Part shown: piece after piece, positions 1 through 64,000 of the stretch
Numbering within the stretch: position 1 is the first letter of the stretch
Layout: the number at the start of each line of letters is the position of its first letter
From: Rhodocytophaga aerolata
GTDB taxonomy: Bacteria > Bacteroidota > Bacteroidia > Cytophagales > 172606-1
DNA length: 64,000 bases
Assembly: GCF_030503435.1 (NCBI RefSeq)
Contig: NZ_JAUKPO010000003.1
Span: forward strand, 124,001-188,000
Direction of reading: 5' to 3'
Position numbers and translations under genes: made by a program
The notes under the pieces: generated by a model
Databases searched by the model: none
What the model was told of the DNA's origin: nothing
What the model saw: the letters and a program-made list of their open reading frames with translations, nothing else

Positions 1-21
1 ACTTGCTTTCTTTTATACAAC

Positions 22-1839
22 TTATATCTTTTCGGGAAGCGTATATTTTCTTCCTTTGTTAGCTTCTTTCAGATATGGCATAAGCGGCTGAAAGTAATTA
101 AGCATAGCTTCCGCATTTAGCTCTTTCCCAGTAGATTCTTTCAGTAATTCACGCCAATTACGGCTGGCACCTGGTGTCAAAATCTTTTTTAGAAAATTGC
201 CTACCTCTTTGTTGCCATAATAATTGGTAGCTTTTGGATTTTGCTTTAAAATAGTTGTAGCCACATGATCGTGCAGTTGAAAAAGTAATGCAAAAGAAAG
301 GGCATAGTCATAATACTGGGCGGCATCGTCGTTAATATGGGTTTTAGAGGCGGCATCTGTGTATTCTTCTCCGCGTTCGGCAGGTGGCACCATACCCTGA
401 TATTTCTGGCTTAATTCCCACCAACGTTTGTTAAACTGGTCTGGCGGCAGATTATTAACATATAAGTCATGCTCAAACTCAGTCATAACACCGGCTGAAA
501 AAGGAATAAATACAATATAATTTAAAGCTTCTTTCAATAATTCTTTTGTTTCATCGGTTTTAGTATTCGGCTCAATCAGGCCAAGGTTTGCCAGAAAGGG
601 TTTCTGCATAGCAGCCAGGCCCATCATACTACCCACTGCTTCATGAAAAGCCCGGTTGGCTCCTCCTCTTAACAGAGGCGGAACTTCAGAATTAGTATAA
701 CTCATGTAGTAATATACATGACCTAGTTCATGATGTGTAGTTTCATACCAATCTGCATTCGGAATTACACTCATCAGGCTGCGCACATCTTGTTGCAAAT
801 CCATGTGCCAGGCAGACGCATGGTTATTTTTCTTATAATTGGCTTCTACAGGTGCCGGATACAAACTTGATTTTTCATAGAAACTGGCGGGCAATGAGTC
901 GAACCCTAAACTGATATAGAATCTTTCTGCTTGCTTCACCAGCCATTCAGCCTCCTTTTTGGCTAACGCCTCATCCAGATTAATTCCTTCTACGTCTATC
1001 ATAGCAGACCAATCCTGGCCCCAGCGGTTAGGCAGCCAATGGGCAGGCAGCATCTCCGGAACCTCTTTGATTCCATATTTATTCGCTAACTCGTACCGGG
1101 CATAGGTATGCAATTCGCGGTACAATGGCCATATATCACTAATCAGCTTTTTATTCATCTCCATCATTTCCGGCACCGTCATGTTATATTCGGAAACCTG
1201 GTAAGTAAAATAATCCTTGTATCCTAACGCCTGCACTGTTTGGTTCCGCAAACCGCGTAAATCTACCAAACCTGCTTTTAGGTTTTTGCCTACTTCTTTA
1301 CTGGCCTGCCATGCAGCAAGCCGTTTGGTGATGTTTTTCTCTTCTCTTAAAATTTCATCAATTCCATTAGGTGTAATGGGTTTGCCATCTAGCGTATAAT
1401 TAAATCCAAAAAGCTTTTCTGTCTGCTGGGTTTCTGCTTTTATCCGTTTGCTTACCACCTCAGCTACTGTCTGAGGATTATTGGCTGCCTGGTATAGAAT
1501 AGTTTCCAGTTGTTTTACCTGGATAGGCGTTAGCTTTTCTTTTTGCTCCAGATATTTTCTTGTCTTTTCAATATTCTCTTTACTTCCTGTAAAATTGGCA
1601 AACGCTTCACTAGCTACTTGTGTACGGTAAGCATTGGTGGTATCTCCTTCAACTATATGCGTATTGGTTTCCCATTGTGCCAGTGAAAGATCGTAGTATA
1701 ATTTTACATATTGATTGGTGTAGGTGTCCAGGTATTGCTGCACCTCTAAAGCCAGGGTATTATCTTCTGTTTTTGTAGTAGTTGTGCTACAGGATAGCAT
1801 AAGGAGAGAAAAAACAAACAATAGGTAATATGGTTTCAT
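22..1839 (-). CDS. M2 family (ACE-like) zinc peptidyl-dipeptidase, lipoprotein
   Basis: This is a 605-residue relative of angiotensin-converting enzyme that probably trims dipeptides from peptide C-termini in the cell envelope. The N-terminus is a lipoprotein signal ending in LSC at about residue 17, so it should be membrane anchored after export. The zinc site is HELGH at residues 370-374, with the third ligand in HEAVG (Glu400), two residues further away than in mammalian ACE. The downstream FQLHDH segment corresponds to the ACE region with the transition-state histidine. Length fits the family. It starts at an ATG and stands alone, divergent from hslU. Motif evidence is strong; the substrate is unknown. 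Confidence 0.93.
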   Translation of the reverse strand: MKPYYLLFVFSLLMLSCSTTTTKTEDNTLALEVQQYLDTYTNQYVKLYYDLSLAQWETNTHIVEGDTTNAYRTQVASEAFANFTGSKENIEKTRKYLEQKEKLTPIQVKQLETILYQAANNPQTVAEVVSKRIKAETQQTEKLFGFNYTLDGKPITPNGIDEILREEKNITKRLAAWQASKEVGKNLKAGLVDLRGLRNQTVQALGYKDYFTYQVSEYNMTVPEMMEMNKKLISDIWPLYRELHTYARYELANKYGIKEVPEMLPAHWLPNRWGQDWSAMIDVEGINLDEALAKKEAEWLVKQAERFYISLGFDSLPASFYEKSSLYPAPVEANYKKNNHASAWHMDLQQDVRSLMSVIPNADWYETTHHELGHVYYYMSYTNSEVPPLLRGGANRAFHEAVGSMMGLAAMQKPFLANLGLIEPNTKTDETKELLKEALNYIVFIPFSAGVMTEFEHDLYVNNLPPDQFNKRWWELSQKYQGMVPPAERGEEYTDAASKTHINDDAAQYYDYALSFALLFQLHDHVATTILKQNPKATNYYGNKEVGNFLKKILTPGASRNWRELLKESTGKELNAEAMLNYFQPLMPYLKEANKGRKYTLPEKI

Positions 1840-2245
1840 ATAGCAAAGGAGTTAATTAGGAACTGTACAAGGGCATGCATCTTAAAAATAAGCAGATAAT
1901 CTGGAGAAAAGACTGCTATAAGTCAGAATTTGTTTTTGCTTCGACTTTTAAGCCTTCTATATACTTTGCACAACTTTGTATGAACTAAGACGTTGTATTT
2001 TTTGATTCATTTATAAGGTGAGGCAAGCTTGCCGGCTGACATGTTAGAAAATTCTAACTGAAGATAACTTGCAACTACCTGCCGCGAATTTTACTGACAG
2101 AGCGTCAGCTTAGGAGGCAAATATAAAATACAGGCCTGTACATCTGCTTCAAATGATGGCATTACCTATGACAACAGCATACTTGGGTAGAAATTTGTTA
2201 TAGCCAGTCTTAAACCGAATAGTAACTTAATTTATTCCATACATA
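1840..2245. other. Intergenic region between divergent M2 peptidase and hslU
   Basis: About 400 bases separating two divergently transcribed genes, so it must carry both promoters. I found no exact TAnnTTTG element on either strand and no strong hairpin. No open frame of note. Confidence 0.5.
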
Positions 2246-3637
2246 ATGACAACAACCCGTTTAGAATATTTAACTCCCCGTCAGATTGTAGAAGAACTTG
2301 ACAAATATATAGTAGGCCAGAAAGATGCTAAACGCAATGTAGCCATAGCACTTCGTAACCGCTGGCGCCGGATGAGTGCTGCTGCAGATATGCGGCAAGA
2401 GATTGTACCCAATAATATCCTGATGATCGGTGCTACCGGTATCGGAAAAACAGAAATTGCCCGGCGGCTGGCAAAAATAGCTGATGCGCCATTTACAAAA
2501 GTAGAAGCCTCTAAATTTACAGAAGTAGGCTACGTAGGCCGGGACGTAGAAAGCATGGTGCGGGATCTGGTAGAACAGGCGGTACATCTGGTGAAAGCCA
2601 ATAAGAAAGAAGCTGTTAAAGCAAGAGCTACGCAGGTAGTTGAAGATATTATTCTGGATGCCCTTATACCGCCTATGCGCAGCAAAACAGGCAGTGCAGC
2701 AGGCTATAATATAGAGACGACTGCTACACCTGACAGCGACCAGGAACTAAATGAACGTACCCGAGAACGTTTCCGTGAAAAAATTAAAAATGGTGAACTG
2801 GAAGACAGAAAAATTGAGATAAACATTCAACAATCTTCTACCAGCAATGTGGGTATGCTAGGCCCCGGCGTAGATGAAATGACCATGATGAATTTGCAGG
2901 AGATGATCAGTGGCATGATGCCGAAGAAAACTAAAAAGCGGAAAGTGACTATTGCAGAAGCCCGTAAAATTCTACTGGAAGAAGAATCGTCTAAGTTGAT
3001 AGATATGGATGAAGTGAAAGAAGAAGCCATCCGTAAGGCAGAAGATACAGGTATTATCTTTATTGATGAGATAGATAAAATTGCCAGCTCTAGCAAAGGA
3101 GGCGGCCCTGATGTAAGCCGCGAAGGCGTACAACGCGATTTGCTGCCAATAGTGGAAGGAAGCACAGTAAATACAAAATATGGGGTAATTAACACAGACC
3201 ATATTCTATTTATTGCTGCCGGTGCATTTCATGTAGCCAAACCATCGGATCTTATTCCTGAATTGCAAGGCCGTTTCCCAATCCGGGTAGAACTACAGAG
3301 CTTAACCAAAGAAGATTTCTACCAGATTTTAAAAGCGCCCAAAAATGCATTAACTAAACAATATGAAAGTTTATTAATGGCAGAAGGCGTAGCACTTTCT
3401 TTCCAGGACGAAGCATTGGAGCGCCTTGCCGAAATAGCTTTCAACATCAATTCAGAAGTAGAAAACATAGGAGCCCGCCGGCTGCATACGGTTATGAGCC
3501 ATTTATTAAATGACTTTTTGTTCGATATTCCAGATGTGATAGGTGCTAATGCTAAAATTGTGATCACCCGGGAGATGGTAGACCAACGTCTGTCCAATCT
3601 GGTGAAAAACAAAGATTTAAGCCAGTATATTCTATAA
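2246..3637 (+). CDS. hslU: HslU, ATPase subunit of the HslUV (ClpYQ) protease
   Basis: This AAA+ unfoldase feeds substrates to the HslV peptidase in the cytoplasm. The 463-residue product opens with the typical TPRQIVEELDKYIVGQ segment. Its Walker A is GATGIGKTE near residue 60, with Ala where most homologues have Pro. Walker B is IIFIDEIDKIA near residue 270, and the arginine-rich sensor region (GRFPIRVEL, NIGARRLHTV) and the C-terminal LSQYIL tail that docks into HslV are present. The inserted I-domain lies between about residues 110 and 240. No hslV lies in this window, although the two are often adjacent. Start is ATG. Confidence 0.97.
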   Translation: MTTTRLEYLTPRQIVEELDKYIVGQKDAKRNVAIALRNRWRRMSAAADMRQEIVPNNILMIGATGIGKTEIARRLAKIADAPFTKVEASKFTEVGYVGRDVESMVRDLVEQAVHLVKANKKEAVKARATQVVEDIILDALIPPMRSKTGSAAGYNIETTATPDSDQELNERTRERFREKIKNGELEDRKIEINIQQSSTSNVGMLGPGVDEMTMMNLQEMISGMMPKKTKKRKVTIAEARKILLEEESSKLIDMDEVKEEAIRKAEDTGIIFIDEIDKIASSSKGGGPDVSREGVQRDLLPIVEGSTVNTKYGVINTDHILFIAAGAFHVAKPSDLIPELQGRFPIRVELQSLTKEDFYQILKAPKNALTKQYESLLMAEGVALSFQDEALERLAEIAFNINSEVENIGARRLHTVMSHLLNDFLFDIPDVIGANAKIVITREMVDQRLSNLVKNKDLSQYIL

Positions 3638-3721
3638 AAACATCTAAACCGTTAGCCGCTAAGAGAACATATATTGGTTCCTATCTATATCATTCAAACC
3701 AATATGTTAAATACTTGTTAT

Positions 3722-3758
3722 ATTGTAAAGTTAGCTGTTGATCTGCTAACTTTACAAT
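3722..3758. terminator. Inverted repeat after hslU, possible terminator
   Basis: Perfect 14-bp arms (3722-3735 and 3745-3758) with a 9-base loop lie between hslU and menG. A second imperfect repeat sits just upstream at about 3665-3709. The run of T after the hairpin is weak. The right arm also holds TAACTTTA, one base from the Bacteroidota minus-7 element, with TTG 21 bases upstream, so the segment could instead contain the menG promoter. Confidence 0.4.
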
Positions 3759-3786
3759 TCTTTAAACCTACCTAAATCACCATCTT

Positions 3787-4509
3787 ATGAGCGTAGTGCC
3801 ATATAAAGAGCAGACAGCCAGTAAAAAAGAACAAGTGGCTACTATGTTTGATAACATTGCCGGCAAATACGACTTATTGAATCGGGTTCTGAGCTTTGGT
3901 ATAGATATTTATTGGCGCAAAAAAGCCGTTCGTTTATTGAAACCACTAAGACCACGATTAATACTGGATATAGCTACCGGAACAGGAGATTTTGCTATTG
4001 AAGCATTGGCTGCTAAGCCAGAAAAAATTATTGGTGTAGATATTTCTGAAGGGATGCTGGCGAAAGGCCGGGAAAAGCTCCGGAAAATGAAACTGGAAGA
4101 CAAAATTGAACTCAGGAAAGGCGACTCTGAGAAACTATTGTTTACAGATAATTATTTTGATGCAGTAATCGTTTCTTTTGGTGTAAGGAACTTCGAGAAT
4201 CTGGATAAGGGATTAGTAGATATGTTCCGGGTATTAAAAAAAGGGGGTACCTGCATTATTGTAGAATTTTCAAAGCCCACAGGTTTTCCATTTAAACAAG
4301 TATATAATTTCTATTCAAGCCGTATATTGCCTCTTATTGGGAAAGTAATATCTAAAGATCAGTCAGCCTATAGTTACCTGCCTGAGTCTGTGCAAGCTTT
4401 CCCAGATGGTAAAGATTTTTTAAACATCTTTGAAAAGGCAGGCTTTCATTCAACAAAATGTATACCTCTCACGTTTGGCATCAGTTCTATTTATATAGGA
4501 AGGAAATAG
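3787..4509 (+). CDS. ubiE: Demethylmenaquinone methyltransferase (MenG/UbiE)
   Basis: This SAM-dependent methyltransferase catalyses the last step of menaquinone synthesis, methylating demethylmenaquinone; menaquinone is the usual quinone of Bacteroidota. The 240-residue length is normal. The SAM-binding motif is DIATGTGDFAIEA near residue 60. The family signatures FDNIAGKYDLLNRVLSFGID near the N-terminus and FSKPTGFPFKQVYNFY near residue 160 are present. The last 52 bases overlap the next gene in another frame. A ubiE/PorT-family pair is, to my knowledge, common in this phylum. Start is ATG after a possible promoter hairpin at 3722-3758. Confidence 0.96.
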   Translation: MSVVPYKEQTASKKEQVATMFDNIAGKYDLLNRVLSFGIDIYWRKKAVRLLKPLRPRLILDIATGTGDFAIEALAAKPEKIIGVDISEGMLAKGREKLRKMKLEDKIELRKGDSEKLLFTDNYFDAVIVSFGVRNFENLDKGLVDMFRVLKKGGTCIIVEFSKPTGFPFKQVYNFYSSRILPLIGKVISKDQSAYSYLPESVQAFPDGKDFLNIFEKAGFHSTKCIPLTFGISSIYIGRK

Positions 4510-5198
4510 TAGCAACCAGTGTTTGCTTTCTTCTTTTTATTTCTTGTTTCCAAAGCCATGCGCAACGGGCAAGTTTGTATACAGTGCATCAACCTGACTA
4601 CGATGAAAGATCCCTGCATTACGGATTTTTTCTGGCAGGGAATTACACAAAATTTAACAGAAAATACTCCCAGTCGTTTGTTAATGGATCAGATACTGCT
4701 TTTGCCATTAATCCTGCCGGAGCGCCAGGGTTTGGGTTAGGTTTTATTGCAAGTTATATTTTAAGTAAGCATTTTGAAGTGCGGGTTCTACCTTCCGGAG
4801 CTTTTTACGAGCGTTCTATCAACTACCGGTTTAATCAGGGCACAGAAACAGAACAAAGAATAGAATCTACGTTTCTTGAATTGCCTCTGCTTGTAAAATA
4901 CCGGTCGAACCGGAGAGGGAATGTGCGGATGTATATGGTAGGCGGCTTTAAACCTTCGCTGGAAATAGGTTCAAACCGGCGGGAAAGATCGCAGGACAGA
5001 CTTCGCACAGACAATGTAGACCTGACAGTGGAATATGGTTTCGGGTTTGACTTATTTTATTCTTTCGTAAAAGTATCTCCGGAACTACGTTTTTCTCATG
5101 GAATAAAGAATATGCTGATTTCTGATAGCTCCCCTTACAGCCGGGGGCTTGACAGATTAAATTCACATACAATTTCATTGAGCTTATTTTTTGAGTAA
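4458..5198 (+). CDS. porT: PorT-like outer-membrane beta-barrel protein
   Basis: The product (246 residues) has an N-terminal signal peptide ending near HAQ at residue 36, then alternating beta-strand segments typical of a small eight-strand barrel, finishing with the aromatic end SLSLFFE. PorT/SprT is a type IX secretion component and is often encoded just after ubiE, as here. The assignment rests on length, barrel character and neighbourhood rather than on a diagnostic motif. The only ATG lies inside ubiE, giving a 52-base overlap that suggests translational coupling. Other PorT-family barrels unrelated to secretion remain possible. Confidence 0.72.
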   Translation: MYTSHVWHQFYLYRKEIVATSVCFLLFISCFQSHAQRASLYTVHQPDYDERSLHYGFFLAGNYTKFNRKYSQSFVNGSDTAFAINPAGAPGFGLGFIASYILSKHFEVRVLPSGAFYERSINYRFNQGTETEQRIESTFLELPLLVKYRSNRRGNVRMYMVGGFKPSLEIGSNRRERSQDRLRTDNVDLTVEYGFGFDLFYSFVKVSPELRFSHGIKNMLISDSSPYSRGLDRLNSHTISLSLFFE

Positions 5199-5260
5199 TC
5201 TTTTATGAGCCATCAGGCAACTAGCAGAACCAATCAATAACCAAAACCTACCTATTTTTT

Positions 5261-6016
5261 ATGAGCAAAATAGCTTTTATTACAGGCGCTACTTCCGGCA
5301 TAGGAAAAGCTACAGCCCTTTTATTCGCACGCCAAGGAATTAATTTGATTATTTGTGGCCGCCGGGCAGACCGCCTGGAAGAGCTAAAATCTCAGATTGA
5401 ATCTATGGTGAAGGTGCATATATTGGCGTTCGATGTGCGGGATGAGCAAGCAGTAATGAAGGCTATTAATTCACTGCCTGAAGAATGGAAAACAGTGGAC
5501 ATACTTGTAAATAACGCTGGTAATGCCCATGGTCTAGCTCCCATTCATGAAGGAAGTACAGAAGACTGGAATGCTATGTTAGATATTAATGTGAAAGGTT
5601 TATTATTTGTATCTAAAGCTATTATTCCTGGTATGGTCTCCAGAAAAAGTGGACATATTGTAAATATTGGCTCTATTGCCGGAAAAGAAGTATACCCAAA
5701 TGGCAATGTTTATTGTGCCTCCAAATTTGCTGTAGATGCCATTACCTCTGGTATGCGTTTGGATCTGAACCCATATGGTATCCGTGTAACGGGCATTCAT
5801 CCTGGCTTGGTAGAAACCGAATTTTCTCTAGTTCGATTTAAGGGAGATGAACAAAGAGCTGGTTCTGTTTATAAAGGCTTCAAACCCTTAGTGGCAGAAG
5901 ATATTGCAGATGTCATCTGGTATACGGTAAATTGTCCCCCTCATGTTATGATCAGTGATCTAACTATTTTACCTACAGCTCAAGCATCTGCGACCATTGT
6001 TAATAAAAACTTATAG
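5261..6016 (+). CDS. Short-chain dehydrogenase/reductase, YdfG-like
   Basis: A cytoplasmic NAD(P)-dependent oxidoreductase of the classical SDR family (251 residues). The Rossmann glycine motif is TGATSGIG at residues 8-15 with CGRR after strand 2, which favours NADP. NNAG is near residue 88, and the catalytic Ser and Tyr-Lys are in NIGSIAG and VYCASK. Overall it resembles the YdfG/serine 3-dehydrogenase subgroup acting on small hydroxy acids; the true substrate cannot be read from sequence. Its stop (6014-6016) overlaps the stop of the convergent hydrolase gene (6011-6013). Confidence 0.92.
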   Translation: MSKIAFITGATSGIGKATALLFARQGINLIICGRRADRLEELKSQIESMVKVHILAFDVRDEQAVMKAINSLPEEWKTVDILVNNAGNAHGLAPIHEGSTEDWNAMLDINVKGLLFVSKAIIPGMVSRKSGHIVNIGSIAGKEVYPNGNVYCASKFAVDAITSGMRLDLNPYGIRVTGIHPGLVETEFSLVRFKGDEQRAGSVYKGFKPLVAEDIADVIWYTVNCPPHVMISDLTILPTAQASATIVNKNL

Positions 6017-6682
6017 GCCTTTCTTCGTATTTATCATATGATCTCTGAGCCTACCCAAAGTCTCACGGTGAATTTCGTGCTTGCCATCAAAAGATAATAT
6101 GTGGGGTGTAAATCCGGCTACAGAAAAATTCTTTACATATTCATCATGAGGAATATTTGTTAAGAACTCATCTTGTAGACCGTAGATTACATACATAGTT
6201 GTTTGAGCTAGTACCTCTCTGCTTAAGTCCAGGTTCATATCAGCAGGTAATTGTCCTGCCCATAGAATTAAATTGTCTACTTTCATTCCCCGGCTGGTTA
6301 TCCACCGGCATACAGTGGCTACCCCTTGTGAGAAGCCAAGTATGTTTATATGTATCTTTGAAATGTCTCTGTCTAATAAAATGTTATCGTACAGCTGGTT
6401 CAAATAATTTATATAGTCCTCTATCTCTGTTAATCGCTCTTCCTTGGTCATCCAGGTTGCCCCTATTCTTCCGGTAAACCCTTGCAAGTAAAAGCGATTC
6501 AACGCTTCTGGAGCTACAACAAAGGTTTGGTCATTCTCGAGCACATCAAACTTTTTCAGAAAGTAATTTGCTAATTGTCCGTACCCATGGCATACAAACC
6601 ATACGGCTTGAGTTTCTGGCGACAGTTGGCCTAATGTGAAGTATCGGGCTGTTTTGTGTACCTGAATATAATTACCTTCCAT
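6011..6682 (-). CDS. Alpha/beta hydrolase, phospholipase/carboxylesterase type
   Basis: This small 223-residue serine hydrolase resembles the phospholipase/carboxylesterase (YpfH/Apt-like) group. The nucleophile elbow is GFSQG near residue 116, the acidic residue is in YGLQDEF near residue 170, and the catalytic His is in FDGKHEIH near residue 200. There is no signal peptide, so it should act in the cytoplasm on small esters or thioesters. It is transcribed toward the SDR gene, with the two stop codons overlapping, and is separated from the leftward cluster by a terminator. Confidence 0.85.
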   Translation of the reverse strand: MEGNYIQVHKTARYFTLGQLSPETQAVWFVCHGYGQLANYFLKKFDVLENDQTFVVAPEALNRFYLQGFTGRIGATWMTKEERLTEIEDYINYLNQLYDNILLDRDISKIHINILGFSQGVATVCRWITSRGMKVDNLILWAGQLPADMNLDLSREVLAQTTMYVIYGLQDEFLTNIPHDEYVKNFSVAGFTPHILSFDGKHEIHRETLGRLRDHMINTKKGL

Positions 6683-6713
6683 AAAGCATATTCTTCAGTT
6701 TAGTCAAATAAAA

Positions 6714-6742
6714 AAGCAGGAACACGAAAAATGTTCCTGCTT
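6714..6742 (-). terminator. Terminator closing the leftward 6.7-18.3 kb gene series
   Basis: Perfect 11-bp arms (6714-6724 and 6732-6742) with a 7-base loop. On the minus strand the hairpin is followed by a run of six T. It lies 22 bases past the stop of the small secreted protein gene. Confidence 0.85.
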
Positions 6743-6763
6743 ACAAATATAGTGAAGGTAAAG

Positions 6764-7201
6764 TTAGCGCTTAAAACCGAGTACAGCTGCAGCACAGCTT
6801 TCTTTCTGATTTTCAAAGGAGAACGTTAAATAATACACCCCTGTAGAAGCACATTTATAGCTTACCCCTGAGTAAAACTTTTTACTGGCCGGGTCTTGGT
6901 TAGTGGCTACCAGTTTTCTATTCGAATCGTACAAATTCAATAGTACACCTTTTAGCTCTAACTCTTTATTTCCCAAGGTAATCATATAATTAGAATCTTT
7001 GCTGAAGATATATGGAAACTCTAATTTATCTTTAGCCCCGTTCTCACCGTCAATTTTATAACTTTTTAGGAAAGCATACCCTTGTGGAAGCTTCTCTATT
7101 AGTTTATTTGTATAAGTATCTGCATCGCACTGAGCTGAAGCCACGGAAGCATTCGTAAGTATGGCTGCAAACACAATCAAAGTAAATAGTATTTTTTTCA
7201 T
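6764..7201 (-). CDS. Small secreted protein of unknown function
   Basis: A 145-residue protein with a clear Sec signal peptide cleaved near VASAQ at residue 24. The mature part is mostly beta-strand by eye, with phrases such as KGVLLNLYDSNRK and GVYYLTFSFEN that recall a small beta-sandwich binding domain of the periplasm or outer surface. Two cysteines (YKCAST, ESCAAA) and one near the mature N-terminus could form disulfides. I do not recognise the family. It is the last gene of the leftward series, 20 bases after the lipoprotein gene and followed by a strong terminator. Confidence 0.72.
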   Translation of the reverse strand: MKKILFTLIVFAAILTNASVASAQCDADTYTNKLIEKLPQGYAFLKSYKIDGENGAKDKLEFPYIFSKDSNYMITLGNKELELKGVLLNLYDSNRKLVATNQDPASKKFYSGVSYKCASTGVYYLTFSFENQKESCAAAVLGFKR

Positions 7202-7221
7202 ATCTGTATTGATAACTAATT

Positions 7222-8115
7222 TTAGCTGATTATTTTATTACGTATAGCACTAGCTGCTGCCTGAATACTTTTCAAATCTTCAGGTGTCATGTTTATTTTC
7301 TTGGTGCTATTATCTACTACCATCAATACGCCATCTACTTCTTTCATGGTGGATTCTTGATACGTATAAGTAACTTCTACTTTTTCGAATTGCTTCTGTA
7401 GATCAGTTAAATCGGCAATCAATGACTGGATATTTGCATCCTGGTTATAAAAAGATAAAAGTAGTAACAGTTGATCAAGAATTACTTTTTGCTCTCCGAT
7501 CCGCTCTTTAAAAGTCTGACTTGGGTATTTGTTTTCTACGGCACAGGTTAAATGCAAAGCTTCTAGCCATCCACCAGTCAGAATCAAAATACTTAAGTTA
7601 GATCTTTCCTGCTCTTGTAAATGCTTATTAATCTTTTCAAAGTTTGTTGTAGTAATCAGCAATAAAGAATCTAAATTATTACTGTTTGTAGCTAAACTTC
7701 TGATGGTATTAAAATCGAAAAACTGTCCAATACTTAACCCATCCGCCGTGGTACGTACAGCATCCAGATAATGTAGTGCATCCTGATTCTGACTATAGAT
7801 ATTGGCATATCCCAAATCTGTACCATAAATGCCTAAATTCAATGCTCTTTTGTAATTGGTATTGTAGTTACTCAGATTGTTAGTTGAATTGAGTACATTT
7901 TTATCATATTTTACTCCCGAATTTTTTATCAAAGAAGAGATTTCTAAAGGAGACGGTATAGATTGAATAATATCTCCCAATACCTCTTTAGAAACAGGAG
8001 GCGTCTGTACCTTTGCGTTGTCTAAGCTGTCGAGAAAAGCTTGTTCACTTGGTTGTTTATTATTATCACAGGCTACTAAGAGCAATGCAATAAAACCTAA
8101 GTATACTTTATTCAT
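7222..8115 (-). CDS. Putative lipoprotein, helical, unknown function
   Basis: The 297-residue product begins with a lipoprotein signal (LLLVAC, Cys at residue 16), followed by a polar linker and a mostly helical body without further membrane segments. The segment LGIYGTDLGYANIYSQNQ near residue 95 looks conserved in kind, but I cannot assign a family. It sits between the TerB/ABCG transporter gene (46 bases upstream) and the small secreted protein, all co-directional. The context suggests an envelope accessory of the transporter or of the upstream signalling genes. Confidence 0.75.
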   Translation of the reverse strand: MNKVYLGFIALLLVACDNNKQPSEQAFLDSLDNAKVQTPPVSKEVLGDIIQSIPSPLEISSLIKNSGVKYDKNVLNSTNNLSNYNTNYKRALNLGIYGTDLGYANIYSQNQDALHYLDAVRTTADGLSIGQFFDFNTIRSLATNSNNLDSLLLITTTNFEKINKHLQEQERSNLSILILTGGWLEALHLTCAVENKYPSQTFKERIGEQKVILDQLLLLLSFYNQDANIQSLIADLTDLQKQFEKVEVTYTYQESTMKEVDGVLMVVDNSTKKINMTPEDLKSIQAAASAIRNKIIS

Positions 8116-8161
8116 GATATTAGATTAATTTAGCTGCTTTATTCTGAATTAGTTTATGTAA

Positions 8162-11100
8162 TTAATTAGTGGCCACCCGGCTTTTTTTGATTTTTATCTC
8201 TTGCCATGTACTCATTATCTTATTCTTTACCTGAGTTAGGTATGTAGTTGCAAAGTCAAATTTGATCCGGCCAAGTATGGATAAGGCACCTTTAAATGCT
8301 TCAAAGTATAACGTAACATACAATAGTCCTGTTAGTATCCAGACAACCATCAAATTGAAAGCAAAAGTGCTCATATACATTCCGCCCATATGTTTAGTAG
8401 GTGCCAGGAAATGTGCTCTATAATCTAACTTTCCGGCTATGTTTGTAGGATCTGTATATACTGGGTCTATTTGTTGGATAAGCTTTCCTTCGTATTCGAT
8501 AATCCGATTTTTAGTGCTTGTATTTTTCATAAAATCTGCTAGAGATTCATTGTAATACAAGTTTTTATAAGCTGTTAAGTTATATTCCGGATTAGCAGAT
8601 TTATGTTCTATCAATCTTTCCTTTTTATAATCTGCGTCATTAAATTGCTTAATATAGCTTTGCTTTAACGTTTCAAGATAAAAGCTAACTTTATCTGCTG
8701 CTCTTTCATCAAATCCATGCGTTGTTAAAGCAGAATTTACATCTATACTTAATCCTCGTTTATTTACTTCAGCATTTATCTCTTCACGGATTACCTTCAG
8801 ATCTTTTGCCAAAATAGTTTGGATGGAGTCGGTTTTATCTTTTGCATGAAACTTAGATCTTTCCAGCCTCTCTGATAATTCAGGAATCAGATATGTATAT
8901 TTGAAGTATGCTTTACTTTGAATTTTTTCCAGGTCATAATAGGAAACCTGGTAAGGATTATTTTTATATTGCTCAATGGCAAGCGCCTCAAAACCCCACC
9001 TGGAGGCTATAAAGTCAGCTATTATTGGCACTTTGCCTTTTGTACTGATCATATCATTCAGCTTATCGAAGCTAAACATTACTCCACTCAGCACTATCTG
9101 AGGAATTAATATTAACGGAATCGTAATGTATACAGTAACTACAGAGTTGAATGAAGCAGATATATTTAAACCCAGTATATTAGCAAAACACGACATGGTG
9201 AACAGAACCATCCAATAACTCAAGGTCATTCCTTTAACTTCTAGAATCCAATTGCCAATTAGGACAAAACTCAAAGTTTGAATTGCAGACAGCACAAAGA
9301 GAATAATCAGTTTAGATGATAAATAGCTGGTTCTGCTCAGATTCAGAAATGACTCTCTTTTTTGTATTTTCTTATCTCTGATAATTTCCTCTGCACTTAC
9401 GGTTAGACCCATAAACAGAGCTACCAGTATGGCTACTAATATATAAGCAGGTATATTATCGTTATATCGGTAGATATAGCCCGAAGAATCAGGATCATTT
9501 TTATAGCGGATTACTAATGCCAGGATGGCTGCTAGTACAGGAGCCTGCAATAAGTTTATCAGCATATACTGCACGTTACTTATTTTAGACAAAAAGTCTC
9601 TTACTGTAAAAATGACTGTTTGTTTAAACCTTGAAGGCAGATTTAAAGCTTTAGGAGGGTTTTCTTTGACTAGCGTGACCTCTTCAAGCTTAAAATTTTG
9701 TAAATATCGCTCATTCCATTGGGGAGGCGTTACTTTTCTCTTATTTGTGAACTGACCATACTCATCTACCACTTTGGCTTCAATGATATTGAATATCTGT
9801 TCAGGATTTACATTGCCGCAAGTATGACACTGACCTTTATCACTGTCTACCTGGTTAGTGGCTTTCTTAAAATAAATTACTGATTCTACCGGATTGCCAT
9901 AATAGATCGGGTACCCACCTGTATCCAACAAGAATAATTTATCAAACATCTTAAATATGTCTGACGATGGCTGGTGAATGACTACGAAAATAAGTTTGCC
10001 TTTTAGCGAAAGTTCTTTTAAAAGGTCTATTACATTTTCTGAATCTCTGGAAGATAAGCCTGATGTAGGTTCGTCAACAAACATTACTGCAGGTTCCCGG
10101 ATTAATTCCAGGGCTATATTCAACCGTTTCCGCTGACCACCGCTTATTTTTTTATTCAGAACATTGCCAACTTTTAAATCTTTAATATGCTCTAGTCCAA
10201 GGCTAGCTAGCACGTTAATTACCGCTTTGTGTAACTCTTCTTCAGTCAAATGAGCAAAACAAAGTTTGGCATTGTAGTATAAATTTTCATACACACTTAA
10301 CTCTTCGATGAGTAAGTCATCTTGGGCTACATAGCCAAATACCCCCTGCACTTCATCTTTCTGGGTGTGTACATTTATCCCATTAATTAAAATTTCACCT
10401 TTGGAAGGATTTTCGATGCCTGCCAGAACGTTTAATAACGTTGTTTTACCGGCTCCACTTCCACCCATGATTCCAATAAGTTTCCCGGGGCCTTCCGAAA
10501 TATGGACATCTCTTAAGCCTATGGCACCATTAGGAAACTTAAATTCGAGGCTTTTAACAGTAAACGAAAGGTTTTTTGTCTTCAGATTACTTAAAAAGAA
10601 GCTTACTACGTCACTATAGTATATGGGCGAACTCTTAGGGGTTTTAATAGTACTTCCATTAGAGAACAGATATACCTGATACGGTTTTAGCAACAACCCA
10701 TTCAATTGTAATTCTTCATCTCCATTATATCGGACAAAGTATAAGTCTACACTTTTAACACGCAAGAATACAATTTGCCCATGCAAGTGGTCCAGCAATA
10801 AATGTTTGGCTTGCCCAGGATGCACAGCAGACTTACTGTCCGCAAGTAATATATCTTCAAAGTCAGTAAGTGTGTTTGTATTTTCATGAAGCACAAACTT
10901 TTCTATGATTTGAAAATCCTCTTTGGCAATGTTAAATACAGTAGAAACCGTATCTATAATACTCATCCGCTGAGGAGTAAAATTCTTATCAGAGCTTACT
11001 AATTCCAGCAAGCGGATAAGTACAACTACTTTCTGCTTTTGAGTAAGAGTCTTATTAATTTTCTTGCAAATAGCCAGTGTCTTAACTGAATCCTTTACAG

Positions 11101-11305
11101 AAGTAAGCTTGGCTTCTCCTTTATCTTCATTACCATATCCTGCAAACTGGTCGTAAAGTTCAACGTATTCCTTAACCGAATCTTGGTCTAACTCCTGCCT
11201 AAAAAATTGAATAACATACTTCCTTTCCACCTCAGTAACTCCACCGTCCTGTTTAGTTATTATAGCAAAAAGTTGAGTTAGCGCTTTAAGTATCTCCTCA
11301 CTCAT
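8162..11305 (-). CDS. TerB-like/ABCG-type fused ABC transporter
   Basis: A 1047-residue inner-membrane ABC protein with ATPase and permease in one chain, ABCG order. Residues 1-135 are helical and resemble the TerB (tellurite-resistance, acidic metal-binding) fold. Residues 150-235 form a beta-rich region that could be FHA-like. The ATPase follows, with Walker A GGSGAGKTT at 281-289, signature SGGQRKR and Walker B VMFVDEPTSGLSS. A CHTCG pair lies near residue 495. The C-terminal half has about six membrane segments with a large extracytoplasmic insert between about residues 760 and 960. The substrate is unknown. It follows the Sia-type genes in the same direction after a 166-base gap. Confidence 0.88.
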   Translation of the reverse strand: MSEEILKALTQLFAIITKQDGGVTEVERKYVIQFFRQELDQDSVKEYVELYDQFAGYGNEDKGEAKLTSVKDSVKTLAICKKINKTLTQKQKVVVLIRLLELVSSDKNFTPQRMSIIDTVSTVFNIAKEDFQIIEKFVLHENTNTLTDFEDILLADSKSAVHPGQAKHLLLDHLHGQIVFLRVKSVDLYFVRYNGDEELQLNGLLLKPYQVYLFSNGSTIKTPKSSPIYYSDVVSFFLSNLKTKNLSFTVKSLEFKFPNGAIGLRDVHISEGPGKLIGIMGGSGAGKTTLLNVLAGIENPSKGEILINGINVHTQKDEVQGVFGYVAQDDLLIEELSVYENLYYNAKLCFAHLTEEELHKAVINVLASLGLEHIKDLKVGNVLNKKISGGQRKRLNIALELIREPAVMFVDEPTSGLSSRDSENVIDLLKELSLKGKLIFVVIHQPSSDIFKMFDKLFLLDTGGYPIYYGNPVESVIYFKKATNQVDSDKGQCHTCGNVNPEQIFNIIEAKVVDEYGQFTNKRKVTPPQWNERYLQNFKLEEVTLVKENPPKALNLPSRFKQTVIFTVRDFLSKISNVQYMLINLLQAPVLAAILALVIRYKNDPDSSGYIYRYNDNIPAYILVAILVALFMGLTVSAEEIIRDKKIQKRESFLNLSRTSYLSSKLIILFVLSAIQTLSFVLIGNWILEVKGMTLSYWMVLFTMSCFANILGLNISASFNSVVTVYITIPLILIPQIVLSGVMFSFDKLNDMISTKGKVPIIADFIASRWGFEALAIEQYKNNPYQVSYYDLEKIQSKAYFKYTYLIPELSERLERSKFHAKDKTDSIQTILAKDLKVIREEINAEVNKRGLSIDVNSALTTHGFDERAADKVSFYLETLKQSYIKQFNDADYKKERLIEHKSANPEYNLTAYKNLYYNESLADFMKNTSTKNRIIEYEGKLIQQIDPVYTDPTNIAGKLDYRAHFLAPTKHMGGMYMSTFAFNLMVVWILTGLLYVTLYFEAFKGALSILGRIKFDFATTYLTQVKNKIMSTWQEIKIKKSRVATN

Positions 11306-11471
11306 AGTATATTTTTCAATGTGCTTATTTTCATATAAGCTTCTTTTACTAAAACTTAATTACAAAATCAGAAGGCAGGCAAAACCCGTTCTTATTCAAA
11401 GAAAATACTTATTAGCGGCGAAATAAATTGAAATAGTTTGCTTATGCCACGTATGTATTGAATTGCAAAAA

Positions 11472-11861
11472 TCAGTAAGTTTTGAATTCAAAGGGTACTT
11501 CTACCAGTTCTGAAAACTCAGTGCCTGCTTCTTCCATATCTTCATCATCTTCATGAAAATACCAGGAAATCGTAGTGCCGGGTATAGATTCCAGCTTAGA
11601 AAGAATATCTAAAATGAGTTTAGAAGAGGCTGTATTGAAATATTCCAGCTTAAAAGTAAAATTAGTTTTTGGCTTAGGAGCACTTCCATACGCATCTAGC
11701 CACTGTAAGACAGGCTTGTAAAATTCGGCTGTATCCTCAGGTAATGACCGGCCAGAAATTTCAAAAATTCCGTTTGATTGATCTAATATTATTTTAGGAG
11801 TATCTTCCGTTCCTTCTAAGTTAATAATCTGCATTGGGGGTAATAATTTAATGTTTGACAA
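11472..11861 (-). CDS. SiaC-family (DUF1987) phosphorylatable regulator
   Basis: A 129-residue soluble protein with the DUF1987 hallmarks: ISGRSLPEDTAEFYKPVLQW near residue 35 and the YFNTASSKLILDIL segment at 74-87. That segment corresponds to the site phosphorylated in Pseudomonas SiaC, so Thr77 or the adjacent serines are candidate phosphosites. In Pseudomonas, SiaB phosphorylates SiaC, SiaA dephosphorylates it, and unphosphorylated SiaC activates the diguanylate cyclase SiaD. Here the SiaB-like kinase is 18 bases upstream and a SiaA-like phosphatase precedes that. No SiaD is nearby, so its output target is open. Confidence 0.88.
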   Translation of the reverse strand: MSNIKLLPPMQIINLEGTEDTPKIILDQSNGIFEISGRSLPEDTAEFYKPVLQWLDAYGSAPKPKTNFTFKLEYFNTASSKLILDILSKLESIPGTTISWYFHEDDEDMEEAGTEFSELVEVPFEFKTY

Positions 11862-11879
11862 TTGATACTGATGGAATAA

Positions 11880-12434
11880 TTATTCGTTTGTGTTGACTCT
11901 GGGGATAGTAGTCTTCAAAGAGAAAAATGATATTTTATCATTGATTGGCTGAAAATCAAATTCAAGTTTCTGGCCAGATTTTCTTGCCATATCTACAAAT
12001 CCTAAACCGGCACCACCTTTATCTGACAGATCGCCATTTCTAATGATATCTTTATACAAAGCTTTTAACCCTTCTTTATCCAGGCTATTTATTTGCTCCA
12101 GCTTATTGTTAAGGCCTCCAACTTTATCGTTGTTGATAGGATTACCTGTTGTAATAATGTATTCATTTGCATGTTTACCTATCATGAAAATGGCCGAGTT
12201 TTTCATATTCTCTTCAAGGCTTATTTCATCTGCATGCTTACAAATGTTCTGAAGGCACTCTACCATTACGTTGAACACTTTGCGCTTAATGTTGGACTCT
12301 TCACCCACAGATTCCATGTTGCGTTCGGCCATTGCTAAAACAGACTTGGTAATTTCCTGAGTAAATTCTCCTTCATAAACGAGGATCAGATTTTGTTGCA
12401 ACATTGTTTTATGCAACTCATAAATGTATTTCAT
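11880..12434 (-). CDS. SiaB-family protein kinase (GHKL-type ATPase, DUF6272)
   Basis: The 184-residue product resembles the SiaB-type kinase of the SiaABC partner switch, a GHKL ATPase that phosphorylates SiaC. Visible features are the N-box-like segment NVMVECLQNICKHAD near residue 60 and the glycine-rich lid SDKGGAGLGFVDMARKSG near residue 143. There is no membrane segment. It lies directly between the SpoIIE phosphatase gene and the SiaC gene, an arrangement matching siaA-siaB-siaC order. An anti-sigma-factor kinase of the RsbW type is the alternative, but no sigma factor is nearby. Confidence 0.85.
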   Translation of the reverse strand: MKYIYELHKTMLQQNLILVYEGEFTQEITKSVLAMAERNMESVGEESNIKRKVFNVMVECLQNICKHADEISLEENMKNSAIFMIGKHANEYIITTGNPINNDKVGGLNNKLEQINSLDKEGLKALYKDIIRNGDLSDKGGAGLGFVDMARKSGQKLEFDFQPINDKISFFSLKTTIPRVNTNE

Positions 12435-12490
12435 GTGCTTAATTGATTGATTTTAACATTAGTATAGCTAGTAATCCACTACTTTTTGGG

Positions 12491-15400
12491 TTAGAATTTT
12501 ATACCGATCATTAGAACATCATCGGTTTGTTTCTCTTCGCCTTTCCAGGCTTCAAATTCCTGATCAAACACTTTGTGAACAGTTTCTATGTTGTTATGTG
12601 AATGCTCAAGAATGATTTCTCGGATTCGTTTAGGTGAAAACTTACGATTATCTGGTCCTCCAAACTGATCAGGGAATCCATCTGAACAGAAGTACACAGC
12701 ATCGCCTTCCGAGATGGTTAGGGTAGTAGTAGTGAAACTAGTGCGGGATTTATATTGCCCACCACCAATTGGGAATTTATCTCCTTTAACTTCAGTAAGT
12801 TCACCTCCATGCAAGAAATAAAGCGGACGATGCGCTCCTGCGTATTGTAGCGTATTTGTTTTTAAATTGATTTTACAAAGAGCGATGTCCATTCCATCAC
12901 GTGTCGATGAATCTTCGCTGTCTTGACGTAGGGTTTGAGTAACGCCTTTGTCCAGCATATCCAAAACTTCACCTGGTTCTGCTACATCTTTATTATTAAC
13001 AATGTTGTTTAACAAGAAATAGCCTATTAAAGAGATAAGAGCACCTGGTACGCCATGCCCAGTACAGTCTACGGCTGCTATATACATATCATCGCCTCTC
13101 TGCAAGAACCAAGGAAAATCTCCGCTGACTACATCTCTAGGTTTATATAGGATAAATGACTCAGGAAAAATTTCTTTGATAATTTCATTATTTGGCAGAA
13201 TAGCTCCCTGAATACGTTTAGCATAATTAATACTTTCTGTAATCTTCTTATTCTTGCTCTGAACTTCTAACTCAATTTGTTTCCGATCGGTAATGTCATG
13301 CGAAACTAGAAGCACAGACTCTATAAGATTCTGCTCATTGTACTCAGGAATGGCATTAATTTGCATTACCCGGTCGCCAATCAGAGATGGGAAATCCATC
13401 TCGGTGCTAAGTTTCTCCTTATTCGTCATTACTTCCTTGAGGATAGCACTCCAGGCAGTTACAACTGACTCATTCAGACTTACCTCTTCCAACGATTTAC
13501 TAATAAATTCATCTTTGCTATACCCAGTATACGATTCAATAATTGGATTTATATAAAACACTTTTCCTTCTTTATTGAACCGGGTAATCAAGTCTGGAGA
13601 GTTCTCAGATAAAGCCTGCATTTGGCCACGCATCCTGGCTTCCTGCTCGGCTCTTCTCCGTTCAGTAATATCGCGAGAATTTAAAACTATGCCTTCAATA
13701 GCCGGGTCAGATAGCAAATTGGTTCCTGTAGCCTCCAGCCATATGCGCTCACCATTTTTCCGGGAATAGCTGAACTGGATGGTTAATTTCTGTTCCGGAT
13801 TCTCCATCAACTCCTGGAACATTCTATCTACCGACTCTACGCCTTGTTCATTTACATAGATAATGTCATTTAAACCTATTAATTCCTCTTGCTTATATCC
13901 CAATATTTTTTCTACCGATGGGCTTACATAACGTACGCGCCTGTCTTGCTCATAAATGGTTATTACTTCAGATGCATTCTCCAGCAATACCTGCATTTTT
14001 TTCTGTGCACGGTTTACCTGCTCTATCTGATCTTCCAGTGCATGATTGGTGCGTTTCAGCTCTTCCTGTGTACTTTGCATTTCTTCTGCATTCTGGCGCA
14101 ATATTTCTTGCTGCTCCTGTAATTCTTCACTCTGTTTTTGAGACTTTTCCAGAAGGACTCTGGTAGTTTCGTTTACTTTAATGTTAAATATCGTACGGGC
14201 CAGAATCTCACTTATTTCATTTACAAAGCGGACGTTTCTAGAGCTAAACTTTTCGAAACCTGCTAATTCTAATACCCCAAATACCTCTTTATCGCTACCA
14301 ATTACTGTAATTAAAGGTACAATCAGAATACATTTTGGTTTTCTATCACCTAACAAACCAGAAGTTATTGTAACATAATTATCAGGTACTTCTGTACGGA
14401 GGATGGTATCTTGCTCAATGGCTGCCTGTCCAACTAATCCTTCTGCAAATTTAAATTTGGCAGAAAGGTATTTCTTTTTATGGTAGGCATAACTGGCCGT
14501 CATCTCTATAAATCTGTTCTCCTCTTCCTCATCATTCACCACATAGAAAGCTCCCTGGATAGCATCTACTTTTTTAGTAAGGTATGCTACTACACGTTCG
14601 CTAAGTTCTGCCAAATTATTAGTAGACCGTAATATATCCCCTATCTCAGCAACACCAGTCACAATCCAGTTTTGTTCTTCATCCCGTTTGGCAGATTCCT
14701 GAATGCTATCCCGCATATTAATCAATGACAAACCCAGAATATCATTGTTACTCATCGGTTTGAACTCTGCAGCAAAATCACCTTCACCAATTTTGTGTGC
14801 AAAACTGGCAGTCTTTTTCAATCCTTCTACCAGATTATTGACTGTATCTGCCATTTCACCGATCTCATCGTTGCTGTTTTTCTCTAATTTTTCAGGCAAT
14901 ATACCCTCTCCTAGTAAAGACATAGTCTGTTTAAGGGATAGCAAGGGATTAATCAAGAATCTTGAAAAAATGAATCCTACAGCTAACGCACCTGCTAAAA
15001 CTACCAAGCCGGCAATAATAAAATAATTGCGTAATTGATTAACAGAAGCATATACCTCTTCACTGTCAACTTTTACAACCATTCCCCAGTTTATACCCTG
15101 TATATGATGCCAGGCGGCTAATACAGCCTTCCCTCTGTAATCAGTATCAAACCCAATATTTGACTTACCTTTTACAGCCTGATGTAGCGCATATTCATCT
15201 TTATAACTGACTTCTTTTAATGCTGACTCCGGATTTAGGCGTAAAGGATTTATATAAATAACTTTAGAGCCACTTATCTTCGCTAATATGATTTCACCGG
15301 TATTGCCTAAGCCTATGGTATCGTTAGCCAGGCTGTATACTGGCATCATATTTACTTCAAAAACAATAACACCTTGCTGGCTTCCTTCAGTAGTGGTAAT

Positions 15401-15916
15401 AGGGGCAGCTATCCACTGATAGTAATTTTTACCTTGCTGAAAAATATTTCCATAATGCAACCCTGCCAACCCTTTCTCAATACTGGTTTTATGTGTATCC
15501 TGTAATGTCTCGCCTACTGTCTGTCTGGTAGCAGAATTATCATGGATATAGAGCACTTTGCCATCCGTGTCAGTTAGATAGATATTAGCCAAGCCATACA
15601 TTTGCCGGATTGGTGCCAAGGTAGCATCCAGACTTTCTGTACTAGAACCTGACGGTTTCTGTCCTAGGGTCTGATACATGTTTTTTACCACAGGAAGTTC
15701 TTGGGTAATGTAAATAGCAGAGGCGATTTGATTGAAAAATGTCTCTACTTTCTGAGCTTTTAGATTAGCTATTACCTGTACCGATTCAAAATATCTTTTC
15801 TCTACTGATTTTCTATTTAAATCATACGAAATGAAACTTACGATCAGTATAGCGATAAGTACTAGGGTAAGCACTAAGGCGGTGATCTTACTGCCAATTC
15901 TTATTTTTTTCAACAT
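12491..15916 (-). CDS. Membrane sensor phosphatase: Cache, HAMP, GAF, two PAS, SpoIIE (SiaA-like)
   Basis: This 1141-residue inner-membrane receptor has its output in a PP2C-type SpoIIE phosphatase. Order by eye: membrane helix 10-30, periplasmic double-Cache region to about 290, second helix near 300-320, HAMP to about 375, a GAF domain about 430-575, a coiled coil, PAS domains near 645-760 and 765-880, then SpoIIE from about 890. The metal-binding acidic residues are in VVSGDF, AAVDCTGHGVPG and QTDDVLMIG. The usual GDFYW reads GDFPW here. It probably dephosphorylates the SiaC-like protein encoded downstream, making ligand sensing the input of the switch. Confidence 0.9.
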   Translation of the reverse strand: MLKKIRIGSKITALVLTLVLIAILIVSFISYDLNRKSVEKRYFESVQVIANLKAQKVETFFNQIASAIYITQELPVVKNMYQTLGQKPSGSSTESLDATLAPIRQMYGLANIYLTDTDGKVLYIHDNSATRQTVGETLQDTHKTSIEKGLAGLHYGNIFQQGKNYYQWIAAPITTTEGSQQGVIVFEVNMMPVYSLANDTIGLGNTGEIILAKISGSKVIYINPLRLNPESALKEVSYKDEYALHQAVKGKSNIGFDTDYRGKAVLAAWHHIQGINWGMVVKVDSEEVYASVNQLRNYFIIAGLVVLAGALAVGFIFSRFLINPLLSLKQTMSLLGEGILPEKLEKNSNDEIGEMADTVNNLVEGLKKTASFAHKIGEGDFAAEFKPMSNNDILGLSLINMRDSIQESAKRDEEQNWIVTGVAEIGDILRSTNNLAELSERVVAYLTKKVDAIQGAFYVVNDEEEENRFIEMTASYAYHKKKYLSAKFKFAEGLVGQAAIEQDTILRTEVPDNYVTITSGLLGDRKPKCILIVPLITVIGSDKEVFGVLELAGFEKFSSRNVRFVNEISEILARTIFNIKVNETTRVLLEKSQKQSEELQEQQEILRQNAEEMQSTQEELKRTNHALEDQIEQVNRAQKKMQVLLENASEVITIYEQDRRVRYVSPSVEKILGYKQEELIGLNDIIYVNEQGVESVDRMFQELMENPEQKLTIQFSYSRKNGERIWLEATGTNLLSDPAIEGIVLNSRDITERRRAEQEARMRGQMQALSENSPDLITRFNKEGKVFYINPIIESYTGYSKDEFISKSLEEVSLNESVVTAWSAILKEVMTNKEKLSTEMDFPSLIGDRVMQINAIPEYNEQNLIESVLLVSHDITDRKQIELEVQSKNKKITESINYAKRIQGAILPNNEIIKEIFPESFILYKPRDVVSGDFPWFLQRGDDMYIAAVDCTGHGVPGALISLIGYFLLNNIVNNKDVAEPGEVLDMLDKGVTQTLRQDSEDSSTRDGMDIALCKINLKTNTLQYAGAHRPLYFLHGGELTEVKGDKFPIGGGQYKSRTSFTTTTLTISEGDAVYFCSDGFPDQFGGPDNRKFSPKRIREIILEHSHNNIETVHKVFDQEFEAWKGEEKQTDDVLMIGIKF

Positions 15917-15976
15917 AGTTCCTAGGGTATGCTATTAATTAAGTATCAAACTTCCGGTATTCTCTATGATTTATAA

Positions 15977-16789
15977 TTAGGCTAATATTTCTTCTTGAGG
16001 CTGAGCGGCCAGTAGTTCTACCAGCAAAGGAGAAATCTGGTCAAAAAAATCTTCATCAGATTTTGTAAAAGGTTTAAAGGAGGCTACTTCAATTACACCT
16101 ATAACTGTATTTTCTGATAAAATAGGTGCTATTATTAAATGTTTAGGAGAAGAATTGCCTAAGCCTGAAATAATGGTTACATACCCATCAGGAACTGTGC
16201 TAATATTAATAAGCTTTCCTTCTTTAGCTACTTGTCCGGTTAGCCCTTCGCCAAACTCATACTGAATAGATTTGCTTTCAGCCATGAAATAAGCATAGCT
16301 GGCACACATTTCTACTACACGTTTTGCATCTTTATGCTTGGCTTGAAAAATGGCTCCCTGGCAAGCTTCCAACTCATTACAAATGTTGCTAAGTACTTTT
16401 TCTAGTTTAACAGTTGCATCCGGTATCGCTAAATCAAGTTTATTTTGAATCGATTTTACTCTTTTATCGATTGCAACTACCTCTGTATGGGAATGCTGTG
16501 AAGAAAAGTCAGTTTTTATATCTTCATGCTGATGCAGATGCACAGCTGTATTTTGCCTGTTCAGCAACAGGAACAGAACAGCTGATACGCCTAGAAAAAT
16601 TTCTATGCCTACAACCATAAAAATAGGCTTTACTGTTTGTTCAACTAACTCAATCTGTTGACTCTCGCGGATTTGTAAGGCACCTGTTATTTGTGCAGAA
16701 GCTTGATATAAATAATAAGTTACGCCAACAATACCTAGTAGAAAAAGAATAACTGCTATATTACCTAGCTTTTTGTAAAATGAGTTCAT
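15977..16789 (-). CDS. Membrane-anchored GAF domain protein
   Basis: A 270-residue protein with two N-terminal membrane helices (about 11-30 and 52-73) enclosing a short periplasmic loop, followed by a cytoplasmic GAF domain from about residue 110 to 262. Its GAF closely resembles the one in the adjacent phosphatase: both contain MCASYAY or MTASYAY, FGEGLTGQ or FAEGLVGQ, and PDGYVTIISGL or PDNYVTITSGL. The two probably derive from a duplication and may bind the same ligand. No catalytic domain is attached, so it is likely an accessory sensor or dimerisation partner. It lies 60 bases upstream of the phosphatase gene. Confidence 0.85.
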   Translation of the reverse strand: MNSFYKKLGNIAVILFLLGIVGVTYYLYQASAQITGALQIRESQQIELVEQTVKPIFMVVGIEIFLGVSAVLFLLLNRQNTAVHLHQHEDIKTDFSSQHSHTEVVAIDKRVKSIQNKLDLAIPDATVKLEKVLSNICNELEACQGAIFQAKHKDAKRVVEMCASYAYFMAESKSIQYEFGEGLTGQVAKEGKLINISTVPDGYVTIISGLGNSSPKHLIIAPILSENTVIGVIEVASFKPFTKSDEDFFDQISPLLVELLAAQPQEEILA

Positions 16790-16852
16790 ATTGTTCAGTT
16801 ATGTAAGCAATGAATAAATCCCTGTTGTTATAGGGTTTATGCGATGTTATTT

Positions 16853-17455
16853 TTATGTACTTTGTTTGTACACTTTATCTAGTTCCTGTAAAAAAGCAAT
16901 AATCTGGGAAACGGTGAGCACATGGTCAATTTGCGTAAGCTTTATTGCTGCTACTGGCATGGTATCAATCATACACTCGCTGGGTTCCTGTACAATAGTT
17001 AAACCTCCCCGGTCTTTAATCTTTTTCATTCCCATAGCCCCATCTTTATTAGCTCCGGTCAACAAAATGCCAATCAGCTTGTTTTTGTATACATAGGCGG
17101 CTGTTTCCAGAGTTATATCTATTGAGGGTCTTGAATTATTTACCATTTCTTCGGTAGATAAAGAAAAATGATTTCCAAGCTCAATACACAGATGATAGTT
17201 AGCCGGAGCCAGATATATTTTGCCCTTTTTAATGGAATCTTTGTCTTCAGGCTCATAAAGTGAAATATTGCTTTTAATATTTAAAGCTTCCACAAAGCCA
17301 TGCCTTACATGTTTCAGTCTATGTAAGCACATAATAATAGGTAATTCAAAGTCTTTGGGCAGATTAGACAGTATTTTACTAATCACCTGAAAACTTCCAG
17401 CTGACCCTCCTATTACTATAGCTTTATATTGATTATTTAATTTGAACTGACTCAT
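16853..17455 (-). CDS. CheB-type methylesterase domain without receiver
   Basis: A 200-residue stand-alone CheB catalytic domain, the enzyme that removes methyl groups from glutamates of chemoreceptors. The serine is in VIGGSAGS (Ser18), the histidine in CLHR (His45), and the aspartate in TGANKDGAMGM near residue 140. The usual N-terminal receiver domain is missing, so control must come from another protein. The cheR-like gene lies 38 bases upstream and no methyl-accepting receptor is encoded nearby. Receiver-less CheB/CheR pairs are known in non-chemotaxis signalling of Bacteroidota, often with hybrid kinases. Confidence 0.9.
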   Translation of the reverse strand: MSQFKLNNQYKAIVIGGSAGSFQVISKILSNLPKDFELPIIMCLHRLKHVRHGFVEALNIKSNISLYEPEDKDSIKKGKIYLAPANYHLCIELGNHFSLSTEEMVNNSRPSIDITLETAAYVYKNKLIGILLTGANKDGAMGMKKIKDRGGLTIVQEPSECMIDTMPVAAIKLTQIDHVLTVSQIIAFLQELDKVYKQST

Positions 17456-17493
17456 GTATCTTGCTTACATAGAAGTGAATATTCTTCAACCGC

Positions 17494-18318
17494 TTAATCT
17501 TTAATCTTCTTATAAATCTTTTCTTCGTTGTTAGCGACGATGAACTTATTAGCAATTTCACACCATATCAACGACTCCTTTGAACCCACGATCAGATATC
17601 CATATTTGAATAAGCTTTCGTGAAACATCTTGAGAACATTGTTTTGTAGAGCCTGATTAAAATAAATCATTACATTTCTGCACAGAATAAGGTCAAATTT
17701 GGAAAAGGCCATACTAGCTACCAGGTTATGTTCCCTGAAGGATACATGCTCTACCAGAGATTTATCCATAATGGCTTTCCCATTTTCTTCCTTATAATAT
17801 TTTTCCAGAGTGGTGGTTCCTTGAAAACGTAGGTAGTTCTTTTGGTTAAGCTCCATATTCTTCATGGAATACACACCTGACCTTGCTTTTTGAAGAATAT
17901 CTGTATCAATGTCAGTGGCTACTATTTTGGTTTTATCAAGAATACCCATCTCCTTGAGTACAATGGCCATTGAAAAAACCTCTTCACCCGAAGAACACCC
18001 GGCATGCCAGATACTGATGTTGTTGTGGTTCAACATGATATTTGGCAAAATATGGTCCCTCAACTCCCGCCAGAAAGAAGGATCTCTGAACATCTCCGTT
18101 ACATTGACAGTAACTTCTGAAACGAATTCTTTGAAAAATCTTGGCTCCTCGGTAAGCTTTTTAATCAGCACATCTACGGAGGCCAGTTTATACATTTCTA
18201 GTATTCTCTGTATGCGTCTTTTAAAGGAAGACATAGCATAGTTGGAAAAATCATAGTTATATTTTTCCTTAATTACTTCTGTCAACTTTCTTAACTCTGC
18301 TATTTCAATTTCCTGCAT
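17494..18318 (-). CDS. CheR-type protein-glutamate methyltransferase
   Basis: A 274-residue CheR homologue that uses SAM to methylate glutamates on receptor proteins. The N-terminal helical domain contains SSFKRRIQRILE, and the catalytic domain has FRDPSFW, the SAM motif WHAGCSSGEEVFSMAI near residue 105, DLILCRNVMIYF near residue 210 and a GSKESL near the end. The longest frame begins at a TTG at 18387, but the ATG at 18318 opens the conserved fold, so I chose it. It is the first gene of the leftward series. No MCP is present in the window, so its substrate may be one of the neighbouring sensors. Confidence 0.92.
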   Translation of the reverse strand: MQEIEIAELRKLTEVIKEKYNYDFSNYAMSSFKRRIQRILEMYKLASVDVLIKKLTEEPRFFKEFVSEVTVNVTEMFRDPSFWRELRDHILPNIMLNHNNISIWHAGCSSGEEVFSMAIVLKEMGILDKTKIVATDIDTDILQKARSGVYSMKNMELNQKNYLRFQGTTTLEKYYKEENGKAIMDKSLVEHVSFREHNLVASMAFSKFDLILCRNVMIYFNQALQNNVLKMFHESLFKYGYLIVGSKESLIWCEIANKFIVANNEEKIYKKIKD

Positions 18319-18387
18319 AGTCTGTGGATATGATATTTTCCTCTGGAATAGCTCTATTTTAAAAAATTCACAGCTGTTGCCTACCAA

Positions 18388-19064
18388 CTATTGCGCTGCT
18401 CACCGTCTGGCTGTGTTATAGTCTACTTATATAGCTATGCAAGTTAATTCAAAATGGATACACTCAAATTGTGTTATGGTGTTGTGGAGGTATGCTATTG
18501 TAATTTATAGTAGCATTTTGTCATTTTACTACGAAAAATTTGTCAGAACTTTTATTTATCTACCTGGCAGAAAGCCTATAGCTATTTACAATAAAGTATC
18601 GCCCTTTGATGAATGAAAGATAAGCTGCTTGCAAATACTGATTGTAGCTCAAATTCTTCTCTAAATATAAGCAGTTAAAATAGGGAAAATATAGCTTAAA
18701 GAGTGCCTATACAACGTATCTAAAGCAAAGCTGTGTTAAATTTCACATCTATTTATCAGCCTATTGCAGGATAGCCGTTTACTGAGGAAATGCCAAAATG
18801 AGATAAACTTTGTGCAGATGCTTCGCTCTTTGGAAAGTTACTTTTATGAGTAATATAAACTGGCTATTTTATAATTTCTTCTATATCTATCCTCCGTGCG
18901 AGTATTAAGTATACTACGGCTGTTAAGTACAGCAAATCCATTCGCACTGACAGAATGTCACCTAAACAACAATTATTCACCCTTGGCACAACCCTTGATA
19001 AACACCAATAGTACTTATCACGTATGATTAAATAAAGCATTTAGAACTTAAAACTCAATAAATC
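18388..19064. other. Intergenic region between divergent cheR-like and dnaK genes
   Basis: About 680 bases, AT-rich, with no open frame of note. It must hold the promoter of the leftward signalling series and that of dnaK. I found no exact TAnnTTTG element and no CIRCE-like repeat. A sigma-54-like sequence is noted separately at 18984-18998. Confidence 0.5.
18984..18998 (+). promoter_or_regulatory. Sigma-54-like minus-24/minus-12 sequence upstream of dnaK
   Basis: TGGCAC followed five bases later by TTGA. The minus-24 half matches the sigma-54 consensus fully, while the minus-12 half has GA instead of GC. It lies about 70 bases before the dnaK start on the same strand. One mismatch in a critical position makes this a weak call. 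Confidence 0.2.
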
Positions 19065-20984
19065 ATGGGAAAAATTATTGGAATTGACTTGGGTACTACC
19101 AACTCTTGCGTGGCTGTAATGGAAGGAAACGAGCCTGTTGTAATTCCTAACAGCGAGGGTAGAAGGGTGACCCCATCCATTGTTGCATTTTTAGATAATG
19201 GGGAGCGGAAGGTGGGCGATCCTGCCAAGCGTCAGGCAGTGACTAATCCTAGAAATACTATACAATCTATCAAACGCTTTATGGGTAGAAAATACTCTGA
19301 AGTGTCTAATGAACTAAGAAATATAGCTTATACTGTTGAAAAGGGCACCAATGACACGCCCCGTGTAAAGATTGGCGACCGTTTATATACTCCTCAGGAA
19401 ATTTCAGCGATGATTCTTCAGAAGATGAAATCTACTGCTGAAGATTACTTAGGAACTACTGTAACAGAAGCTGTTATTACTGTACCTGCCTACTTTAATG
19501 ATGCTGAACGTCAGGCTACGAAAGAGGCCGGCCAGATTGCAGGTTTAGATGTAAAACGTATCATCAACGAGCCTACAGCCGCTGCTTTAGCGTATGGTAT
19601 GGACAAGAAAGGCAAGGAAATGAAAATTGCCGTATTTGACCTTGGTGGCGGTACATTTGATATTTCTATTTTGGAGTTAGGTGATGGAGTGTTCGAAGTA
19701 AAATCTACCGATGGCGATACTCACTTAGGCGGTGATGACTTTGACCAGAAAATCATCGACTGGCTGGCACAGGAATTCTTGAATGATCATCGCATCGATT
19801 TGCGTAAAGATCCAATGGCTTTGCAACGCTTGAAAGAAGCTGCTGAAAAAGCTAAAATAGAACTTTCAAGTTCTACACAGACAGAGATAAACCTGCCATA
19901 TATTATGCCGGTAGATGGTATTCCTCAACACTTAGTGAAGTCGCTGAGCCGCGCTAAATTTGAGCAATTGTGCGATGATTTGATTAAGCGTACACTCGAA
20001 CCATGCCGCCGGGCAATGAAAAATGCCGGAATGAGCAATTCCGATATAGATGAAGTAATCTTGGTTGGTGGCTCTACCCGTATTCCTAGAATACAGGAAG
20101 AAGTAGAAAAATTCTTCGGTAAGAAACCATCTAAAGGAGTAAACCCAGATGAAGTGGTGGCTGTTGGTGCTGCTATTCAAGGTGGTGTATTAACAGGTGA
20201 GGTAAAAGATGTATTGTTGCTAGATGTAACTCCGCTTTCTTTAGGTATTGAAACTATGGGTGGCGTATTTACTAAACTGATAGAATCGAATACAACTATT
20301 CCTACTAAGAAATCTGAAACTTTCTCCACAGCTTCTGATAATCAGCCGTCTGTAGAAATACATGTACTTCAGGGCGAGCGGGCAATGGCCAGAGACAACC
20401 GTACTATCGGACGTTTCCACCTGGATGGTATTCCACCGGCCCCAAGAGGCGTACCTCAAATTGAAGTAACCTTTGACATTGATGCCAATGGTATATTACA
20501 TGTATCTGCAAAAGATAAAGGTACTGGCAAAGAACAGAAAATCAGAATTGAGGCTTCTTCTGGCTTGACAGATGCTGAAATTGAGAAAATGCGTAATGAA
20601 GCTAAAGCCAACGAGCAGGCAGATAGAGAAGAAAAAGAACGTATTGATAAGTTTAATACAGCCGACTCCTTAATCTTCCAGACAGAAAAACAATTGAAAG
20701 AATATGGAGATAAGCTTTCTGCCGGAAACAAAACTGCGATAGAAAGTGCACTAGCCGACTTAAGAAAAGCTCATGGTGCAAAAGATTTTGCAGGAATTGA
20801 TTCAGCAATGAACACACTGAATACTGCATGGCAAAATGCTTCTCAGGAGATGTATAATGCTGCCGGAGCTGCAGGTGGTCCGACTAATGCCGGCCCTACC
20901 GATGGTGGCGGAACTGCTAACAATACTGGAGGTAAGGATGATGTAACGGATGTAGACTACGAAGAAGTAGAAAACAGAAAATAA
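19065..20984 (+). CDS. dnaK: Molecular chaperone DnaK (Hsp70)
   Basis: This cytoplasmic ATP-dependent chaperone (639 residues) has the normal length. It begins with [17 protein letters not shown], has the phosphate loops [10 protein letters not shown] near residue 195 and [13 protein letters not shown] near residue 340, the linker [14 protein letters not shown] near residue 385, then the substrate-binding beta domain and helical lid. A Gly/Ala/Thr-rich stretch precedes the C-terminal DVDYEEV, the EEVD-like end. dnaJ and grpE are not adjacent. It is a single-gene unit: a long 5' intergenic region and a strong terminator 17 bases after the stop. Confidence 0.99.
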
Positions 20985-21000
20985 TTTTCCTCCAATCAAC

Positions 21001-21032
21001 AAAAAACCCGCATAGATTTATGCGGGTTTTTT
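21001..21032 (+). terminator. Rho-independent terminator of dnaK
   Basis: Perfect 14-bp arms (21001-21014, 21019-21032) with a 4-base loop. The stem is GC-rich in the centre and ends in six T. Confidence 0.95.
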
Positions 21033-21095
21033 GTTTCTATATCTGGCCTAGTTGAGTTCAAAGTATATTTACAATCATGTTATTAGTATTAGCAG

Positions 21096-21476
21096 CTATT
21101 TTTTGCTGGTAGCTTTTCTTCGACTTAACTTATAGCATTTTATATCTGCTTCCTTTACTTCACGTATATCAAAAATTACTGTTTCGCTTTTATAATCTAT
21201 ACCTAGTTCATCTAAAATGTGTTTTACTTTTAAATAGTAGTAAGCACCGGCTTTGTTTGTTACAAATGTATCAGCATCTGCTTCTTTTGCCACAATCAGG
21301 TATAAATTACTATCCTTTTCATCTTCGTCATTAACTGCCAGTTTAAAATATTTGTTCTTCTCTAAGCCCAGCACTTTTATAGCACCTGTTGAGAAACCCA
21401 TTTTTCCTGTTTTGTGTACAGTAGCCTTAACAACGCCTACATTATCCTTGGGTGTGAGGAACTTAAATTTTATCAT
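21096..21476 (-). CDS. Small basic cytoplasmic protein, unknown function
   Basis: A 126-residue protein with no signal or membrane segment and a Lys/Arg-rich C-terminus. I do not recognise the family. The first 40 residues (KATVHKTGKMGFSTGAIKVLGL) resemble a short DNA-binding or swapped-hairpin beta segment, but this is only an impression. It is monocistronic, convergent with dnaK. A very good promoter lies only 4 bases before the ATG, so the transcript may be leaderless, or translation may begin at Met26. Confidence 0.7.
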   Translation of the reverse strand: MIKFKFLTPKDNVGVVKATVHKTGKMGFSTGAIKVLGLEKNKYFKLAVNDEDEKDSNLYLIVAKEADADTFVTNKAGAYYYLKVKHILDELGIDYKSETVIFDIREVKEADIKCYKLSRRKATSKK

Positions 21477-21480
21477 GAAT

Positions 21481-21509
21481 CAAATATAAAAAATACATAT
21501 AAAGACAAA
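21481..21509 (-). promoter_or_regulatory. Bacteroidota-type promoter directly abutting the start of the 126-residue gene
   Basis: On the minus strand: TTTG (21506-21509), 17 bases, TATATTTG (21481-21488), then ATTC and the ATG at 21474-21476. Both boxes match the Bacteroidota consensus (TTTG, TAnnTTTG) with allowed spacing. The predicted transcript start falls at or beside the A of the ATG. Confidence 0.6.
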
Positions 21510-21662
21510 CAAATTTTCCTACTATATTTTATAAGGAGACTAGTATTGATTTATTTATTCATTTATTGCTAAACTTACTTATCATTTCTGTAGCAAATTC
21601 TGAAATTGCTTTACTTATCAGCTTTTTATAAGTGAGTTAATACATTGAATACGTAGTTACAT

Positions 21663-21709
21663 ACAAAGAAAGAGGCAAGATTCTTTGCGAACCTTGCCTC
21701 TTTCTTTGT
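21663..21709 (-). terminator. Terminator of the oligopeptide-binding protein gene
   Basis: Perfect 17-bp arms (21663-21679, 21693-21709) with a 13-base loop, lying 13 bases past the stop codon of the gene transcribed leftward from 23414. Confidence 0.85.
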
Positions 21710-21722
21710 TAAATTATGTTAT

Positions 21723-23414
21723 TTACTGTACTGCTGCTGTAGTTACAGTAGATTTAAAATCTACTCTTTCTAAACTTAGATTATTCATTGGGTTAGCTTC
21801 TAAGCCTGTTACATTAGGCTGAGCCATCCGAAGCACTTCATCATAATATAAAACTATTACAGGCGCTTCGGTCATTACAATTTGATCCATTAGATTGTAC
21901 ATTTCATATCTATCAAAAGGATCATTATCCACTACCTGGGCTTTTTCAAACAACTCATCAAACTTCTCATTTTTGAAACGGGTTTTGTTTGGACCTGCCG
22001 GAGACATATTCTTGCTATAGAACATTGACAAATAATTTTCTGCATCCGGATAATCGCCTAACCAGGAAGCTCTAAACAAATGCACTCTGCCATTATCTAC
22101 TAGTTCCTGATGCGTAGAGTTATTATTGATATCAATTTTTACGTTAATACCTAAGCTAGACCACTGTTTCTGCAAATATTCGCAAAGCTCATTATGAAGG
22201 TTATTAGAGTTTAAGGTAACTTCTGGGAAACCTTTTCCTTGTGGATACCCTGCTTCTTTCAATAACTGCTGAGCCTTTTCAAGATTGTATGTATATCCTT
22301 TTACTTTTGTGCTATCAAACGACGGAAGTACTACTGGCACCATACCCGATACACCAGGTATACCTAATTTGTTTCTTAAAAAGCCTACTAGTTCTACTTT
22401 ATTAATTGCATAATTCATAGCCTGTCTTACACGTCTATCTAGGAAAGGATGCTTTTTATCTTTATACAAAGAAGGGTCCATCTGAAATCCAAGGTACTCA
22501 GTGTTCAGGTAAGGGACTTTACTAACCTGGTATTTGGCTGCAAATTCTTTTTTCACCGAGCCATCGCGGTTCAACACTAGATCTCTGGAAGCTTCTTCAA
22601 TACCAGAAACAAAATCTAATTTTCCTTGCTCAAATGTTCTGAATGCCTGATTTTTATCTGAGATAAACGATACCTGCACAGCATCCAGATAAGGCAAATT
22701 ATTTCCGGAAGCATCTTTTCGCCAATAGTTGTTATTTCTCAGCAATGTTAAGCTTTCGTTTTCAGTCCATTGTTTGAAAGTAAAAGGACCTGTTCCTACT
22801 GGTTTTGTTCTGAAATCTTTACCATACTTTTCTACGGCTTCTTTAGGAACCACATACGTGTAAGGCATACTTAAAATCTGCAATATTGGAGGAAAAGGCT
22901 TATTCAGATATATTTTAAGCGTATAATCATCCACTGCTTTGAAAGATGTATCAGAAACACTGCCATCCACATTTTTAAGGATTTTGTCATTAAAAATCCA
23001 GGCACCAGTGCTGGAAGTAGCTGGGTCTAGAATTCTTTTAAAGCTATAAACAAAATCTTCTGCTTTTAACTCTCTTCCTTTCCCATCCGGAAATACTTCA
23101 CTGTCATGAAAATGGATGCCTTTCCTGATGTGAAATGTATACGTTTTATTATCTTCTGAAGCGTTCCAGGTATCTACTAAGCAGGGTACCACATTTAGGT
23201 GATGGTCTAACTCAAAAAGTCCATTGTAGATCTGATTCGCCGCCCAGATATTTGCCTGGTTGCGTGCAAAAGCAGGGTCCAGAGAGGTAAGGCCTTCAGC
23301 CTGGTTGTATCTGAATACTTTTTTGGCTTCATTATTCTCTCTTTTATCGCTATCCCCTCCACAGGATGAGAGCAAAGCTACAAGAGCAAATAACACAGTA
23401 AATTGTCTTAACAT
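21723..23414 (-). CDS. Oligopeptide/dipeptide ABC transporter substrate-binding lipoprotein
   Basis: A 563-residue family 5 extracellular solute-binding protein (OppA/DppA type) that delivers peptides to an inner-membrane ABC permease. The N-terminus is a lipoprotein signal (LLSSCGGD, Cys18). Family features include the EGLTSLDPAFARNQANIWAANQ opening region, YTFHIRKGIHFHD near residue 95, the KPVGTGPFTFKQW segment near residue 205 and DRRVRQAMNYAINK near residue 325. No permease or ATPase gene is adjacent, so it works with partners encoded elsewhere. It is a single-gene unit with its own terminator. Confidence 0.93.
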   Translation of the reverse strand: MLRQFTVLFALVALLSSCGGDSDKRENNEAKKVFRYNQAEGLTSLDPAFARNQANIWAANQIYNGLFELDHHLNVVPCLVDTWNASEDNKTYTFHIRKGIHFHDSEVFPDGKGRELKAEDFVYSFKRILDPATSSTGAWIFNDKILKNVDGSVSDTSFKAVDDYTLKIYLNKPFPPILQILSMPYTYVVPKEAVEKYGKDFRTKPVGTGPFTFKQWTENESLTLLRNNNYWRKDASGNNLPYLDAVQVSFISDKNQAFRTFEQGKLDFVSGIEEASRDLVLNRDGSVKKEFAAKYQVSKVPYLNTEYLGFQMDPSLYKDKKHPFLDRRVRQAMNYAINKVELVGFLRNKLGIPGVSGMVPVVLPSFDSTKVKGYTYNLEKAQQLLKEAGYPQGKGFPEVTLNSNNLHNELCEYLQKQWSSLGINVKIDINNNSTHQELVDNGRVHLFRASWLGDYPDAENYLSMFYSKNMSPAGPNKTRFKNEKFDELFEKAQVVDNDPFDRYEMYNLMDQIVMTEAPVIVLYYDEVLRMAQPNVTGLEANPMNNLSLERVDFKSTVTTAAVQ

Positions 23415-24058
23415 AATTTTCTACAATTTTTTCAATTAAACATTTATCTTTGCAATCAAAATTTGAGTTTAAATATTGACGAATTTTCAGAACAAAAAAA
23501 ACAATTGATTAGCAATTACATACATCTTATAATCTGTTTCTCTATCCTCTATTAGAGGAAATACATACGATTACTTTGAAACATCTGCCTTCTGCAAATA
23601 CTATCTTACATAAGAGTAACATATTGAATTCAGACAGTTAAGACTGATAATGCTGGTTGTAATTGTAGCTTTTGAAAAATTTTAAATTATTTTGTGAATG
23701 GCTAGAGTTGCTATGCAAAATAGCAGTTTATAGAAGAATAGCAACTGAGGGCAAATAAAAATCTGCAAACAAGGGGTTTATTGGACAGTGGCAGATGATA
23801 TTTACAGAATGAGTAAGAGAAACCCAGTTAAAAACTGTAATTTTGAATAAACCTGCTATACTCTTTTAAATTGATTGACGCAGATTCTCTTAAAAGATGT
23901 AATTTTAAAATAGTTTAATCATATCCTTACATAGGACTCAGCTTATAAACAACAAATAAATAGTAATTCACTTGTAAAACTATAGCCATTCCTACAATAT
24001 ACCTTTATGCAGGCAGGGAGTAATAGTGTATAAAAGTGATAGTTTATTTCCGGAAAAT
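23415..24058. other. Intergenic region upstream of parA
   Basis: About 640 bases, very AT-rich, between divergent genes. TATCTTTG at about 23445-23452 on the plus strand matches the minus-7 element but is 600 bases from parA and has no good partner box. I looked for the parS palindrome (GTTTCACGTGAAAC type) and did not find it. Confidence 0.5.
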
Positions 24059-24844
24059 ATGGGTAAAATTATAGCGATTGCCAACCAGAAAGGAGGCGTT
24101 GGTAAAACCACCACCACAATAAATCTGGCCGCAAGTCTGGCAGCTTTGGAATATAAAACACTTATAGTAGATGCAGACCCTCAGGCTAACTCTACCTCAG
24201 GTCTGGGGTTCAATCCGAAAGAGATTGAAAACAGTATCTATGAATGCATGGTAGACGGCGTTCTGGCCCGGGATATCATTATAAAATCGGACATTGATTA
24301 TCTGGACTTGTTACCTTCCCATATTGATCTGGTAGGTGCGGAGGTTGAAATGATCAATCTTAGAAGCCGGGAAGAAAAAATGAGAGAAGCCTTAAAGGAA
24401 ATAAAATCTGACTACGATTTTATTATTATTGATTGTTCTCCTTCCCTGGGTTTAATTACAATTAATAGCCTTACTGCTGCCGATTCCGTTATTATTCCTG
24501 TACAATGTGAATACTTTGCCCTGGAAGGCCTAGGCAAATTGCTGAACACCATTAAGATTATCCAATCCAGGCTGAATACAAAATTAGAAATAGAAGGCAT
24601 TTTGCTTACTATGTATGACTTGAGGGTTAGGCTTTCTAATCAGGTAGTAGATGAAGTAAATGCCCACTTCCAGCAAATGGTATTTAATACAATTATCCCC
24701 AGGAATGTACGCTTAAGTGAATCTCCCAGCTTCGGGGTTCCAGCTATTGCACATGATGCCGATAGCAAAGGGGCTATCAGTTATTTAAATCTGGCCAGGG
24801 AGATTTTGACTAAAAACGGTATGATGGAACCCAACGGAATCTAA
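24059..24844 (+). CDS. parA: Chromosome-partitioning ATPase ParA (Soj)
   Basis: A 261-residue Walker-type ATPase that segregates chromosome origins together with ParB. The deviant Walker A is [11 protein letters not shown] at residues 8-18, followed by [14 protein letters not shown] and IIDCSPSLG. The frame extends upstream to a GTG at 24026, but the ATG at 24059 places the conserved [12 protein letters not shown] at the N-terminus as in other chromosomal ParA proteins. parB follows after 118 bases. No plasmid replication gene is nearby, which fits a chromosomal locus. Confidence 0.96.
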
Positions 24845-24962
24845 AGCTTTTGCTTGTTATACAGTATACTATACGCTTTATTATTGTATCTTTAATATCT
24901 GGCAGAATTTTACGGAACCACCGGAGTTATTTCTGTCCACTCAACTTAGTTTTATAATACAC

Positions 24963-25874
24963 ATGAATAATAATACCAATAATAAGTTACCCAAGAAAAG
25001 AAATGCATTAGGCAGAGGGCTTGGCGCACTTCTTCAGGATTCAGACGTGGTAAACAATGAAAAGCTGGGAGGATTGGAGGCGTTGAATACAATGAGTGAA
25101 ATCGATGTAGAAACAATTGAAGTAAACCCTTTTCAGCCCCGTACATATTTTGATGCTGCGGCTCTTCAGGAGTTAGCGGAATCTATTAGAGTACAAGGCA
25201 TTATACAACCTATTACTGTACGTCAGCTTGATCATAACCACTACCAGCTTATATCTGGCGAACGCCGGTTGCAAGCCTCAAAAATAGCCGGACTCAAAAC
25301 AATTCCTGCCTACGTACGCACTGCCAACGACCAGCAGATGTTAGAAATGGCGTTGATTGAAAACATTCAGCGGGAAAATTTAAATGCTATAGAGATTGCC
25401 TTAAGTTATCAGCGTCTAATATCAGAATGTGACCTTAAGCAAGATGAGCTGGGAGAAAGGGTAGGCAAAAACCGGACAACGGTTAACAATTATATCCGCC
25501 TGTTAAAACTTCCACCAGAAATACAAGTAGCCCTACGGGATAATAGGATTAGTATGGGCCATGCCAGAGCTATTATTAATATTGAAAATGTAGAAACCAA
25601 GCTGGCTATTTTTAATAAAATAATAGATGAAGACCTCTCTGTGAGGAAAGTAGAAGAAATGGTGCGTGAGTTATCCAACAAAACGTCTGCCAGCAAGGAC
25701 AAAAAATCTGCTTACGCATTAAACTATGAGTTCAATCAAATCCAATCTAAGCTCTCTACACATTTTGGCACGAAAGTTAATATAAAAACAAGTGAGAATA
25801 ACAAAGGTGAAATCAAGATTCCCTTTACTTCTGAAGAAGATCTAAACAGAATTCTCGAATTGCTGAATATGTAG
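24963..25874 (+). CDS. parB: Chromosome-partitioning protein ParB (Spo0J)
   Basis: A 303-residue DNA-binding CTPase of the ParB family. It starts with the basic KKRNALGRGLGALL segment that stimulates ParA. The N-terminal ParB/Srx domain has NPFQPRTYFD near residue 55, then LISGERRLQASKIAG near residue 95 with the CTP-binding GERR. A helix-turn-helix follows (LGERVGKNRTTVNNYIRLLKLP, about 155-180), and the C-terminal dimerisation domain ends in LNRILELLNM. The next gene starts 4 bases after its stop, indicating an operon. Confidence 0.97.
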   Translation: MNNNTNNKLPKKRNALGRGLGALLQDSDVVNNEKLGGLEALNTMSEIDVETIEVNPFQPRTYFDAAALQELAESIRVQGIIQPITVRQLDHNHYQLISGERRLQASKIAGLKTIPAYVRTANDQQMLEMALIENIQRENLNAIEIALSYQRLISECDLKQDELGERVGKNRTTVNNYIRLLKLPPEIQVALRDNRISMGHARAIINIENVETKLAIFNKIIDEDLSVRKVEEMVRELSNKTSASKDKKSAYALNYEFNQIQSKLSTHFGTKVNIKTSENNKGEIKIPFTSEEDLNRILELLNM

Positions 25875-25878
25875 TTGC

Positions 25879-26472
25879 ATGATTGTACGTACGCTTCTGT
25901 TTTTTTTGTATTTAGTAAGCTTCTATATACCAAAAGTATATGCCCAAACTGATACGTTAGCTCCACTAAGTACGACCAGTGAAATAACTATACAACCTAA
26001 TAAGCTTTCTCCCAGAAAAGCTACATTAATGTCGGCTGCTTTACCTGGGTTAGGCCAGGCATATACAAAATCCTACTGGAAAATTCCTATCTTATACACT
26101 GGTGCTGGTATTATAGGGTATTTGCTAATAGATAATAATCAGAAATACATACTGTGGCGTGACCGGTACATAAATCAAAGAACAGCTATTGAGAACGGGT
26201 TTGATGAGCCAGTAAAGTATGAGAACGGGGAACCCATTAGCCTTGAAGTTTTGAAGCGGGCAAAAGATACATATCGGCGCTACCGGGACCTAAATGTAAT
26301 TCTGGCTGGCTTACTCTATGTATTAAATATTGCGGATGCTAATGTAACAGCGCATCTCAAAACGTTCGACCTGGGCAAAGATCTCACGATGCGTATACAG
26401 CCAGATTTATTGCCTAGCCCTTATCTGCAGCAGCCGATTGCTGGAATGTCTATCAGATTTAATATAAAATAA
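25879..26472 (+). CDS. DUF5683 membrane protein
   Basis: The product (197 residues) has an N-terminal signal sequence (cleavage near VYAQ, residue 23) and a conserved core beginning ATLMSAALPGLGQAYTKSYWKIPILYTG. A hydrophobic segment lies about 72-82 and another near 145-155. This matches the DUF5683 family, which in Bacteroidota is repeatedly found next to parB. The function is unknown. The ATG is 4 bases after the parB stop, so co-translation is likely, and dapB follows after 62 bases. A link between segregation and the envelope is possible but unproven. Confidence 0.85.
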   Translation: MIVRTLLFFLYLVSFYIPKVYAQTDTLAPLSTTSEITIQPNKLSPRKATLMSAALPGLGQAYTKSYWKIPILYTGAGIIGYLLIDNNQKYILWRDRYINQRTAIENGFDEPVKYENGEPISLEVLKRAKDTYRRYRDLNVILAGLLYVLNIADANVTAHLKTFDLGKDLTMRIQPDLLPSPYLQQPIAGMSIRFNIK

Positions 26473-26534
26473 ATAAAAGAATTACCTTTAGCATACTCAT
26501 ATAGTATCCGGAAAACTAAAAACACTTGCAACAC

Positions 26535-27251
26535 ATGAATATATTATTATTAGGCTATGGAAAAATGGGCAAAGAGATAGAAAAAGTGGCAATAAGCCGT
26601 GGACACCAGATTGCGCATAAAATAGATCTTAATAATGTAGAAGACCTGCATACGATTAACCCAACTGAAATAGATGTAGCTATAGAGTTTAGTGGACCCG
26701 AGGCTGCTGTGGCTAACCTTCTTTTTTGCTTGAATAACAATATACCAGTGGTAAGCGGCTCTACCGGCTGGCTCGACAGAAAATCAGAAATAGATAGTAT
26801 TTGTTTACAAAAAAAAGGCGCTTTCTTTTATGCGTCTAATTATAGCTTGGGAGTAAATGTATTTTTTCATGTAAACCGTGTACTTGCCAAAGTAATGAGC
26901 CGTTATCCTACATACAATGTTGCTATTGAAGAAACACACCATACAGAGAAGAAAGATGCACCAAGCGGTACTGCTCTTACTTTAGCAAAAGATGTGATAG
27001 ATCATATTAAAACCAAAACAAGTTGGGTAAATGCTTCTGCACATGAACTATCTCAGCTATCTATTGTTTCAAAAAGAGAGCCGCAGGTACCTGGCACCCA
27101 CTTAGTTAAATACGACTCCCAAGTGGATAGCATAGAAATAAAACACATTGCCCATAGCCGCGAAGGGTTTGCCTTAGGTGCAGTAGTGGCCGCTGAATGG
27201 TTGCCGCGCAAAGTGGGGGTGTTTGGCATGGAAGACATGATGGAATTCTAA
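26535..27251 (+). CDS. dapB: 4-hydroxy-tetrahydrodipicolinate reductase (DapB)
   Basis: This cytoplasmic NAD(P)H-dependent reductase of the diaminopimelate/lysine pathway supplies precursors for peptidoglycan. The 238-residue product has the nucleotide-binding GYGKMGKEIE at residues 6-15, SGSTGW near residue 75, and the catalytic EETHHTEKKDAPSGTA near residue 135. It is shorter than the E. coli enzyme (273 residues), as is usual for Bacteroidota. A TTG nine bases upstream extends the frame by three residues, but the ATG is the better start. Confidence 0.96.
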   Translation: MNILLLGYGKMGKEIEKVAISRGHQIAHKIDLNNVEDLHTINPTEIDVAIEFSGPEAAVANLLFCLNNNIPVVSGSTGWLDRKSEIDSICLQKKGAFFYASNYSLGVNVFFHVNRVLAKVMSRYPTYNVAIEETHHTEKKDAPSGTALTLAKDVIDHIKTKTSWVNASAHELSQLSIVSKREPQVPGTHLVKYDSQVDSIEIKHIAHSREGFALGAVVAAEWLPRKVGVFGMEDMMEF

Positions 27252-27310
27252 TTTTCAAACTCTATAAATCTAGTCTGTTGACTATATAATAATACATATC
27301 TCTTATTCTA

Positions 27311-28420
27311 ATGAATGTTTTGTCGAAAGAACCAAAAAGCGCTAAACAGGCTAGAAAGCCTAAGTCAAAGACCCGTGAGTGGATAGATGCCGTTGTATTC
27401 GCTGTGGTGGCTGCTACCCTTATCCGATGGTTAATTATGGAAGCTTTTACTATTCCTACCCCATCTATGGAAAAGTCGTTGCTGGTAGGCGATTTCCTGT
27501 TTGTGAGTAAAATTCATTATGGTGCACGTACACCTAAAACGCCTCTCCAGGTACCACTTACTCACCAGAAGATCTGGGGAACAGAGATTCCTTCTTATCT
27601 CGACTGGATACAACTGCCGCAGTACCGGCTTCCAGGGCTCTCTAAAGTAAAAAACAACGATGTAGTCGTGTTCAACTTTCCACCCCGGGAACCCGGCCAG
27701 GCGGAGGCTTATCCTACAGATCTAAAAACTAACTATATTAAACGTGCCGTAGGAATTCCAGGTGATAAAATTGAGGTGCGCGACCTGCAGGTATATGTGA
27801 ATGATAAACCTGCGGAAAATCCTGAGAAAATGCAGTTCCGCTATTTTTTAGTGACCGATAATTCAGTTAACGACCGGATTTTTAACAAGTATGATATTAC
27901 AGAATATCAAGCGGTACAAGGCGGGTATATTGTACTAACTACTCCGGAAACAGCAAAAGTGATAAAGGAATTAAGTTTTGTTAAGGAAATGATTTTAACG
28001 AAACGTAACCCAAATGAAGGAGACCCAAGGGTGTTCCCTAATTCATCTAAATTCGACTGGAACGAAGATTTTTTTGGACCCTTGATTGTACCTAAGGAAG
28101 GCATGACTGTTAAAATGGATTCTAACAATATTCTCTTATATGAAGAACTCATCCGGCAATATGAAAGCAATGAAAATGTAAAAGTACAGGAAGATCAATT
28201 GTACATTGATAATAAACTTGTTACCAATTATACATTTAAGCAAAATTATTATTTTATGATGGGTGATAACCGTCATAACTCATTGGATTCGCGTTTCTGG
28301 GGTTTTGTACCCGAAGATCATATTGTAGGCAAAGCATTTATTATCTGGCTGTCAGTAGATCCCAATGCAGGAATGTTAGAAAAAATCCGCTGGAACCGAT
28401 TATTCAGGCTCATACATTAA
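27311..28420 (+). CDS. lepB: Signal peptidase I (LepB)
   Basis: An inner-membrane serine protease (369 residues) that removes Sec signal peptides. One N-terminal membrane helix (about 23-42) precedes the catalytic Ser in FTIPTPSMEKSLLVGD near residue 52. The general-base Lys is in NYIKRAVGIPGDKIEV near residue 142, and the conserved MGDNRHNSLDSRFWG is near residue 320. A long insert between the Lys box and the GDN box (about 150-310) makes it larger than proteobacterial LepB, which is common in this phylum. It ends the parA-parB-DUF5683-dapB-lepB series and is followed by a terminator. Confidence 0.96.
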   Translation: MNVLSKEPKSAKQARKPKSKTREWIDAVVFAVVAATLIRWLIMEAFTIPTPSMEKSLLVGDFLFVSKIHYGARTPKTPLQVPLTHQKIWGTEIPSYLDWIQLPQYRLPGLSKVKNNDVVVFNFPPREPGQAEAYPTDLKTNYIKRAVGIPGDKIEVRDLQVYVNDKPAENPEKMQFRYFLVTDNSVNDRIFNKYDITEYQAVQGGYIVLTTPETAKVIKELSFVKEMILTKRNPNEGDPRVFPNSSKFDWNEDFFGPLIVPKEGMTVKMDSNNILLYEELIRQYESNENVKVQEDQLYIDNKLVTNYTFKQNYYFMMGDNRHNSLDSRFWGFVPEDHIVGKAFIIWLSVDPNAGMLEKIRWNRLFRLIH

Positions 28421-28440
28421 TAATACATGTAATTATCATA

Positions 28441-28471
28441 CAAAAGCCCTTCCGGAAAGAAGGGCTTTTGT
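28441..28471 (+). terminator. Terminator after lepB
   Basis: Perfect 12-bp arms (28441-28452, 28459-28470) with a 6-base loop. TTTTG lies at the right base of the stem. It closes the rightward parA-lepB unit. Confidence 0.88.
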
Positions 28472-28483
28472 ATTTACCTAACT

Positions 28484-28573
28484 TTAGGTAGTGAGAAAAC
28501 TCAGCAGTGAAAGAGACAACAGAAGCAATACTGCATAAAAGATATGCTCTTTGTAGGAAGTTAGTAATTTCAT
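28484..28573 (-). CDS. Possible 29-residue single-pass membrane peptide
   Basis: A tiny ATG-initiated frame between the lepB terminator and the NarL-type regulator. It encodes a short polar N-terminus followed by a hydrophobic stretch of about 18 residues rich in Leu and Ser, which could form one membrane helix. There is no clear ribosome-binding site or promoter, and I know no family for it. It may be chance. Conservation of the frame in relatives would be needed to believe it. Confidence 0.22.
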   Translation of the reverse strand: MKLLTSYKEHIFYAVLLLLSLSLLSFLTT

Positions 28574-28659
28574 TGGTAACACACTAAATTAAAAGTAGAA
28601 CAAATTAAAATTAACAATTTTCATCAGGCAACTAGCCTAAAGGAGTAACTAGCTATGCG

Positions 28660-29322
28660 TCAAGGCTTCAACTTGATAATTCCACGTTGAATGCCATAAT
28701 TTACTAAACCCATAATATTCTTCACTTTCACCTTTTTTAACATATTTTTTCTATGCGTCTCTACTGTCTTCGGACTGATAACTAGTTTGTCGGCTATCTG
28801 TGGTGTAGAGTAACCCTGAGCAATCAAATGCAGTATTTCTATTTCACGGCTAGTCAGGCTATGAAACTGTGCATCCAGGTTAGCTGTGGTATGGTTATTT
28901 TCAGGAGGATGTAATTTGTTTGCTATCTGTTTAATATTGTTGGCAGGGGTCTGTTGTATCGCTTTAAGAATAGCCTGATGCAACGTATGCTTATCGGCTG
29001 TTTTCAATACATAGCCTGAAGCACCAGCGTTGGTCATTTTTTCAACTATAGTAGCATTATCCTCCATTGTAAGTGCTACAATCTGTATATGGGGATATGT
29101 TTTCTTTATGTGACGAGAAGTTTCTATTCCATCCATACCTGGCATATGCACATCTAACAAAGCTAGGTCGCAAGGCTCTTTTTGTAATAGTTGTAATACC
29201 TCTCTTCCATTATTTGCTATGCCCACGACCTCTATCCCAGGTATAGAATTTAATAGCATGGCTATACCTTCAGCAAACAAAGGGTGGTCATCAGCTAATA
29301 CAATCTTAACAGAATTAGCCAT
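28660..29322 (-). CDS. NarL/FixJ-family response regulator
   Basis: A 220-residue two-component regulator. The receiver domain (about 5-125) has the acidic pair LADDHP and phospho-acceptor Asp57 in LALLDVHMPGMDG. The LuxR-type helix-turn-helix is near residues 150-215 (SLTSREIEILHLIAQGYSTP, SPKTVETHRKNMLKKV). The frame extends upstream to a TTG at 29391, but the ATG at 29322 gives the standard receiver start. No histidine kinase gene is adjacent, so its partner is encoded elsewhere. Monocistronic. Confidence 0.93.
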   Translation of the reverse strand: MANSVKIVLADDHPLFAEGIAMLLNSIPGIEVVGIANNGREVLQLLQKEPCDLALLDVHMPGMDGIETSRHIKKTYPHIQIVALTMEDNATIVEKMTNAGASGYVLKTADKHTLHQAILKAIQQTPANNIKQIANKLHPPENNHTTANLDAQFHSLTSREIEILHLIAQGYSTPQIADKLVISPKTVETHRKNMLKKVKVKNIMGLVNYGIQRGIIKLKP

Positions 29323-29531
29323 TAATTTTAAAATCCAAGTCTGAACATACGCTTGAGTGTGTAAATATGATAAAAAAAGGTTAATAGTCAACCTTATTTT
29401 CTGGAATTGGAATACTTATTTTGATAAGACATGATAAGTATATTATAAAAAATAAATAAGATCACAGTAAAAAAGTTATTGGAAGATTTTTAGTTATTTG
29501 TCCAATAGTAGGTATTGATAGAAATAGCTTA

Positions 29532-29596
29532 TATACTCACAGACACTATGAGAGCCAGGCAGATAATTCCTGGCTCTCATAGTGTCTGTGAGTATA
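29532..29596. repeat. 28-bp perfect inverted repeat next to the DUF4136 gene
   Basis: Arms 29532-29559 and 29569-29596 are perfectly complementary, with a 9-base loop. The right arm ends one base before the stop codon of the leftward DUF4136 gene, so on that transcript it forms a very stable hairpin. A clear T tract is absent on both sides. It may act as a terminator or as an mRNA 3'-end stabiliser. Confidence 0.75.
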
Positions 29597-29597
29597 G

Positions 29598-30185
29598 TTA
29601 ATTATTGGTATTGCGTTCGTTTACTAAAAATCCGTCAGCAAAAAAACCATATTTATCGAAGATAGACCGTACAGCTCTGCGCAGGTATCTCTCATTATTT
29701 AATGCTCTTTCATCAAATACACCTGAAGCATAGCCTTGCCATACAGTAATATCACGTTTTGTATCCACCAACTGTATTAATAAAGTACCTTCTCTCAACT
29801 GATATTTCACAGGGTCGTATCCTTCTTCTTCCGTTAGCTCTTCTTTGGGTATCCAGTTATCTTTATTTACTTCCGGCTGATTGTATCCTTGAAATTTAAA
29901 ATCTTTGTAATAAATTTTATGGAACACTAGCAGGCTTGGTTTTTTCTGGGTCATTTTATATCCATGTAACTCGAGCCTGTTTCTTATTTCCTTTTCTATA
30001 ATAGGATTACTCATACTGGAATCTCCGTCTACCTGCATATTAGAAGCCATGCAAAAAGATTTGTATTTCTTAAAATCCGCACGGAAACTATAATCCGATT
30101 CCACTAAGTAACGGTCACGTCGCATACATGCGGAAAACACCGTAAAAGTCAATAAGATAATTAAAAATGTCAAAGTGGTTTTCAT
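29598..30185 (-). CDS. DUF4136-type lipoprotein
   Basis: A 195-residue protein with a lipoprotein signal ending in FSAC (Cys20). The mature part reads like the DUF4136 family: an early YSFRADFKKYKSFCMA strand, PIIEKEIRNRLELHGYKMT, then GTLLIQLVDTKRDITVWQGYASGV and a C-terminal helix with AVRSIFDKYG. The family is envelope-located and of unknown function. The stop codon is followed after one base by the 28-bp inverted repeat. Monocistronic. Confidence 0.82.
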   Translation of the reverse strand: MKTTLTFLIILLTFTVFSACMRRDRYLVESDYSFRADFKKYKSFCMASNMQVDGDSSMSNPIIEKEIRNRLELHGYKMTQKKPSLLVFHKIYYKDFKFQGYNQPEVNKDNWIPKEELTEEEGYDPVKYQLREGTLLIQLVDTKRDITVWQGYASGVFDERALNNERYLRRAVRSIFDKYGFFADGFLVNERNTNN

Positions 30186-30713
30186 ATTACTATTGTGTCA
30201 GTTTGTTCCATTTTAATCACATAATATAATAAGATAAATCATCATTTGAAATTATCTTCAAATAATTATATGCGATAAGTGCCTCACCAGCAAATATTCT
30301 AGAGCTCTATACATAACCTGCCAAACAAAAAATAGTTTTATTAATATCCGATAATTTGGCTGCAGTGGAATGCGCCTCGCCAATGTATTTATAACCTAAA
30401 CACCAGAAGGTATGCATGTGACAGGAAAATTTTTACACTTTTGATTTATGGGATAGGGGCCTTTTGGCCGGTCATTTTACTTGGCTCAAGTGTTCTACTC
30501 TATACAGTATAATTAGCTACGCCATCCGGAACTCTACGCTGCAAGACCCTTTGCCTGGAATTGAATATTGTTACGGTTAAAACATTCTACGGTTTTACCA
30601 ACACTTGGCAAGTTTACTACCATCTACTAATATACAAACAAACTGAGCTTGGTCTATAGTAACCTGCAAATTATTTAAGCTTAGCGACTGTATACCAGGA
30701 CATAACTATTTGT
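30186..30713. other. Intergenic region, nothing recognised
   Basis: About 530 bases between two leftward genes. It contains only short frames and no clear repeat, hairpin or promoter. It is less AT-rich in its right half, which could indicate decayed coding sequence, but I see no recognisable remnant. Confidence 0.4.
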
Positions 30714-31652
30714 TTACGTTACGGCAAAGGTGCGGGCTAAGAAACGGGAAACAGGAAGTAAAGCTAGAATAAATAAGGCATATACCCACCCGGCAAATCC
30801 TGCAGCCAACGCAGCATCCATCACGATAAGCGCAATGATACCTGCTTTCACCGCCTTGCCAATATTTTGAGGTTTCCGGTCCTGCGATGCTTTATATAAA
30901 GGCGGAAATATAAGAAAAGCAAATAAAATTAAAAAAGGTACTACTTGCCAAAAAGTAGTTTTGCTTTGAGTGGTAAGAATAATAATACTTCCAATTACAA
31001 TAGTATATAAAGCAAAAGCCAGATACAGCGCACCGCTATTTCCACCATGCACTTCTCCCCGGCTAATGGTGGTAATGGCGGCAATGTAAATAATAGGAAT
31101 AAACGCAATAAACCAGTACTGCTCTACTGCCCCAAACGTAGCACTTACGCCCAGCAGCAAATTACCACCTCTGCACGCTCCCATATTGATTGGCCCGAGA
31201 ATGGCATGATGTTTACCAAATTTATTATATGACAGAGCTAAAATAGCTATAGCAATGGCTATAGTACCACTTGTTACTGATACAACAAAGGCGGCCGCAA
31301 TGCCTATAAGCAACAATATACTTCCTAAACTAATTGCACCAGTAAGGGTGGCACGGCCGCTAGGGATAGGCCTTTCCGGGCGTTCTATGGCATCCAAGCC
31401 TGCATCAAATACATCATTAAAAACTACGCCTCCTCCATATAAGCCTATGGTAGAAAAAGCCAGCAAAAGCAAATCTCTGTAATCAGCAGAAGCTTGTATA
31501 CCATACGTGTACGCTATTTTAGTGAGGTCTAAGCCTTTTCTTTCTACATCCAGTGTTATACCGGATTGCACGGCTACTGCAAAGCCTGCCATAATATCAG
31601 CAATGGCAGTAATAATATTGGCAGGCCGCATTAATTGTAAATATGCTTTCAT
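30714..31652 (-). CDS. UbiA-family prenyltransferase, EboC-like
   Basis: A 312-residue integral membrane protein with about eight to nine helices. The first Asp-rich motif is in NDVFDAGLDAIERPERPIPS near residue 85, matching the UbiA pattern NDxxDxxxD with the following ERP-RPI(P)SG. The N-terminal YLQLMRPANIITA and GLYGGGVVFNDVFD phrases are like EboC, the prenyltransferase-like member of the ebo cluster described for scytonemin precursor and other metabolite transport. None of the other ebo genes is seen nearby. A menaquinone or haem prenyltransferase is less likely given these motifs. Confidence 0.8.
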   Translation of the reverse strand: MKAYLQLMRPANIITAIADIMAGFAVAVQSGITLDVERKGLDLTKIAYTYGIQASADYRDLLLLAFSTIGLYGGGVVFNDVFDAGLDAIERPERPIPSGRATLTGAISLGSILLLIGIAAAFVVSVTSGTIAIAIAILALSYNKFGKHHAILGPINMGACRGGNLLLGVSATFGAVEQYWFIAFIPIIYIAAITTISRGEVHGGNSGALYLAFALYTIVIGSIIILTTQSKTTFWQVVPFLILFAFLIFPPLYKASQDRKPQNIGKAVKAGIIALIVMDAALAAGFAGWVYALFILALLPVSRFLARTFAVT

Positions 31653-31763
31653 TCAAAACTGGGAATAGGTTATAGTTAGAAGGCAAAAAATTATGTTTTA
31701 CATAAAGAGTAACTTAAAAAATTAAGCCAGTAAAGCCACTGTATTTCTGCACTATTCGTGTAT

Positions 31764-34082
31764 TTATAAAATATCTTCATCTTCTGCTAAACTGTCTAAC
31801 TTTGGCCGGATGTATTGGCTAGCCGAATCTTTTATTAATATAGCTTTCTGATACCGGTTGCAGTCTAAGGTCACAGATAACTTAGCGGGTTTTTTGAAAG
31901 TACCTTTTTTCACTGATAAAGTAGTGTCTGCATACACCTTATCCATGAATTTGCCCCAGTAAGGTAGCGCTGTACGGGAACCCAGCCCTTCTGCATCTCT
32001 GAAATGAATACTCATATCATCTCCGCCTACCCATACACCAGCCGCCAGATCTCTGGTAACACCTATGAACCATCCATCAGCATACCGCTGACTTGTGCCT
32101 GTTTTGGCGCCTACTTCATTATTGCGGGTAGCGTCGTATTGATATAAGCCCATGGATGTGCCCCCTCTTTCCTGTAAAGAGCCTTTTAACATATGTAGCA
32201 TCAGATACGCTTTTTCTTCGCTTAATACTTCTTTGGTTTCTACTGAAAATTCTTCAACTACATTTCCATTGCGGTCTTCTATACGGGTAATGTAGATAGG
32301 TTTAGTCCACACACCCTGGTTAACAAAGGTACTGTAAGCTCCCACCATCTCGTATACAGAAACAGCCTCTGTCCCTAACCCTATTGAAGGCCATGGGCGT
32401 ATGGAACTAGTAATCCCTAGCTGCCGTATGTAATCAATGACAGTAGTTACACCCATCTGCTTGATTAGGTAAGCCGGAACGGTATTTTTCGATTGAGCCA
32501 TTGCTTCCCGTAAGGTTAATAAACTGTCGCTATACGTCCGGCTATAGTTTCTGGCCATCCAGTTACCAAATTCCGGAAAAACAGGAGAAATATCCAGAAA
32601 CTGATCGCAGGGTGCATAGCCGGCATGGTCTATAGCTGCTGCATAAATGAAAGGTTTAAATACCGAACCGGGTTGCCGTCTGCCTTGCTTTACATGGTCA
32701 TATTGAAAATGCTTATAATTAATACCGCCTACCCAAACTTTTACATGGCCGGTATTAGGGTCCATAGCCATCATTCCTGTATGTAAAAAATGCTTATAGT
32801 ATCTGATAGAATCCATTGGACTCATAACTGTATCTATTTCTCCTTCCCATGAAAAAACACGCATAGGCACAGGTGTACGCATCACAATATCTACAGAGTC
32901 GGGGTGCTCAGTATACTTTTCCTGTAAGGCTTTATATCTGGAAGAACGTGCGGCGGTTCTCTCTATATAGCCCTCTATTTCCTGCATATTTTTGTTCACC
33001 CACGGATTACGGCCTTTCCAATGCTCAAAAAATTTTTTCTGTAATAGTTGCATGTGCTCCTGAAGAACCTCCTCTGCATACTGCTGCATCCGGTAATCAA
33101 TAGTGGTATGGATTTTTAATCCATCAGCAAACAGGTCTTTGTCATGTTCCTTGGCCCATTTAAGTAGTTCGTTCATGATGTACCCTCTGAAATAGGTGGC
33201 TACCCCCTGGGTTTGATTTTCTACCTCATAATTTAACTTAACAGAGCTATGAATAAAAGCGGTATATTGAGTATGAGGCAGATACCCATATTTTTCCATT
33301 TTACTTAGCACTATATTTCTCCGGTTACGTGCATTGGCTGGATAATTTACAGGATTGAAAATTACCGGATTATTAAGCATACCGATTAAAAGAGCCGCCT
33401 CAGGTACACTCAGCTCACTAGGTGTTTTTTTGAAAAATGTTTTGGCAGCCGACCTTATTCCATAGGCATTGCTGCCAAAATCTACTGTGTTGAGATACAG
33501 CGTTATAATTTCTTTTTTGGTATAGTTTTCTTCCAGATTAATGGCGGTTATCCATTCTTTTGTTTTAATAATAAGAGTATTTACTAAGGGAACTCTGTCA
33601 AGCAATCCGGCATTTTCTTCTTCGCGAAGTTTGTATAAGTTTTTAGCGAGCTGCTGGGTAATGGTACTGCCTCCGCCTTCATCCTCTTGAAGCAATAAAA
33701 TAGATTTAAACAACACTCGCCCTAAACTGCGAAAATCCACGCCGGAGTGCTTCTCAAAGCGGGCATCTTCTGTTGCAATCAAGGCATTAATTACATTTGA
33801 CGATATTTCTTCATAGGCAACAGGCGTGCGGTTTTCCCGGAAATATTTGCCCATCAGTACCCCATCCGATGAATATACTTCAGAAGCCAAATCGTTGCGC
33901 GGATTGTCCAGTAACTTAAAACTTGGCAAAGGGCCAAATAACCCAAACAGGTCTATACTTACTGAAAAGATATAAATAGCCAGCATCAGCCATAAAGCCA
34001 TAAAGCTCAACCACATCCGTTTGATTGTTTTTTTGTAGGCCCCTTGCTGAACACGAATATAATGCCGGAGGTTTAACCGCAT
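31764..34082 (-). CDS. Penicillin-binding protein 1A (bifunctional transglycosylase/transpeptidase)
   Basis: A 772-residue class A PBP that polymerises and cross-links peptidoglycan outside the inner membrane. One N-terminal membrane helix (about 25-48) leads to the glycosyltransferase domain, with catalytic Glu in ATEDARFEKHSGVD near residue 103 and GGSTITQQLAKNLY near residue 137. The transpeptidase domain has SxxK in PGSVFKPF near residue 470, SKNT near 522 and KTGTS near 660. The order and length are normal for PBP1A. It starts at an ATG and is divergent from the exporter operon. Confidence 0.96.
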   Translation of the reverse strand: MRLNLRHYIRVQQGAYKKTIKRMWLSFMALWLMLAIYIFSVSIDLFGLFGPLPSFKLLDNPRNDLASEVYSSDGVLMGKYFRENRTPVAYEEISSNVINALIATEDARFEKHSGVDFRSLGRVLFKSILLLQEDEGGGSTITQQLAKNLYKLREEENAGLLDRVPLVNTLIIKTKEWITAINLEENYTKKEIITLYLNTVDFGSNAYGIRSAAKTFFKKTPSELSVPEAALLIGMLNNPVIFNPVNYPANARNRRNIVLSKMEKYGYLPHTQYTAFIHSSVKLNYEVENQTQGVATYFRGYIMNELLKWAKEHDKDLFADGLKIHTTIDYRMQQYAEEVLQEHMQLLQKKFFEHWKGRNPWVNKNMQEIEGYIERTAARSSRYKALQEKYTEHPDSVDIVMRTPVPMRVFSWEGEIDTVMSPMDSIRYYKHFLHTGMMAMDPNTGHVKVWVGGINYKHFQYDHVKQGRRQPGSVFKPFIYAAAIDHAGYAPCDQFLDISPVFPEFGNWMARNYSRTYSDSLLTLREAMAQSKNTVPAYLIKQMGVTTVIDYIRQLGITSSIRPWPSIGLGTEAVSVYEMVGAYSTFVNQGVWTKPIYITRIEDRNGNVVEEFSVETKEVLSEEKAYLMLHMLKGSLQERGGTSMGLYQYDATRNNEVGAKTGTSQRYADGWFIGVTRDLAAGVWVGGDDMSIHFRDAEGLGSRTALPYWGKFMDKVYADTTLSVKKGTFKKPAKLSVTLDCNRYQKAILIKDSASQYIRPKLDSLAEDEDIL

Positions 34083-34364
34083 GCTACTTTTCTTTTCTAG
34101 TGCAATTTACGCTATATCTGTTTATAAACTGCTATTTTCATACGTTCAGCTCTATGGATTCTTGTATCTGTACGTGCTTGGCAGTTAAAACCCTTTATTA
34201 AGCTGATAGGTAGTTTACTATAATGCATCTAAGTATGTGTAACTGCCACTTCCTTATTCATTTTTTACGCTTCGCTTACTTTAAATTGGTTAACCCATTG
34301 AGACATATTTCCTTTGTATAAAAGCTATTGCATCAAACGTATAGCTTTATCAGTGCATATTTCT

Positions 34365-35465
34365 ATGAAAATCCTACTCTTCCATGTAAGCATAGCCGGT
34401 TTATTGCTTTTGCAGAATTGTACAAATAAAAAGCAAACCGCTAAACCAGCATATAAACTTCTGACAGAAGCAGTATATGCTTCAGGTAATTTGTTGCCCA
34501 ACAATGAGTATAAGGTATTTGCACAAACAGATGGGGTACTGCTTAGAAAAGTAGCCGATGTAGGCGATACGGTAACTGTTGGGCAGATACTGTTTGAACT
34601 ACAAAATGATAAACAAAACATCCGGTCCAGAAATGCATTAGAACAATACCGCATTGCTCAGCGCAATGCCGTACAGACATCACCAGTGCTTCAGGAAATG
34701 GAGGCAACGTTGGCTAGTGCAAAAGCCCGCTGGCAAAACGACTCCATCAATCATATACGCTACAAAAATTTAGTGGAGGGCAAAGCGACTTCCCGGATAG
34801 ATTATGATAGGGCTACGTTAGCTTACCAGACTTCTAAAAATGAATACCTTTCCTTGATGAACCGGTATGAGAAAACCCGCACACAGTTGCAGTTAGAAGC
34901 ACAGAATGCAGAAACTCAATATAAACTCAGTGTAGAGCAGAATGCCGATTATGCCATTAAAAGCCATATCAATGGAATTATATACGAAGTATACAAAGAA
35001 ACCGGAGAGGTAGTAAAACCCACAGAGCCCATTGCCCTGCTTGGCGACCCCTCACAAGTTTACCTCAAATTAACGGTAGATGAACTGGACATTAACCGCA
35101 TAAAAAAAGGACAACAAGTATTAGTAAAAATTGACACCTATAAAAATCAGGTATTCAAAGCCAAGGTCACTAAAATTTATCCCATGCTTAACGAACGTGA
35201 CCAAAGTTTCAGGGTAGATGCCCGATTTGAGGAGGACGTACCGCGGCTCTATGCAGGGTTAACAGTGGAGGCCAATATTATTATTCAGCAAAAAGAGAAA
35301 GCCTTAACTATTCCCAAAACCTATTTAATAGGACAAGATAGTGTGATGATAGAAAAAGAAGGCGATGCTCAACTCGTGAAAATTACGAAGGGCATTGAAA
35401 ATTTTGAGTATGTGGAAATTCTATCCGGGCTTGATACAAATTCAGTGTTAGTGATGAATTATTAG
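34365..35465 (+). CDS. Periplasmic adaptor (membrane fusion) lipoprotein of MacAB-like exporter
   Basis: A 366-residue HlyD/MacA-type adaptor that bridges an inner-membrane transporter to an outer-membrane channel. The signal ends in LLLLQNC, so it is a lipoprotein. The two biotinyl-lipoyl halves are visible in VADVGDTVTVGQILFELQND near residue 65 and IKSHINGIIYEVYKETGEVV near residue 205, separated by a long coiled-coil hairpin. A beta-barrel (VYLKLTVDELDINRIKKGQQ) follows. The longest frame starts at TTG 34314, but the ATG at 34365 immediately precedes the signal peptide. The permease gene follows after 21 bases. Confidence 0.93.
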   Translation: MKILLFHVSIAGLLLLQNCTNKKQTAKPAYKLLTEAVYASGNLLPNNEYKVFAQTDGVLLRKVADVGDTVTVGQILFELQNDKQNIRSRNALEQYRIAQRNAVQTSPVLQEMEATLASAKARWQNDSINHIRYKNLVEGKATSRIDYDRATLAYQTSKNEYLSLMNRYEKTRTQLQLEAQNAETQYKLSVEQNADYAIKSHINGIIYEVYKETGEVVKPTEPIALLGDPSQVYLKLTVDELDINRIKKGQQVLVKIDTYKNQVFKAKVTKIYPMLNERDQSFRVDARFEEDVPRLYAGLTVEANIIIQQKEKALTIPKTYLIGQDSVMIEKEGDAQLVKITKGIENFEYVEILSGLDTNSVLVMNY

Positions 35466-35486
35466 TCTATTCCTCTTACAGGTCTT

Positions 35487-36746
35487 ATGAACACCTCTTT
35501 GCTATTTCAGATTGCCAAAACCCACTTACTCTCCAGGCCTAAACAGACAGTAGTAGCCGCCTTAGGTGTTACCTTTGGTATTTCTATGTTCATATTTATG
35601 GTCAGTTTTATGACTGGCGTGAATAAATTATTGGAAGAAACTACCCTAACAAATACCCCTCATATCCGCATATTTAATGACATAGAAACAGACCGGCCCT
35701 CTATACTGGACGAATATTATAGGAATACTCCCATACTCACGGTAGTGCATCACCAGAAACCAAAAAAGGAAAAACAAAATCTGAAAGATGGATTCCAGAT
35801 TGTACGCACCATACAGGCAGATAACCGGGTACTGGGTATTTCGCCGCTAGCTAACTCACAGGTTTTCTATAACTATGGGTCACAGCAAATCAGCGGACTT
35901 ATTACTGGTGTAGACATTATGGCTGAAGACAAACTATTTAACATTAGGGATAAAATGATCCAAGGAAGAATAGAAAACCTGCTTTCAGCAAATAACGGAA
36001 TTATCATGGGAGCCGGCTTGGCAAGAAAACTCAATGCCCAGGAAGGCGACAAAGTAAGTATTACAACGCCGGAAGGTGTGCGGCTTTTGCTGAATATTGT
36101 AGGAATTATGCGGACAGGCATTGTACAGATAGATGATACTAAAAGCTACGCAACCCTGGCCACCGTCCAGAAGATTTTGCAGGAAGACAACCGCTACATA
36201 ACAGATATAAATATAAAGTTGAAAGATCTGAACCAGGCAAAAGGTGTGGCAGCTTCTTACCAATCTATATTTGGTTACAAAGCCGAAGACTGGGAAACAG
36301 CCAATGCTACTATTCTACTTAGTTTTACCTTGCGTAATTTTATTACTTATGCAGTGGTTTTCACCATTTTAACGGTAGCCGGCTTTGGTATATATAATAT
36401 CCTGAACATGACTATTTATGAGAAAATGAAAGATATAGCTATTTTGAAAGCTACTGGCTTCTCAGGGAAAGACATCACTAGCATATTTATGGTGCAGGCT
36501 GTTACAATAGGTATAGCAGGAGGAATGGTTGGCTTGCTCCTAGGTTTTATATTGTCGTATGCTGTATCCAAAGTGCCCTTCAAAGCAGATGCCTTTATTA
36601 ACATGGATCATTTGCCTGTTAACTTTGATCCGTATTATTATATAGTGGCTTTGCTATTTGGTATGCTTACTACTGCTTTATCTGGTTATTTACCTTCCAG
36701 AAAAGCTTCTAAGATCGATCCGGTGGAAATAATCAGGGGAAAATAG
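35487..36746 (+). CDS. ABC transporter permease, MacB/FtsX type
   Basis: The 419-residue inner-membrane subunit has a MacB/LolC-like topology: one membrane helix near 23-45, a large periplasmic domain (about 50-280), then three helices near 285-310, 335-360 and 380-405. The FtsX signature region NILNMTIYEKMKDIAILKATGFSGKDI near residue 300 and the C-terminal GYLPSRKASKIDPVEIIRGK are clear. MacB itself fuses permease and ATPase, whereas here the ATPase is a separate gene 21 bases downstream. Likely exports a lipid, peptide or antibiotic with the preceding adaptor. Confidence 0.94.
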   Translation: MNTSLLFQIAKTHLLSRPKQTVVAALGVTFGISMFIFMVSFMTGVNKLLEETTLTNTPHIRIFNDIETDRPSILDEYYRNTPILTVVHHQKPKKEKQNLKDGFQIVRTIQADNRVLGISPLANSQVFYNYGSQQISGLITGVDIMAEDKLFNIRDKMIQGRIENLLSANNGIIMGAGLARKLNAQEGDKVSITTPEGVRLLLNIVGIMRTGIVQIDDTKSYATLATVQKILQEDNRYITDINIKLKDLNQAKGVAASYQSIFGYKAEDWETANATILLSFTLRNFITYAVVFTILTVAGFGIYNILNMTIYEKMKDIAILKATGFSGKDITSIFMVQAVTIGIAGGMVGLLLGFILSYAVSKVPFKADAFINMDHLPVNFDPYYYIVALLFGMLTTALSGYLPSRKASKIDPVEIIRGK

Positions 36747-36767
36747 AGTCAACAAACTTTACAGATT

Positions 36768-37490
36768 ATGCATACACTAGAGGAACAATATGAAGCAGGC
36801 ACGGTCGCCGCTAAAAGTGTAGTCCTAAGAGCCCGGCACATCACTAAATATTTTTATGAACCGCAAAAATTTCAGGTGTTGAAAGACATTACTTTTACAG
36901 TGAATAAAGGCGAGTTTCTTTCTCTAGTAGGTAAGTCTGGCTGTGGCAAATCTACATTATTGTATGTGCTTTCTACCATGGATACGGATTACGAGGGCAC
37001 CTTAGAAATGAATGGAGAAATGATTACCGGTAAAACCCAGAACGAACTGGCCCGCTTCCGCAACGAGCATATAGGCTTTGTTTTTCAATTTCACTACTTG
37101 CTTCCTGAATTTACGGCTTTGCAGAATGTGATGATTCCAGCACTGAAATTGGGTAAGTATCCGAAGAAAGAAATTGAAGAAAGAGCCTACCGGAAACTAG
37201 AGTTATTGGGCATGCACGATCAGGCCTTAAAGCCTACAAATAAACTATCTGGCGGGCAGCAGCAACGGGTAGCCATAGCCAGAGCCTTAATTAACGACCC
37301 TACTATTATTATGGGAGATGAACCTACTGGCAATCTGGATTCAGTAAATACTCACAATGTTTTTGATATTTTCCGGGAACTTGCTCAAACGTACCATCAG
37401 ACAATAATTGCGGTAACACACGATACAGAGTTTGCCCAGAACACCGACCGCATTATTGAGATGAACGATGGCCAGATTGTATCAGCGTAA
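36768..37490 (+). CDS. ABC transporter ATPase, MacB/LolD type
   Basis: A 240-residue cytoplasmic ATPase with Walker [10 protein letters not shown] near residue 55, Q-loop [17 protein letters not shown], signature [15 protein letters not shown] near residue 160 and Walker [14 protein letters not shown]. It belongs to the LolD/MacB branch, which works with FtsX-type permeases, and it is encoded directly after one. The gene order adaptor-permease-ATPase with about 20-base gaps shows an operon, followed by two-component genes. Confidence 0.95.
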
Positions 37491-37553
37491 TTAACTATAT
37501 TCAGGTACAGCGCATGATGGCATTATAACCTCCGGATTTTAGAATAATTTACT

Positions 37554-38582
37554 ATGGAAATGAACTACCCACTCATACGGCTGATTAATAAGCTGAATAT
37601 TAAATATGTGGGAATACTACTGTTAGCCACTATATCATTAACTGCGCGGCTTATTCTATTTCCAGAATTTGGCTGGCAGCTACAGCTAACTATATTTATC
37701 ATTTCTGTAATCTCCATTACCATTATCTGGACTATGCTGGAATTTATAGATTCAGTATTAAATAGATACATGCCATATAAGCAGGGAGTAGTCCGCCGGA
37801 TAATTTTGCAGGTATGTATAGGCCTGGTATGCATGTATATCTATATATCGTTGCTACTTTTTTTCCTGATAGATTTTTTCCCGTTTTCTATCGACAAAAT
37901 ACTGCAGACCTTGGCGTATGTTATAGTAACGCTGCTAATTTTAGCTGTGAATGGAGGATCGGTTGGCGCGTATTTTTTCCAGGAATGGAAAAAAGTTATT
38001 ATTAAAAACGAACGTCTACAGAAGGAAAGAGCTTTGGTACAATTTGACAACTTAAAAAACCAGCTTAATCCGCACTTTTTGTTCAACAGCCTTACCTCCC
38101 TGAATAGTCTGATTTTTGAAAATCAGCAGCTGGCGTCTGATTTTTTACAGCAGCTCTCCAAAGTATTCCGCTACGTGCTGCAAAACAAAGACAAAGAGCT
38201 GGTAAGCCTGGAAACAGAGCTTACCTTCATTGAAAATTATGTATCATTGCTCCAGACCAGATTCCATGAAAGCCTGCGGATATTGATTAACATACCTCCA
38301 AACGACAGAAGCCAGCAAATAGTACCAGTTACTTTGCAGATATTGATTGAAAATGCTATTAAGCATAATATCGTTAATGAACAGAATCCCTTGACTATTC
38401 ATATGTTTACTGCGGACTCGTACCTGCATATAAAAAATAATTTGCAGAGGAAAAGTATTATTGAAACTTCTAACAAATTGGGGTTAGAAAACATGAAAAC
38501 ACTCTACAGCTTTTTATCCAAAAATCAGGTAGAAATCCTAGAAAACGAGTTATTCTTTGAAGTAAAAATTCCTTTGTTATGA
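37554..38582 (+). CDS. LytS/AlgZ-type membrane histidine kinase
   Basis: A 342-residue sensor kinase of the His_kinase (PF06580) family. Four membrane helices fill the first 140 residues, with only short loops outside, so the signal is likely sensed within or at the membrane. The phospho-accepting His174 is in NPHFLFNSLTSLNSLI, and the N box is in LQILIENAIKHNIV near residue 260. The catalytic G-box region is short (KLGLENMKTLY). It lies 63 bases after the ABC ATPase gene and 79 bases before a LytTR regulator, so it probably controls the exporter. Confidence 0.92.
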   Translation: MEMNYPLIRLINKLNIKYVGILLLATISLTARLILFPEFGWQLQLTIFIISVISITIIWTMLEFIDSVLNRYMPYKQGVVRRIILQVCIGLVCMYIYISLLLFFLIDFFPFSIDKILQTLAYVIVTLLILAVNGGSVGAYFFQEWKKVIIKNERLQKERALVQFDNLKNQLNPHFLFNSLTSLNSLIFENQQLASDFLQQLSKVFRYVLQNKDKELVSLETELTFIENYVSLLQTRFHESLRILINIPPNDRSQQIVPVTLQILIENAIKHNIVNEQNPLTIHMFTADSYLHIKNNLQRKSIIETSNKLGLENMKTLYSFLSKNQVEILENELFFEVKIPLL

Positions 38583-38661
38583 TGGCAAACATACGAATAG
38601 GAATAGATGTATTTTAGCCTTCCAGTTGAATAAATCCTCTTTTGAAAACAGTAATTACCCT

Positions 38662-39432
38662 ATGAGAACCGTCATTATAGAAGATGAACTTTTAGCTGCC
38701 AAAGATTTACAAAAACTTATTCAACAGCTTGATTCTACAATAGAGGTAGTTGCTATATTGCCGGGTTTGGCAGCCGCCCGTGATTGGTTCAGCAAACAGC
38801 CGGAACCAGATTTACTTTTTATGGATATTCAGCTTTCGGATGGCGTTAGTTTTGAATTGTTCACCCATGTAAAGCTAGAGTGTCCGGTAATTTTTACGAC
38901 TGCCTATAATGAGTATGCCATTCAAGCATTTAAAGTAAATAGTATAGATTATTTGCTTAAGCCAATTGACCGGACTGAACTAAAGGTAGCTTTAGAAAAA
39001 TTTAAGAAAATAAAACAGATAAATCAGCCTTTTGATTTACAGAGCCACATACAATCCCTTTTGCAGGACTTAACTAGTGCTCAACCTGCTAAAAAATACA
39101 AAGAGCGGTTTATGGCTCATTATAAAAATACCTTGGTTCCTGTACCAGCCGAACGGATTGCCTATTTCATTAAAGATGAGTTAATTTACCTGGTAACGTA
39201 CGACAATCAGAAGATGATTGCAGATTTTCATACGATGGATGAAGTAGAACAACAGTTGAATCCAGCACAATTTTTTAGGGCAAACCGCCAATACATCATC
39301 CACCTTAACTCAGTAGATCATATTCGCCATGGATTTAACGGAAAAATTATAGTTAAACTTAGATCTCCCCTATTTAACGAACTCGACATTAGCCGTGAAA
39401 AGGCAGCGGCATTTAAAGATTGGATAAATTGA
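38662..39432 (+). CDS. LytTR-family response regulator
   Basis: A 256-residue regulator with a receiver domain (Asp55 in LLFMDIQLSDG, acidic pair IIEDE at 5-9, Lys in DYLLKPIDR) and a C-terminal LytTR DNA-binding domain from about residue 155 (RFMAHYKNTLVPVPAERIAY, FFRANRQYIIHLNSVDHI). The frame extends to a TTG at 38626, but the ATG at 38662 is the standard start. It pairs with the preceding LytS-type kinase. Its likely targets are the linked exporter genes, an inference from position. Confidence 0.94.
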   Translation: MRTVIIEDELLAAKDLQKLIQQLDSTIEVVAILPGLAAARDWFSKQPEPDLLFMDIQLSDGVSFELFTHVKLECPVIFTTAYNEYAIQAFKVNSIDYLLKPIDRTELKVALEKFKKIKQINQPFDLQSHIQSLLQDLTSAQPAKKYKERFMAHYKNTLVPVPAERIAYFIKDELIYLVTYDNQKMIADFHTMDEVEQQLNPAQFFRANRQYIIHLNSVDHIRHGFNGKIIVKLRSPLFNELDISREKAAAFKDWIN

Positions 39433-39437
39433 ATTTT

Positions 39438-39463
39438 TTTGAGACAATTTCTTGTTAATTTTG
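39438..39463 (+). promoter_or_regulatory. Candidate promoter of the ferredoxin reductase gene
   Basis: TAATTTTG at 39456-39463 matches the Bacteroidota minus-7 element exactly. TTTG at 39438-39441 is the nearest minus-33 match, but the 14-base spacing is shorter than usual. The gene starts 58 bases downstream of the box. Confidence 0.35.
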
Positions 39464-39520
39464 TTATCAAACAAGGTAGTAGCTAGTTAGGCTACTTTTT
39501 TACATTTCACTTAATTCCTT

Positions 39521-40525
39521 ATGATACAAACCGATATTTGCATTATTGGTGCAGGCCCTGTGGGCCTATTTGCAGTTTTTGAGGCAGGGTTACTGAAAAT
39601 GCGCTGTCATTTAATAGATGCATTGCCTAAAATTGGCGGACAATTAACAGAAATATATCCCCGCAAGCCCATCTACGATATACCTGGCTATCCTACTATA
39701 TTAGCTGAAGACCTGATAAAAAACTTAATGGAGCAAATTGAGCCATTTAAGCCAAGTTTTACTTTAGGAGAAAGAGTAGAAAAATTTGTAAAAAACGAAG
39801 ACGGGTCGTTTAATCTTACTACTTCGGCAGGTACAGAAGTTAGCTGCAAAGTAGTAGTAATTGCTGGCGGTTTAGGATGTTTTGAGCCAAGAAAACCAGA
39901 AATACCACAATTAGAGCAGTATGAAGGCAAAGGCGTAACATATATGGTTATTAATCCGGAAACCTACCGCAACAAGCGGGTAGTACTCGCAGGTGGTGGT
40001 GATTCAGCCTTAGACTGGACCGTATTTTTAGCAGATGTAGCCGCTGAACTCACGCTTGTTCACAGAAGCGAATCGTTTAGAGGCGCTCCTGATTCTGTTG
40101 AGAAAGTAATGGAGCTTGCAAAAGAGAAAAAAATACGTTTGATGCTGAAATCCAATATTAATGCCATAGAGGGTAATGGCAAACTTACTGGTGTATCTAT
40201 TACCGACCAGCATAAATCGGTTCAAACAATACCTACTGACTATTTTATTCCGTTATTCGGTTTGAGCCCTAAATTGGGTCCTTTGGAAAACTGGGGTTTG
40301 AATCTAGATAAAAGTGCCATTACGGTAGATACTTTCGATTATTCTACATCGGTTCCAGGTGTATATGCTATTGGAGATATTAATTCATACCCTGGCAAAT
40401 TGAAATTGATTCTTTGTGGCTTTCATGAAGCTGCTTTAATGGCTCAAAGTGCTTATAAAGTAGTATATCCAAATCAGAAATATTCATTAAAATACACTAC
40501 CGTAAATGGTATACAAAGTTTTTAA
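39521..40525 (+). CDS. Ferredoxin-NADP+ reductase, thioredoxin-reductase-like (YumC type)
   Basis: A 334-residue FAD flavoprotein that moves electrons between NADPH and ferredoxin. The FAD motif is CIIGAGPVGLFAVFEAG at residues 6-22 and the NADP motif VVLAGGGDSALDW near residue 155. GVYAIGDINSYPGKLKLILCGFHEAA near residue 285 closes the FAD domain. It lacks the redox-active CxxC of thioredoxin reductases, which together with the adjacent ferredoxin gene 6 bases downstream supports the FNR assignment. Cytoplasmic homodimer in the known family. Confidence 0.92.
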   Translation: MIQTDICIIGAGPVGLFAVFEAGLLKMRCHLIDALPKIGGQLTEIYPRKPIYDIPGYPTILAEDLIKNLMEQIEPFKPSFTLGERVEKFVKNEDGSFNLTTSAGTEVSCKVVVIAGGLGCFEPRKPEIPQLEQYEGKGVTYMVINPETYRNKRVVLAGGGDSALDWTVFLADVAAELTLVHRSESFRGAPDSVEKVMELAKEKKIRLMLKSNINAIEGNGKLTGVSITDQHKSVQTIPTDYFIPLFGLSPKLGPLENWGLNLDKSAITVDTFDYSTSVPGVYAIGDINSYPGKLKLILCGFHEAALMAQSAYKVVYPNQKYSLKYTTVNGIQSF

Positions 40526-40531
40526 ACTACT

Positions 40532-40852
40532 ATGGATATCATCAACATTTATGTAGAAGATTTTTCAGGGAACAGACAACATTTGGAAATTCCTACTGAA
40601 ATCAATTTAAATTTAATGGAGGTACTGAAAGCAAGTGAATATCCTGTGCAAGGCACTTGTGGAGGGATGGCTTTATGTGCTACGTGCCACGTGGAGGTGC
40701 TGTCGGGGAGCGAGCAACTTAACCCTCCTCAAGACCAGGAGTTAGATATGCTAGATACCCTTCCCGAATTAACAGATAATAGTCGGCTCGCCTGTCAGAT
40801 TCCAATTCAGGAAAATATAGATGGAATTATAGTAAAAGTACTTACTGAGTAA
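40532..40852 (+). CDS. [2Fe-2S] ferredoxin, adrenodoxin type
   Basis: A 106-residue electron carrier. The cluster ligands fit the adrenodoxin pattern C-x5-C-x2-C and a distal C: GTCGGMALCATCHVEV near residues 42-54 and LACQI near residue 89. It starts 6 bases after the FNR gene stop, so the reductase and its acceptor are made together. The downstream oxygenase or other electron sink is not encoded nearby. The last codons and stop lie inside the stem of a terminator hairpin. Confidence 0.95.
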   Translation: MDIINIYVEDFSGNRQHLEIPTEINLNLMEVLKASEYPVQGTCGGMALCATCHVEVLSGSEQLNPPQDQELDMLDTLPELTDNSRLACQIPIQENIDGIIVKVLTE

Positions 40853-40863
40853 GTACTTTTTTT
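40834..40863 (+). terminator. Terminator overlapping the end of the ferredoxin gene
   Basis: Perfect 11-bp arms (40834-40844, 40850-40860) with a 5-base loop, followed by further T (seven in a row in total). The left arm codes for the last residues of the ferredoxin, and its stop codon opens the right arm. Confidence 0.88.
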
Positions 40864-41425
40864 ATGTCTGTCATAAAATAATCCTACTCTCTATTTTTTA
40901 AGCACCTATATCTTCCCTTGTATATTTTCGATATAATTTATCACTTTATCGACTAAAAGTTAATTTTCTTCGATTAACCTGTTTCCAGAAATTATTAATA
41001 TTCTTCTCTTTACTACCTAGTTCTAATTTAGCTCCAACTACTCTAAAAAAAGCATGTAAATATTACACAACTTTTACACACTTAACTCTCCATTTTTTGT
41101 AAGCTTTTTACTGAATGTTCTTTCGGTTTGTCTGTTAAAGTTGGTATTTACTTTTACCGAGGCATTAGTAATTTCAGTATAACTCAATAGATCATTCTAT
41201 ACGCTGAATCCTTCTAGTATTTATATAAAATATAATTTTTTGTTGCAATTCTATATTTTACTTGACTATCTTTTGTATTTTAGGAAGTTTGATATGATTT
41301 TATCTATTTGGCTTATTAAGTAAGCCAAGCTGTTTCTTAACAAGCAATACCTAGCTTGGTGAGAATATGTACCTATGCCGATAGTTACATAAAAGCAGTT
41401 ATATTGTATTAATATCATGCAAATA
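40864..41425. other. AT-rich intergenic region upstream of the NDT-like gene
   Basis: About 560 very AT-rich bases with no open frame of note and no strong hairpin. Only the promoter at its right edge is recognisable. Confidence 0.5.
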
Positions 41426-41459
41426 TTGCATAGCCTTATAACCATAAATCTTAAATTTG
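41426..41459 (+). promoter_or_regulatory. Bacteroidota-type promoter of the NDT/Tudor-like gene
   Basis: TTG at 41426-41428, 23 bases, then TAAATTTG at 41452-41459. Both boxes fit the TTG-N17-23-TAnnTTTG consensus, though at the upper spacing limit. The start codon is 25 bases after the minus-7 box, giving a short leader. Confidence 0.6.
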
Positions 41460-41483
41460 CTGTAAAAAATTACTTCACTTTTT

Positions 41484-42347
41484 ATGAATCTAGCGTACGA
41501 GTCAGAGGGTAAGGAACAAGAGAATAGAGATAGAATTTGCTTAGTTATAATGCCTGCTTATGATAACCTGCCATATGAAAGTGGGCATTTTAATTTAGTA
41601 TATGAATATATGATAAAACCCGCCTGCATAAAAGCCGGATTCATTGCTCAACGGTTACAAACAACTTATCGTTTAAAGCATATAAGCATTAATGATTTAA
41701 AAGCTGTCGTTACATCTGAAGTTGCCATATGTGATTTAAGCTCCAATAACTCAGAAGTGCTATATCAGTTGGGTATCAGACAGGGGTTTGATTTACCAAC
41801 TTTATTACTGAAAGATACATTAACTAACCGGATTTTTGATATCCGCAGTTTTCAGGATATAGAATATGATGAAAACTTAAGAATTGACCGGGTAAACAAA
41901 ACAATAGATGAAATTTCTTTGGCGCTTACTACCCTAAGCAACGCTGAAGATAAATCATTAAATTCTGTTAGTTCTTTATTGGGTATTCATAAAAATGCTC
42001 CTAAAAGCCGGGCTGAGCTTTCTGCAGAAGCAAATATTTTATTAGAAGCTATAAGCGGTGTAAAAGATCATTTGCTGAAAAGTGAACCTGTTGCACAAGC
42101 CTCTGCGGAAATGAAAGAGGCAATGGAGACGAAAACAGAGACAAAGGAGGAAACTAAGAATAAAAGTGAACTTGACTGGACAGATAATGAAGGAAACAAA
42201 TTCCGGATTGGCGATGTTGTAACGCATCCTAAATACGGATTAGGGATTTTGATAGATATTATACCCGACGGGTTGCTTAGAGTAAAATTCAATACCATCG
42301 GACTTAAAGTATTAAGGGGCGAGGTAGAAAAACTAGTATTGCTTTAG
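41484..42347 (+). CDS. Fusion of deoxyribosyltransferase/TIR-like domain with UvrD-tail-like Tudor domain
   Basis: A 287-residue cytoplasmic protein of unknown function. Residues 12-155 resemble a nucleoside deoxyribosyltransferase/TIR-like fold: ICLVIMPAYD on strand 1, VYEYMIKPACIKAGF, then AICDLSSNNSEVLYQLGIRQ, the counterpart of the usual ADLTGxNPNVxYELG signature, and a FDIRSFQDIEYD end. An acidic, Lys/Glu-rich linker follows (about 195-228). Residues 230-287 (RIGDVVTHPKYGLGILIDI, LRVKFNTIGLKVL) resemble the small Tudor-like C-terminal domain of UvrD/PcrA helicases. It has its own promoter and is followed by a small helical gene. Domain calls are by eye. Confidence 0.65.
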   Translation: MNLAYESEGKEQENRDRICLVIMPAYDNLPYESGHFNLVYEYMIKPACIKAGFIAQRLQTTYRLKHISINDLKAVVTSEVAICDLSSNNSEVLYQLGIRQGFDLPTLLLKDTLTNRIFDIRSFQDIEYDENLRIDRVNKTIDEISLALTTLSNAEDKSLNSVSSLLGIHKNAPKSRAELSAEANILLEAISGVKDHLLKSEPVAQASAEMKEAMETKTETKEETKNKSELDWTDNEGNKFRIGDVVTHPKYGLGILIDIIPDGLLRVKFNTIGLKVLRGEVEKLVLL

Positions 42348-42392
42348 CCTGCTGTATACATAACACAAGTGATCACTTAATTTACGCACCAC

Positions 42393-42686
42393 ATGGAAAA
42401 CTTAAACGAATTTAAAAACTTTAACCTTGCTCTTGTAAATTATTATATGGCTGAGCAGAAAATGCTCTATCATACGCAGGTTAGCCACTTAGCTAACAAT
42501 AAGATGATTAAGTCTGCCATTCAACTGCATCAAACCATTTCTAAGATAAAAGACATTCCAGACGGCTTAAAGCAGGATCTGCAAAACGCCATAGATAAGC
42601 GAAATATCCAAACAATTATGGCAATTTCTGTACAAGTGCAGGAGATTGTAAATAAGCTGAGCTCCCGGTATTTTCCCAAACCTTAA
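42393..42686 (+). CDS. Small helical protein co-encoded with the NDT/Tudor-like fusion
   Basis: A 97-residue, almost entirely helical protein with no signal or membrane segment. I do not recognise it. The pattern of hydrophobic residues (HLANNKMIKSAIQLHQTISKI, ALVNYYMAEQKML) suggests a helical bundle that could bind a partner protein. The gene starts 45 bases after the fusion gene, with no promoter or terminator between, and a strong hairpin terminator follows, so the two genes probably form one transcript. Confidence 0.7.
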   Translation: MENLNEFKNFNLALVNYYMAEQKMLYHTQVSHLANNKMIKSAIQLHQTISKIKDIPDGLKQDLQNAIDKRNIQTIMAISVQVQEIVNKLSSRYFPKP

Positions 42687-42703
42687 ATCGAGCATTCTAT
42701 TAA

Positions 42704-42743
42704 ATAACAAGAGCCTGTACTTTACTGCACAGGCTCTTGTTAT
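42704..42743. terminator. Bidirectional terminator between the NDT-like pair and phzF-like gene
   Basis: Perfect 15-bp arms (42704-42718, 42729-42743) with a 10-base loop, lying between two convergent genes. Short T and A runs flank the stem, so it can serve both strands. Confidence 0.85.
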
Positions 42744-42754
42744 GATAAGTATTT

Positions 42755-43546
42755 TTATACAGTTAGTTCGCCACGCATAATAATTATAGCTTGTCCAATT
42801 AATTTTACCCGCTCTTTCACAACCTGCAATTTTACTACTCCTCCCCTACTGGATGCCTGGTAAGCTGTAAAGCTATCTTTATTCATTTTTTTCTGCCAAT
42901 AAGGGCCCAAACAACAATGAGCTGAACCCGTCACCGGATCTTCATTAACTCCGGCAGCTGGTCCAAAAAACCTGGAAACAAAGTCAACGGAGTGCTGGTC
43001 ACTTCTACTTGTTACCATTACACCTCGAGCAGGTACTTTGGCCAACATAGCAAAGTCCGGTTGTATACGCTCCACTAGCTGCTCTGATGCTACTTCAACA
43101 ATATAGTCGAACCGATTCCTGCCAGTATATAAAGGTTGTATACCAAGGGCCTCTATTAATGCCTGAGGTGCTTCGGCTTCATTTGCAGGCTCTGCAGGGA
43201 AATCCAGTTCAATCCAGGAGCCTTGCAATTTTGCTGTTAACAGACCACTTTTTGTATAAAAGCGGGCAGTTTCATTCCGGCCAAGAATATTCTCTTCCCA
43301 CAGAACGAATGCGGTAGCTAACGTAGCATGGCCACACAAATCAACTTCCGTAGCTGGGGTAAACCACTGTAGGTTGAATCCGTCTTTTCCTGGGAATACA
43401 AAGGCTGTTTCCGACAAATTCATTTCTTGAGCTACCTGCTGCATCCAGGTTTCACTTACAGGTTTAGTTACTAAACATACCGCTGCAGGATTTCCGGCGA
43501 AAGGTTTGTCTGTAAAGGCATCTACAGTAAAAATTTTCATAATCAT
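42755..43546 (-). CDS. PhzF-family isomerase/epimerase-like protein
   Basis: A 263-residue PhzF/DapF-fold protein. The N-terminus reads IFTVDAFTDKPFAGNPAAVC, the catalytic glutamate is in MNLSETAFVF near residue 46, and LQWFTPATEVDLCGHATLATAF near residue 60 and the GVNEDPVTGSAHCCLGPYW segment near residue 210 are family hallmarks. Despite the name, no phenazine genes are present, and most homologues have unknown substrates. A second ATG two codons in (MKIF) may be the true start. Convergent with the NDT-like pair. Confidence 0.93.
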   Translation of the reverse strand: MIMKIFTVDAFTDKPFAGNPAAVCLVTKPVSETWMQQVAQEMNLSETAFVFPGKDGFNLQWFTPATEVDLCGHATLATAFVLWEENILGRNETARFYTKSGLLTAKLQGSWIELDFPAEPANEAEAPQALIEALGIQPLYTGRNRFDYIVEVASEQLVERIQPDFAMLAKVPARGVMVTSRSDQHSVDFVSRFFGPAAGVNEDPVTGSAHCCLGPYWQKKMNKDSFTAYQASSRGGVVKLQVVKERVKLIGQAIIIMRGELTV

Positions 43547-43690
43547 ATTTTAATTTTATGGTTTTAGACAACTAATGCTATTCAAAAGTTTATTCTCTAT
43601 TCTGAGCGTATAAAAAAAGTAGATAATACAGTCTTTTGCAGAAAGCCATAAGATAAAGCCTTCAAAGTATATCTTATTACCTACAAAACA

Positions 43691-43718
43691 AAAAAAGGCC
43701 ATATATGTGGCCCCTTTT
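43691..43718 (-). terminator. Weak hairpin after the 354-residue gene
   Basis: A short complementary pair (AAAAGGCC and GGCCCCTTTT) with two extra C in the right arm lies just beyond the stop of the leftward gene. On the minus strand it ends in T-rich sequence. Imperfect, so only a possible terminator. Confidence 0.4.
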
Positions 43719-43737
43719 AAAAATTTTAGTAAATGGC

Positions 43738-44802
43738 TTATGCAGACAATCCCAGATTATTTTCTTCAGTAGAAGAAACTTCATTGGCCAGGACAAGCAA
43801 AGGCTCAATAGTATGAACCAACCTTTTCTCCACAAATCCTTTGGATAAATGAGCCGGCAATGACTCTACCCACTTCTTGTAAGCCTCCAGACCCATTGCC
43901 TGAGCTATATAACTTTCATGAATCTGGTTCAGGTAATCTACAATGGTTAGCAATGACTGATGAAATAGTTTAAAATCTATTTCTGCTTCTACAAACCGTT
44001 CTATCTCCCGGTGGTTTGCTGATATACGCAAACGGCCAAGTAAATCAAAGAAGGTAGTATAGCCGAACCGCCAGGTTAATTGATTCCAGTGGCTCTGACT
44101 AAATTTTTCTACAATTTGCCCGGTACGCTTACTACGCAAAGCAAGGGTAGGGTTTGCCTGTACCTGCTGCCTTACACTCTTGGCACGCAGCTTCCGGGTA
44201 GTACGGAGAAATTGTCCGATCTGAGCTTGTGCTTCCAGCTCTTTACCAGCTAAATTTAAACTTGGTTTATAATCAGATAGGGGCAAGCGGTGCACTTTAA
44301 AATCGCCATAATGTCCGGCTGCATAAAAAGCTACCGGATGAGGATAATACCCTTTAACTACTAGCCGCCCTACTTCCCGCCTAATTACTTCCTCATTAGT
44401 ACTGGTTATACCCAACGTATATAAAAAAGCCTCTAACCCTTCACACACACTATAGTACGCTTGTGGAAAAGTCCAGTGTAAGGCATTGCGTAAATAATTA
44501 GAGTCTCCCAGCTGAGCTGTAGACCGCAATGCATATTCTGTGCTCCAGGAATTAATCAAATGTTTTTTGATTTGTTCCATGTCCTTAGAACTCAAAGAGG
44601 GTTTATGGTTAACAAAATATATTTTCTGATGCAGCCCATGCACCTCTCTCAATTGTTCTATATGATAGCTTATGCCGAAGAAATGATTCAGGAAAACCTG
44701 TGCCGGAATAGATTTTTTCCAGCTTTCATCTCCCGGCTGCTCTTGCTTTTCCACCTCTGATGGAAACAGCGAAATTTGTTTGTTTTCAACCTTTTCTTGC
44801 AT
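43738..44802 (-). CDS. Unknown 354-residue cytoplasmic protein
   Basis: The product is soluble, with no signal peptide, membrane segment or known catalytic motif. A polar, Glu/Lys-rich first 35 residues precede a mainly helical body. A basic stretch near residues 195-235 (FLRTTRKLRAKSVRQ, LALRSKRTGQIVEK) could contact nucleic acid, and the segment FPQAYYSVCEGLEAFLYTLG near residue 110 is hydrophobic and helical. I cannot name a family. It is monocistronic with a long AT-rich upstream region. The frame is intact and codon use looks like that of its neighbours, so it should be real. Confidence 0.7.
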   Translation of the reverse strand: MQEKVENKQISLFPSEVEKQEQPGDESWKKSIPAQVFLNHFFGISYHIEQLREVHGLHQKIYFVNHKPSLSSKDMEQIKKHLINSWSTEYALRSTAQLGDSNYLRNALHWTFPQAYYSVCEGLEAFLYTLGITSTNEEVIRREVGRLVVKGYYPHPVAFYAAGHYGDFKVHRLPLSDYKPSLNLAGKELEAQAQIGQFLRTTRKLRAKSVRQQVQANPTLALRSKRTGQIVEKFSQSHWNQLTWRFGYTTFFDLLGRLRISANHREIERFVEAEIDFKLFHQSLLTIVDYLNQIHESYIAQAMGLEAYKKWVESLPAHLSKGFVEKRLVHTIEPLLVLANEVSSTEENNLGLSA

Positions 44803-45084
44803 ACATATCTAACACAAAAACATCGAGCCAAGTTCATATATTTATGGATTTTTTACATATTATCCCAAACAATTACAGTGTAAATATTTGCTTAGTATAA
44901 TACAATTATACCATTAATACATAGCTGATCTATAGTTATTTGTGTTATAAATATTGATTTACACTTAATTTAATTACATTCACAAAATAAGGTATATAAA
45001 TTGTATTATTTTAATATAAGCATCAGAATAATTCATTTTAGCAAACTTTAAATTTTTCCATAGATAACCAACATGGTATAAAAT
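44803..45084. other. AT-rich intergenic region, nothing recognised
   Basis: About 280 very AT-rich bases between two leftward genes, apart from the terminator at its left side. No promoter match was found. Confidence 0.4.
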
Positions 45085-45120
45085 AAAATGGGTGAACCAG
45101 TTGCCAAGTTCACCCATTTT
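45085..45120 (-). terminator. Terminator of the PorE-like gene
   Basis: Perfect 13-bp arms (45085-45097, 45108-45120) with a 10-base loop, 17 bases past the stop codon. The left end is A-rich, giving T on the minus strand. Confidence 0.85.
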
Positions 45121-45137
45121 GATAGTGTTTTGTCTGA

Positions 45138-47078
45138 TTAATTTACTTCCAGAATTTTAATTTCTGTTCTACGATTACGTTGATGTTCCTCTTCGGTCTC
45201 TGCATTTTGTACGATCAACCGTGTCTCACCATAGCCTTTGGCTGTAATACGGCTACTCTCAATCCCATTCTGAATGAGATAATTTACGGCCGATTCAGCT
45301 CTTCGTTGAGAAAGTTTCATGTTATAGTCATCGGCTGCCCGTATATCAGTATGAGAACTCAGCTCAATCTTAATGTTAGGATTATCCTGTAGAAAATCTA
45401 CCAGCTTGTCTAGTTCTTCGGCAGCATCAGAACGGATTTCTGACTTATCTAAATCATAGTAAATATTATCTACCACAAATATTTTATTTACCTCTACCTT
45501 ATCCAAAGGTACTTTTATATGAAAGGTAGTGTCCGTTACAGGTTTTACCAATTGCTCTTGCGGAATTGATTTGCCAGACATAGAGAAAAACTCACGTCTG
45601 GTAAAGTATGTTTGTTTTTCTGCGACAATTGTATAGTTTTTACTTTCCTGTACTTTAAATTTAAATGCGCCATCAGCAGCAGTGGTAGTTTCACCTATTA
45701 CTTTTTCGCCTTCCATAAAGCGGATCTTAGTACTCCCTAATATTTCTTCTTCGTTTGTCTGTGGATTTCGGGTAACCGTTACGCCAGCCAGGAAGTAGTT
45801 TACAATTTTATAATCTGGTGTTTTGTCAACAAAGGAGTAAATATCATCATTCCCTTTGCCTCCTTCCCTGTCGGAAGAAAAATAGCCTGATTGCGGGTCT
45901 TTAAATACGATGCCAAAGTCATCAGAGGGTGAGTTTAGGGGCACACCCATGTTCTTCACAGTAATTACCCCCTCTTTCCGCGTAGCCACGAAAATATCTA
46001 ACCGGCCCAGACCAGGATGCCCATCCGAAGAGAAATAAAGTTTGCCATCATCCGATACATAAGGGAACATTTCATTGCCTGCAGTGTTTACTTCCGAGCC
46101 CATATTAACAACACGGCCAAACCTGCCACTACCGTCAGAGGTAGCCCGATACAAATCGATACCCCCCAGGCCACCTTCCCGGTTAGAAGCAAAATATAAG
46201 GTTTTTCCATCAGTTGAGAGAGCCGGACATGCATCCCAGGAATCAGGCTTGCTAATAGGCAGCATTTCAGGTTCCGTCCATTTTCCATCTTTAAATCTGG
46301 AGATATATAAATCTACATCTCTGGAGCCCTTCCGCTTACCGGTATTCCCCCTGGCAAAAACCATGGTCTTACCATCCCGGGAAAATGTAGGCGATGCCTC
46401 ATTTACATTCTCCATATGAATAGCATTGCTAAACAGTTTTATGTTATCTTGGGTTTGAGCTACTGAATCTGCTTTTGAATTTAGATTATAAGTATATAAT
46501 CCATCGAAGCCTGTACCGGTAGCTTTGTACACATTGCTCTTACGGGATGAAGAGAACACAAGTGTATCGCTTTGTAATGCAGGAGAATATTCGGAAGCAG
46601 ATGTATTAAGCAGACTTAAGTTTTCAATTTCATAAAAGGTTTTATCCTTTAAAATCTCCTCTATTTTGGGCAGATTTTCTAACTCTTTCCGCGCCATTGC
46701 CTTATTTTTCAGGTTTTTACCAGTCTTAATGTATTGTTCAAACTGATTGGCCGATTCCTTATAATTTCCTTGTGCTTTTAAAGCATAGGCATAATAAAAT
46801 AAGGTTGAATCTTCTTTGCTTCCGGAAGAAAGGGCTTCACTATAATATGGGGCAGCTTTTTCGATCCGGTTGGTAAGCCGATAAGCCGAGGCAATAGAAG
46901 AATTAACGAGGGCAGGAGCAAAGTTTTTAGCTTTTGCCTTTTCATAATATCCTATGGCTACCTGATATTCGCCTTGCTTAAATTTCTTCTCCCCTTTTTT
47001 AAAACTTTGCAGAGCAGAGTTGCAGCCTGCTGCCAGGAACAAAGAGAGGCAGAGAACATATAAACTATTTTTATTCAT
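45138..47078 (-). CDS. PorE-like protein: TPR, PD40 propeller, CRD, OmpA
   Basis: A 646-residue envelope protein. A lipoprotein signal (LAAGCNS, Cys19) is followed by TPR repeats (about 25-145), a beta-propeller of PD40 repeats about 165-425 (SPTFSRDGKTMVFARG, CPALSTDGKTLYFASNREGG, PYVSDDGKLYFSSDGHPG), a carboxypeptidase-regulatory-like domain about 430-510, and an OmpA peptidoglycan-binding domain about 535-646 (YYDLDKSEIR, LSQRRAESAVNYLIQNGI). This exact order is that of PorE, a type IX secretion component in Porphyromonas. Paralogues with the same layout exist in this phylum, so orthology is likely but not certain. Confidence 0.85.
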   Translation of the reverse strand: MNKNSLYVLCLSLFLAAGCNSALQSFKKGEKKFKQGEYQVAIGYYEKAKAKNFAPALVNSSIASAYRLTNRIEKAAPYYSEALSSGSKEDSTLFYYAYALKAQGNYKESANQFEQYIKTGKNLKNKAMARKELENLPKIEEILKDKTFYEIENLSLLNTSASEYSPALQSDTLVFSSSRKSNVYKATGTGFDGLYTYNLNSKADSVAQTQDNIKLFSNAIHMENVNEASPTFSRDGKTMVFARGNTGKRKGSRDVDLYISRFKDGKWTEPEMLPISKPDSWDACPALSTDGKTLYFASNREGGLGGIDLYRATSDGSGRFGRVVNMGSEVNTAGNEMFPYVSDDGKLYFSSDGHPGLGRLDIFVATRKEGVITVKNMGVPLNSPSDDFGIVFKDPQSGYFSSDREGGKGNDDIYSFVDKTPDYKIVNYFLAGVTVTRNPQTNEEEILGSTKIRFMEGEKVIGETTTAADGAFKFKVQESKNYTIVAEKQTYFTRREFFSMSGKSIPQEQLVKPVTDTTFHIKVPLDKVEVNKIFVVDNIYYDLDKSEIRSDAAEELDKLVDFLQDNPNIKIELSSHTDIRAADDYNMKLSQRRAESAVNYLIQNGIESSRITAKGYGETRLIVQNAETEEEHQRNRRTEIKILEVN

Positions 47079-47174
47079 ACTCGATTAACTAACCTTGAAG
47101 AAAGTGGCAATATTTTCTACAATTTACGTATTTTTTTGTATTATTTAAACGCCTGCCGCCCAGGAATTGGTATA

Positions 47175-47220
47175 CAGAAAACCCGGCAAATCTTATATAA
47201 AGACATTACCGGGTTTTCTG
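47175..47220 (-). terminator. Probable terminator of the 161-residue gene
   Basis: Perfect 12-bp arms (47175-47186, 47209-47220) with a 22-base loop, located after the stop of the leftward gene at 47297. The stem is GC-rich at its inner end and A/T-rich at its base. Confidence 0.6.
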
Positions 47221-47296
47221 ACAGTACACGTGAAGGTACTTTACCTTTATTTTGCTGTATAGCTTTTGCTTTAGTTAATACCTGTAATAGGACATC

Positions 47297-47782
47297 TTAT
47301 GCAAAGTACTTGGCTAGCCATGATTGACTGGCAGGAACCTGCCATGAAGAATAAAATTCTTCCAGATTACTTACTGTATTGTCAAAGGTAAGTGTATCTC
47401 TTTTAATCATTCCAACATTAATGTGGGTTTTCAAATTCTTGAAATTTTCCACAATAATATCTCCATTCTGGATAAATGCCTGCCGGGTGCGGTCAAAGAA
47501 GTCTATATTAAGCTCCTGGCCCAACTCCTTTATAAAGTGCACGGATTTATCGATGGAGCAACCACTGACACCGGCATGGGCCTCGTCTACAGCAAGTATC
47601 AGGAAATAACTATAATAAATGGCCGCCGAACCTTTCAAAGCCCGTCCGTGGCTATCCCAGCTCTCGATAAAAGCTTTGGTTTTCTCTAGAATATAGTGCT
47701 GTGTAGAATTGTCCAGAGGCTTATTTGCCTGGTAAATCCACACTTTAGCTGCAGAGGGTAATTGTTCAATGTCTACAAACAT
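47297..47782 (-). CDS. Conserved Bacteroidota protein often labelled 'ABC transporter ATPase'
   Basis: A 161-residue soluble protein. Its phrases EQLPSAAKVWIYQANKPL, FIESWDSHGRALKGSAAIYYSYFLILAVDE and SGCSIDKSVHFIKELG match a family widespread in Bacteroidota. Databases commonly call it 'ABC transporter ATPase', but I see no Walker motif, so that label is unsupported. The function is unknown. It starts at ATG; CAAAAGTA at 47828-47835 (TACTTTTG on its strand) is an exact minus-7 match 46 bases upstream, without a clear minus-33 box. Monocistronic. Confidence 0.82.
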   Translation of the reverse strand: MFVDIEQLPSAAKVWIYQANKPLDNSTQHYILEKTKAFIESWDSHGRALKGSAAIYYSYFLILAVDEAHAGVSGCSIDKSVHFIKELGQELNIDFFDRTRQAFIQNGDIIVENFKNLKTHINVGMIKRDTLTFDNTVSNLEEFYSSWQVPASQSWLAKYFA

Positions 47783-47827
47783 ATGGCTGATAAGTAAGAA
47801 TTAACGTGTAATAATTATAGCAACATG

Positions 47828-47835
47828 CAAAAGTA
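47828..47835 (-). promoter_or_regulatory. Minus-7 box match upstream of the 161-residue gene
   Basis: TACTTTTG on the minus strand matches TAnnTTTG, 45 bases before the start codon. No good minus-33 element at 17-23 bases. Confidence 0.35.
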
Positions 47836-48315
47836 GCCGATAGTTGAGCAGCAGAACAGGTTTTAAAGAAAAAATATCTCCTTAACCTCGTACCTGTAAA
47901 CCGGATCTACTTTAGATAGCATAACTCTCTGTACGTTAAAAAAAATTCACATGTAAAATTTTTTTCCTACTTATTTCAAAAATAGAATTTTTAGTTATAA
48001 CTTATATATGAAAAAATAGCAGCTTACTAAGTTCATGTCTTACCAAGCTATTCTATTGTATCGCCGCACTGGTTACGCTTATCTGTTCATTCAATCCCTA
48101 CCGGATTCATACTAACTCTCAAAAACATATGGATGTTGCTGTATTTTAAGTAATTTATTGCAACATTTATAAATGCCATTTTCTTTGCATTTTCGAAATA
48201 ATATTCATTTTAGTAAGTATTTTACGCAATTATTTATAATATAAATCGAAATTATGCAACATTTTACAGCAGTCTAGGAGTATAAAACTACCATACCACC
48301 TTAAAGCCAATCTAT
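47836..48315. other. AT-rich intergenic region, nothing recognised
   Basis: About 480 bases between divergent genes; no frame, hairpin or exact promoter element for the rightward gene was found. Confidence 0.4.
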
Positions 48316-48666
48316 ATGCATCTAATCAAACGCCAGCGACTCGAAAAATTCAGAGAGTTTACTGCTAAAGAGCCACGGTTGCAAGATCTTTATCTGCAAA
48401 TCATCAATCTAACAAACAAGGACATAGACGAATATGGCCTGATAACCAGAATGTGGCTGGAAAAATTTAAACCCCAAATGATTCAATTAGTAGGGCAACA
48501 ACGTACGCATAAAGATGAATTATCTACCAATGAAGCGTATAAGTTAGTTTATGACACCTTGTTTAATGCTTTACCTTATGGTAACATTTATGAAGAAGAA
48601 TACGATGATGAATACGAAGAAGATGTAGAGTTTAAAACCTGGTATGTGCATTATCTGAATTATTGA
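48316..48666 (+). CDS. Small acidic-tailed protein, unknown function
   Basis: A 116-residue soluble protein. The N-terminal 80 residues are helical and mixed in charge (HLIKRQRLEKFREFTAKEPRL, LQIINLTNKDIDEYGLITRMW). The C-terminal 25 residues contain a very acidic Glu/Asp/Tyr run before FKTWYVHYLNY. I do not recognise a family. The ATG start and intact frame support it as real. It is flanked by a long AT-rich region upstream and, downstream, a strong terminator shared with the convergent lipoprotein gene. Confidence 0.6.
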   Translation: MHLIKRQRLEKFREFTAKEPRLQDLYLQIINLTNKDIDEYGLITRMWLEKFKPQMIQLVGQQRTHKDELSTNEAYKLVYDTLFNALPYGNIYEEEYDDEYEEDVEFKTWYVHYLNY

Positions 48667-48888
48667 CAACTATCTTAACTAATTCTGATTTTTTCTATAC
48701 GGTAATTTGCTATTTTTTAAAGTCCGGGGGTTTTGTCTCCGGTGATACATTATTGCTGTCACCCACGTATGTTTTATAGTATCCACCTTCTAGTTTCAAG
48801 TATTTCTATGCTTACGTATTAACAAGTACGGATTGCTGTAAGAATATTTGCTTACAGGTTATTCATTTGTTTAGGAAAAACAAAATGT

Positions 48889-48936
48889 TAACCAATAAAA
48901 AAGCTGCTCATAAATGAGCAGCTTTTTTATTGGTTA
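48889..48936. terminator. Strong bidirectional terminator
   Basis: Perfect 22-bp arms (48889-48910, 48915-48936) with a 4-base loop. The GC-rich top is flanked by A6 and T6 within the stem, so it works on both strands. It lies between convergent genes at 48666 and 48952. Confidence 0.95.
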
Positions 48937-48951
48937 CTTATTTCCTATTTT

Positions 48952-49530
48952 TTACTTCTTGTTATCCATTTGTACTTCGTTACCTTCGGGAGTAAAGTAA
49001 TGTACATAGTCAGTGCTTCCGGAAGTACCTTCTATTTTATAAAGTACTGGATGCTCGGAAGTTTTTACTTGATATACTTTTTCTCCGCTGGCATTCTCAT
49101 GGCCTGGCATTTTCATATAGGCATCACGAACTGCTTTCGGTAACTGATCCATAGTAATTGTAGTACTAGATCCCATTACGTCTGTTTCAGATGTGCTACT
49201 AGAAGTAGCCATATCGGTTGAGCTAGAACTTTGAGTGCTGGTACTATCTGCAGATTCCATATCTGAATCTGTCGTACTAGAGCTGTTCATATCACTGCTG
49301 CTTGTAGACGTAGTGTCAGTAGTACTTGCATTGCTATCACTTGTACTGGAATTATTAGTATCTGTTCCTGAAGTTCCGGTAACAGAACTATCAGAGGTAT
49401 TACTATCCGAAGTGCTACCATCTGTAGTAGTTCCATCAGTTGTTGTTCCAGTGCTAGAAGTTGTTTGTGAAGTTGGTGCACAAGCCGACATATATCCGGC
49501 TACAGCTAATACTAAAAATATCTTTTTCAT
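48952..49530 (-). CDS. Ser/Thr/Asp-rich lipoprotein with small C-terminal domain
   Basis: The 192-residue product has a lipoprotein signal (GYMSAC, Cys17). A low-complexity stretch made almost entirely of Ser, Thr, Asp, Gly and Asn (about 20-122) follows, then a folded C-terminal part of about 65 residues (ITMDQLPKAVRDAYMKMPGH, HPVLYKIEGTSGSTDYVHYF) that recalls a PepSY-like beta domain. The linker probably holds this domain away from the membrane and may be a target for O-glycosylation, which in Bacteroidota uses D-S/T-x motifs. The function is unknown. Confidence 0.8.
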   Translation of the reverse strand: MKKIFLVLAVAGYMSACAPTSQTTSSTGTTTDGTTTDGSTSDSNTSDSSVTGTSGTDTNNSSTSDSNASTTDTTSTSSSDMNSSSTTDSDMESADSTSTQSSSSTDMATSSSTSETDVMGSSTTITMDQLPKAVRDAYMKMPGHENASGEKVYQVKTSEHPVLYKIEGTSGSTDYVHYFTPEGNEVQMDNKK

Positions 49531-49841
49531 AAATTTACTTTCTGTTTTAAGGTTTAAGTGTTTATGAATTTCATTTAAAAGGCTTTTTTTATTTAGCCTT
49601 CATCTTTTATTAATATGACTCTACCTTTTACGGCATAGTTATAAAAAGGTTATTTTTTTCTTGCAAAGAAAATATTTTTTTAGTATACCTCCCATTTAAA
49701 TAATAGCTTCATATAGCTGCTTAAGCGAATATTCTGGATCACATCTGTTACTTTAAAGCAACGAATGTGAAAGTATATAAGCTGTTCAAATAAAAATACA
49801 GCCTACATACTAAATGTGAGCATTTTCGTATAGAGAGAAAG
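49531..49841. other. AT-rich intergenic region, nothing recognised
   Basis: About 310 bases between two leftward genes, containing no frame, strong hairpin or promoter match. Confidence 0.4.
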
Positions 49842-52800
49842 CTAGAATAAGGCTGCTACTTGCATTCGTCCTATATGAATAAGCCGCTGCGCTTCTGATT
49901 TGCGGCCTTCATATTGAAAACTTACCTGCAAGCCATTGGTTAATTTTTGCTGCAAATTAAACGACCAGTTCCAGTTGCTGCCCGGACGCAGTGCTTCCAG
50001 CATTTCATAACCCAGAGGGGTATTTATTTGCCCATTATAGGCTATCTGAATATATTTTATGCCCGTAGATAATGTACGTTTAGAAACCTTTGCCCACCTG
50101 GCCTCCAGGCCAAACTGGTGTGAAACAGCTTTTTCAGGCGAATCTTCTGCGGTATTATTTTTCTTTAGCGCATACAAATACAAACCTGATAACCGAAAGC
50201 CAGCGCTTGGCTGATAAGCAATTTCCGGACTTAGCTGCTGGGAAAAAATCTGATAGTTTCGATCCGTTAGAAAATCAGATGCATTATTTTTTAGTCCTCT
50301 CCCCAGCGATGTCCGGATACTTATATCTTTATGTACAGTTAGTCTGGTATTTAATTTTACTTCTGTAGCGCCTCTGGACTCAAAGCCATTGGTAAGCAGT
50401 TGCTTGTTGGCTGTGCGAAACAGGTTTATATCAAAACCGTAGCGCGGACTAGCCCGGTTATAAAATACTGTGGTACGCAAGGCATCTTGTGTAGAAAGTA
50501 TATTTGCCTCTGGCAAGTGAGCTGTAAAAGGCGTAATACGGCTTACTAGGTTATTGTCAGTAATCTTTTTGTTCACTACCCAGGAAGAAACAGCAGATAA
50601 CCTGGATAAAACATCTTTTAAGGCCCCTTGCTCTTGCCAATGCCGGGGCGCAGTAATATTCAGGCGGTAGGTAAGGTTATTAGTATAGGCACGTATATAC
50701 TGGTCGGTAGGCACAAAAAATTTGGCAAAGTTCTTTTCATCCGGATTGATTGCTTCGTAAAACTCATTGAGTTCCTGCAGTCCATTTGTATTATCGTCGC
50801 GCCAGGTGTGGGTGCCTTCTCCGGCAGGTACCGGTAAAAAAACATATTCTCTTTTTAATTCGCGGCCTGTACCGGCGGCCAGGGTTAGCTCAGAACGGAT
50901 ATGATTAGAAAACCAGTTGCCATTCCAGTCGATGCGGCCCATTAAGTTTTCCTCTGGCCGCGTATTTTCTACATTTCTTTGGTATTCTACTGTGCGGTAT
51001 GTGAATAACAGATGTACTACATTTTGTTGCCGTATAGTGGTTTGTAAACCTATATTCCCCGTATGAGCAAATGTGTTTTTTATCAGTTTGCCCTCTACCG
51101 GAAAGTAATCTTGTCTGATAGAATAATCTGTGGTAAATCTGGTTTTTAGCGTATCCGGGGTTTTCAAGTAGAACTGGTGTGCTTCAAAATTCATAGCCGT
51201 ACCTATGACAGAATCTTTTCTGGCAAGGCTGCTGAGTTTGTTTTTATCTAAGCTATAGCTATAGCCTGGAATAAGGTACCTGGTATGGTAAGCTGCATTT
51301 ACCTGTAAACGCTGCCATGTAGAAATATCGTGCAGGCGGGTGGTATGAAGCAGAAACATATCTGCATTTAGCTGTAAATTTCCAATTTTTTTGGCGGCTT
51401 CTACCCGCTGCTGTGTCCCATTAATAAAAGGCCCCCTGTCGCGAAAGCCAAACCGGTAGATTAGTTTATCGTCTGCATAATAGGAAGTAGGTATACCAAG
51501 TTGAGTTGAATCTGTTGCTGGTAGCTGCCCTTTCCGGATACCCACCATCGCATGGAAGATCTGGTCATCTGCCTGGGCAGTATCAATGCGAATACTCCAG
51601 TCGCGGTCGAATTCTATGTCGCGGAAGCGATCTATAGGCTGAAAATTCTTTCCATTAAATTCATAATCTATACTGCCTATCCACTGATACTTCGGTAAAA
51701 AGTTAATTGTTTTGCCCCGGTTACTATAACCTCCTTTAAAAGCAGCACCTTTGTTATCAGCAGCATCCAAAGGAGAGTATAGATTGATATCTCTGTCAGA
51801 AAAGGCTATTTCGCTGTATATACTCTCTGTTTGACTTACCTGATATTCTGCCCCCATGGTAACCATCTGTTTTTTGGCAGGTGTAGAAATTAATCTTACT
51901 GGTTCGTATTGCCCCTGAGGAATCCCATTTTGTGGGGCTACCCACTCAAAAACTTTTCCGTTAGCTGTGGTATTTTTCTGCAAATAATTTCCTCTGCCAA
52001 TCCCTACATCAGAAAATTGAAGCTGGTATAACGCAGTTTGTGCATTAGCAGATTGCTTGTATATAGTAAATAAGGTATTATCAAGGGTAGTATCTATTTT
52101 TTCATACAGAATCTGATTGGGCGTATAGGTATCCAGCAACGTAACACCCGATACTACGGCCTTTTGCAAACTGTCTCCTATTTCGCTTAACAATTGTTTA
52201 TCAGCATCAGTTAATGTTATAGCAATTGGGTTGCGAGGGTTATCTTTTTCACTATAGTAATTGGCAAACAACTGCAGCTTACCCATTTGCTGCCGGTGAA
52301 AGGTGTTAACAATGGAGCGGCTATATACTCTATCAGAATATTCAAAATCTACCCGTACCCGCGAAAACTGGGTAACTACTGTATTGGTGTTAAACGTGAT
52401 TTCCGCCAGATTATAATCTATAATATAATCATAATCAAAGCCTCTTTGCAGCAAACGCCCATCCAGATATACTTTCTCCGAATTGGCTAAGATGATAATA
52501 AACTTTTCGTTTGCAGGGCCTCTAAGTTTATAAGGGCCTTGCACCCCTTCGGATACTTCCACCAGCATAGAAGCAAACTTTCCTTTAGAGATAGCTATAC
52601 CTGCCGACGTCTGGGCCTGTACTCGCTTACCTATTGTATAACTGGCTTCGGCCTGGCCCCCTTGAACATTTTTATAATACCTGAGAAAATGGGATGGTTG
52701 AGTACTGTGCTGCTGCCAGAGAGGCTGTTGCAATACTAAGTCGCCAGCAATTAGGCGGCTCTTCTTAGCCGAAAGCTGTACAAATACTTTATCAAATTCC

Positions 52801-53378
52801 TGCAATTGCTGGGTATTTCCTTCAGGTTGAAAAGGTACATTCTGATCGGAGATAACTGCCAGCAGATGCACATTATCCGAAAGCTGACCTTCCAGCTGCA
52901 GATTCAGGGCAGAATTTACAAACACATTCTGGGTGTTGCCCATGGAAATGCCCCGGCTGATACTGCCTGTTTTGTTAATGCCTTTGGTAGCAAAAAACTC
53001 TTCACGGGTTTCGGGCAATGCATGACGGCGTATTTTTTCATCCTGATAAAAAGCATTGCTGTCGTAACTGGCCGGGTTCCGGTGGTATTGGAGATTTCCT
53101 ATGCGGAAGGGCAGCACCCGGTAACTGATTAACACAGAATCTGCTGCAGAGGAGTCATTCCAGACAAACGAATTTTTCTGAGTATTATATACAAATGGCA
53201 AAGCTGCACCTGCCGGATGTACAACCTGTATGCTAGCCGGAAAGATAGAAAGAGAATCTGCTGGTGTCCACTGCTCGCTCCGCTTTACCCACTTAAGCCG
53301 GTAGTTAGATACCTGTGCTTGCGTCCGGCAGACAAGACAAAGAAATAATATGGCACATAGAATAATCCGCAATAGCAT
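49842..53378 (-). CDS. Very large outer-membrane beta-barrel protein, unknown function
   Basis: A 1178-residue exported protein. The signal peptide starts at the ATG chosen here (cleavage near RTQAQ); the frame extends upstream to a TTG at 53429. A conserved region near residues 140-210 reads GSISRGISMGNTQNVFVNSALNLQLEGQLSDNV cut into shorter phrases, with QPEGNTQQLQEFDKVFVQL following. It resembles a motif family also seen in SprA-type proteins, but the length is half that of SprA. The rest is long alternating beta strands typical of a barrel. TACCTTTG at 53382-53389 abuts the ATG. Lies 101 bases downstream of a giant kinase gene. Confidence 0.82.
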   Translation of the reverse strand: MLLRIILCAILFLCLVCRTQAQVSNYRLKWVKRSEQWTPADSLSIFPASIQVVHPAGAALPFVYNTQKNSFVWNDSSAADSVLISYRVLPFRIGNLQYHRNPASYDSNAFYQDEKIRRHALPETREEFFATKGINKTGSISRGISMGNTQNVFVNSALNLQLEGQLSDNVHLLAVISDQNVPFQPEGNTQQLQEFDKVFVQLSAKKSRLIAGDLVLQQPLWQQHSTQPSHFLRYYKNVQGGQAEASYTIGKRVQAQTSAGIAISKGKFASMLVEVSEGVQGPYKLRGPANEKFIIILANSEKVYLDGRLLQRGFDYDYIIDYNLAEITFNTNTVVTQFSRVRVDFEYSDRVYSRSIVNTFHRQQMGKLQLFANYYSEKDNPRNPIAITLTDADKQLLSEIGDSLQKAVVSGVTLLDTYTPNQILYEKIDTTLDNTLFTIYKQSANAQTALYQLQFSDVGIGRGNYLQKNTTANGKVFEWVAPQNGIPQGQYEPVRLISTPAKKQMVTMGAEYQVSQTESIYSEIAFSDRDINLYSPLDAADNKGAAFKGGYSNRGKTINFLPKYQWIGSIDYEFNGKNFQPIDRFRDIEFDRDWSIRIDTAQADDQIFHAMVGIRKGQLPATDSTQLGIPTSYYADDKLIYRFGFRDRGPFINGTQQRVEAAKKIGNLQLNADMFLLHTTRLHDISTWQRLQVNAAYHTRYLIPGYSYSLDKNKLSSLARKDSVIGTAMNFEAHQFYLKTPDTLKTRFTTDYSIRQDYFPVEGKLIKNTFAHTGNIGLQTTIRQQNVVHLLFTYRTVEYQRNVENTRPEENLMGRIDWNGNWFSNHIRSELTLAAGTGRELKREYVFLPVPAGEGTHTWRDDNTNGLQELNEFYEAINPDEKNFAKFFVPTDQYIRAYTNNLTYRLNITAPRHWQEQGALKDVLSRLSAVSSWVVNKKITDNNLVSRITPFTAHLPEANILSTQDALRTTVFYNRASPRYGFDINLFRTANKQLLTNGFESRGATEVKLNTRLTVHKDISIRTSLGRGLKNNASDFLTDRNYQIFSQQLSPEIAYQPSAGFRLSGLYLYALKKNNTAEDSPEKAVSHQFGLEARWAKVSKRTLSTGIKYIQIAYNGQINTPLGYEMLEALRPGSNWNWSFNLQQKLTNGLQVSFQYEGRKSEAQRLIHIGRMQVAALF

Positions 53379-53479
53379 GAACAAAGGTATAAATGTGCAT
53401 ATAAGCTTATGTGGAAGCAAAGAAAACAACGGACAGGAGGTGTAGACCCAGTATTGGCAAGTGTTTTCTGTAAGGAGGA

Positions 53480-56400
53480 TTATGCATTTGCTATTTCCAG
53501 ATACGGCAGGAGTGGTAACTCAATAAAAAACGAAGTTCCCTGTTCTTCTTCCGTTTCAAACCAGATTTTACCTCCGGCATGTTCCACTCCACGTTTAGCT
53601 AAAGCTAGTCCTATACCAGAACCAGCATATTTAGTACTAAAGTTAGGGATAAATATTTTATTGCGGATACTTTCAGAAATACCCTTCCCATTGTCATGTA
53701 TTTCTATACGTATGAAATTATTGCTTTTTTGCATGTTTACCGTTATCTCTGGTTTCCGGCCGGCAGGCACCGATTGGATACCATTCAGAATGAGGTTAGT
53801 AAATATCCGACTCATCATTTGCTGATCGCCTTTTACAAAAAAGTCTCCGGGAGGTATATCGGTTAGTATTTCTACATCTGCATCGTTGCTGTATAGTTCC
53901 ACAGTTTTCTTTAAAATGCCAGCTATATCAAATAATTCTTCTTTAGGAATAGGCATTTTAGCAAAAGCTGAAAAAGAAGTAGCTATATCATTTAAGGTAT
54001 CTACCTGGTCCAGCAGGGTATTGAACGACTTTTCAGCCTGGTCTTTTACTACTTCTCCCCCATTCAGCAGTTTGCGTTGCAAATGTTGTAAGGTTAGTTT
54101 CATGGGAGTAAGCGGATTTTTAATTTCATGAGCTACCTGCTGAGCCATTTCACGCCAGGCTGATTCTTTTTCACTTCGCGACAAAGCTTGCTTGCTTTCT
54201 TCGAGTTTTACCAGCATCCGGTTGTATTCGTTTACCAACAGACCTATTTCATCATCAGATTCCCATTCCAGCGGTTCGTTGTAATTATGCAGAGAAGTCT
54301 TCTGGATTTTCTGGGTAATGAGCCGCAAGGGTACGGTAAGCATTTGAGAAGCAAAGTAAGAAAATATCAGAAAACATATAAATATGGCCGTAAATATGTT
54401 CATAATGGTTGAAAGCACTTCAATGATCTGCCGGTTTAATGCTGCCTTCGATTCGAAAAAAGGAATACTGACTATGCCTATCAGCCGGTCTTTATCGTAC
54501 GTACGCAAGCCTACATAGACAGAATTGTAATTTAATGTGCCTACTGATTCTGCCAGCATTACTTGTTTTTCATACAGGTCTACCAGTTTTATATAAGCCT
54601 CCGGATTGATGTACTGAGCCAGTATGCCTTCTTCATAAATTAGTGGCTGACTGGAGGCAATATACCTGCCCTGGTTATCGAAAATATTTACATCCGAGCC
54701 GGAATACCGGGCAATCTGGTTTAGCTTCAAAACCAACTCATCGTGAGATATCTTATCTTTCTCAAATCCATCTATATAAGCTCGCAGATTGTTGCTTACA
54801 TTTTCGGCATTACTCAGAAAGAGGGTATTTAAGTTTTTGGTATAGGCAGAACTAACAATACTGATGGTAGCAATACTTACCACAAACAGGGGAAGGAAAA
54901 AGGCTAAATTAAGGTATATCTGAATTTTGGTAGCAAAACTTGTTTCTATTTTAGATGATCTGTAGTAGACGGTATACCCCACAATAAACAGCACAATGAT
55001 CAGTACGAGTGTGAGGAATAAAAATGAAAAATTAGAGAAAATGCTTTTTATCGGATACCGCAAGGTAGAGACTACCACCCGTTTGCCATCATCCCCGTCT
55101 ACAATTACATGCAGGTAGTCGCCCACAATTACACCCGGATCTCGGGCGGCAGGGTCTTCCAGCACTGTTGCATCCAAGTATCTCTTGTAATTAAAGATGC
55201 CTTCACTATGCAGAATGTTGTTGTATTTATACACTGCATAACTATATTGCTGGCTCTCGGGAGACTGTGAAAAACGTTTATCTACCAGCAACTCCGGATA
55301 CACATTCTCTGGTACAATACGCTTCAGTTTCAGGTTGATAATTACATAACCTACCGGATTCTGGTCCATTTCAATGGGAATAATATTGATGTATTCCTTG
55401 GCAACATCACCTCCCAGTTCATTTACAAAAAAGAGATTGGGGTAATCGGTTTTGTATCTTTCCCTTCTGTACCGGAGCAGATAATCCCAGTAATTCATGC
55501 CCTGACTGGCGGCTTGTATGGGTTCGCCCGCAACATTAAATAGCAGTATATTTATCTCATAATTATCATACACGTGTCCCTTCAGATACAGGCGCTTAAT
55601 TTTTTGTTCAACTACATCTGGGGCAATAAAAGAACCTCCGATAAGCCTGGCTTTTACTAGCGGATCATCTTTGATGAGGTTGGAAGCCTGTGTCAGATAA
55701 TACTCACCTAAAATATCTTTTTCTGTAAGCAACTGGGTACCAAACCGCTGCTGGTTAATAACATTTTTTCTAAGTTCTAAATTATACACTGCATATGCAC
55801 CTATAGCAGCACATATTAACCCGGTAGTAAATAAATAGATGGAAGTGGAATATTTAAAGCGGTAAAGCGATTTGGGCAACCGGAAGTGGAATATAGTAAT
55901 GAGGTATATAGTATTGCAGGCGACTACAAAAGGATAATAAATATCTACCAGATAGCTAATTACTAAATACAAAGCTGCCCCCATCACTATCCAGATCACA
56001 GGCTTTACTTCACTTCCCCGGTTTATCCGGATAAACAAACTTCCTATCTGGTGAATAGCTATAAAATAAATGCCAGAGGTGAGCACAAATATGACGATGC
56101 ATATAATTTTAAAAAAAGAAAATTCAATACTGGCTGTAATGTCAAGTGTTAACTGGGAGTGCAAATATATATTATGCAATACATCGAAATGCAGATACAA
56201 GACCCAGTTGCTGAGAATAACCAGAATCATGGAAAGTCCAATACAAATGTATACTGGCAGCTTAATCAGGTAATGATATAGCCGGCTTCTATAAAAGTAA
56301 GTAATTGCATAAACCATTAGTACGGCAACAGCTATTACATTCAGCAGCAAATCGCCAAGCGAAGGATTGATAGGAGATGATGCATAATATTTGGAATTAA

Positions 56401-57211
56401 ACAAATCAAGTTCTACCCATACATTCGGAAAGTTAAAATACAGCATGGCCGCCCGGAGAGAAAACAGATAAGCAGCCAGTATTAGAAACCCCCATTCGTA
56501 ACTGCGCGTCTGCTCGAGCCGGTTAAGCCATATGACTACCCGCCAGCTAATGAAAGTAAGCCCTATAATAATACTAATGACGGCTAGCAAGTACCCTAAC
56601 TGTTGTGTATTAACTCCCTGGTCTGGCATCTGCACCAAAAATAACAACTGCCCGGATGGTGAGTAAATAGGGTGCTGATGCTGATATTCTACAGATTCGG
56701 TGGCAATTTCGAAAGTTTTATAAGGAATGATATCTCTATTGAGCGTAGACTGCAGGTAGTTATTCTCTATTTTATATTTTTTACTTAGAGGCAGCAGCGA
56801 AAAAATTTCAATAATCGTATTATCTTTTACAAAGCCCTTGCGGTTTACCAGATAAGTTCCATTAGTCAGATTAAAAGTTTTCAGGGAGTAATTTCCACTA
56901 ATGGAGCTATAGGGAGGCACAAAGCGGTAATCTGACCAAAAAGCAAGCTTCCCATCAGTAAACACATAATACGGATACTTGGTAGGAGTATATGCACTGG
57001 TATATGAAAATTGTGGTAAACTCTCCAGCTGTTTTTTTACTAGCTGGGTTTCTTTTTCTACAATTTTTAATTCTTCAGCAACCCGGTTGTAGATAACTTC
57101 TAGCTGGAATTCTTCAGCGCCTGCACTTCCATAATATATAAAATACCTGGCTGTGGCAATGCATCCTATTACCAGAATCCCAATTAACAAAAACACATAT
57201 TTCTTAGACAT
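53480..57211 (-). CDS. Giant multi-pass NtrY-like sensor histidine kinase
   Basis: The 1243-residue product is an inner-membrane kinase. An N-terminal helix and extracytoplasmic region (to about 200) precede roughly eight membrane helices (205-490), another extracytoplasmic domain (to about 740), a helix near 750, a second sensory stretch, a further helix near 940-965, then HAMP, the HisKA domain with His1028 in AQQVAHEIKNPLTPMK, and HATPase_c (NLILNGIQS, DNGKGI, GSGIGLAL). NtrY-type kinases share the HAMP and HEIKNPLTP features, but this is far longer. No response regulator is adjacent. Confidence 0.9.
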   Translation of the reverse strand: MSKKYVFLLIGILVIGCIATARYFIYYGSAGAEEFQLEVIYNRVAEELKIVEKETQLVKKQLESLPQFSYTSAYTPTKYPYYVFTDGKLAFWSDYRFVPPYSSISGNYSLKTFNLTNGTYLVNRKGFVKDNTIIEIFSLLPLSKKYKIENNYLQSTLNRDIIPYKTFEIATESVEYQHQHPIYSPSGQLLFLVQMPDQGVNTQQLGYLLAVISIIIGLTFISWRVVIWLNRLEQTRSYEWGFLILAAYLFSLRAAMLYFNFPNVWVELDLFNSKYYASSPINPSLGDLLLNVIAVAVLMVYAITYFYRSRLYHYLIKLPVYICIGLSMILVILSNWVLYLHFDVLHNIYLHSQLTLDITASIEFSFFKIICIVIFVLTSGIYFIAIHQIGSLFIRINRGSEVKPVIWIVMGAALYLVISYLVDIYYPFVVACNTIYLITIFHFRLPKSLYRFKYSTSIYLFTTGLICAAIGAYAVYNLELRKNVINQQRFGTQLLTEKDILGEYYLTQASNLIKDDPLVKARLIGGSFIAPDVVEQKIKRLYLKGHVYDNYEINILLFNVAGEPIQAASQGMNYWDYLLRYRRERYKTDYPNLFFVNELGGDVAKEYINIIPIEMDQNPVGYVIINLKLKRIVPENVYPELLVDKRFSQSPESQQYSYAVYKYNNILHSEGIFNYKRYLDATVLEDPAARDPGVIVGDYLHVIVDGDDGKRVVVSTLRYPIKSIFSNFSFLFLTLVLIIVLFIVGYTVYYRSSKIETSFATKIQIYLNLAFFLPLFVVSIATISIVSSAYTKNLNTLFLSNAENVSNNLRAYIDGFEKDKISHDELVLKLNQIARYSGSDVNIFDNQGRYIASSQPLIYEEGILAQYINPEAYIKLVDLYEKQVMLAESVGTLNYNSVYVGLRTYDKDRLIGIVSIPFFESKAALNRQIIEVLSTIMNIFTAIFICFLIFSYFASQMLTVPLRLITQKIQKTSLHNYNEPLEWESDDEIGLLVNEYNRMLVKLEESKQALSRSEKESAWREMAQQVAHEIKNPLTPMKLTLQHLQRKLLNGGEVVKDQAEKSFNTLLDQVDTLNDIATSFSAFAKMPIPKEELFDIAGILKKTVELYSNDADVEILTDIPPGDFFVKGDQQMMSRIFTNLILNGIQSVPAGRKPEITVNMQKSNNFIRIEIHDNGKGISESIRNKIFIPNFSTKYAGSGIGLALAKRGVEHAGGKIWFETEEEQGTSFFIELPLLPYLEIANA

Positions 57212-57667
57212 ACTGCAATTAACTAGCTGCCGACTTCAAGCATTCCGCATAAAAATGAAGGATAAGTCTATTTTTGAACAAATAAAACAGGCTTTACTGT
57301 TCAAATACCTATCAGAATAGTCCCTCTACTAGTGAGCAATTATTGTGCATTTCTTACGAAGTTACTTATTTATATAATTTCCGGGGTAATCTGAATGATT
57401 TTTATAACACCCTATTACTCTTCCTAAACCTTTTCAAGCAAAGTAAAAACTACGGTTATTTGCCAATTTTCCACACTCCCAGCTAATATATTCCTCATTT
57501 TTCAGTTTTTGTCGCAACAAAACTACTTCTGGCTACTCGTCCGCTAAACCATCATTGGGCACCTCAAAGCTGTAAGCTTCATGTAAGATTACTTACTTTT
57601 TTTAATCAAAAAGAATATAAGAATATACAAAGAGCTTAAAACCAGACAATAATTAACTCTTACCAGC
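57212..57667. other. Intergenic region between the giant kinase and the M4 protease
   Basis: About 460 AT-rich bases between divergent genes. TATTTTTG at 57269-57276 matches the minus-7 element on the plus strand but is far from the protease start. No hairpin of note. Confidence 0.4.
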
Positions 57668-57730
57668 ATGGAAAAAGCGTTGGTCATTCAGAGAGATAAA
57701 ATCAGAAAAGGTGTATCAGTAAAGAATTAA
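57668..57730 (+). CDS. Possible 20-residue upstream ORF coupled to the M4 protease gene
   Basis: ATG at 57668 opens a basic 20-residue frame whose TAA stop shares its last base with the protease ATG (TAATG at 57728-57732). Such overlap is typical of translational coupling. No recognisable family, and chance occurrence is possible. It lacks runs of a single amino acid, so it is not an attenuator of the classic kind. Confidence 0.25.
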   Translation: MEKALVIQRDKIRKGVSVKN

Positions 57731-60700
57731 TGAAAAATATCTACGGTTTAGTATGTCTGGTAGTCAATCTCTTTTGCGGAGCCTTATACGCACAAACTGT
57801 TCCTACCGGAAAGAATGAAGCTATCCTCCTGCGTTTCTCTACACAAAATGCTGCCAAACTTGCTCCCTCCAAGTATACCATTGAACAGCAACTAGGACTA
57901 AGTAAAAAAAGTAAACTTGTACTCCAGCATTCTACCAAAGACTATTCAGGGTTCATCCATGAGCGCGTTCAACAATATCATCAAGGGGTTAAAGTAGAGT
58001 ATGGCGTTTATAATATTCTTAAAAAGAACGGCCTGCTCTCCTCCGTAAGCGGAGAAAAATATAGTATAGCTGAAGAACTGAACACACAGCCTACGCTTAC
58101 GGAAGAAACAGCCCTACAACATGCCTTGCAACATGTAGGAGCTAGAACATATAAGTGGCAAATACCGGAAGAGGAAGCAGCATTGAAAGTACAGGAGAAA
58201 AATACAAAAGCTACCTATTTGCCTAAGGGTGAATTAGTTATATGCAAAGTTTTTATAAACGGCAAGAGAGATGTAGAAAATGAAATGGCTTTAGCCTATA
58301 AGTTCGACATATATGCACATGAGCCATTAAGCAGAGCCTATCTATATGTAAATGCACACGATGGCAGAATTATTCACCAGGATGCTATTATTAAACATGC
58401 CACCGGCATAGCTGCGACCAGATACAGTGGAACCAAAAATATAGAGACAGAAAAACGGGATACTACCCACCGGCTACGTGATTATACCAGAGGTACCGGC
58501 ATAGAAACCTATAATCTCCGCAATAGCACTTCTTATTCATTTGCTGTTGATTTTTTTGATAAAGACAATAACTGGACAGCTGCTGAATTCAATACAGATT
58601 TAAAAGATAATGCCGCCTTAGATGCACACTGGGGAGCCATGATGACCTATGATTACTTTAAAAATGTACATGGGAGAAATAGTTTTGATGGCAATGGGAA
58701 AAAAATTAAGAACTATGTGCACTACAGCAAAAATTACTCAAATGCCTTTTGGAACGGTTCAGTCATGACCTATGGAGACGGAGGTACCAACAATGGTATA
58801 GTAGTACAACCATTTGTTACATTAGATATAGTAGCCCATGAAATAAGCCATGCAATTTGCGAAAACACTGCCCGCCTTGTCTATTCATACGAGCCGGGAG
58901 CACTCAATGAAGGATTTAGCGATATATGGGCTGCCACCATTGAGTATTACGCCGATCCTTCCAAAAAAACATGGCTACTTGGCGAAGAAACGAATGTGGC
59001 CTTCCGTTCAATGAGCAACCCGAAAGAATATTTGCAACCTGACACCTATCAAGGCCAGTACTGGTATACTGGCATAGCTGACAATGGAGGAGTACATATT
59101 AACAGTGGGGTGCTAAATCATTGGTTTTATATATTGAGTGTAGGCAAAAGTGGAGTAAATGATCATGGAGATGCCTTCGCTGTAAGTGGCATTACTATGC
59201 AGAAAGCGGCCCAGATAGCTTACCGCACAGAAAGTATCTACCTGACATCAAATTCTAAATACGCAGACATGCGTAAATTCTCCATACAAGCAGCTATAGA
59301 TTTGTTTGGTGAAAATTCTAATGAAACTTTACAGACGATGAATGCCTGGTATGCTGTAGGCGTGTACGACATGGAGTCTGCCCCATCCCTTCTTACAGCT
59401 ACAGCAAGCGCTACAAGAGTTGAGCTTTCCTGGACGGATAACGCTACCAATGAAACAGGGTTTGTTATAGAACGGTCGCTCAAGCTGGCTCAAGACTTTG
59501 TAAAAATCGCCACTATTGGAGCAAATACTACTAGATACACAGATAAAGGCATATTATCAAACGCCTTATATTATTACCGGGTAAGAACGCAAAATGGTCA
59601 AGTTCTTTCCGGTTTTAGTAACGTAGCAAACGCAGCAATAGGTCAGCCTACCATTACTATGGAAACTAACACTATAGCTACTTGCCAAGCAGTATTTTTA
59701 GATCCGGGTGGAGCCGCCAATTATGGTAACGGACGTAAAACCACCATGACTTTTAGTCCTTCTACTCCGGGCAGTAAATTGAGTATTACTTTTTCTTCCT
59801 TTGATCTGGAGAAAGACTACGACTTCCTGATGATATACGACGGAGCAACCACCAGCGCCCCTTTTATTGGAAAATACACTGGCACTACTTTACCACCTGT
59901 TATTACAGCTAAAAATTCTGCAGGACAGCTAACATTCTATTTTGTCTCTGATGATATTATTAACAAAGCAGGCTGGGTAGCCACCTTAAGCTGCATTGGC
60001 GGATCTATACCGGCACCAATTGTTAACAGTTTCAGCCCTGAAAGTGGAATACCGGGTTCAACAGTTATCATTAAGGGGTTGCATTTTCAGGGAGCTACAG
60101 CCGTTTATTTTAATGACACTCCAGCTGAATTTACAATAAACTCCAACACACAACTTACTGCCATTGTTCCTGCCAATGCCGGTAAAGGCACTATCCGGAT
60201 TATTACCGGAACTGGTGACGGAGAGAGTAGCTCCCTTTTCACGGTAACACCCATTATTACACTAAGCGAGCTTACTTATACATATGATGGTCTGCCAAAA
60301 TCTGTAAAAGTACATACCAACCCTGCTAATTTGCCGGTAACTGTTTTATACAACCAATCATCCGCTTTGCCAGTAAATGCAGGGGTATATGAAGTTACGG
60401 CTACTATTGAACATACAGCTTACCAAGGCACAATTACGGGCACACTTACAATCAACCAAGCTGAAGCTTCTATTATCCTCGGAGAGCTTACCCAGACCTA
60501 TAGTGGTATTGCTTTAATTCCTTCTACTAAAACTATTCCTGCCGGTTTGCCTGTCTCTTTATCATATAATGATTTGGCTACGACCCCAGTCAATGCAGGT
60601 ATCTATACAGTAAACGCTTCCATCAACAATCCTAACTATAAAGGAAAAGCACAAGGAATATTTACGATAAGTAAGGCTGCGGCCACGATACTTTTGACAA

Positions 60701-61620
60701 ACACACAACAGACCTATACAGGTACGCCTACATCAGTAATAGCCACTACCTCGCCAGCCGGTTTATTATTTAATGTAGCCTACAACAATACTTCTTTTGC
60801 ACCTACCAATGCCGGAACCTATCAGGTTTCGGCTACTATTACTAATCCTAATTACGAAGGAGCAGCTACAGGTACACTGGTAATCAACAAAGCTTCACAA
60901 ACAATTGAGCTAGAACATATTGGCGATAAATATTTTGGAGATACCGGATTTACCCTACTTGCCAAAGCCAGTTCTCAATTGCCTGTTGATTATTCGATTG
61001 TAAAAGGAGCAGCCATTATTGCCAATAATGTAATAAACTTGACCGGAGCCGGACAAGTAACTATTCGTATTTCTCAGGCAGGCAATGAAAATTATATGGC
61101 TGCCACCATTGAAAGAACCATTTGTGTGAAACCAGGAAAACCAATTATTACATCTTCTCAGGCAAACACAGATAATAGTTATATATTAACATCTTCCAGC
61201 CAAGAAGGTAACGAATGGTTATTGAATGGAGAGCCTATTGTTGGGGCAACTACTCAAACTCTCCAGGTAACAAAATCAGGTAACTATGCTGTAAAAATTA
61301 CAATAGATGGCTGTACGAATGTCTCCGAAGAAGTGACTATTACTGTACCCACTAGTCGTATACCAGCAGTTGCTATTCAGGTATATCCCAATCCGGCATC
61401 AGACAAAATAGCCATTGATATCACTCATATGACCGGAGCTCTGGAATGTATAACTACTGTGTACAACATTATGGGAGAAAAAGTAGCTGAAAAAGCAATG
61501 AATCCACAATCCGGCGGATGGCAATCTGAACTAACTATTAGCCATTTAACGCCAGGCCGGTATATTATTCAAGTAACTAATGGCCAGCAGCAGTACTCAA
61601 AAACCTTTGTAAAGCAATAA
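57730..61620 (+). CDS. Secreted M4 (thermolysin-like) metalloprotease with T9SS sorting domain
   Basis: A 1296-residue multidomain protease. Order: signal peptide (1-22), FTP/PepSY propeptide to about 220, M4 domain with HEISH at 370-374, third zinc ligand Glu394 in GALNEGFSD (20 residues after His374, as in thermolysin) and His456 in GGVHINSG, a fibronectin-III-like domain about 551-637, a CUB-like domain about 650-760, an IPT/TIG domain about 761-840, three MBG-type repeats about 842-1060, and a C-terminal T9SS type A sorting domain from about 1215 (VYPNPASDKIAI). It should cross the outer membrane by type IX secretion and degrade extracellular protein. Confidence 0.95.
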   Translation: MKNIYGLVCLVVNLFCGALYAQTVPTGKNEAILLRFSTQNAAKLAPSKYTIEQQLGLSKKSKLVLQHSTKDYSGFIHERVQQYHQGVKVEYGVYNILKKNGLLSSVSGEKYSIAEELNTQPTLTEETALQHALQHVGARTYKWQIPEEEAALKVQEKNTKATYLPKGELVICKVFINGKRDVENEMALAYKFDIYAHEPLSRAYLYVNAHDGRIIHQDAIIKHATGIAATRYSGTKNIETEKRDTTHRLRDYTRGTGIETYNLRNSTSYSFAVDFFDKDNNWTAAEFNTDLKDNAALDAHWGAMMTYDYFKNVHGRNSFDGNGKKIKNYVHYSKNYSNAFWNGSVMTYGDGGTNNGIVVQPFVTLDIVAHEISHAICENTARLVYSYEPGALNEGFSDIWAATIEYYADPSKKTWLLGEETNVAFRSMSNPKEYLQPDTYQGQYWYTGIADNGGVHINSGVLNHWFYILSVGKSGVNDHGDAFAVSGITMQKAAQIAYRTESIYLTSNSKYADMRKFSIQAAIDLFGENSNETLQTMNAWYAVGVYDMESAPSLLTATASATRVELSWTDNATNETGFVIERSLKLAQDFVKIATIGANTTRYTDKGILSNALYYYRVRTQNGQVLSGFSNVANAAIGQPTITMETNTIATCQAVFLDPGGAANYGNGRKTTMTFSPSTPGSKLSITFSSFDLEKDYDFLMIYDGATTSAPFIGKYTGTTLPPVITAKNSAGQLTFYFVSDDIINKAGWVATLSCIGGSIPAPIVNSFSPESGIPGSTVIIKGLHFQGATAVYFNDTPAEFTINSNTQLTAIVPANAGKGTIRIITGTGDGESSSLFTVTPIITLSELTYTYDGLPKSVKVHTNPANLPVTVLYNQSSALPVNAGVYEVTATIEHTAYQGTITGTLTINQAEASIILGELTQTYSGIALIPSTKTIPAGLPVSLSYNDLATTPVNAGIYTVNASINNPNYKGKAQGIFTISKAAATILLTNTQQTYTGTPTSVIATTSPAGLLFNVAYNNTSFAPTNAGTYQVSATITNPNYEGAATGTLVINKASQTIELEHIGDKYFGDTGFTLLAKASSQLPVDYSIVKGAAIIANNVINLTGAGQVTIRISQAGNENYMAATIERTICVKPGKPIITSSQANTDNSYILTSSSQEGNEWLLNGEPIVGATTQTLQVTKSGNYAVKITIDGCTNVSEEVTITVPTSRIPAVAIQVYPNPASDKIAIDITHMTGALECITTVYNIMGEKVAEKAMNPQSGGWQSELTISHLTPGRYIIQVTNGQQQYSKTFVKQ
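60241..60900 (+). repeat. Three tandem MBG-type protein repeats within the M4 protease
   Basis: Three units of about 70-75 codons each, sharing the pattern TYxG, then NAGxYxVxATI, then NPNYxGxAxGxLxINKA. They are diverged at DNA level, so this is an old domain duplication rather than a recent one. Typical of extended stalks in surface proteins. Confidence 0.8.
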
Positions 61621-61644
61621 GTTTAAAGCAATATAGATGCATTG

Positions 61645-62952
61645 CTAAAATATGATACGAAAGGCTGTATGCTCTCCTGCTGTACTGTCAAGAGAGAAGA
61701 TAAACCCATGGCGGGTCAGAATTTCCTGAATAAGCGTTAACCCGATTCCCTGCCCATTTTCTTTTGTACTAAAAAAAGGGGTGAACAAATTAGCTTTTAC
61801 TTCGGCTGGTATCCCTTCTCCAGTGTCTTCTATTGATAGAATCAGTTTTTTCTCCTGCATCACCAGGCGAATAGTAATTACACCATCTTGGCCAATGGCT
61901 TCCATCGCATTTTTTATAATATTCGTAAAAACCTGCTCCATCTGGTCTCTATCCATATATACAACCGGCAGTACATCCTCCTCTACATGCCACATTAACT
62001 GGATCTTACGGTGGGCAAGATCTGCCTTAAACAACAAGGCTATGTTTTCCAGCATATCCCGGATATTGCATAGTTGCCGTTTAGGATCTGCCAGGCGGAT
62101 AACATTTACATAGCTGCGCATAAAATCATTCAAATGGGCTGTTCTGGAAGTAACTACGCCTATGGCCATCTCAAAATCTTCCTGATCTGCTGGCTGTAGC
62201 TGTGTTTTGTATGTTAAGCAACTTTGTAGCAACGAATTAGCGGCCCCAATGGAATTATTGACTTCATGCGACAAAATACGGATAAGCTTTTCATAAGCTT
62301 GCTTTTCTGACAAACGTAACTCTTCAGTCAGTTCTTCCATCAAATAAAAGTAGCGTTGAAAACCCTGATCATAAAAGTCGGATTTAGTACAGCGGATTTT
62401 TCTTCTGGATGGCAGCGTAATTACTTCTGAACGGCCAGCCTCCAGGGTAGCCAGCGCCTGGCTAAGTAGATTACTGGCGGCTTGAATGGGTTTTCCGGTT
62501 AGCTGAGCAAGGGGCTTTTCCAATAAACGTTCGGCATATGGATTAATCAAAGCAATATTTTCATCAAAATCCAATGTAACAATGCCGAAAGGGGCGGCAC
62601 CAATTATTTTTTCCAGAAAAAAATGTTTCTCCTGCATCCGCTGCCGTTCATATTGCAGGTTGGTTAACATCCGGTTATAAATATTTACGATTGAATCAAC
62701 CTCTGCCTGTCCGGTATGATGAAAGGCTGTGCTGAAATTGCTGTCTTTAATCAGATCTATTCCTTTCATGACCATATCCAATGGTTTGAAAAAGCTTTTC
62801 AGCAGATACATTGCTACACCGAAAGAGATAACTAGCAATACCTCTACTGCCAGCAACCATAGCCGGTTATTACGCAGCAAGTATACCATCAGTCCTGCAA
62901 AAATAACATGGATACTTACCCAATAAAGAATAAACTTTAAGCGGAGAGACAT
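61645..62952 (-). CDS. PAS-domain membrane histidine kinase (NtrB/AtoS-like)
   Basis: A 435-residue sensor kinase with two closely spaced N-terminal membrane helices (about 7-25 and 30-50) and almost no periplasmic loop. A HAMP-like linker (about 50-105) follows, then a PAS domain (about 110-215), HisKA with His229 in IRILSHEVNNSIGA, and HATPase_c (NIIKNAMEAI, EDTGEGI, GQGIGLTLIQEIL). The sensing region suggests membrane or cytoplasmic signals. It lies 95 bases downstream of a sigma-54 activator gene on the same strand, the usual pairing for this kinase type. Convergent with the M4 protease. Confidence 0.93.
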   Translation of the reverse strand: MSLRLKFILYWVSIHVIFAGLMVYLLRNNRLWLLAVEVLLVISFGVAMYLLKSFFKPLDMVMKGIDLIKDSNFSTAFHHTGQAEVDSIVNIYNRMLTNLQYERQRMQEKHFFLEKIIGAAPFGIVTLDFDENIALINPYAERLLEKPLAQLTGKPIQAASNLLSQALATLEAGRSEVITLPSRRKIRCTKSDFYDQGFQRYFYLMEELTEELRLSEKQAYEKLIRILSHEVNNSIGAANSLLQSCLTYKTQLQPADQEDFEMAIGVVTSRTAHLNDFMRSYVNVIRLADPKRQLCNIRDMLENIALLFKADLAHRKIQLMWHVEEDVLPVVYMDRDQMEQVFTNIIKNAMEAIGQDGVITIRLVMQEKKLILSIEDTGEGIPAEVKANLFTPFFSTKENGQGIGLTLIQEILTRHGFIFSLDSTAGEHTAFRIIF

Positions 62953-63047
62953 AAAAATAGGCTAATAAGTTTAGGTATAGGCCTGCTGATACACAACATA
63001 CCTACTTGATTCTGCAAAACGATGGCTATTGTTAAATAAGCTAGTCC

Positions 63048-64000
63048 TCAAACCCTAATTCCATATTTCTCCAGCCGGCGGTACAAGGCAAAACGGCTCA
63101 TACCTAAAGATTCTGCTATTTTGGTAATGTTCCCCCCATGATGTGTAATAGTTTTCAGGATCATCGCCTTTTCCATATCTTCCAAAGACATACTTCCTAC
63201 TTCAGGCAAGGTATCTTTAGGAGCTACAGTTGTGGGTTGCATGGCAGTTGCCAGAGAAAAATCTTCAACCTGTAACGACTGGCCACTTGCCATAATTACT
63301 GCCCGTTCTATGGTATGTTTTAGTTCGCGGATATTCCCAGGGAAATTTTTAGCTTGCAACCACCGCAAGGCTTGTTCGCTGATTGTTAACTTTTCGCGGC
63401 GGTAAGTTTTCGCGGCTTGTTGTAAAAAATGCTGAGCCAGTAAAGGAATATCTTCCCGCCGTTCTCGAAGAGCTGGTAAATGTACAGTAATGAGATTGAG
63501 GCGATAGTATAAATCCTCCCGGAACTCTTCTCTGCTTATCATCTCCAGCAGATTTTTGTTGGTAGCAGACACCACCCGTACATCTACATGGCGGCTTTTG
63601 TTGGAGCCTACTACTTCAAACGTACGTTCCTGCAACACACGAAGCAATTTCACCTGGCAACTAAAATCCAGGTCGCCTATTTCATCCAGAAAGATAGTAC
63701 CAGTATGAGCTTCTTCAAATCTGCCTTTGCGGTCGTTGCGGGCATCCGTGAAAGCCCCTTTCACATGGCCGAACAATTCACTTTCGAACAAAGTGGAAGG
63801 AATACTTCCCAGGTTTACTTTTACCAACGGTCTGTTTTTTCGGACACTATTTTTATGAATGGCATCGGCAATCACTTCTTTGCCGGTACCGCTTTCGCCA
63901 GTAATTAATACAGAAGCATCGGTAGCACTTACCCGCCCCAGAATTTGCAACAGCTGAAGTAATTTTGGGTCTTTGCCTACCACTCCTGTAAAATCATACT
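63048..64000 (-). CDS. Sigma-54-dependent response regulator (NtrC family), 5' end cut by window edge
   Basis: The visible part is 316 codons, open through base 64000, so the start lies outside; the GTG at 63983 sits inside the conserved F-x-G-V-V-G-K-D segment and is not the start. The AAA+ domain has Walker A GESGTGKE, the sigma-54 contact loop ELFGHVKGAFTDA, Walker B GTIFLDEIGDL and the arginine finger region FREDLYYRLN. A Fis-type helix-turn-helix closes the protein (NITKIAESLGMSRFALYRRL). A receiver domain is expected in the missing part. It pairs with the PAS kinase gene 95 bases downstream. Confidence 0.95.
   Translation of the reverse strand, partial: YDFTGVVGKDPKLLQLLQILGRVSATDASVLITGESGTGKEVIADAIHKNSVRKNRPLVKVNLGSIPSTLFESELFGHVKGAFTDARNDRKGRFEEAHTGTIFLDEIGDLDFSCQVKLLRVLQERTFEVVGSNKSRHVDVRVVSATNKNLLEMISREEFREDLYYRLNLITVHLPALRERREDIPLLAQHFLQQAAKTYRREKLTISEQALRWLQAKNFPGNIRELKHTIERAVIMASGQSLQVEDFSLATAMQPTTVAPKDTLPEVGSMSLEDMEKAMILKTITHHGGNITKIAESLGMSRFALYRRLEKYGIRV

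Follow-up and report, generated by a model that had tools for sequence, protein, structure and literature searches.

A SiaABC-type partner switch next to a candidate TerB-FHA-ABCG exporter in a conserved nine-gene unit of Rhodocytophaga aerolata

The window analysed here, a stretch of 64,000 nucleotides of the R. aerolata genome, contains nine co-directional genes on the minus strand, in the order cheR, cheB, mGAF, siaA, siaB, siaC, abc, lipo and sec. An earlier sequence-only reading had recognized the first six in this order, and their Pfam matches indeed lie above the curated cut-offs. However, the span that it gave, 11472-18318, was too short. The conserved unit covers about 6714-18318, and the three further genes, encoding a TerB-FHA-ABCG transporter, a lipoprotein and a secreted protein directly downstream, represent the likely output that had been overlooked. 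The preferred starts, more likely than the alternatives, are ATG 18318 for cheR, for which an upstream TTG at 18387 also lies in the open frame, and ATG 11834 for siaC. Directly after the ninth gene lies a terminator-like hairpin (6714..6742, minus strand) of 12 pairs with a T-rich tail; its stem is the longest among 8 terminator-like sites in 6000-19200, a number equal to the chance expectation of 8.0. A gap of 166 bases, with a weak terminator-like site inside, separates siaC from abc in the window, so that co-transcription is not certain. A promoter scan returned 59 sites where 46.4 were expected and was not used as evidence.

The partner-switch genes are siaA, siaB and siaC. The SiaA-like sensor phosphatase (12491..15916) has the architecture Cache-HAMP-GAF-PAS-PAS-SpoIIE/PP2C; Pfam matched SpoIIE (E 7.6e-19) together with PAS, GAF and HAMP, while the Cache domain, at 34.8 bits, stayed under its 45-bit cut-off. 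The solved structure nearest in sequence to its PP2C domain is 6k4e from Pseudomonas aeruginosa (E 5.5e-33, with the whole PP2C query covered), and the five Asp residues checked are invariant in 74/74 sequences, a count that, like the other residue counts across relatives, includes some duplicate genomes. The product of siaB (11880..12434) matches DUF6272 (E 1.1e-45) and the NCBIfam model SiaB_fam_kinase with 186.7 bits against a cut-off of 85, which places it in the SiaB kinase family. Its nearest solved structure by sequence is 6kko_A, again from P. aeruginosa (E 1.4e-22, using a profile of eight sequences), and Glu59, Asn63, Gly141 and Gly145 are invariant (84/84). SiaC (11472..11834) matches the Pfam family SiaC, PF09345 (E 1.8e-39, 134.6 bits against a cut-off of 24.5), and its nearest solved structures by sequence are 6kko and 6k4f of P. 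aeruginosa (E 1.2e-11). Numbered from ATG 11834, Thr68 falls opposite the Thr68 that is phosphorylated in P. aeruginosa SiaC when the protein is aligned to 6kko, and this position holds Thr in 82/83 sequences and Ser in the remaining one (1/83). The genome contains one SiaC match and one SiaB match, both in this unit. Judged by sequence, the three proteins are members of the same families as the Pseudomonas proteins and other equivalogs, the NCBIfam equivalog cut-offs being missed by SiaA (218.5 of 700 bits), SiaB (92.4 of 225) and SiaC (77.2 of 150).

Upstream of siaA, cheR (17494..18318) encodes a protein-glutamate methyltransferase with no fused domains (Pfam CheR, E 1.7e-46; nearest solved structure 5ftw, E 3.2e-32). 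The CheB protein (16853..17455; Pfam CheB, E 6.9e-51) consists of the methylesterase domain only; Pfam matched no receiver domain in its 200 aa, and the catalytic residues are kept, Ser18, His45 and Asp138 being invariant in 65/65 sequences; the protein was also aligned to 3sft. The third gene, mGAF (15977..16789), encodes a hydrophobic N-terminal region, in which two hydrophobic stretches were seen by eye in the translation, followed by one GAF domain (GAF_2, E 3.1e-12) that is related to the one in SiaA. It is the least conserved gene of the unit, with 48% identity even inside the genus. Neither an MCP nor CheA is encoded among the nine genes. The CheR/CheB pair had been described as lacking receptors, which is correct for the locus and does not extend to the genome, where 5 MCPsignal matches occur in 4 reading frames. 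The genome has three MCP clusters, each accompanied nearby by its own CheR and by a CheB of the long type (346-357 aa). The idea that the pair of the unit is the only one of the genome was dropped, since 12 CheB and 12 CheR matches were found, two of the CheR matches being weak.

Downstream of siaC, abc (8162..11305) encodes a half transporter of 1047 aa, in which Pfam matched TerB, ABC_tran and ABC2_membrane. It has a regulatory N-terminus, one ATPase domain and then one ABC-2 membrane domain, as expected for the ABCG type, and residues Lys287, Ser388, Asp411 and Glu412 of the ATPase motifs are invariant (71/71). Residues 1-148 (10862..11305) form a predicted TerB-like helical domain, which Pfam matched at E <= 0.1 in 32/33 transporter members and whose model gave VIA Z scores of 8.7 to 2h5n and 7.7 to 2ou3. 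Residues 149-235 (10601..10861) are predicted by Foldseek and VIA on the model to adopt an FHA fold. FHA is named by 37 of the 50 Foldseek matches listed, mostly with a probability near 1; the best E-value is 3.7e-3, none of the matches listed falls under 0.001, and the VIA Z scores of 7-8 (up to 8.0) are middling. A profile search ranked the MEK1 FHA domain first, at E 0.42, and the Pfam FHA model was unmatched across the transporter members examined. An FHA fold in the transporter N-terminus is supported by the model, with weak E-values. The column aligned with the phosphothreonine-contacting Asn of FHA domains (S-x-N-G-T) holds Glu or Asp in 63/71 sequences and Asn in 1/71. The Gly-Arg and Ser-x-x-His motifs, which also have roles in phosphothreonine binding by FHA domains, were not seen by eye.

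The last two genes encode exported proteins, as judged from their N-termini. The lipoprotein (7222..8115), recognized by its lipobox and its position downstream of abc, is mostly helical and of no known family. The lipobox Cys is present in 64/70 lipoproteins. The window protein had no Pfam match at E <= 0.1 (one at 0.27) and no NCBIfam match at 0.01; 34 members searched against Pfam gave scattered matches only, none shared by more than 2 members, and the model (pLDDT 82) had no fold match in the PDB at E <= 0.001, the best E being 0.3. The small secreted protein (6764..7201, 145 aa) has a signal-peptide-like start in the translation and is probably beta-rich; its only Pfam match, at E 0.017, is sub-threshold.

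We surveyed the linkage of these genes in relatives. All nine genes occur in order in 46 of the 61 named loci with both flanks, extra genes lying between them in two (L163, L180). Among the 68 loci with enough flank, cheR is found upstream of siaB in 62/68, cheB in 61/68 and mGAF in 59/68, mGAF being counted as separate ORFs so that short or divergent copies, as in three Flammeovirga loci, may be missed; the association of cheR, cheB and the GAF gene is thus conserved far beyond the strain. Downstream of siaC, in the 66 loci with enough DNA, abc and lipo are present in 62/66 and sec in 58/66. The transporter gene is missing in 4/66, and a further locus, L178, is also without it in the 5.3 kb seen. 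Conversely, siaB-siaC-abc-lipo-sec is kept in four loci whose stretch has no siaA, cheB or mGAF (L144, L145, L164, L170). One locus set is the best 80 of 540, which favours close relatives, and three of its loci (L101, L102, L115) duplicate genomes of the set of 118 genomes of the order Cytophagales, chosen by kinship and including the genome itself; an alignment for which 33 loci had been selected left out L116 on account of its differing start. Of the genomes in the set of the order, 62/118 encode a SiaB with at least 58% identity; all of these (62/62) also encode the transporter N-terminus, which lies less than 4 kb away in 56/62, siaB and abc being on different contigs in 6/62. Beyond the order, siaB neighbours abc in the same direction in at least 11 genomes and tail-to-tail in at least 14, lower bounds picked by eye among the matches listed; gene order was seen directly for ten genomes of the first group and six of the second. 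As a control, other genes of the window were searched for within roughly 10 kb of siaB in both directions: dnaK, 21096-21476 and 2246-3637 were found in 0/61 loci, 21723-23414 being only partly within this reach and the genes from 24026 onward and at 22-1839 outside it. Some genes of the opposite flank (ubiE, porT, an SDR gene and a hydrolase gene) also recur close to the unit, in 17-25 of 61 loci, and therefore neighbourhood alone is no proof of function.

The absence of a GGDEF protein, noted earlier for the locus, holds for the whole genome: none of the 9 candidates scored in the assembly (9.07 Mb, 202 contigs, estimated 100% complete) was a match. Across the order, GGDEF was matched in only 1/118 genomes, while SiaC was matched in 77/118. 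The output of the switch is therefore not SiaD, and the earlier claim that it must differ from that of Pseudomonas stands, insofar as a GGDEF output cannot apply here. Since the order is almost without GGDEF enzymes and the switch lies in a conserved cluster with an exporter, the exporter is probably its target. In the scenario that we favour, the SiaA-type sensor phosphatase and the SiaB-type kinase would determine whether Thr68 of SiaC is phosphorylated, and SiaC would switch the ABCG-type exporter through the TerB-FHA module instead of a diguanylate cyclase. By analogy with the SiaC-SiaD pair, unphosphorylated SiaC would bind and phosphorylation would release it. The exporter would work with the lipoprotein and the secreted protein, and CheR, CheB and the membrane GAF protein would feed the sensor, probably as input or adaptation parts. 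We consider it fairly probable that these genes constitute a nine-gene signalling-export unit of the Cytophagales in which SiaC acts on the TerB-FHA module of the neighbouring exporter, a scheme for which we infer the contact, the sign of the effect and the direction of export.

Compatible with this scenario, CheR and CheB could reversibly methylate SiaA, or mGAF, and thereby make the phosphatase an adapting sensor, a possibility that we take seriously while leaning slightly against it. Besides the frequent presence of cheR and cheB upstream of siaB and the conservation of the CheB residues checked, it fits with the fact that the three MCP clusters of the genome already have a CheR and a CheB of their own, and with a second short cheB which, together with a cheR, adjoins a HAMP-GAF hybrid kinase (L087, L094, and L095 by similarity). 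The coil of SiaA moreover contains an EExx[AS]T-like motif in 61/74 sequences, to be compared with 32/2000 shuffles of the window protein. However, the motif is absent from 11 of the 65 SiaA proteins whose locus includes cheR and cheB (54/65 have it), and 7 of the 9 without them also have it. Because six of these nine loci have too little upstream DNA, and two of the three true absences keep the motif (L174 and L176, L135 not), it decides nothing; as proof of methylation it was uninformative when compared with the presence of cheR and cheB. What suggests that SiaA may be methylated is therefore the gene linkage.

As for the output, sequence and synteny make the transporter the likely best candidate for the SiaC target: siaBC and abc stay together in the four loci devoid of siaA and cheB, they are tail-to-tail neighbours in other genomes, and fusions exist. 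In L187 and L188, two loci that belong to different families, a single reading frame located between siaC and abc encodes most of the TerB-FHA module followed by a complete SiaC domain that retains NTTSS. The TerB-FHA parts cover positions 88-258 and 71-223 of our 263-position profile, which assigned them with E 1.3e-8 and 7.5e-18; BLAST identity is 22-25%, and the Pfam TerB and FHA models were unmatched in both proteins at E <= 0.05. Such fusions were seen in 2/206 loci examined, some of these loci overlapping. Alternatively, SiaC might act on an unlinked target, such as an anti-sigma factor, a histidine kinase or a nucleotide cyclase, with the transporter merely a co-regulated neighbour. Operon neighbours may indeed be co-expressed only, and in many relatives SiaB-SiaC pairs lie away from the transporter, indicating that SiaC has other targets there; two genomes (G051, G102) each hold at least 34 SiaC matches (34 of 54 and 34 of 56 candidates scored). 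Nevertheless, the genome studied here has a single SiaC and a single SiaB match, and co-expression alone would hardly account for the tail-to-tail pairs, the loss patterns or the TerB-FHA-SiaC fusion, all of which makes this alternative unlikely.

A direct reading of phospho-Thr68 by the FHA domain, in which phosphorylation would recruit SiaC, appears less probable still. The transporter has a predicted FHA fold and SiaC carries a conserved phosphorylatable Thr; there is also a precedent, as the FHA domain of the ABC transporter Rv1747 binds phospho-Thr Rv2623 (PMC5549992). Yet the weak FHA E-values and the loss of the contacting Asn make direct phosphothreonine reading unlikely, and the column counts led us to rate a canonical reader low. 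The SiaC phosphosite moreover lies at a helix start and not in a free peptide (PMC7647112). Finally, although SiaA, SiaB and SiaC belong to P. aeruginosa families, a diguanylate cyclase pathway whose cyclase has diverged or escaped the search is scarcely credible, since 117 of the 118 genomes, this one included, have no GGDEF match while 8/14 control genomes do, and a 2005 four-genome census found no diguanylate cyclases in Bacteroidetes (PMC1183210).

A PP2C phosphatase, a kinase of the SiaB family and a SiaC with its threonine are shared with the SiaABCD system of P. aeruginosa. By contrast, the R. aerolata unit has no SiaD; its switch genes are preceded by cheR, cheB and mGAF and followed by the ABC transporter set, and its SiaA has extra GAF and PAS domains that are not known from the Pseudomonas protein. 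The chemosensory Wsp pathway, which consists of an MCP, CheA and a receiver-DGC output and is adapted by CheR and CheB, likewise has both enzymes in a non-flagellar signalling operon, but its MCP, CheA and receiver-DGC output are all absent from the nine genes. Unlike chemosensory pairs, CheB here has no receiver and the pair is not next to an MCP or CheA. In the E. coli Mla phospholipid transporter, the STAS protein MlaB also regulates an ABC transporter; it binds the ATPase MlaF with a Thr at the interface, and Thr52Glu weakens binding (PMC7367683). SiaC is STAS-related in structure (PMC8457831). No phosphorylation is known for MlaB, whose binding partner is the ATPase, whereas here a dedicated kinase and a dedicated phosphatase belong to the unit and docking is proposed to occur at the TerB-FHA module. 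Rv1747 of Mycobacterium tuberculosis, with PknF and Rv2623, places an FHA domain before an ABC exporter under Ser/Thr phosphorylation control (PMC5549992). There the Ser/Thr kinase PknF and a phosphothreonine-reading FHA domain operate, whereas the kinase here is of the SiaB family. To our knowledge, TerB, SiaA and SiaC parts are not known for the Rv1747 system.

In the open-licence literature consulted, the only proven SiaC output that we found is a diguanylate cyclase, and no title or opening part of an abstract pointed to a description of SiaABC without SiaD or of SiaC with an ABC transporter. SiaC-type (DUF1987) proteins being widespread, the operon and the gene fusion name a concrete alternative target. 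If correct, our proposal would provide a dedicated kinase/phosphatase switch on an ABC transporter, a mode suspected for MlaB, for which no kinase is known, and would open many SiaBC pairs of the Bacteroidia to direct functional tests. The unit may also show CheR and CheB tuning a PP2C phosphatase. More broadly, and only tentatively, SiaC partner switches could be a general, c-di-GMP-independent phospho-switch of Bacteroidia, with an ABCG exporter reached through TerB-FHA as the ancestral output, the Cytophagales sensor being also methylation-adapted by CheR and a receiver-less CheB to give an adapting, phosphorylation-gated exporter; we rather doubt that all of this holds. Distance correlation over 54 loci (L040, L102 and L115, duplicates or near-duplicates, left out) gave r 0.45 for SiaC/TerB-FHA against 0.55 for SiaC/CheR, no special signal, and was not used to support the SiaC-TerB-FHA pairing. 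More distant TerB-FHA-ABC paralogues are encoded away from siaBC, also within the family of the source organism (G001, G002, G003, G005).

The six genes named in the sequence-only reading (minus strand, 18318 down to 11472) have the stated identities according to Pfam and NCBIfam. However, the unit is larger than described, as three co-directional genes had been overlooked. These are, on the minus strand and 3' of siaC, a gene for a 1047-aa half transporter (abc; Pfam TerB, ABC_tran and ABC2_membrane), then within the same unit that of a 297-aa lipoprotein (lipo), and lastly that of a 145-aa secreted protein (sec), directly 3' of which lies a terminator-like hairpin of 12 pairs (6742-6714). 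Beyond it, ubiE, porT/sprT, an SDR gene and a hydrolase gene adjoin the unit (3787-6016, plus strand; 6011-6682, minus strand); porT/sprT encodes a type IX secretion protein (NCBIfam NF052311, 204 bits).

Three of the products match solved proteins of P. aeruginosa: the SiaC-family protein, which scores 134.6 bits with PF09345, matches SiaC; the SiaB-family kinase, at 186.7 bits where the cut-off is 85, matches SiaB; and the sensor SiaA matches its namesake through its phosphatase domain. None of the three reaches the NCBIfam equivalog cut-offs for the Pseudomonas Sia proteins. Judged by these matches, they are members of the same families as their Pseudomonas counterparts and different equivalogs. 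With the ATG at 11834 as the siaC start, the threonine aligned to the phosphorylated T68 is also residue 68, and among 83 aligned sequences this column holds threonine in 82 and serine in 1. Every residue examined in SiaB (84/84), SiaA (74/74), CheB (65/65) and CheR (67/67) is invariant. Given this conservation, the parts look active. The unit likely works like a Sia partner switch.

Within the window's family (8 genomes), exactly one SiaC match was found in seven genomes, and the nine genes are colinear in four (G001, G002, G003 and G005); the remainder are broken at contig ends (the G006 unit is split across contigs), incomplete, or the window itself. Xanthocytophaga, placed by NCBI in Rhodocytophagaceae, Cytophagales, belongs to this family. 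An alignment of eight SiaB proteins then served to scan named genomes; of 540 loci, the best 80 were retained, and 61 of these had enough DNA on both flanks. All nine genes occur in the same order in 46 of these 61, including loci from Marivirga, Fulvivirga, Persicobacter, Thermonema, Microscilla, Nafulsella and Xanthocytophaga, so the cheR/cheB/GAF linkage noticed earlier extends well beyond one strain. Extra genes interrupt the unit in two of the 46: those inserted in L163 (1831-11564) encode a YfiR/HmsC-like protein, a TonB-dependent receptor and another HAMP-GAF protein, whose Cache match is weak, and L180 (2156-6528) has gained one for a TonB plug protein. The 15 other loci lack only a called secreted protein (four) or, in Flammeovirga, only a called membrane GAF protein (three), or they comprise a siaB-siaC-abc-lipo-sec core (three), this core with cheR (one) or with the membrane GAF gene and siaA (one), cheR through siaC without the transporter (one), or siaB-siaC only (two; one, L135, has a siaA homologue farther away on the opposite strand). 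As a control, the same 61 loci were searched for outer genes of the window within the 10 kb seen around siaB. Those at 21096-21476 and 2246-3637 and dnaK were found in none, and ubiE, porT, the SDR gene and the hydrolase gene each lay near the unit in 17-25; therefore, this flank is also partly conserved.

The earlier prediction that the SiaC output must differ here, there being no SiaD, holds for the whole genome, in which PF00990 (GGDEF) has no match. The unit falls outside the SiaABCD pathway on account of SiaD, which has no counterpart here. Among 118 genomes of the order, picked by kinship and including the window's own, GGDEF gave a single partial match, yet SiaC is present in 77; SiaC in this order must therefore do something other than activate SiaD. 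A 2005 paper remarks, for four genomes, that diguanylate cyclases are absent from Bacteroidetes (PMC1183210). Two genomes of the sample (G051 and G102) hold at least 34 SiaC matches each, a large expansion of SiaBC switches in an order with GGDEF in one of 118 genomes.

Which protein, then, could receive the signal? On the basis of linkage, co-occurrence and one kind of gene fusion, the transporter is the best candidate for the SiaC output. SiaB (at least 58% identity) occurs in 62 of the 118 order genomes; all 62 have the transporter N-terminus, within 4 kb of siaB in 56. Across the class (295 genomes, E <= 0.001), SiaB matches in 170 genomes and the transporter N-terminus in 159. Outside the order, selection by eye among the matches listed gave 11 genomes in which siaB and abc are adjacent and read in the same direction, and 14 in which they lie tail-to-tail. 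Of these, 10 and 6, respectively, were fetched; in all six fetched tail-to-tail loci, lipo lies upstream of abc on its strand. One of the tail-to-tail loci (L181, 10097-13405) has a SpoIIE phosphatase with a two-component-regulator beta-propeller and Y_Y_Y front, not Cache-HAMP.

In the fusion genes, the greater part of a TerB-FHA module is attached to SiaC. In L187 (7859-8962) and L188 (8525-9649), from genomes of different families, open frames of 367 and 374 aa lie between siaC and abc. They match our profile for the TerB-FHA module of the transporter at positions 88-258 (E 1.3e-8) and 71-223 (E 7.5e-18) of 263, respectively, followed by a complete SiaC domain (Pfam E 1.3e-36 and 1.1e-28), the sole domain that Pfam calls on them, with the NTTSS phosphosite kept. 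Thus, in one cluster, the same kind of module precedes the ABC transporter once and SiaC once. Of 206 loci, these two alone carry this fusion. SiaB-SiaC fusions, kinase and substrate in one chain, occur in five loci (L053:7774-8739, L197:7558-8601, L198:7695-8684, L199:7021-8010 and L028, the same genome place as L053). Two class relatives carry alternating arrays, siaC-siaB-siaC (L204) and siaB-siaC-siaB-siaC (L205), and TerB-FHA has no match in their fetched stretches.

AlphaFold, run on an alignment of 33 transporter N-termini, predicts that the TerB part is helical and that a beta domain follows it (mean pLDDT 84). Foldseek named an FHA domain in 37 of the 50 matches listed (best E 3.7e-3, none below 0.001), and VIA gave Z 7 to 8 for FHA domains and 8.7 and 7.7 for the TerB-like 2h5n and 2ou3, scores that it grades as middling. 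An independent profile search ranked the MEK1 FHA domain first (E 0.42); Pfam FHA has no match in this N-terminus. In the alignment with MEK1, the FHA asparagine column holds Glu/Asp in 63 and Asn in 1 of 71 transporters. With this asparagine replaced, the FHA-fold domain would be expected to dock proteins rather than to read phosphopeptides. We propose that the partner switch may control an ABC exporter, whose TerB-FHA module would serve for docking. Reported precedents, by analogy, make such a model reasonable: the STAS protein MlaB binds the ABC ATPase MlaF, with Thr52 at the interface (PMC7367683), and the ABC transporter Rv1747 has an FHA domain to which phosphorylated Rv2623 binds (PMC5549992). 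SiaD is described as bound and activated by unphosphorylated SiaC, an interaction that phosphorylation of SiaC prevents, in a paper whose authors suggest a role for DUF1987 proteins in modulating adjacent proteins (PMC8457831), and the SiaC fold is reported to resemble anti-sigma factor antagonists (PMC7647112).

Finally, cheR and cheB are tightly linked to the sensor, in 62 and 61 of 68 loci, respectively (among the best 80 of 540). Three MCP clusters of the genome have nearby a CheR and a long CheB (346-357 aa), and therefore there is no need for the unit's pair to act on them. Another short CheB occurs together with a CheR, at 42-44% identity to the pair in the window, next to a hybrid histidine kinase that carries HAMP and a related GAF domain, in the window's genome (L087:5121-10750, NIT input), in G003 (L094:2329-9457, CHASE3 input) and, by similarity only, in G005 (L095). 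This suggests a wider habit of placing short CheB/CheR pairs beside HAMP-GAF sensors. In the SiaA coil, a methylation-like motif occurs in 61 of 74 sequences and does not track cheR/cheB presence in the few loci able to tell. Five long frames (1003-1379 aa) with both CheB and CheR domains are also found in the window's genome, on contigs C111, C128, C130, C167 and C191.
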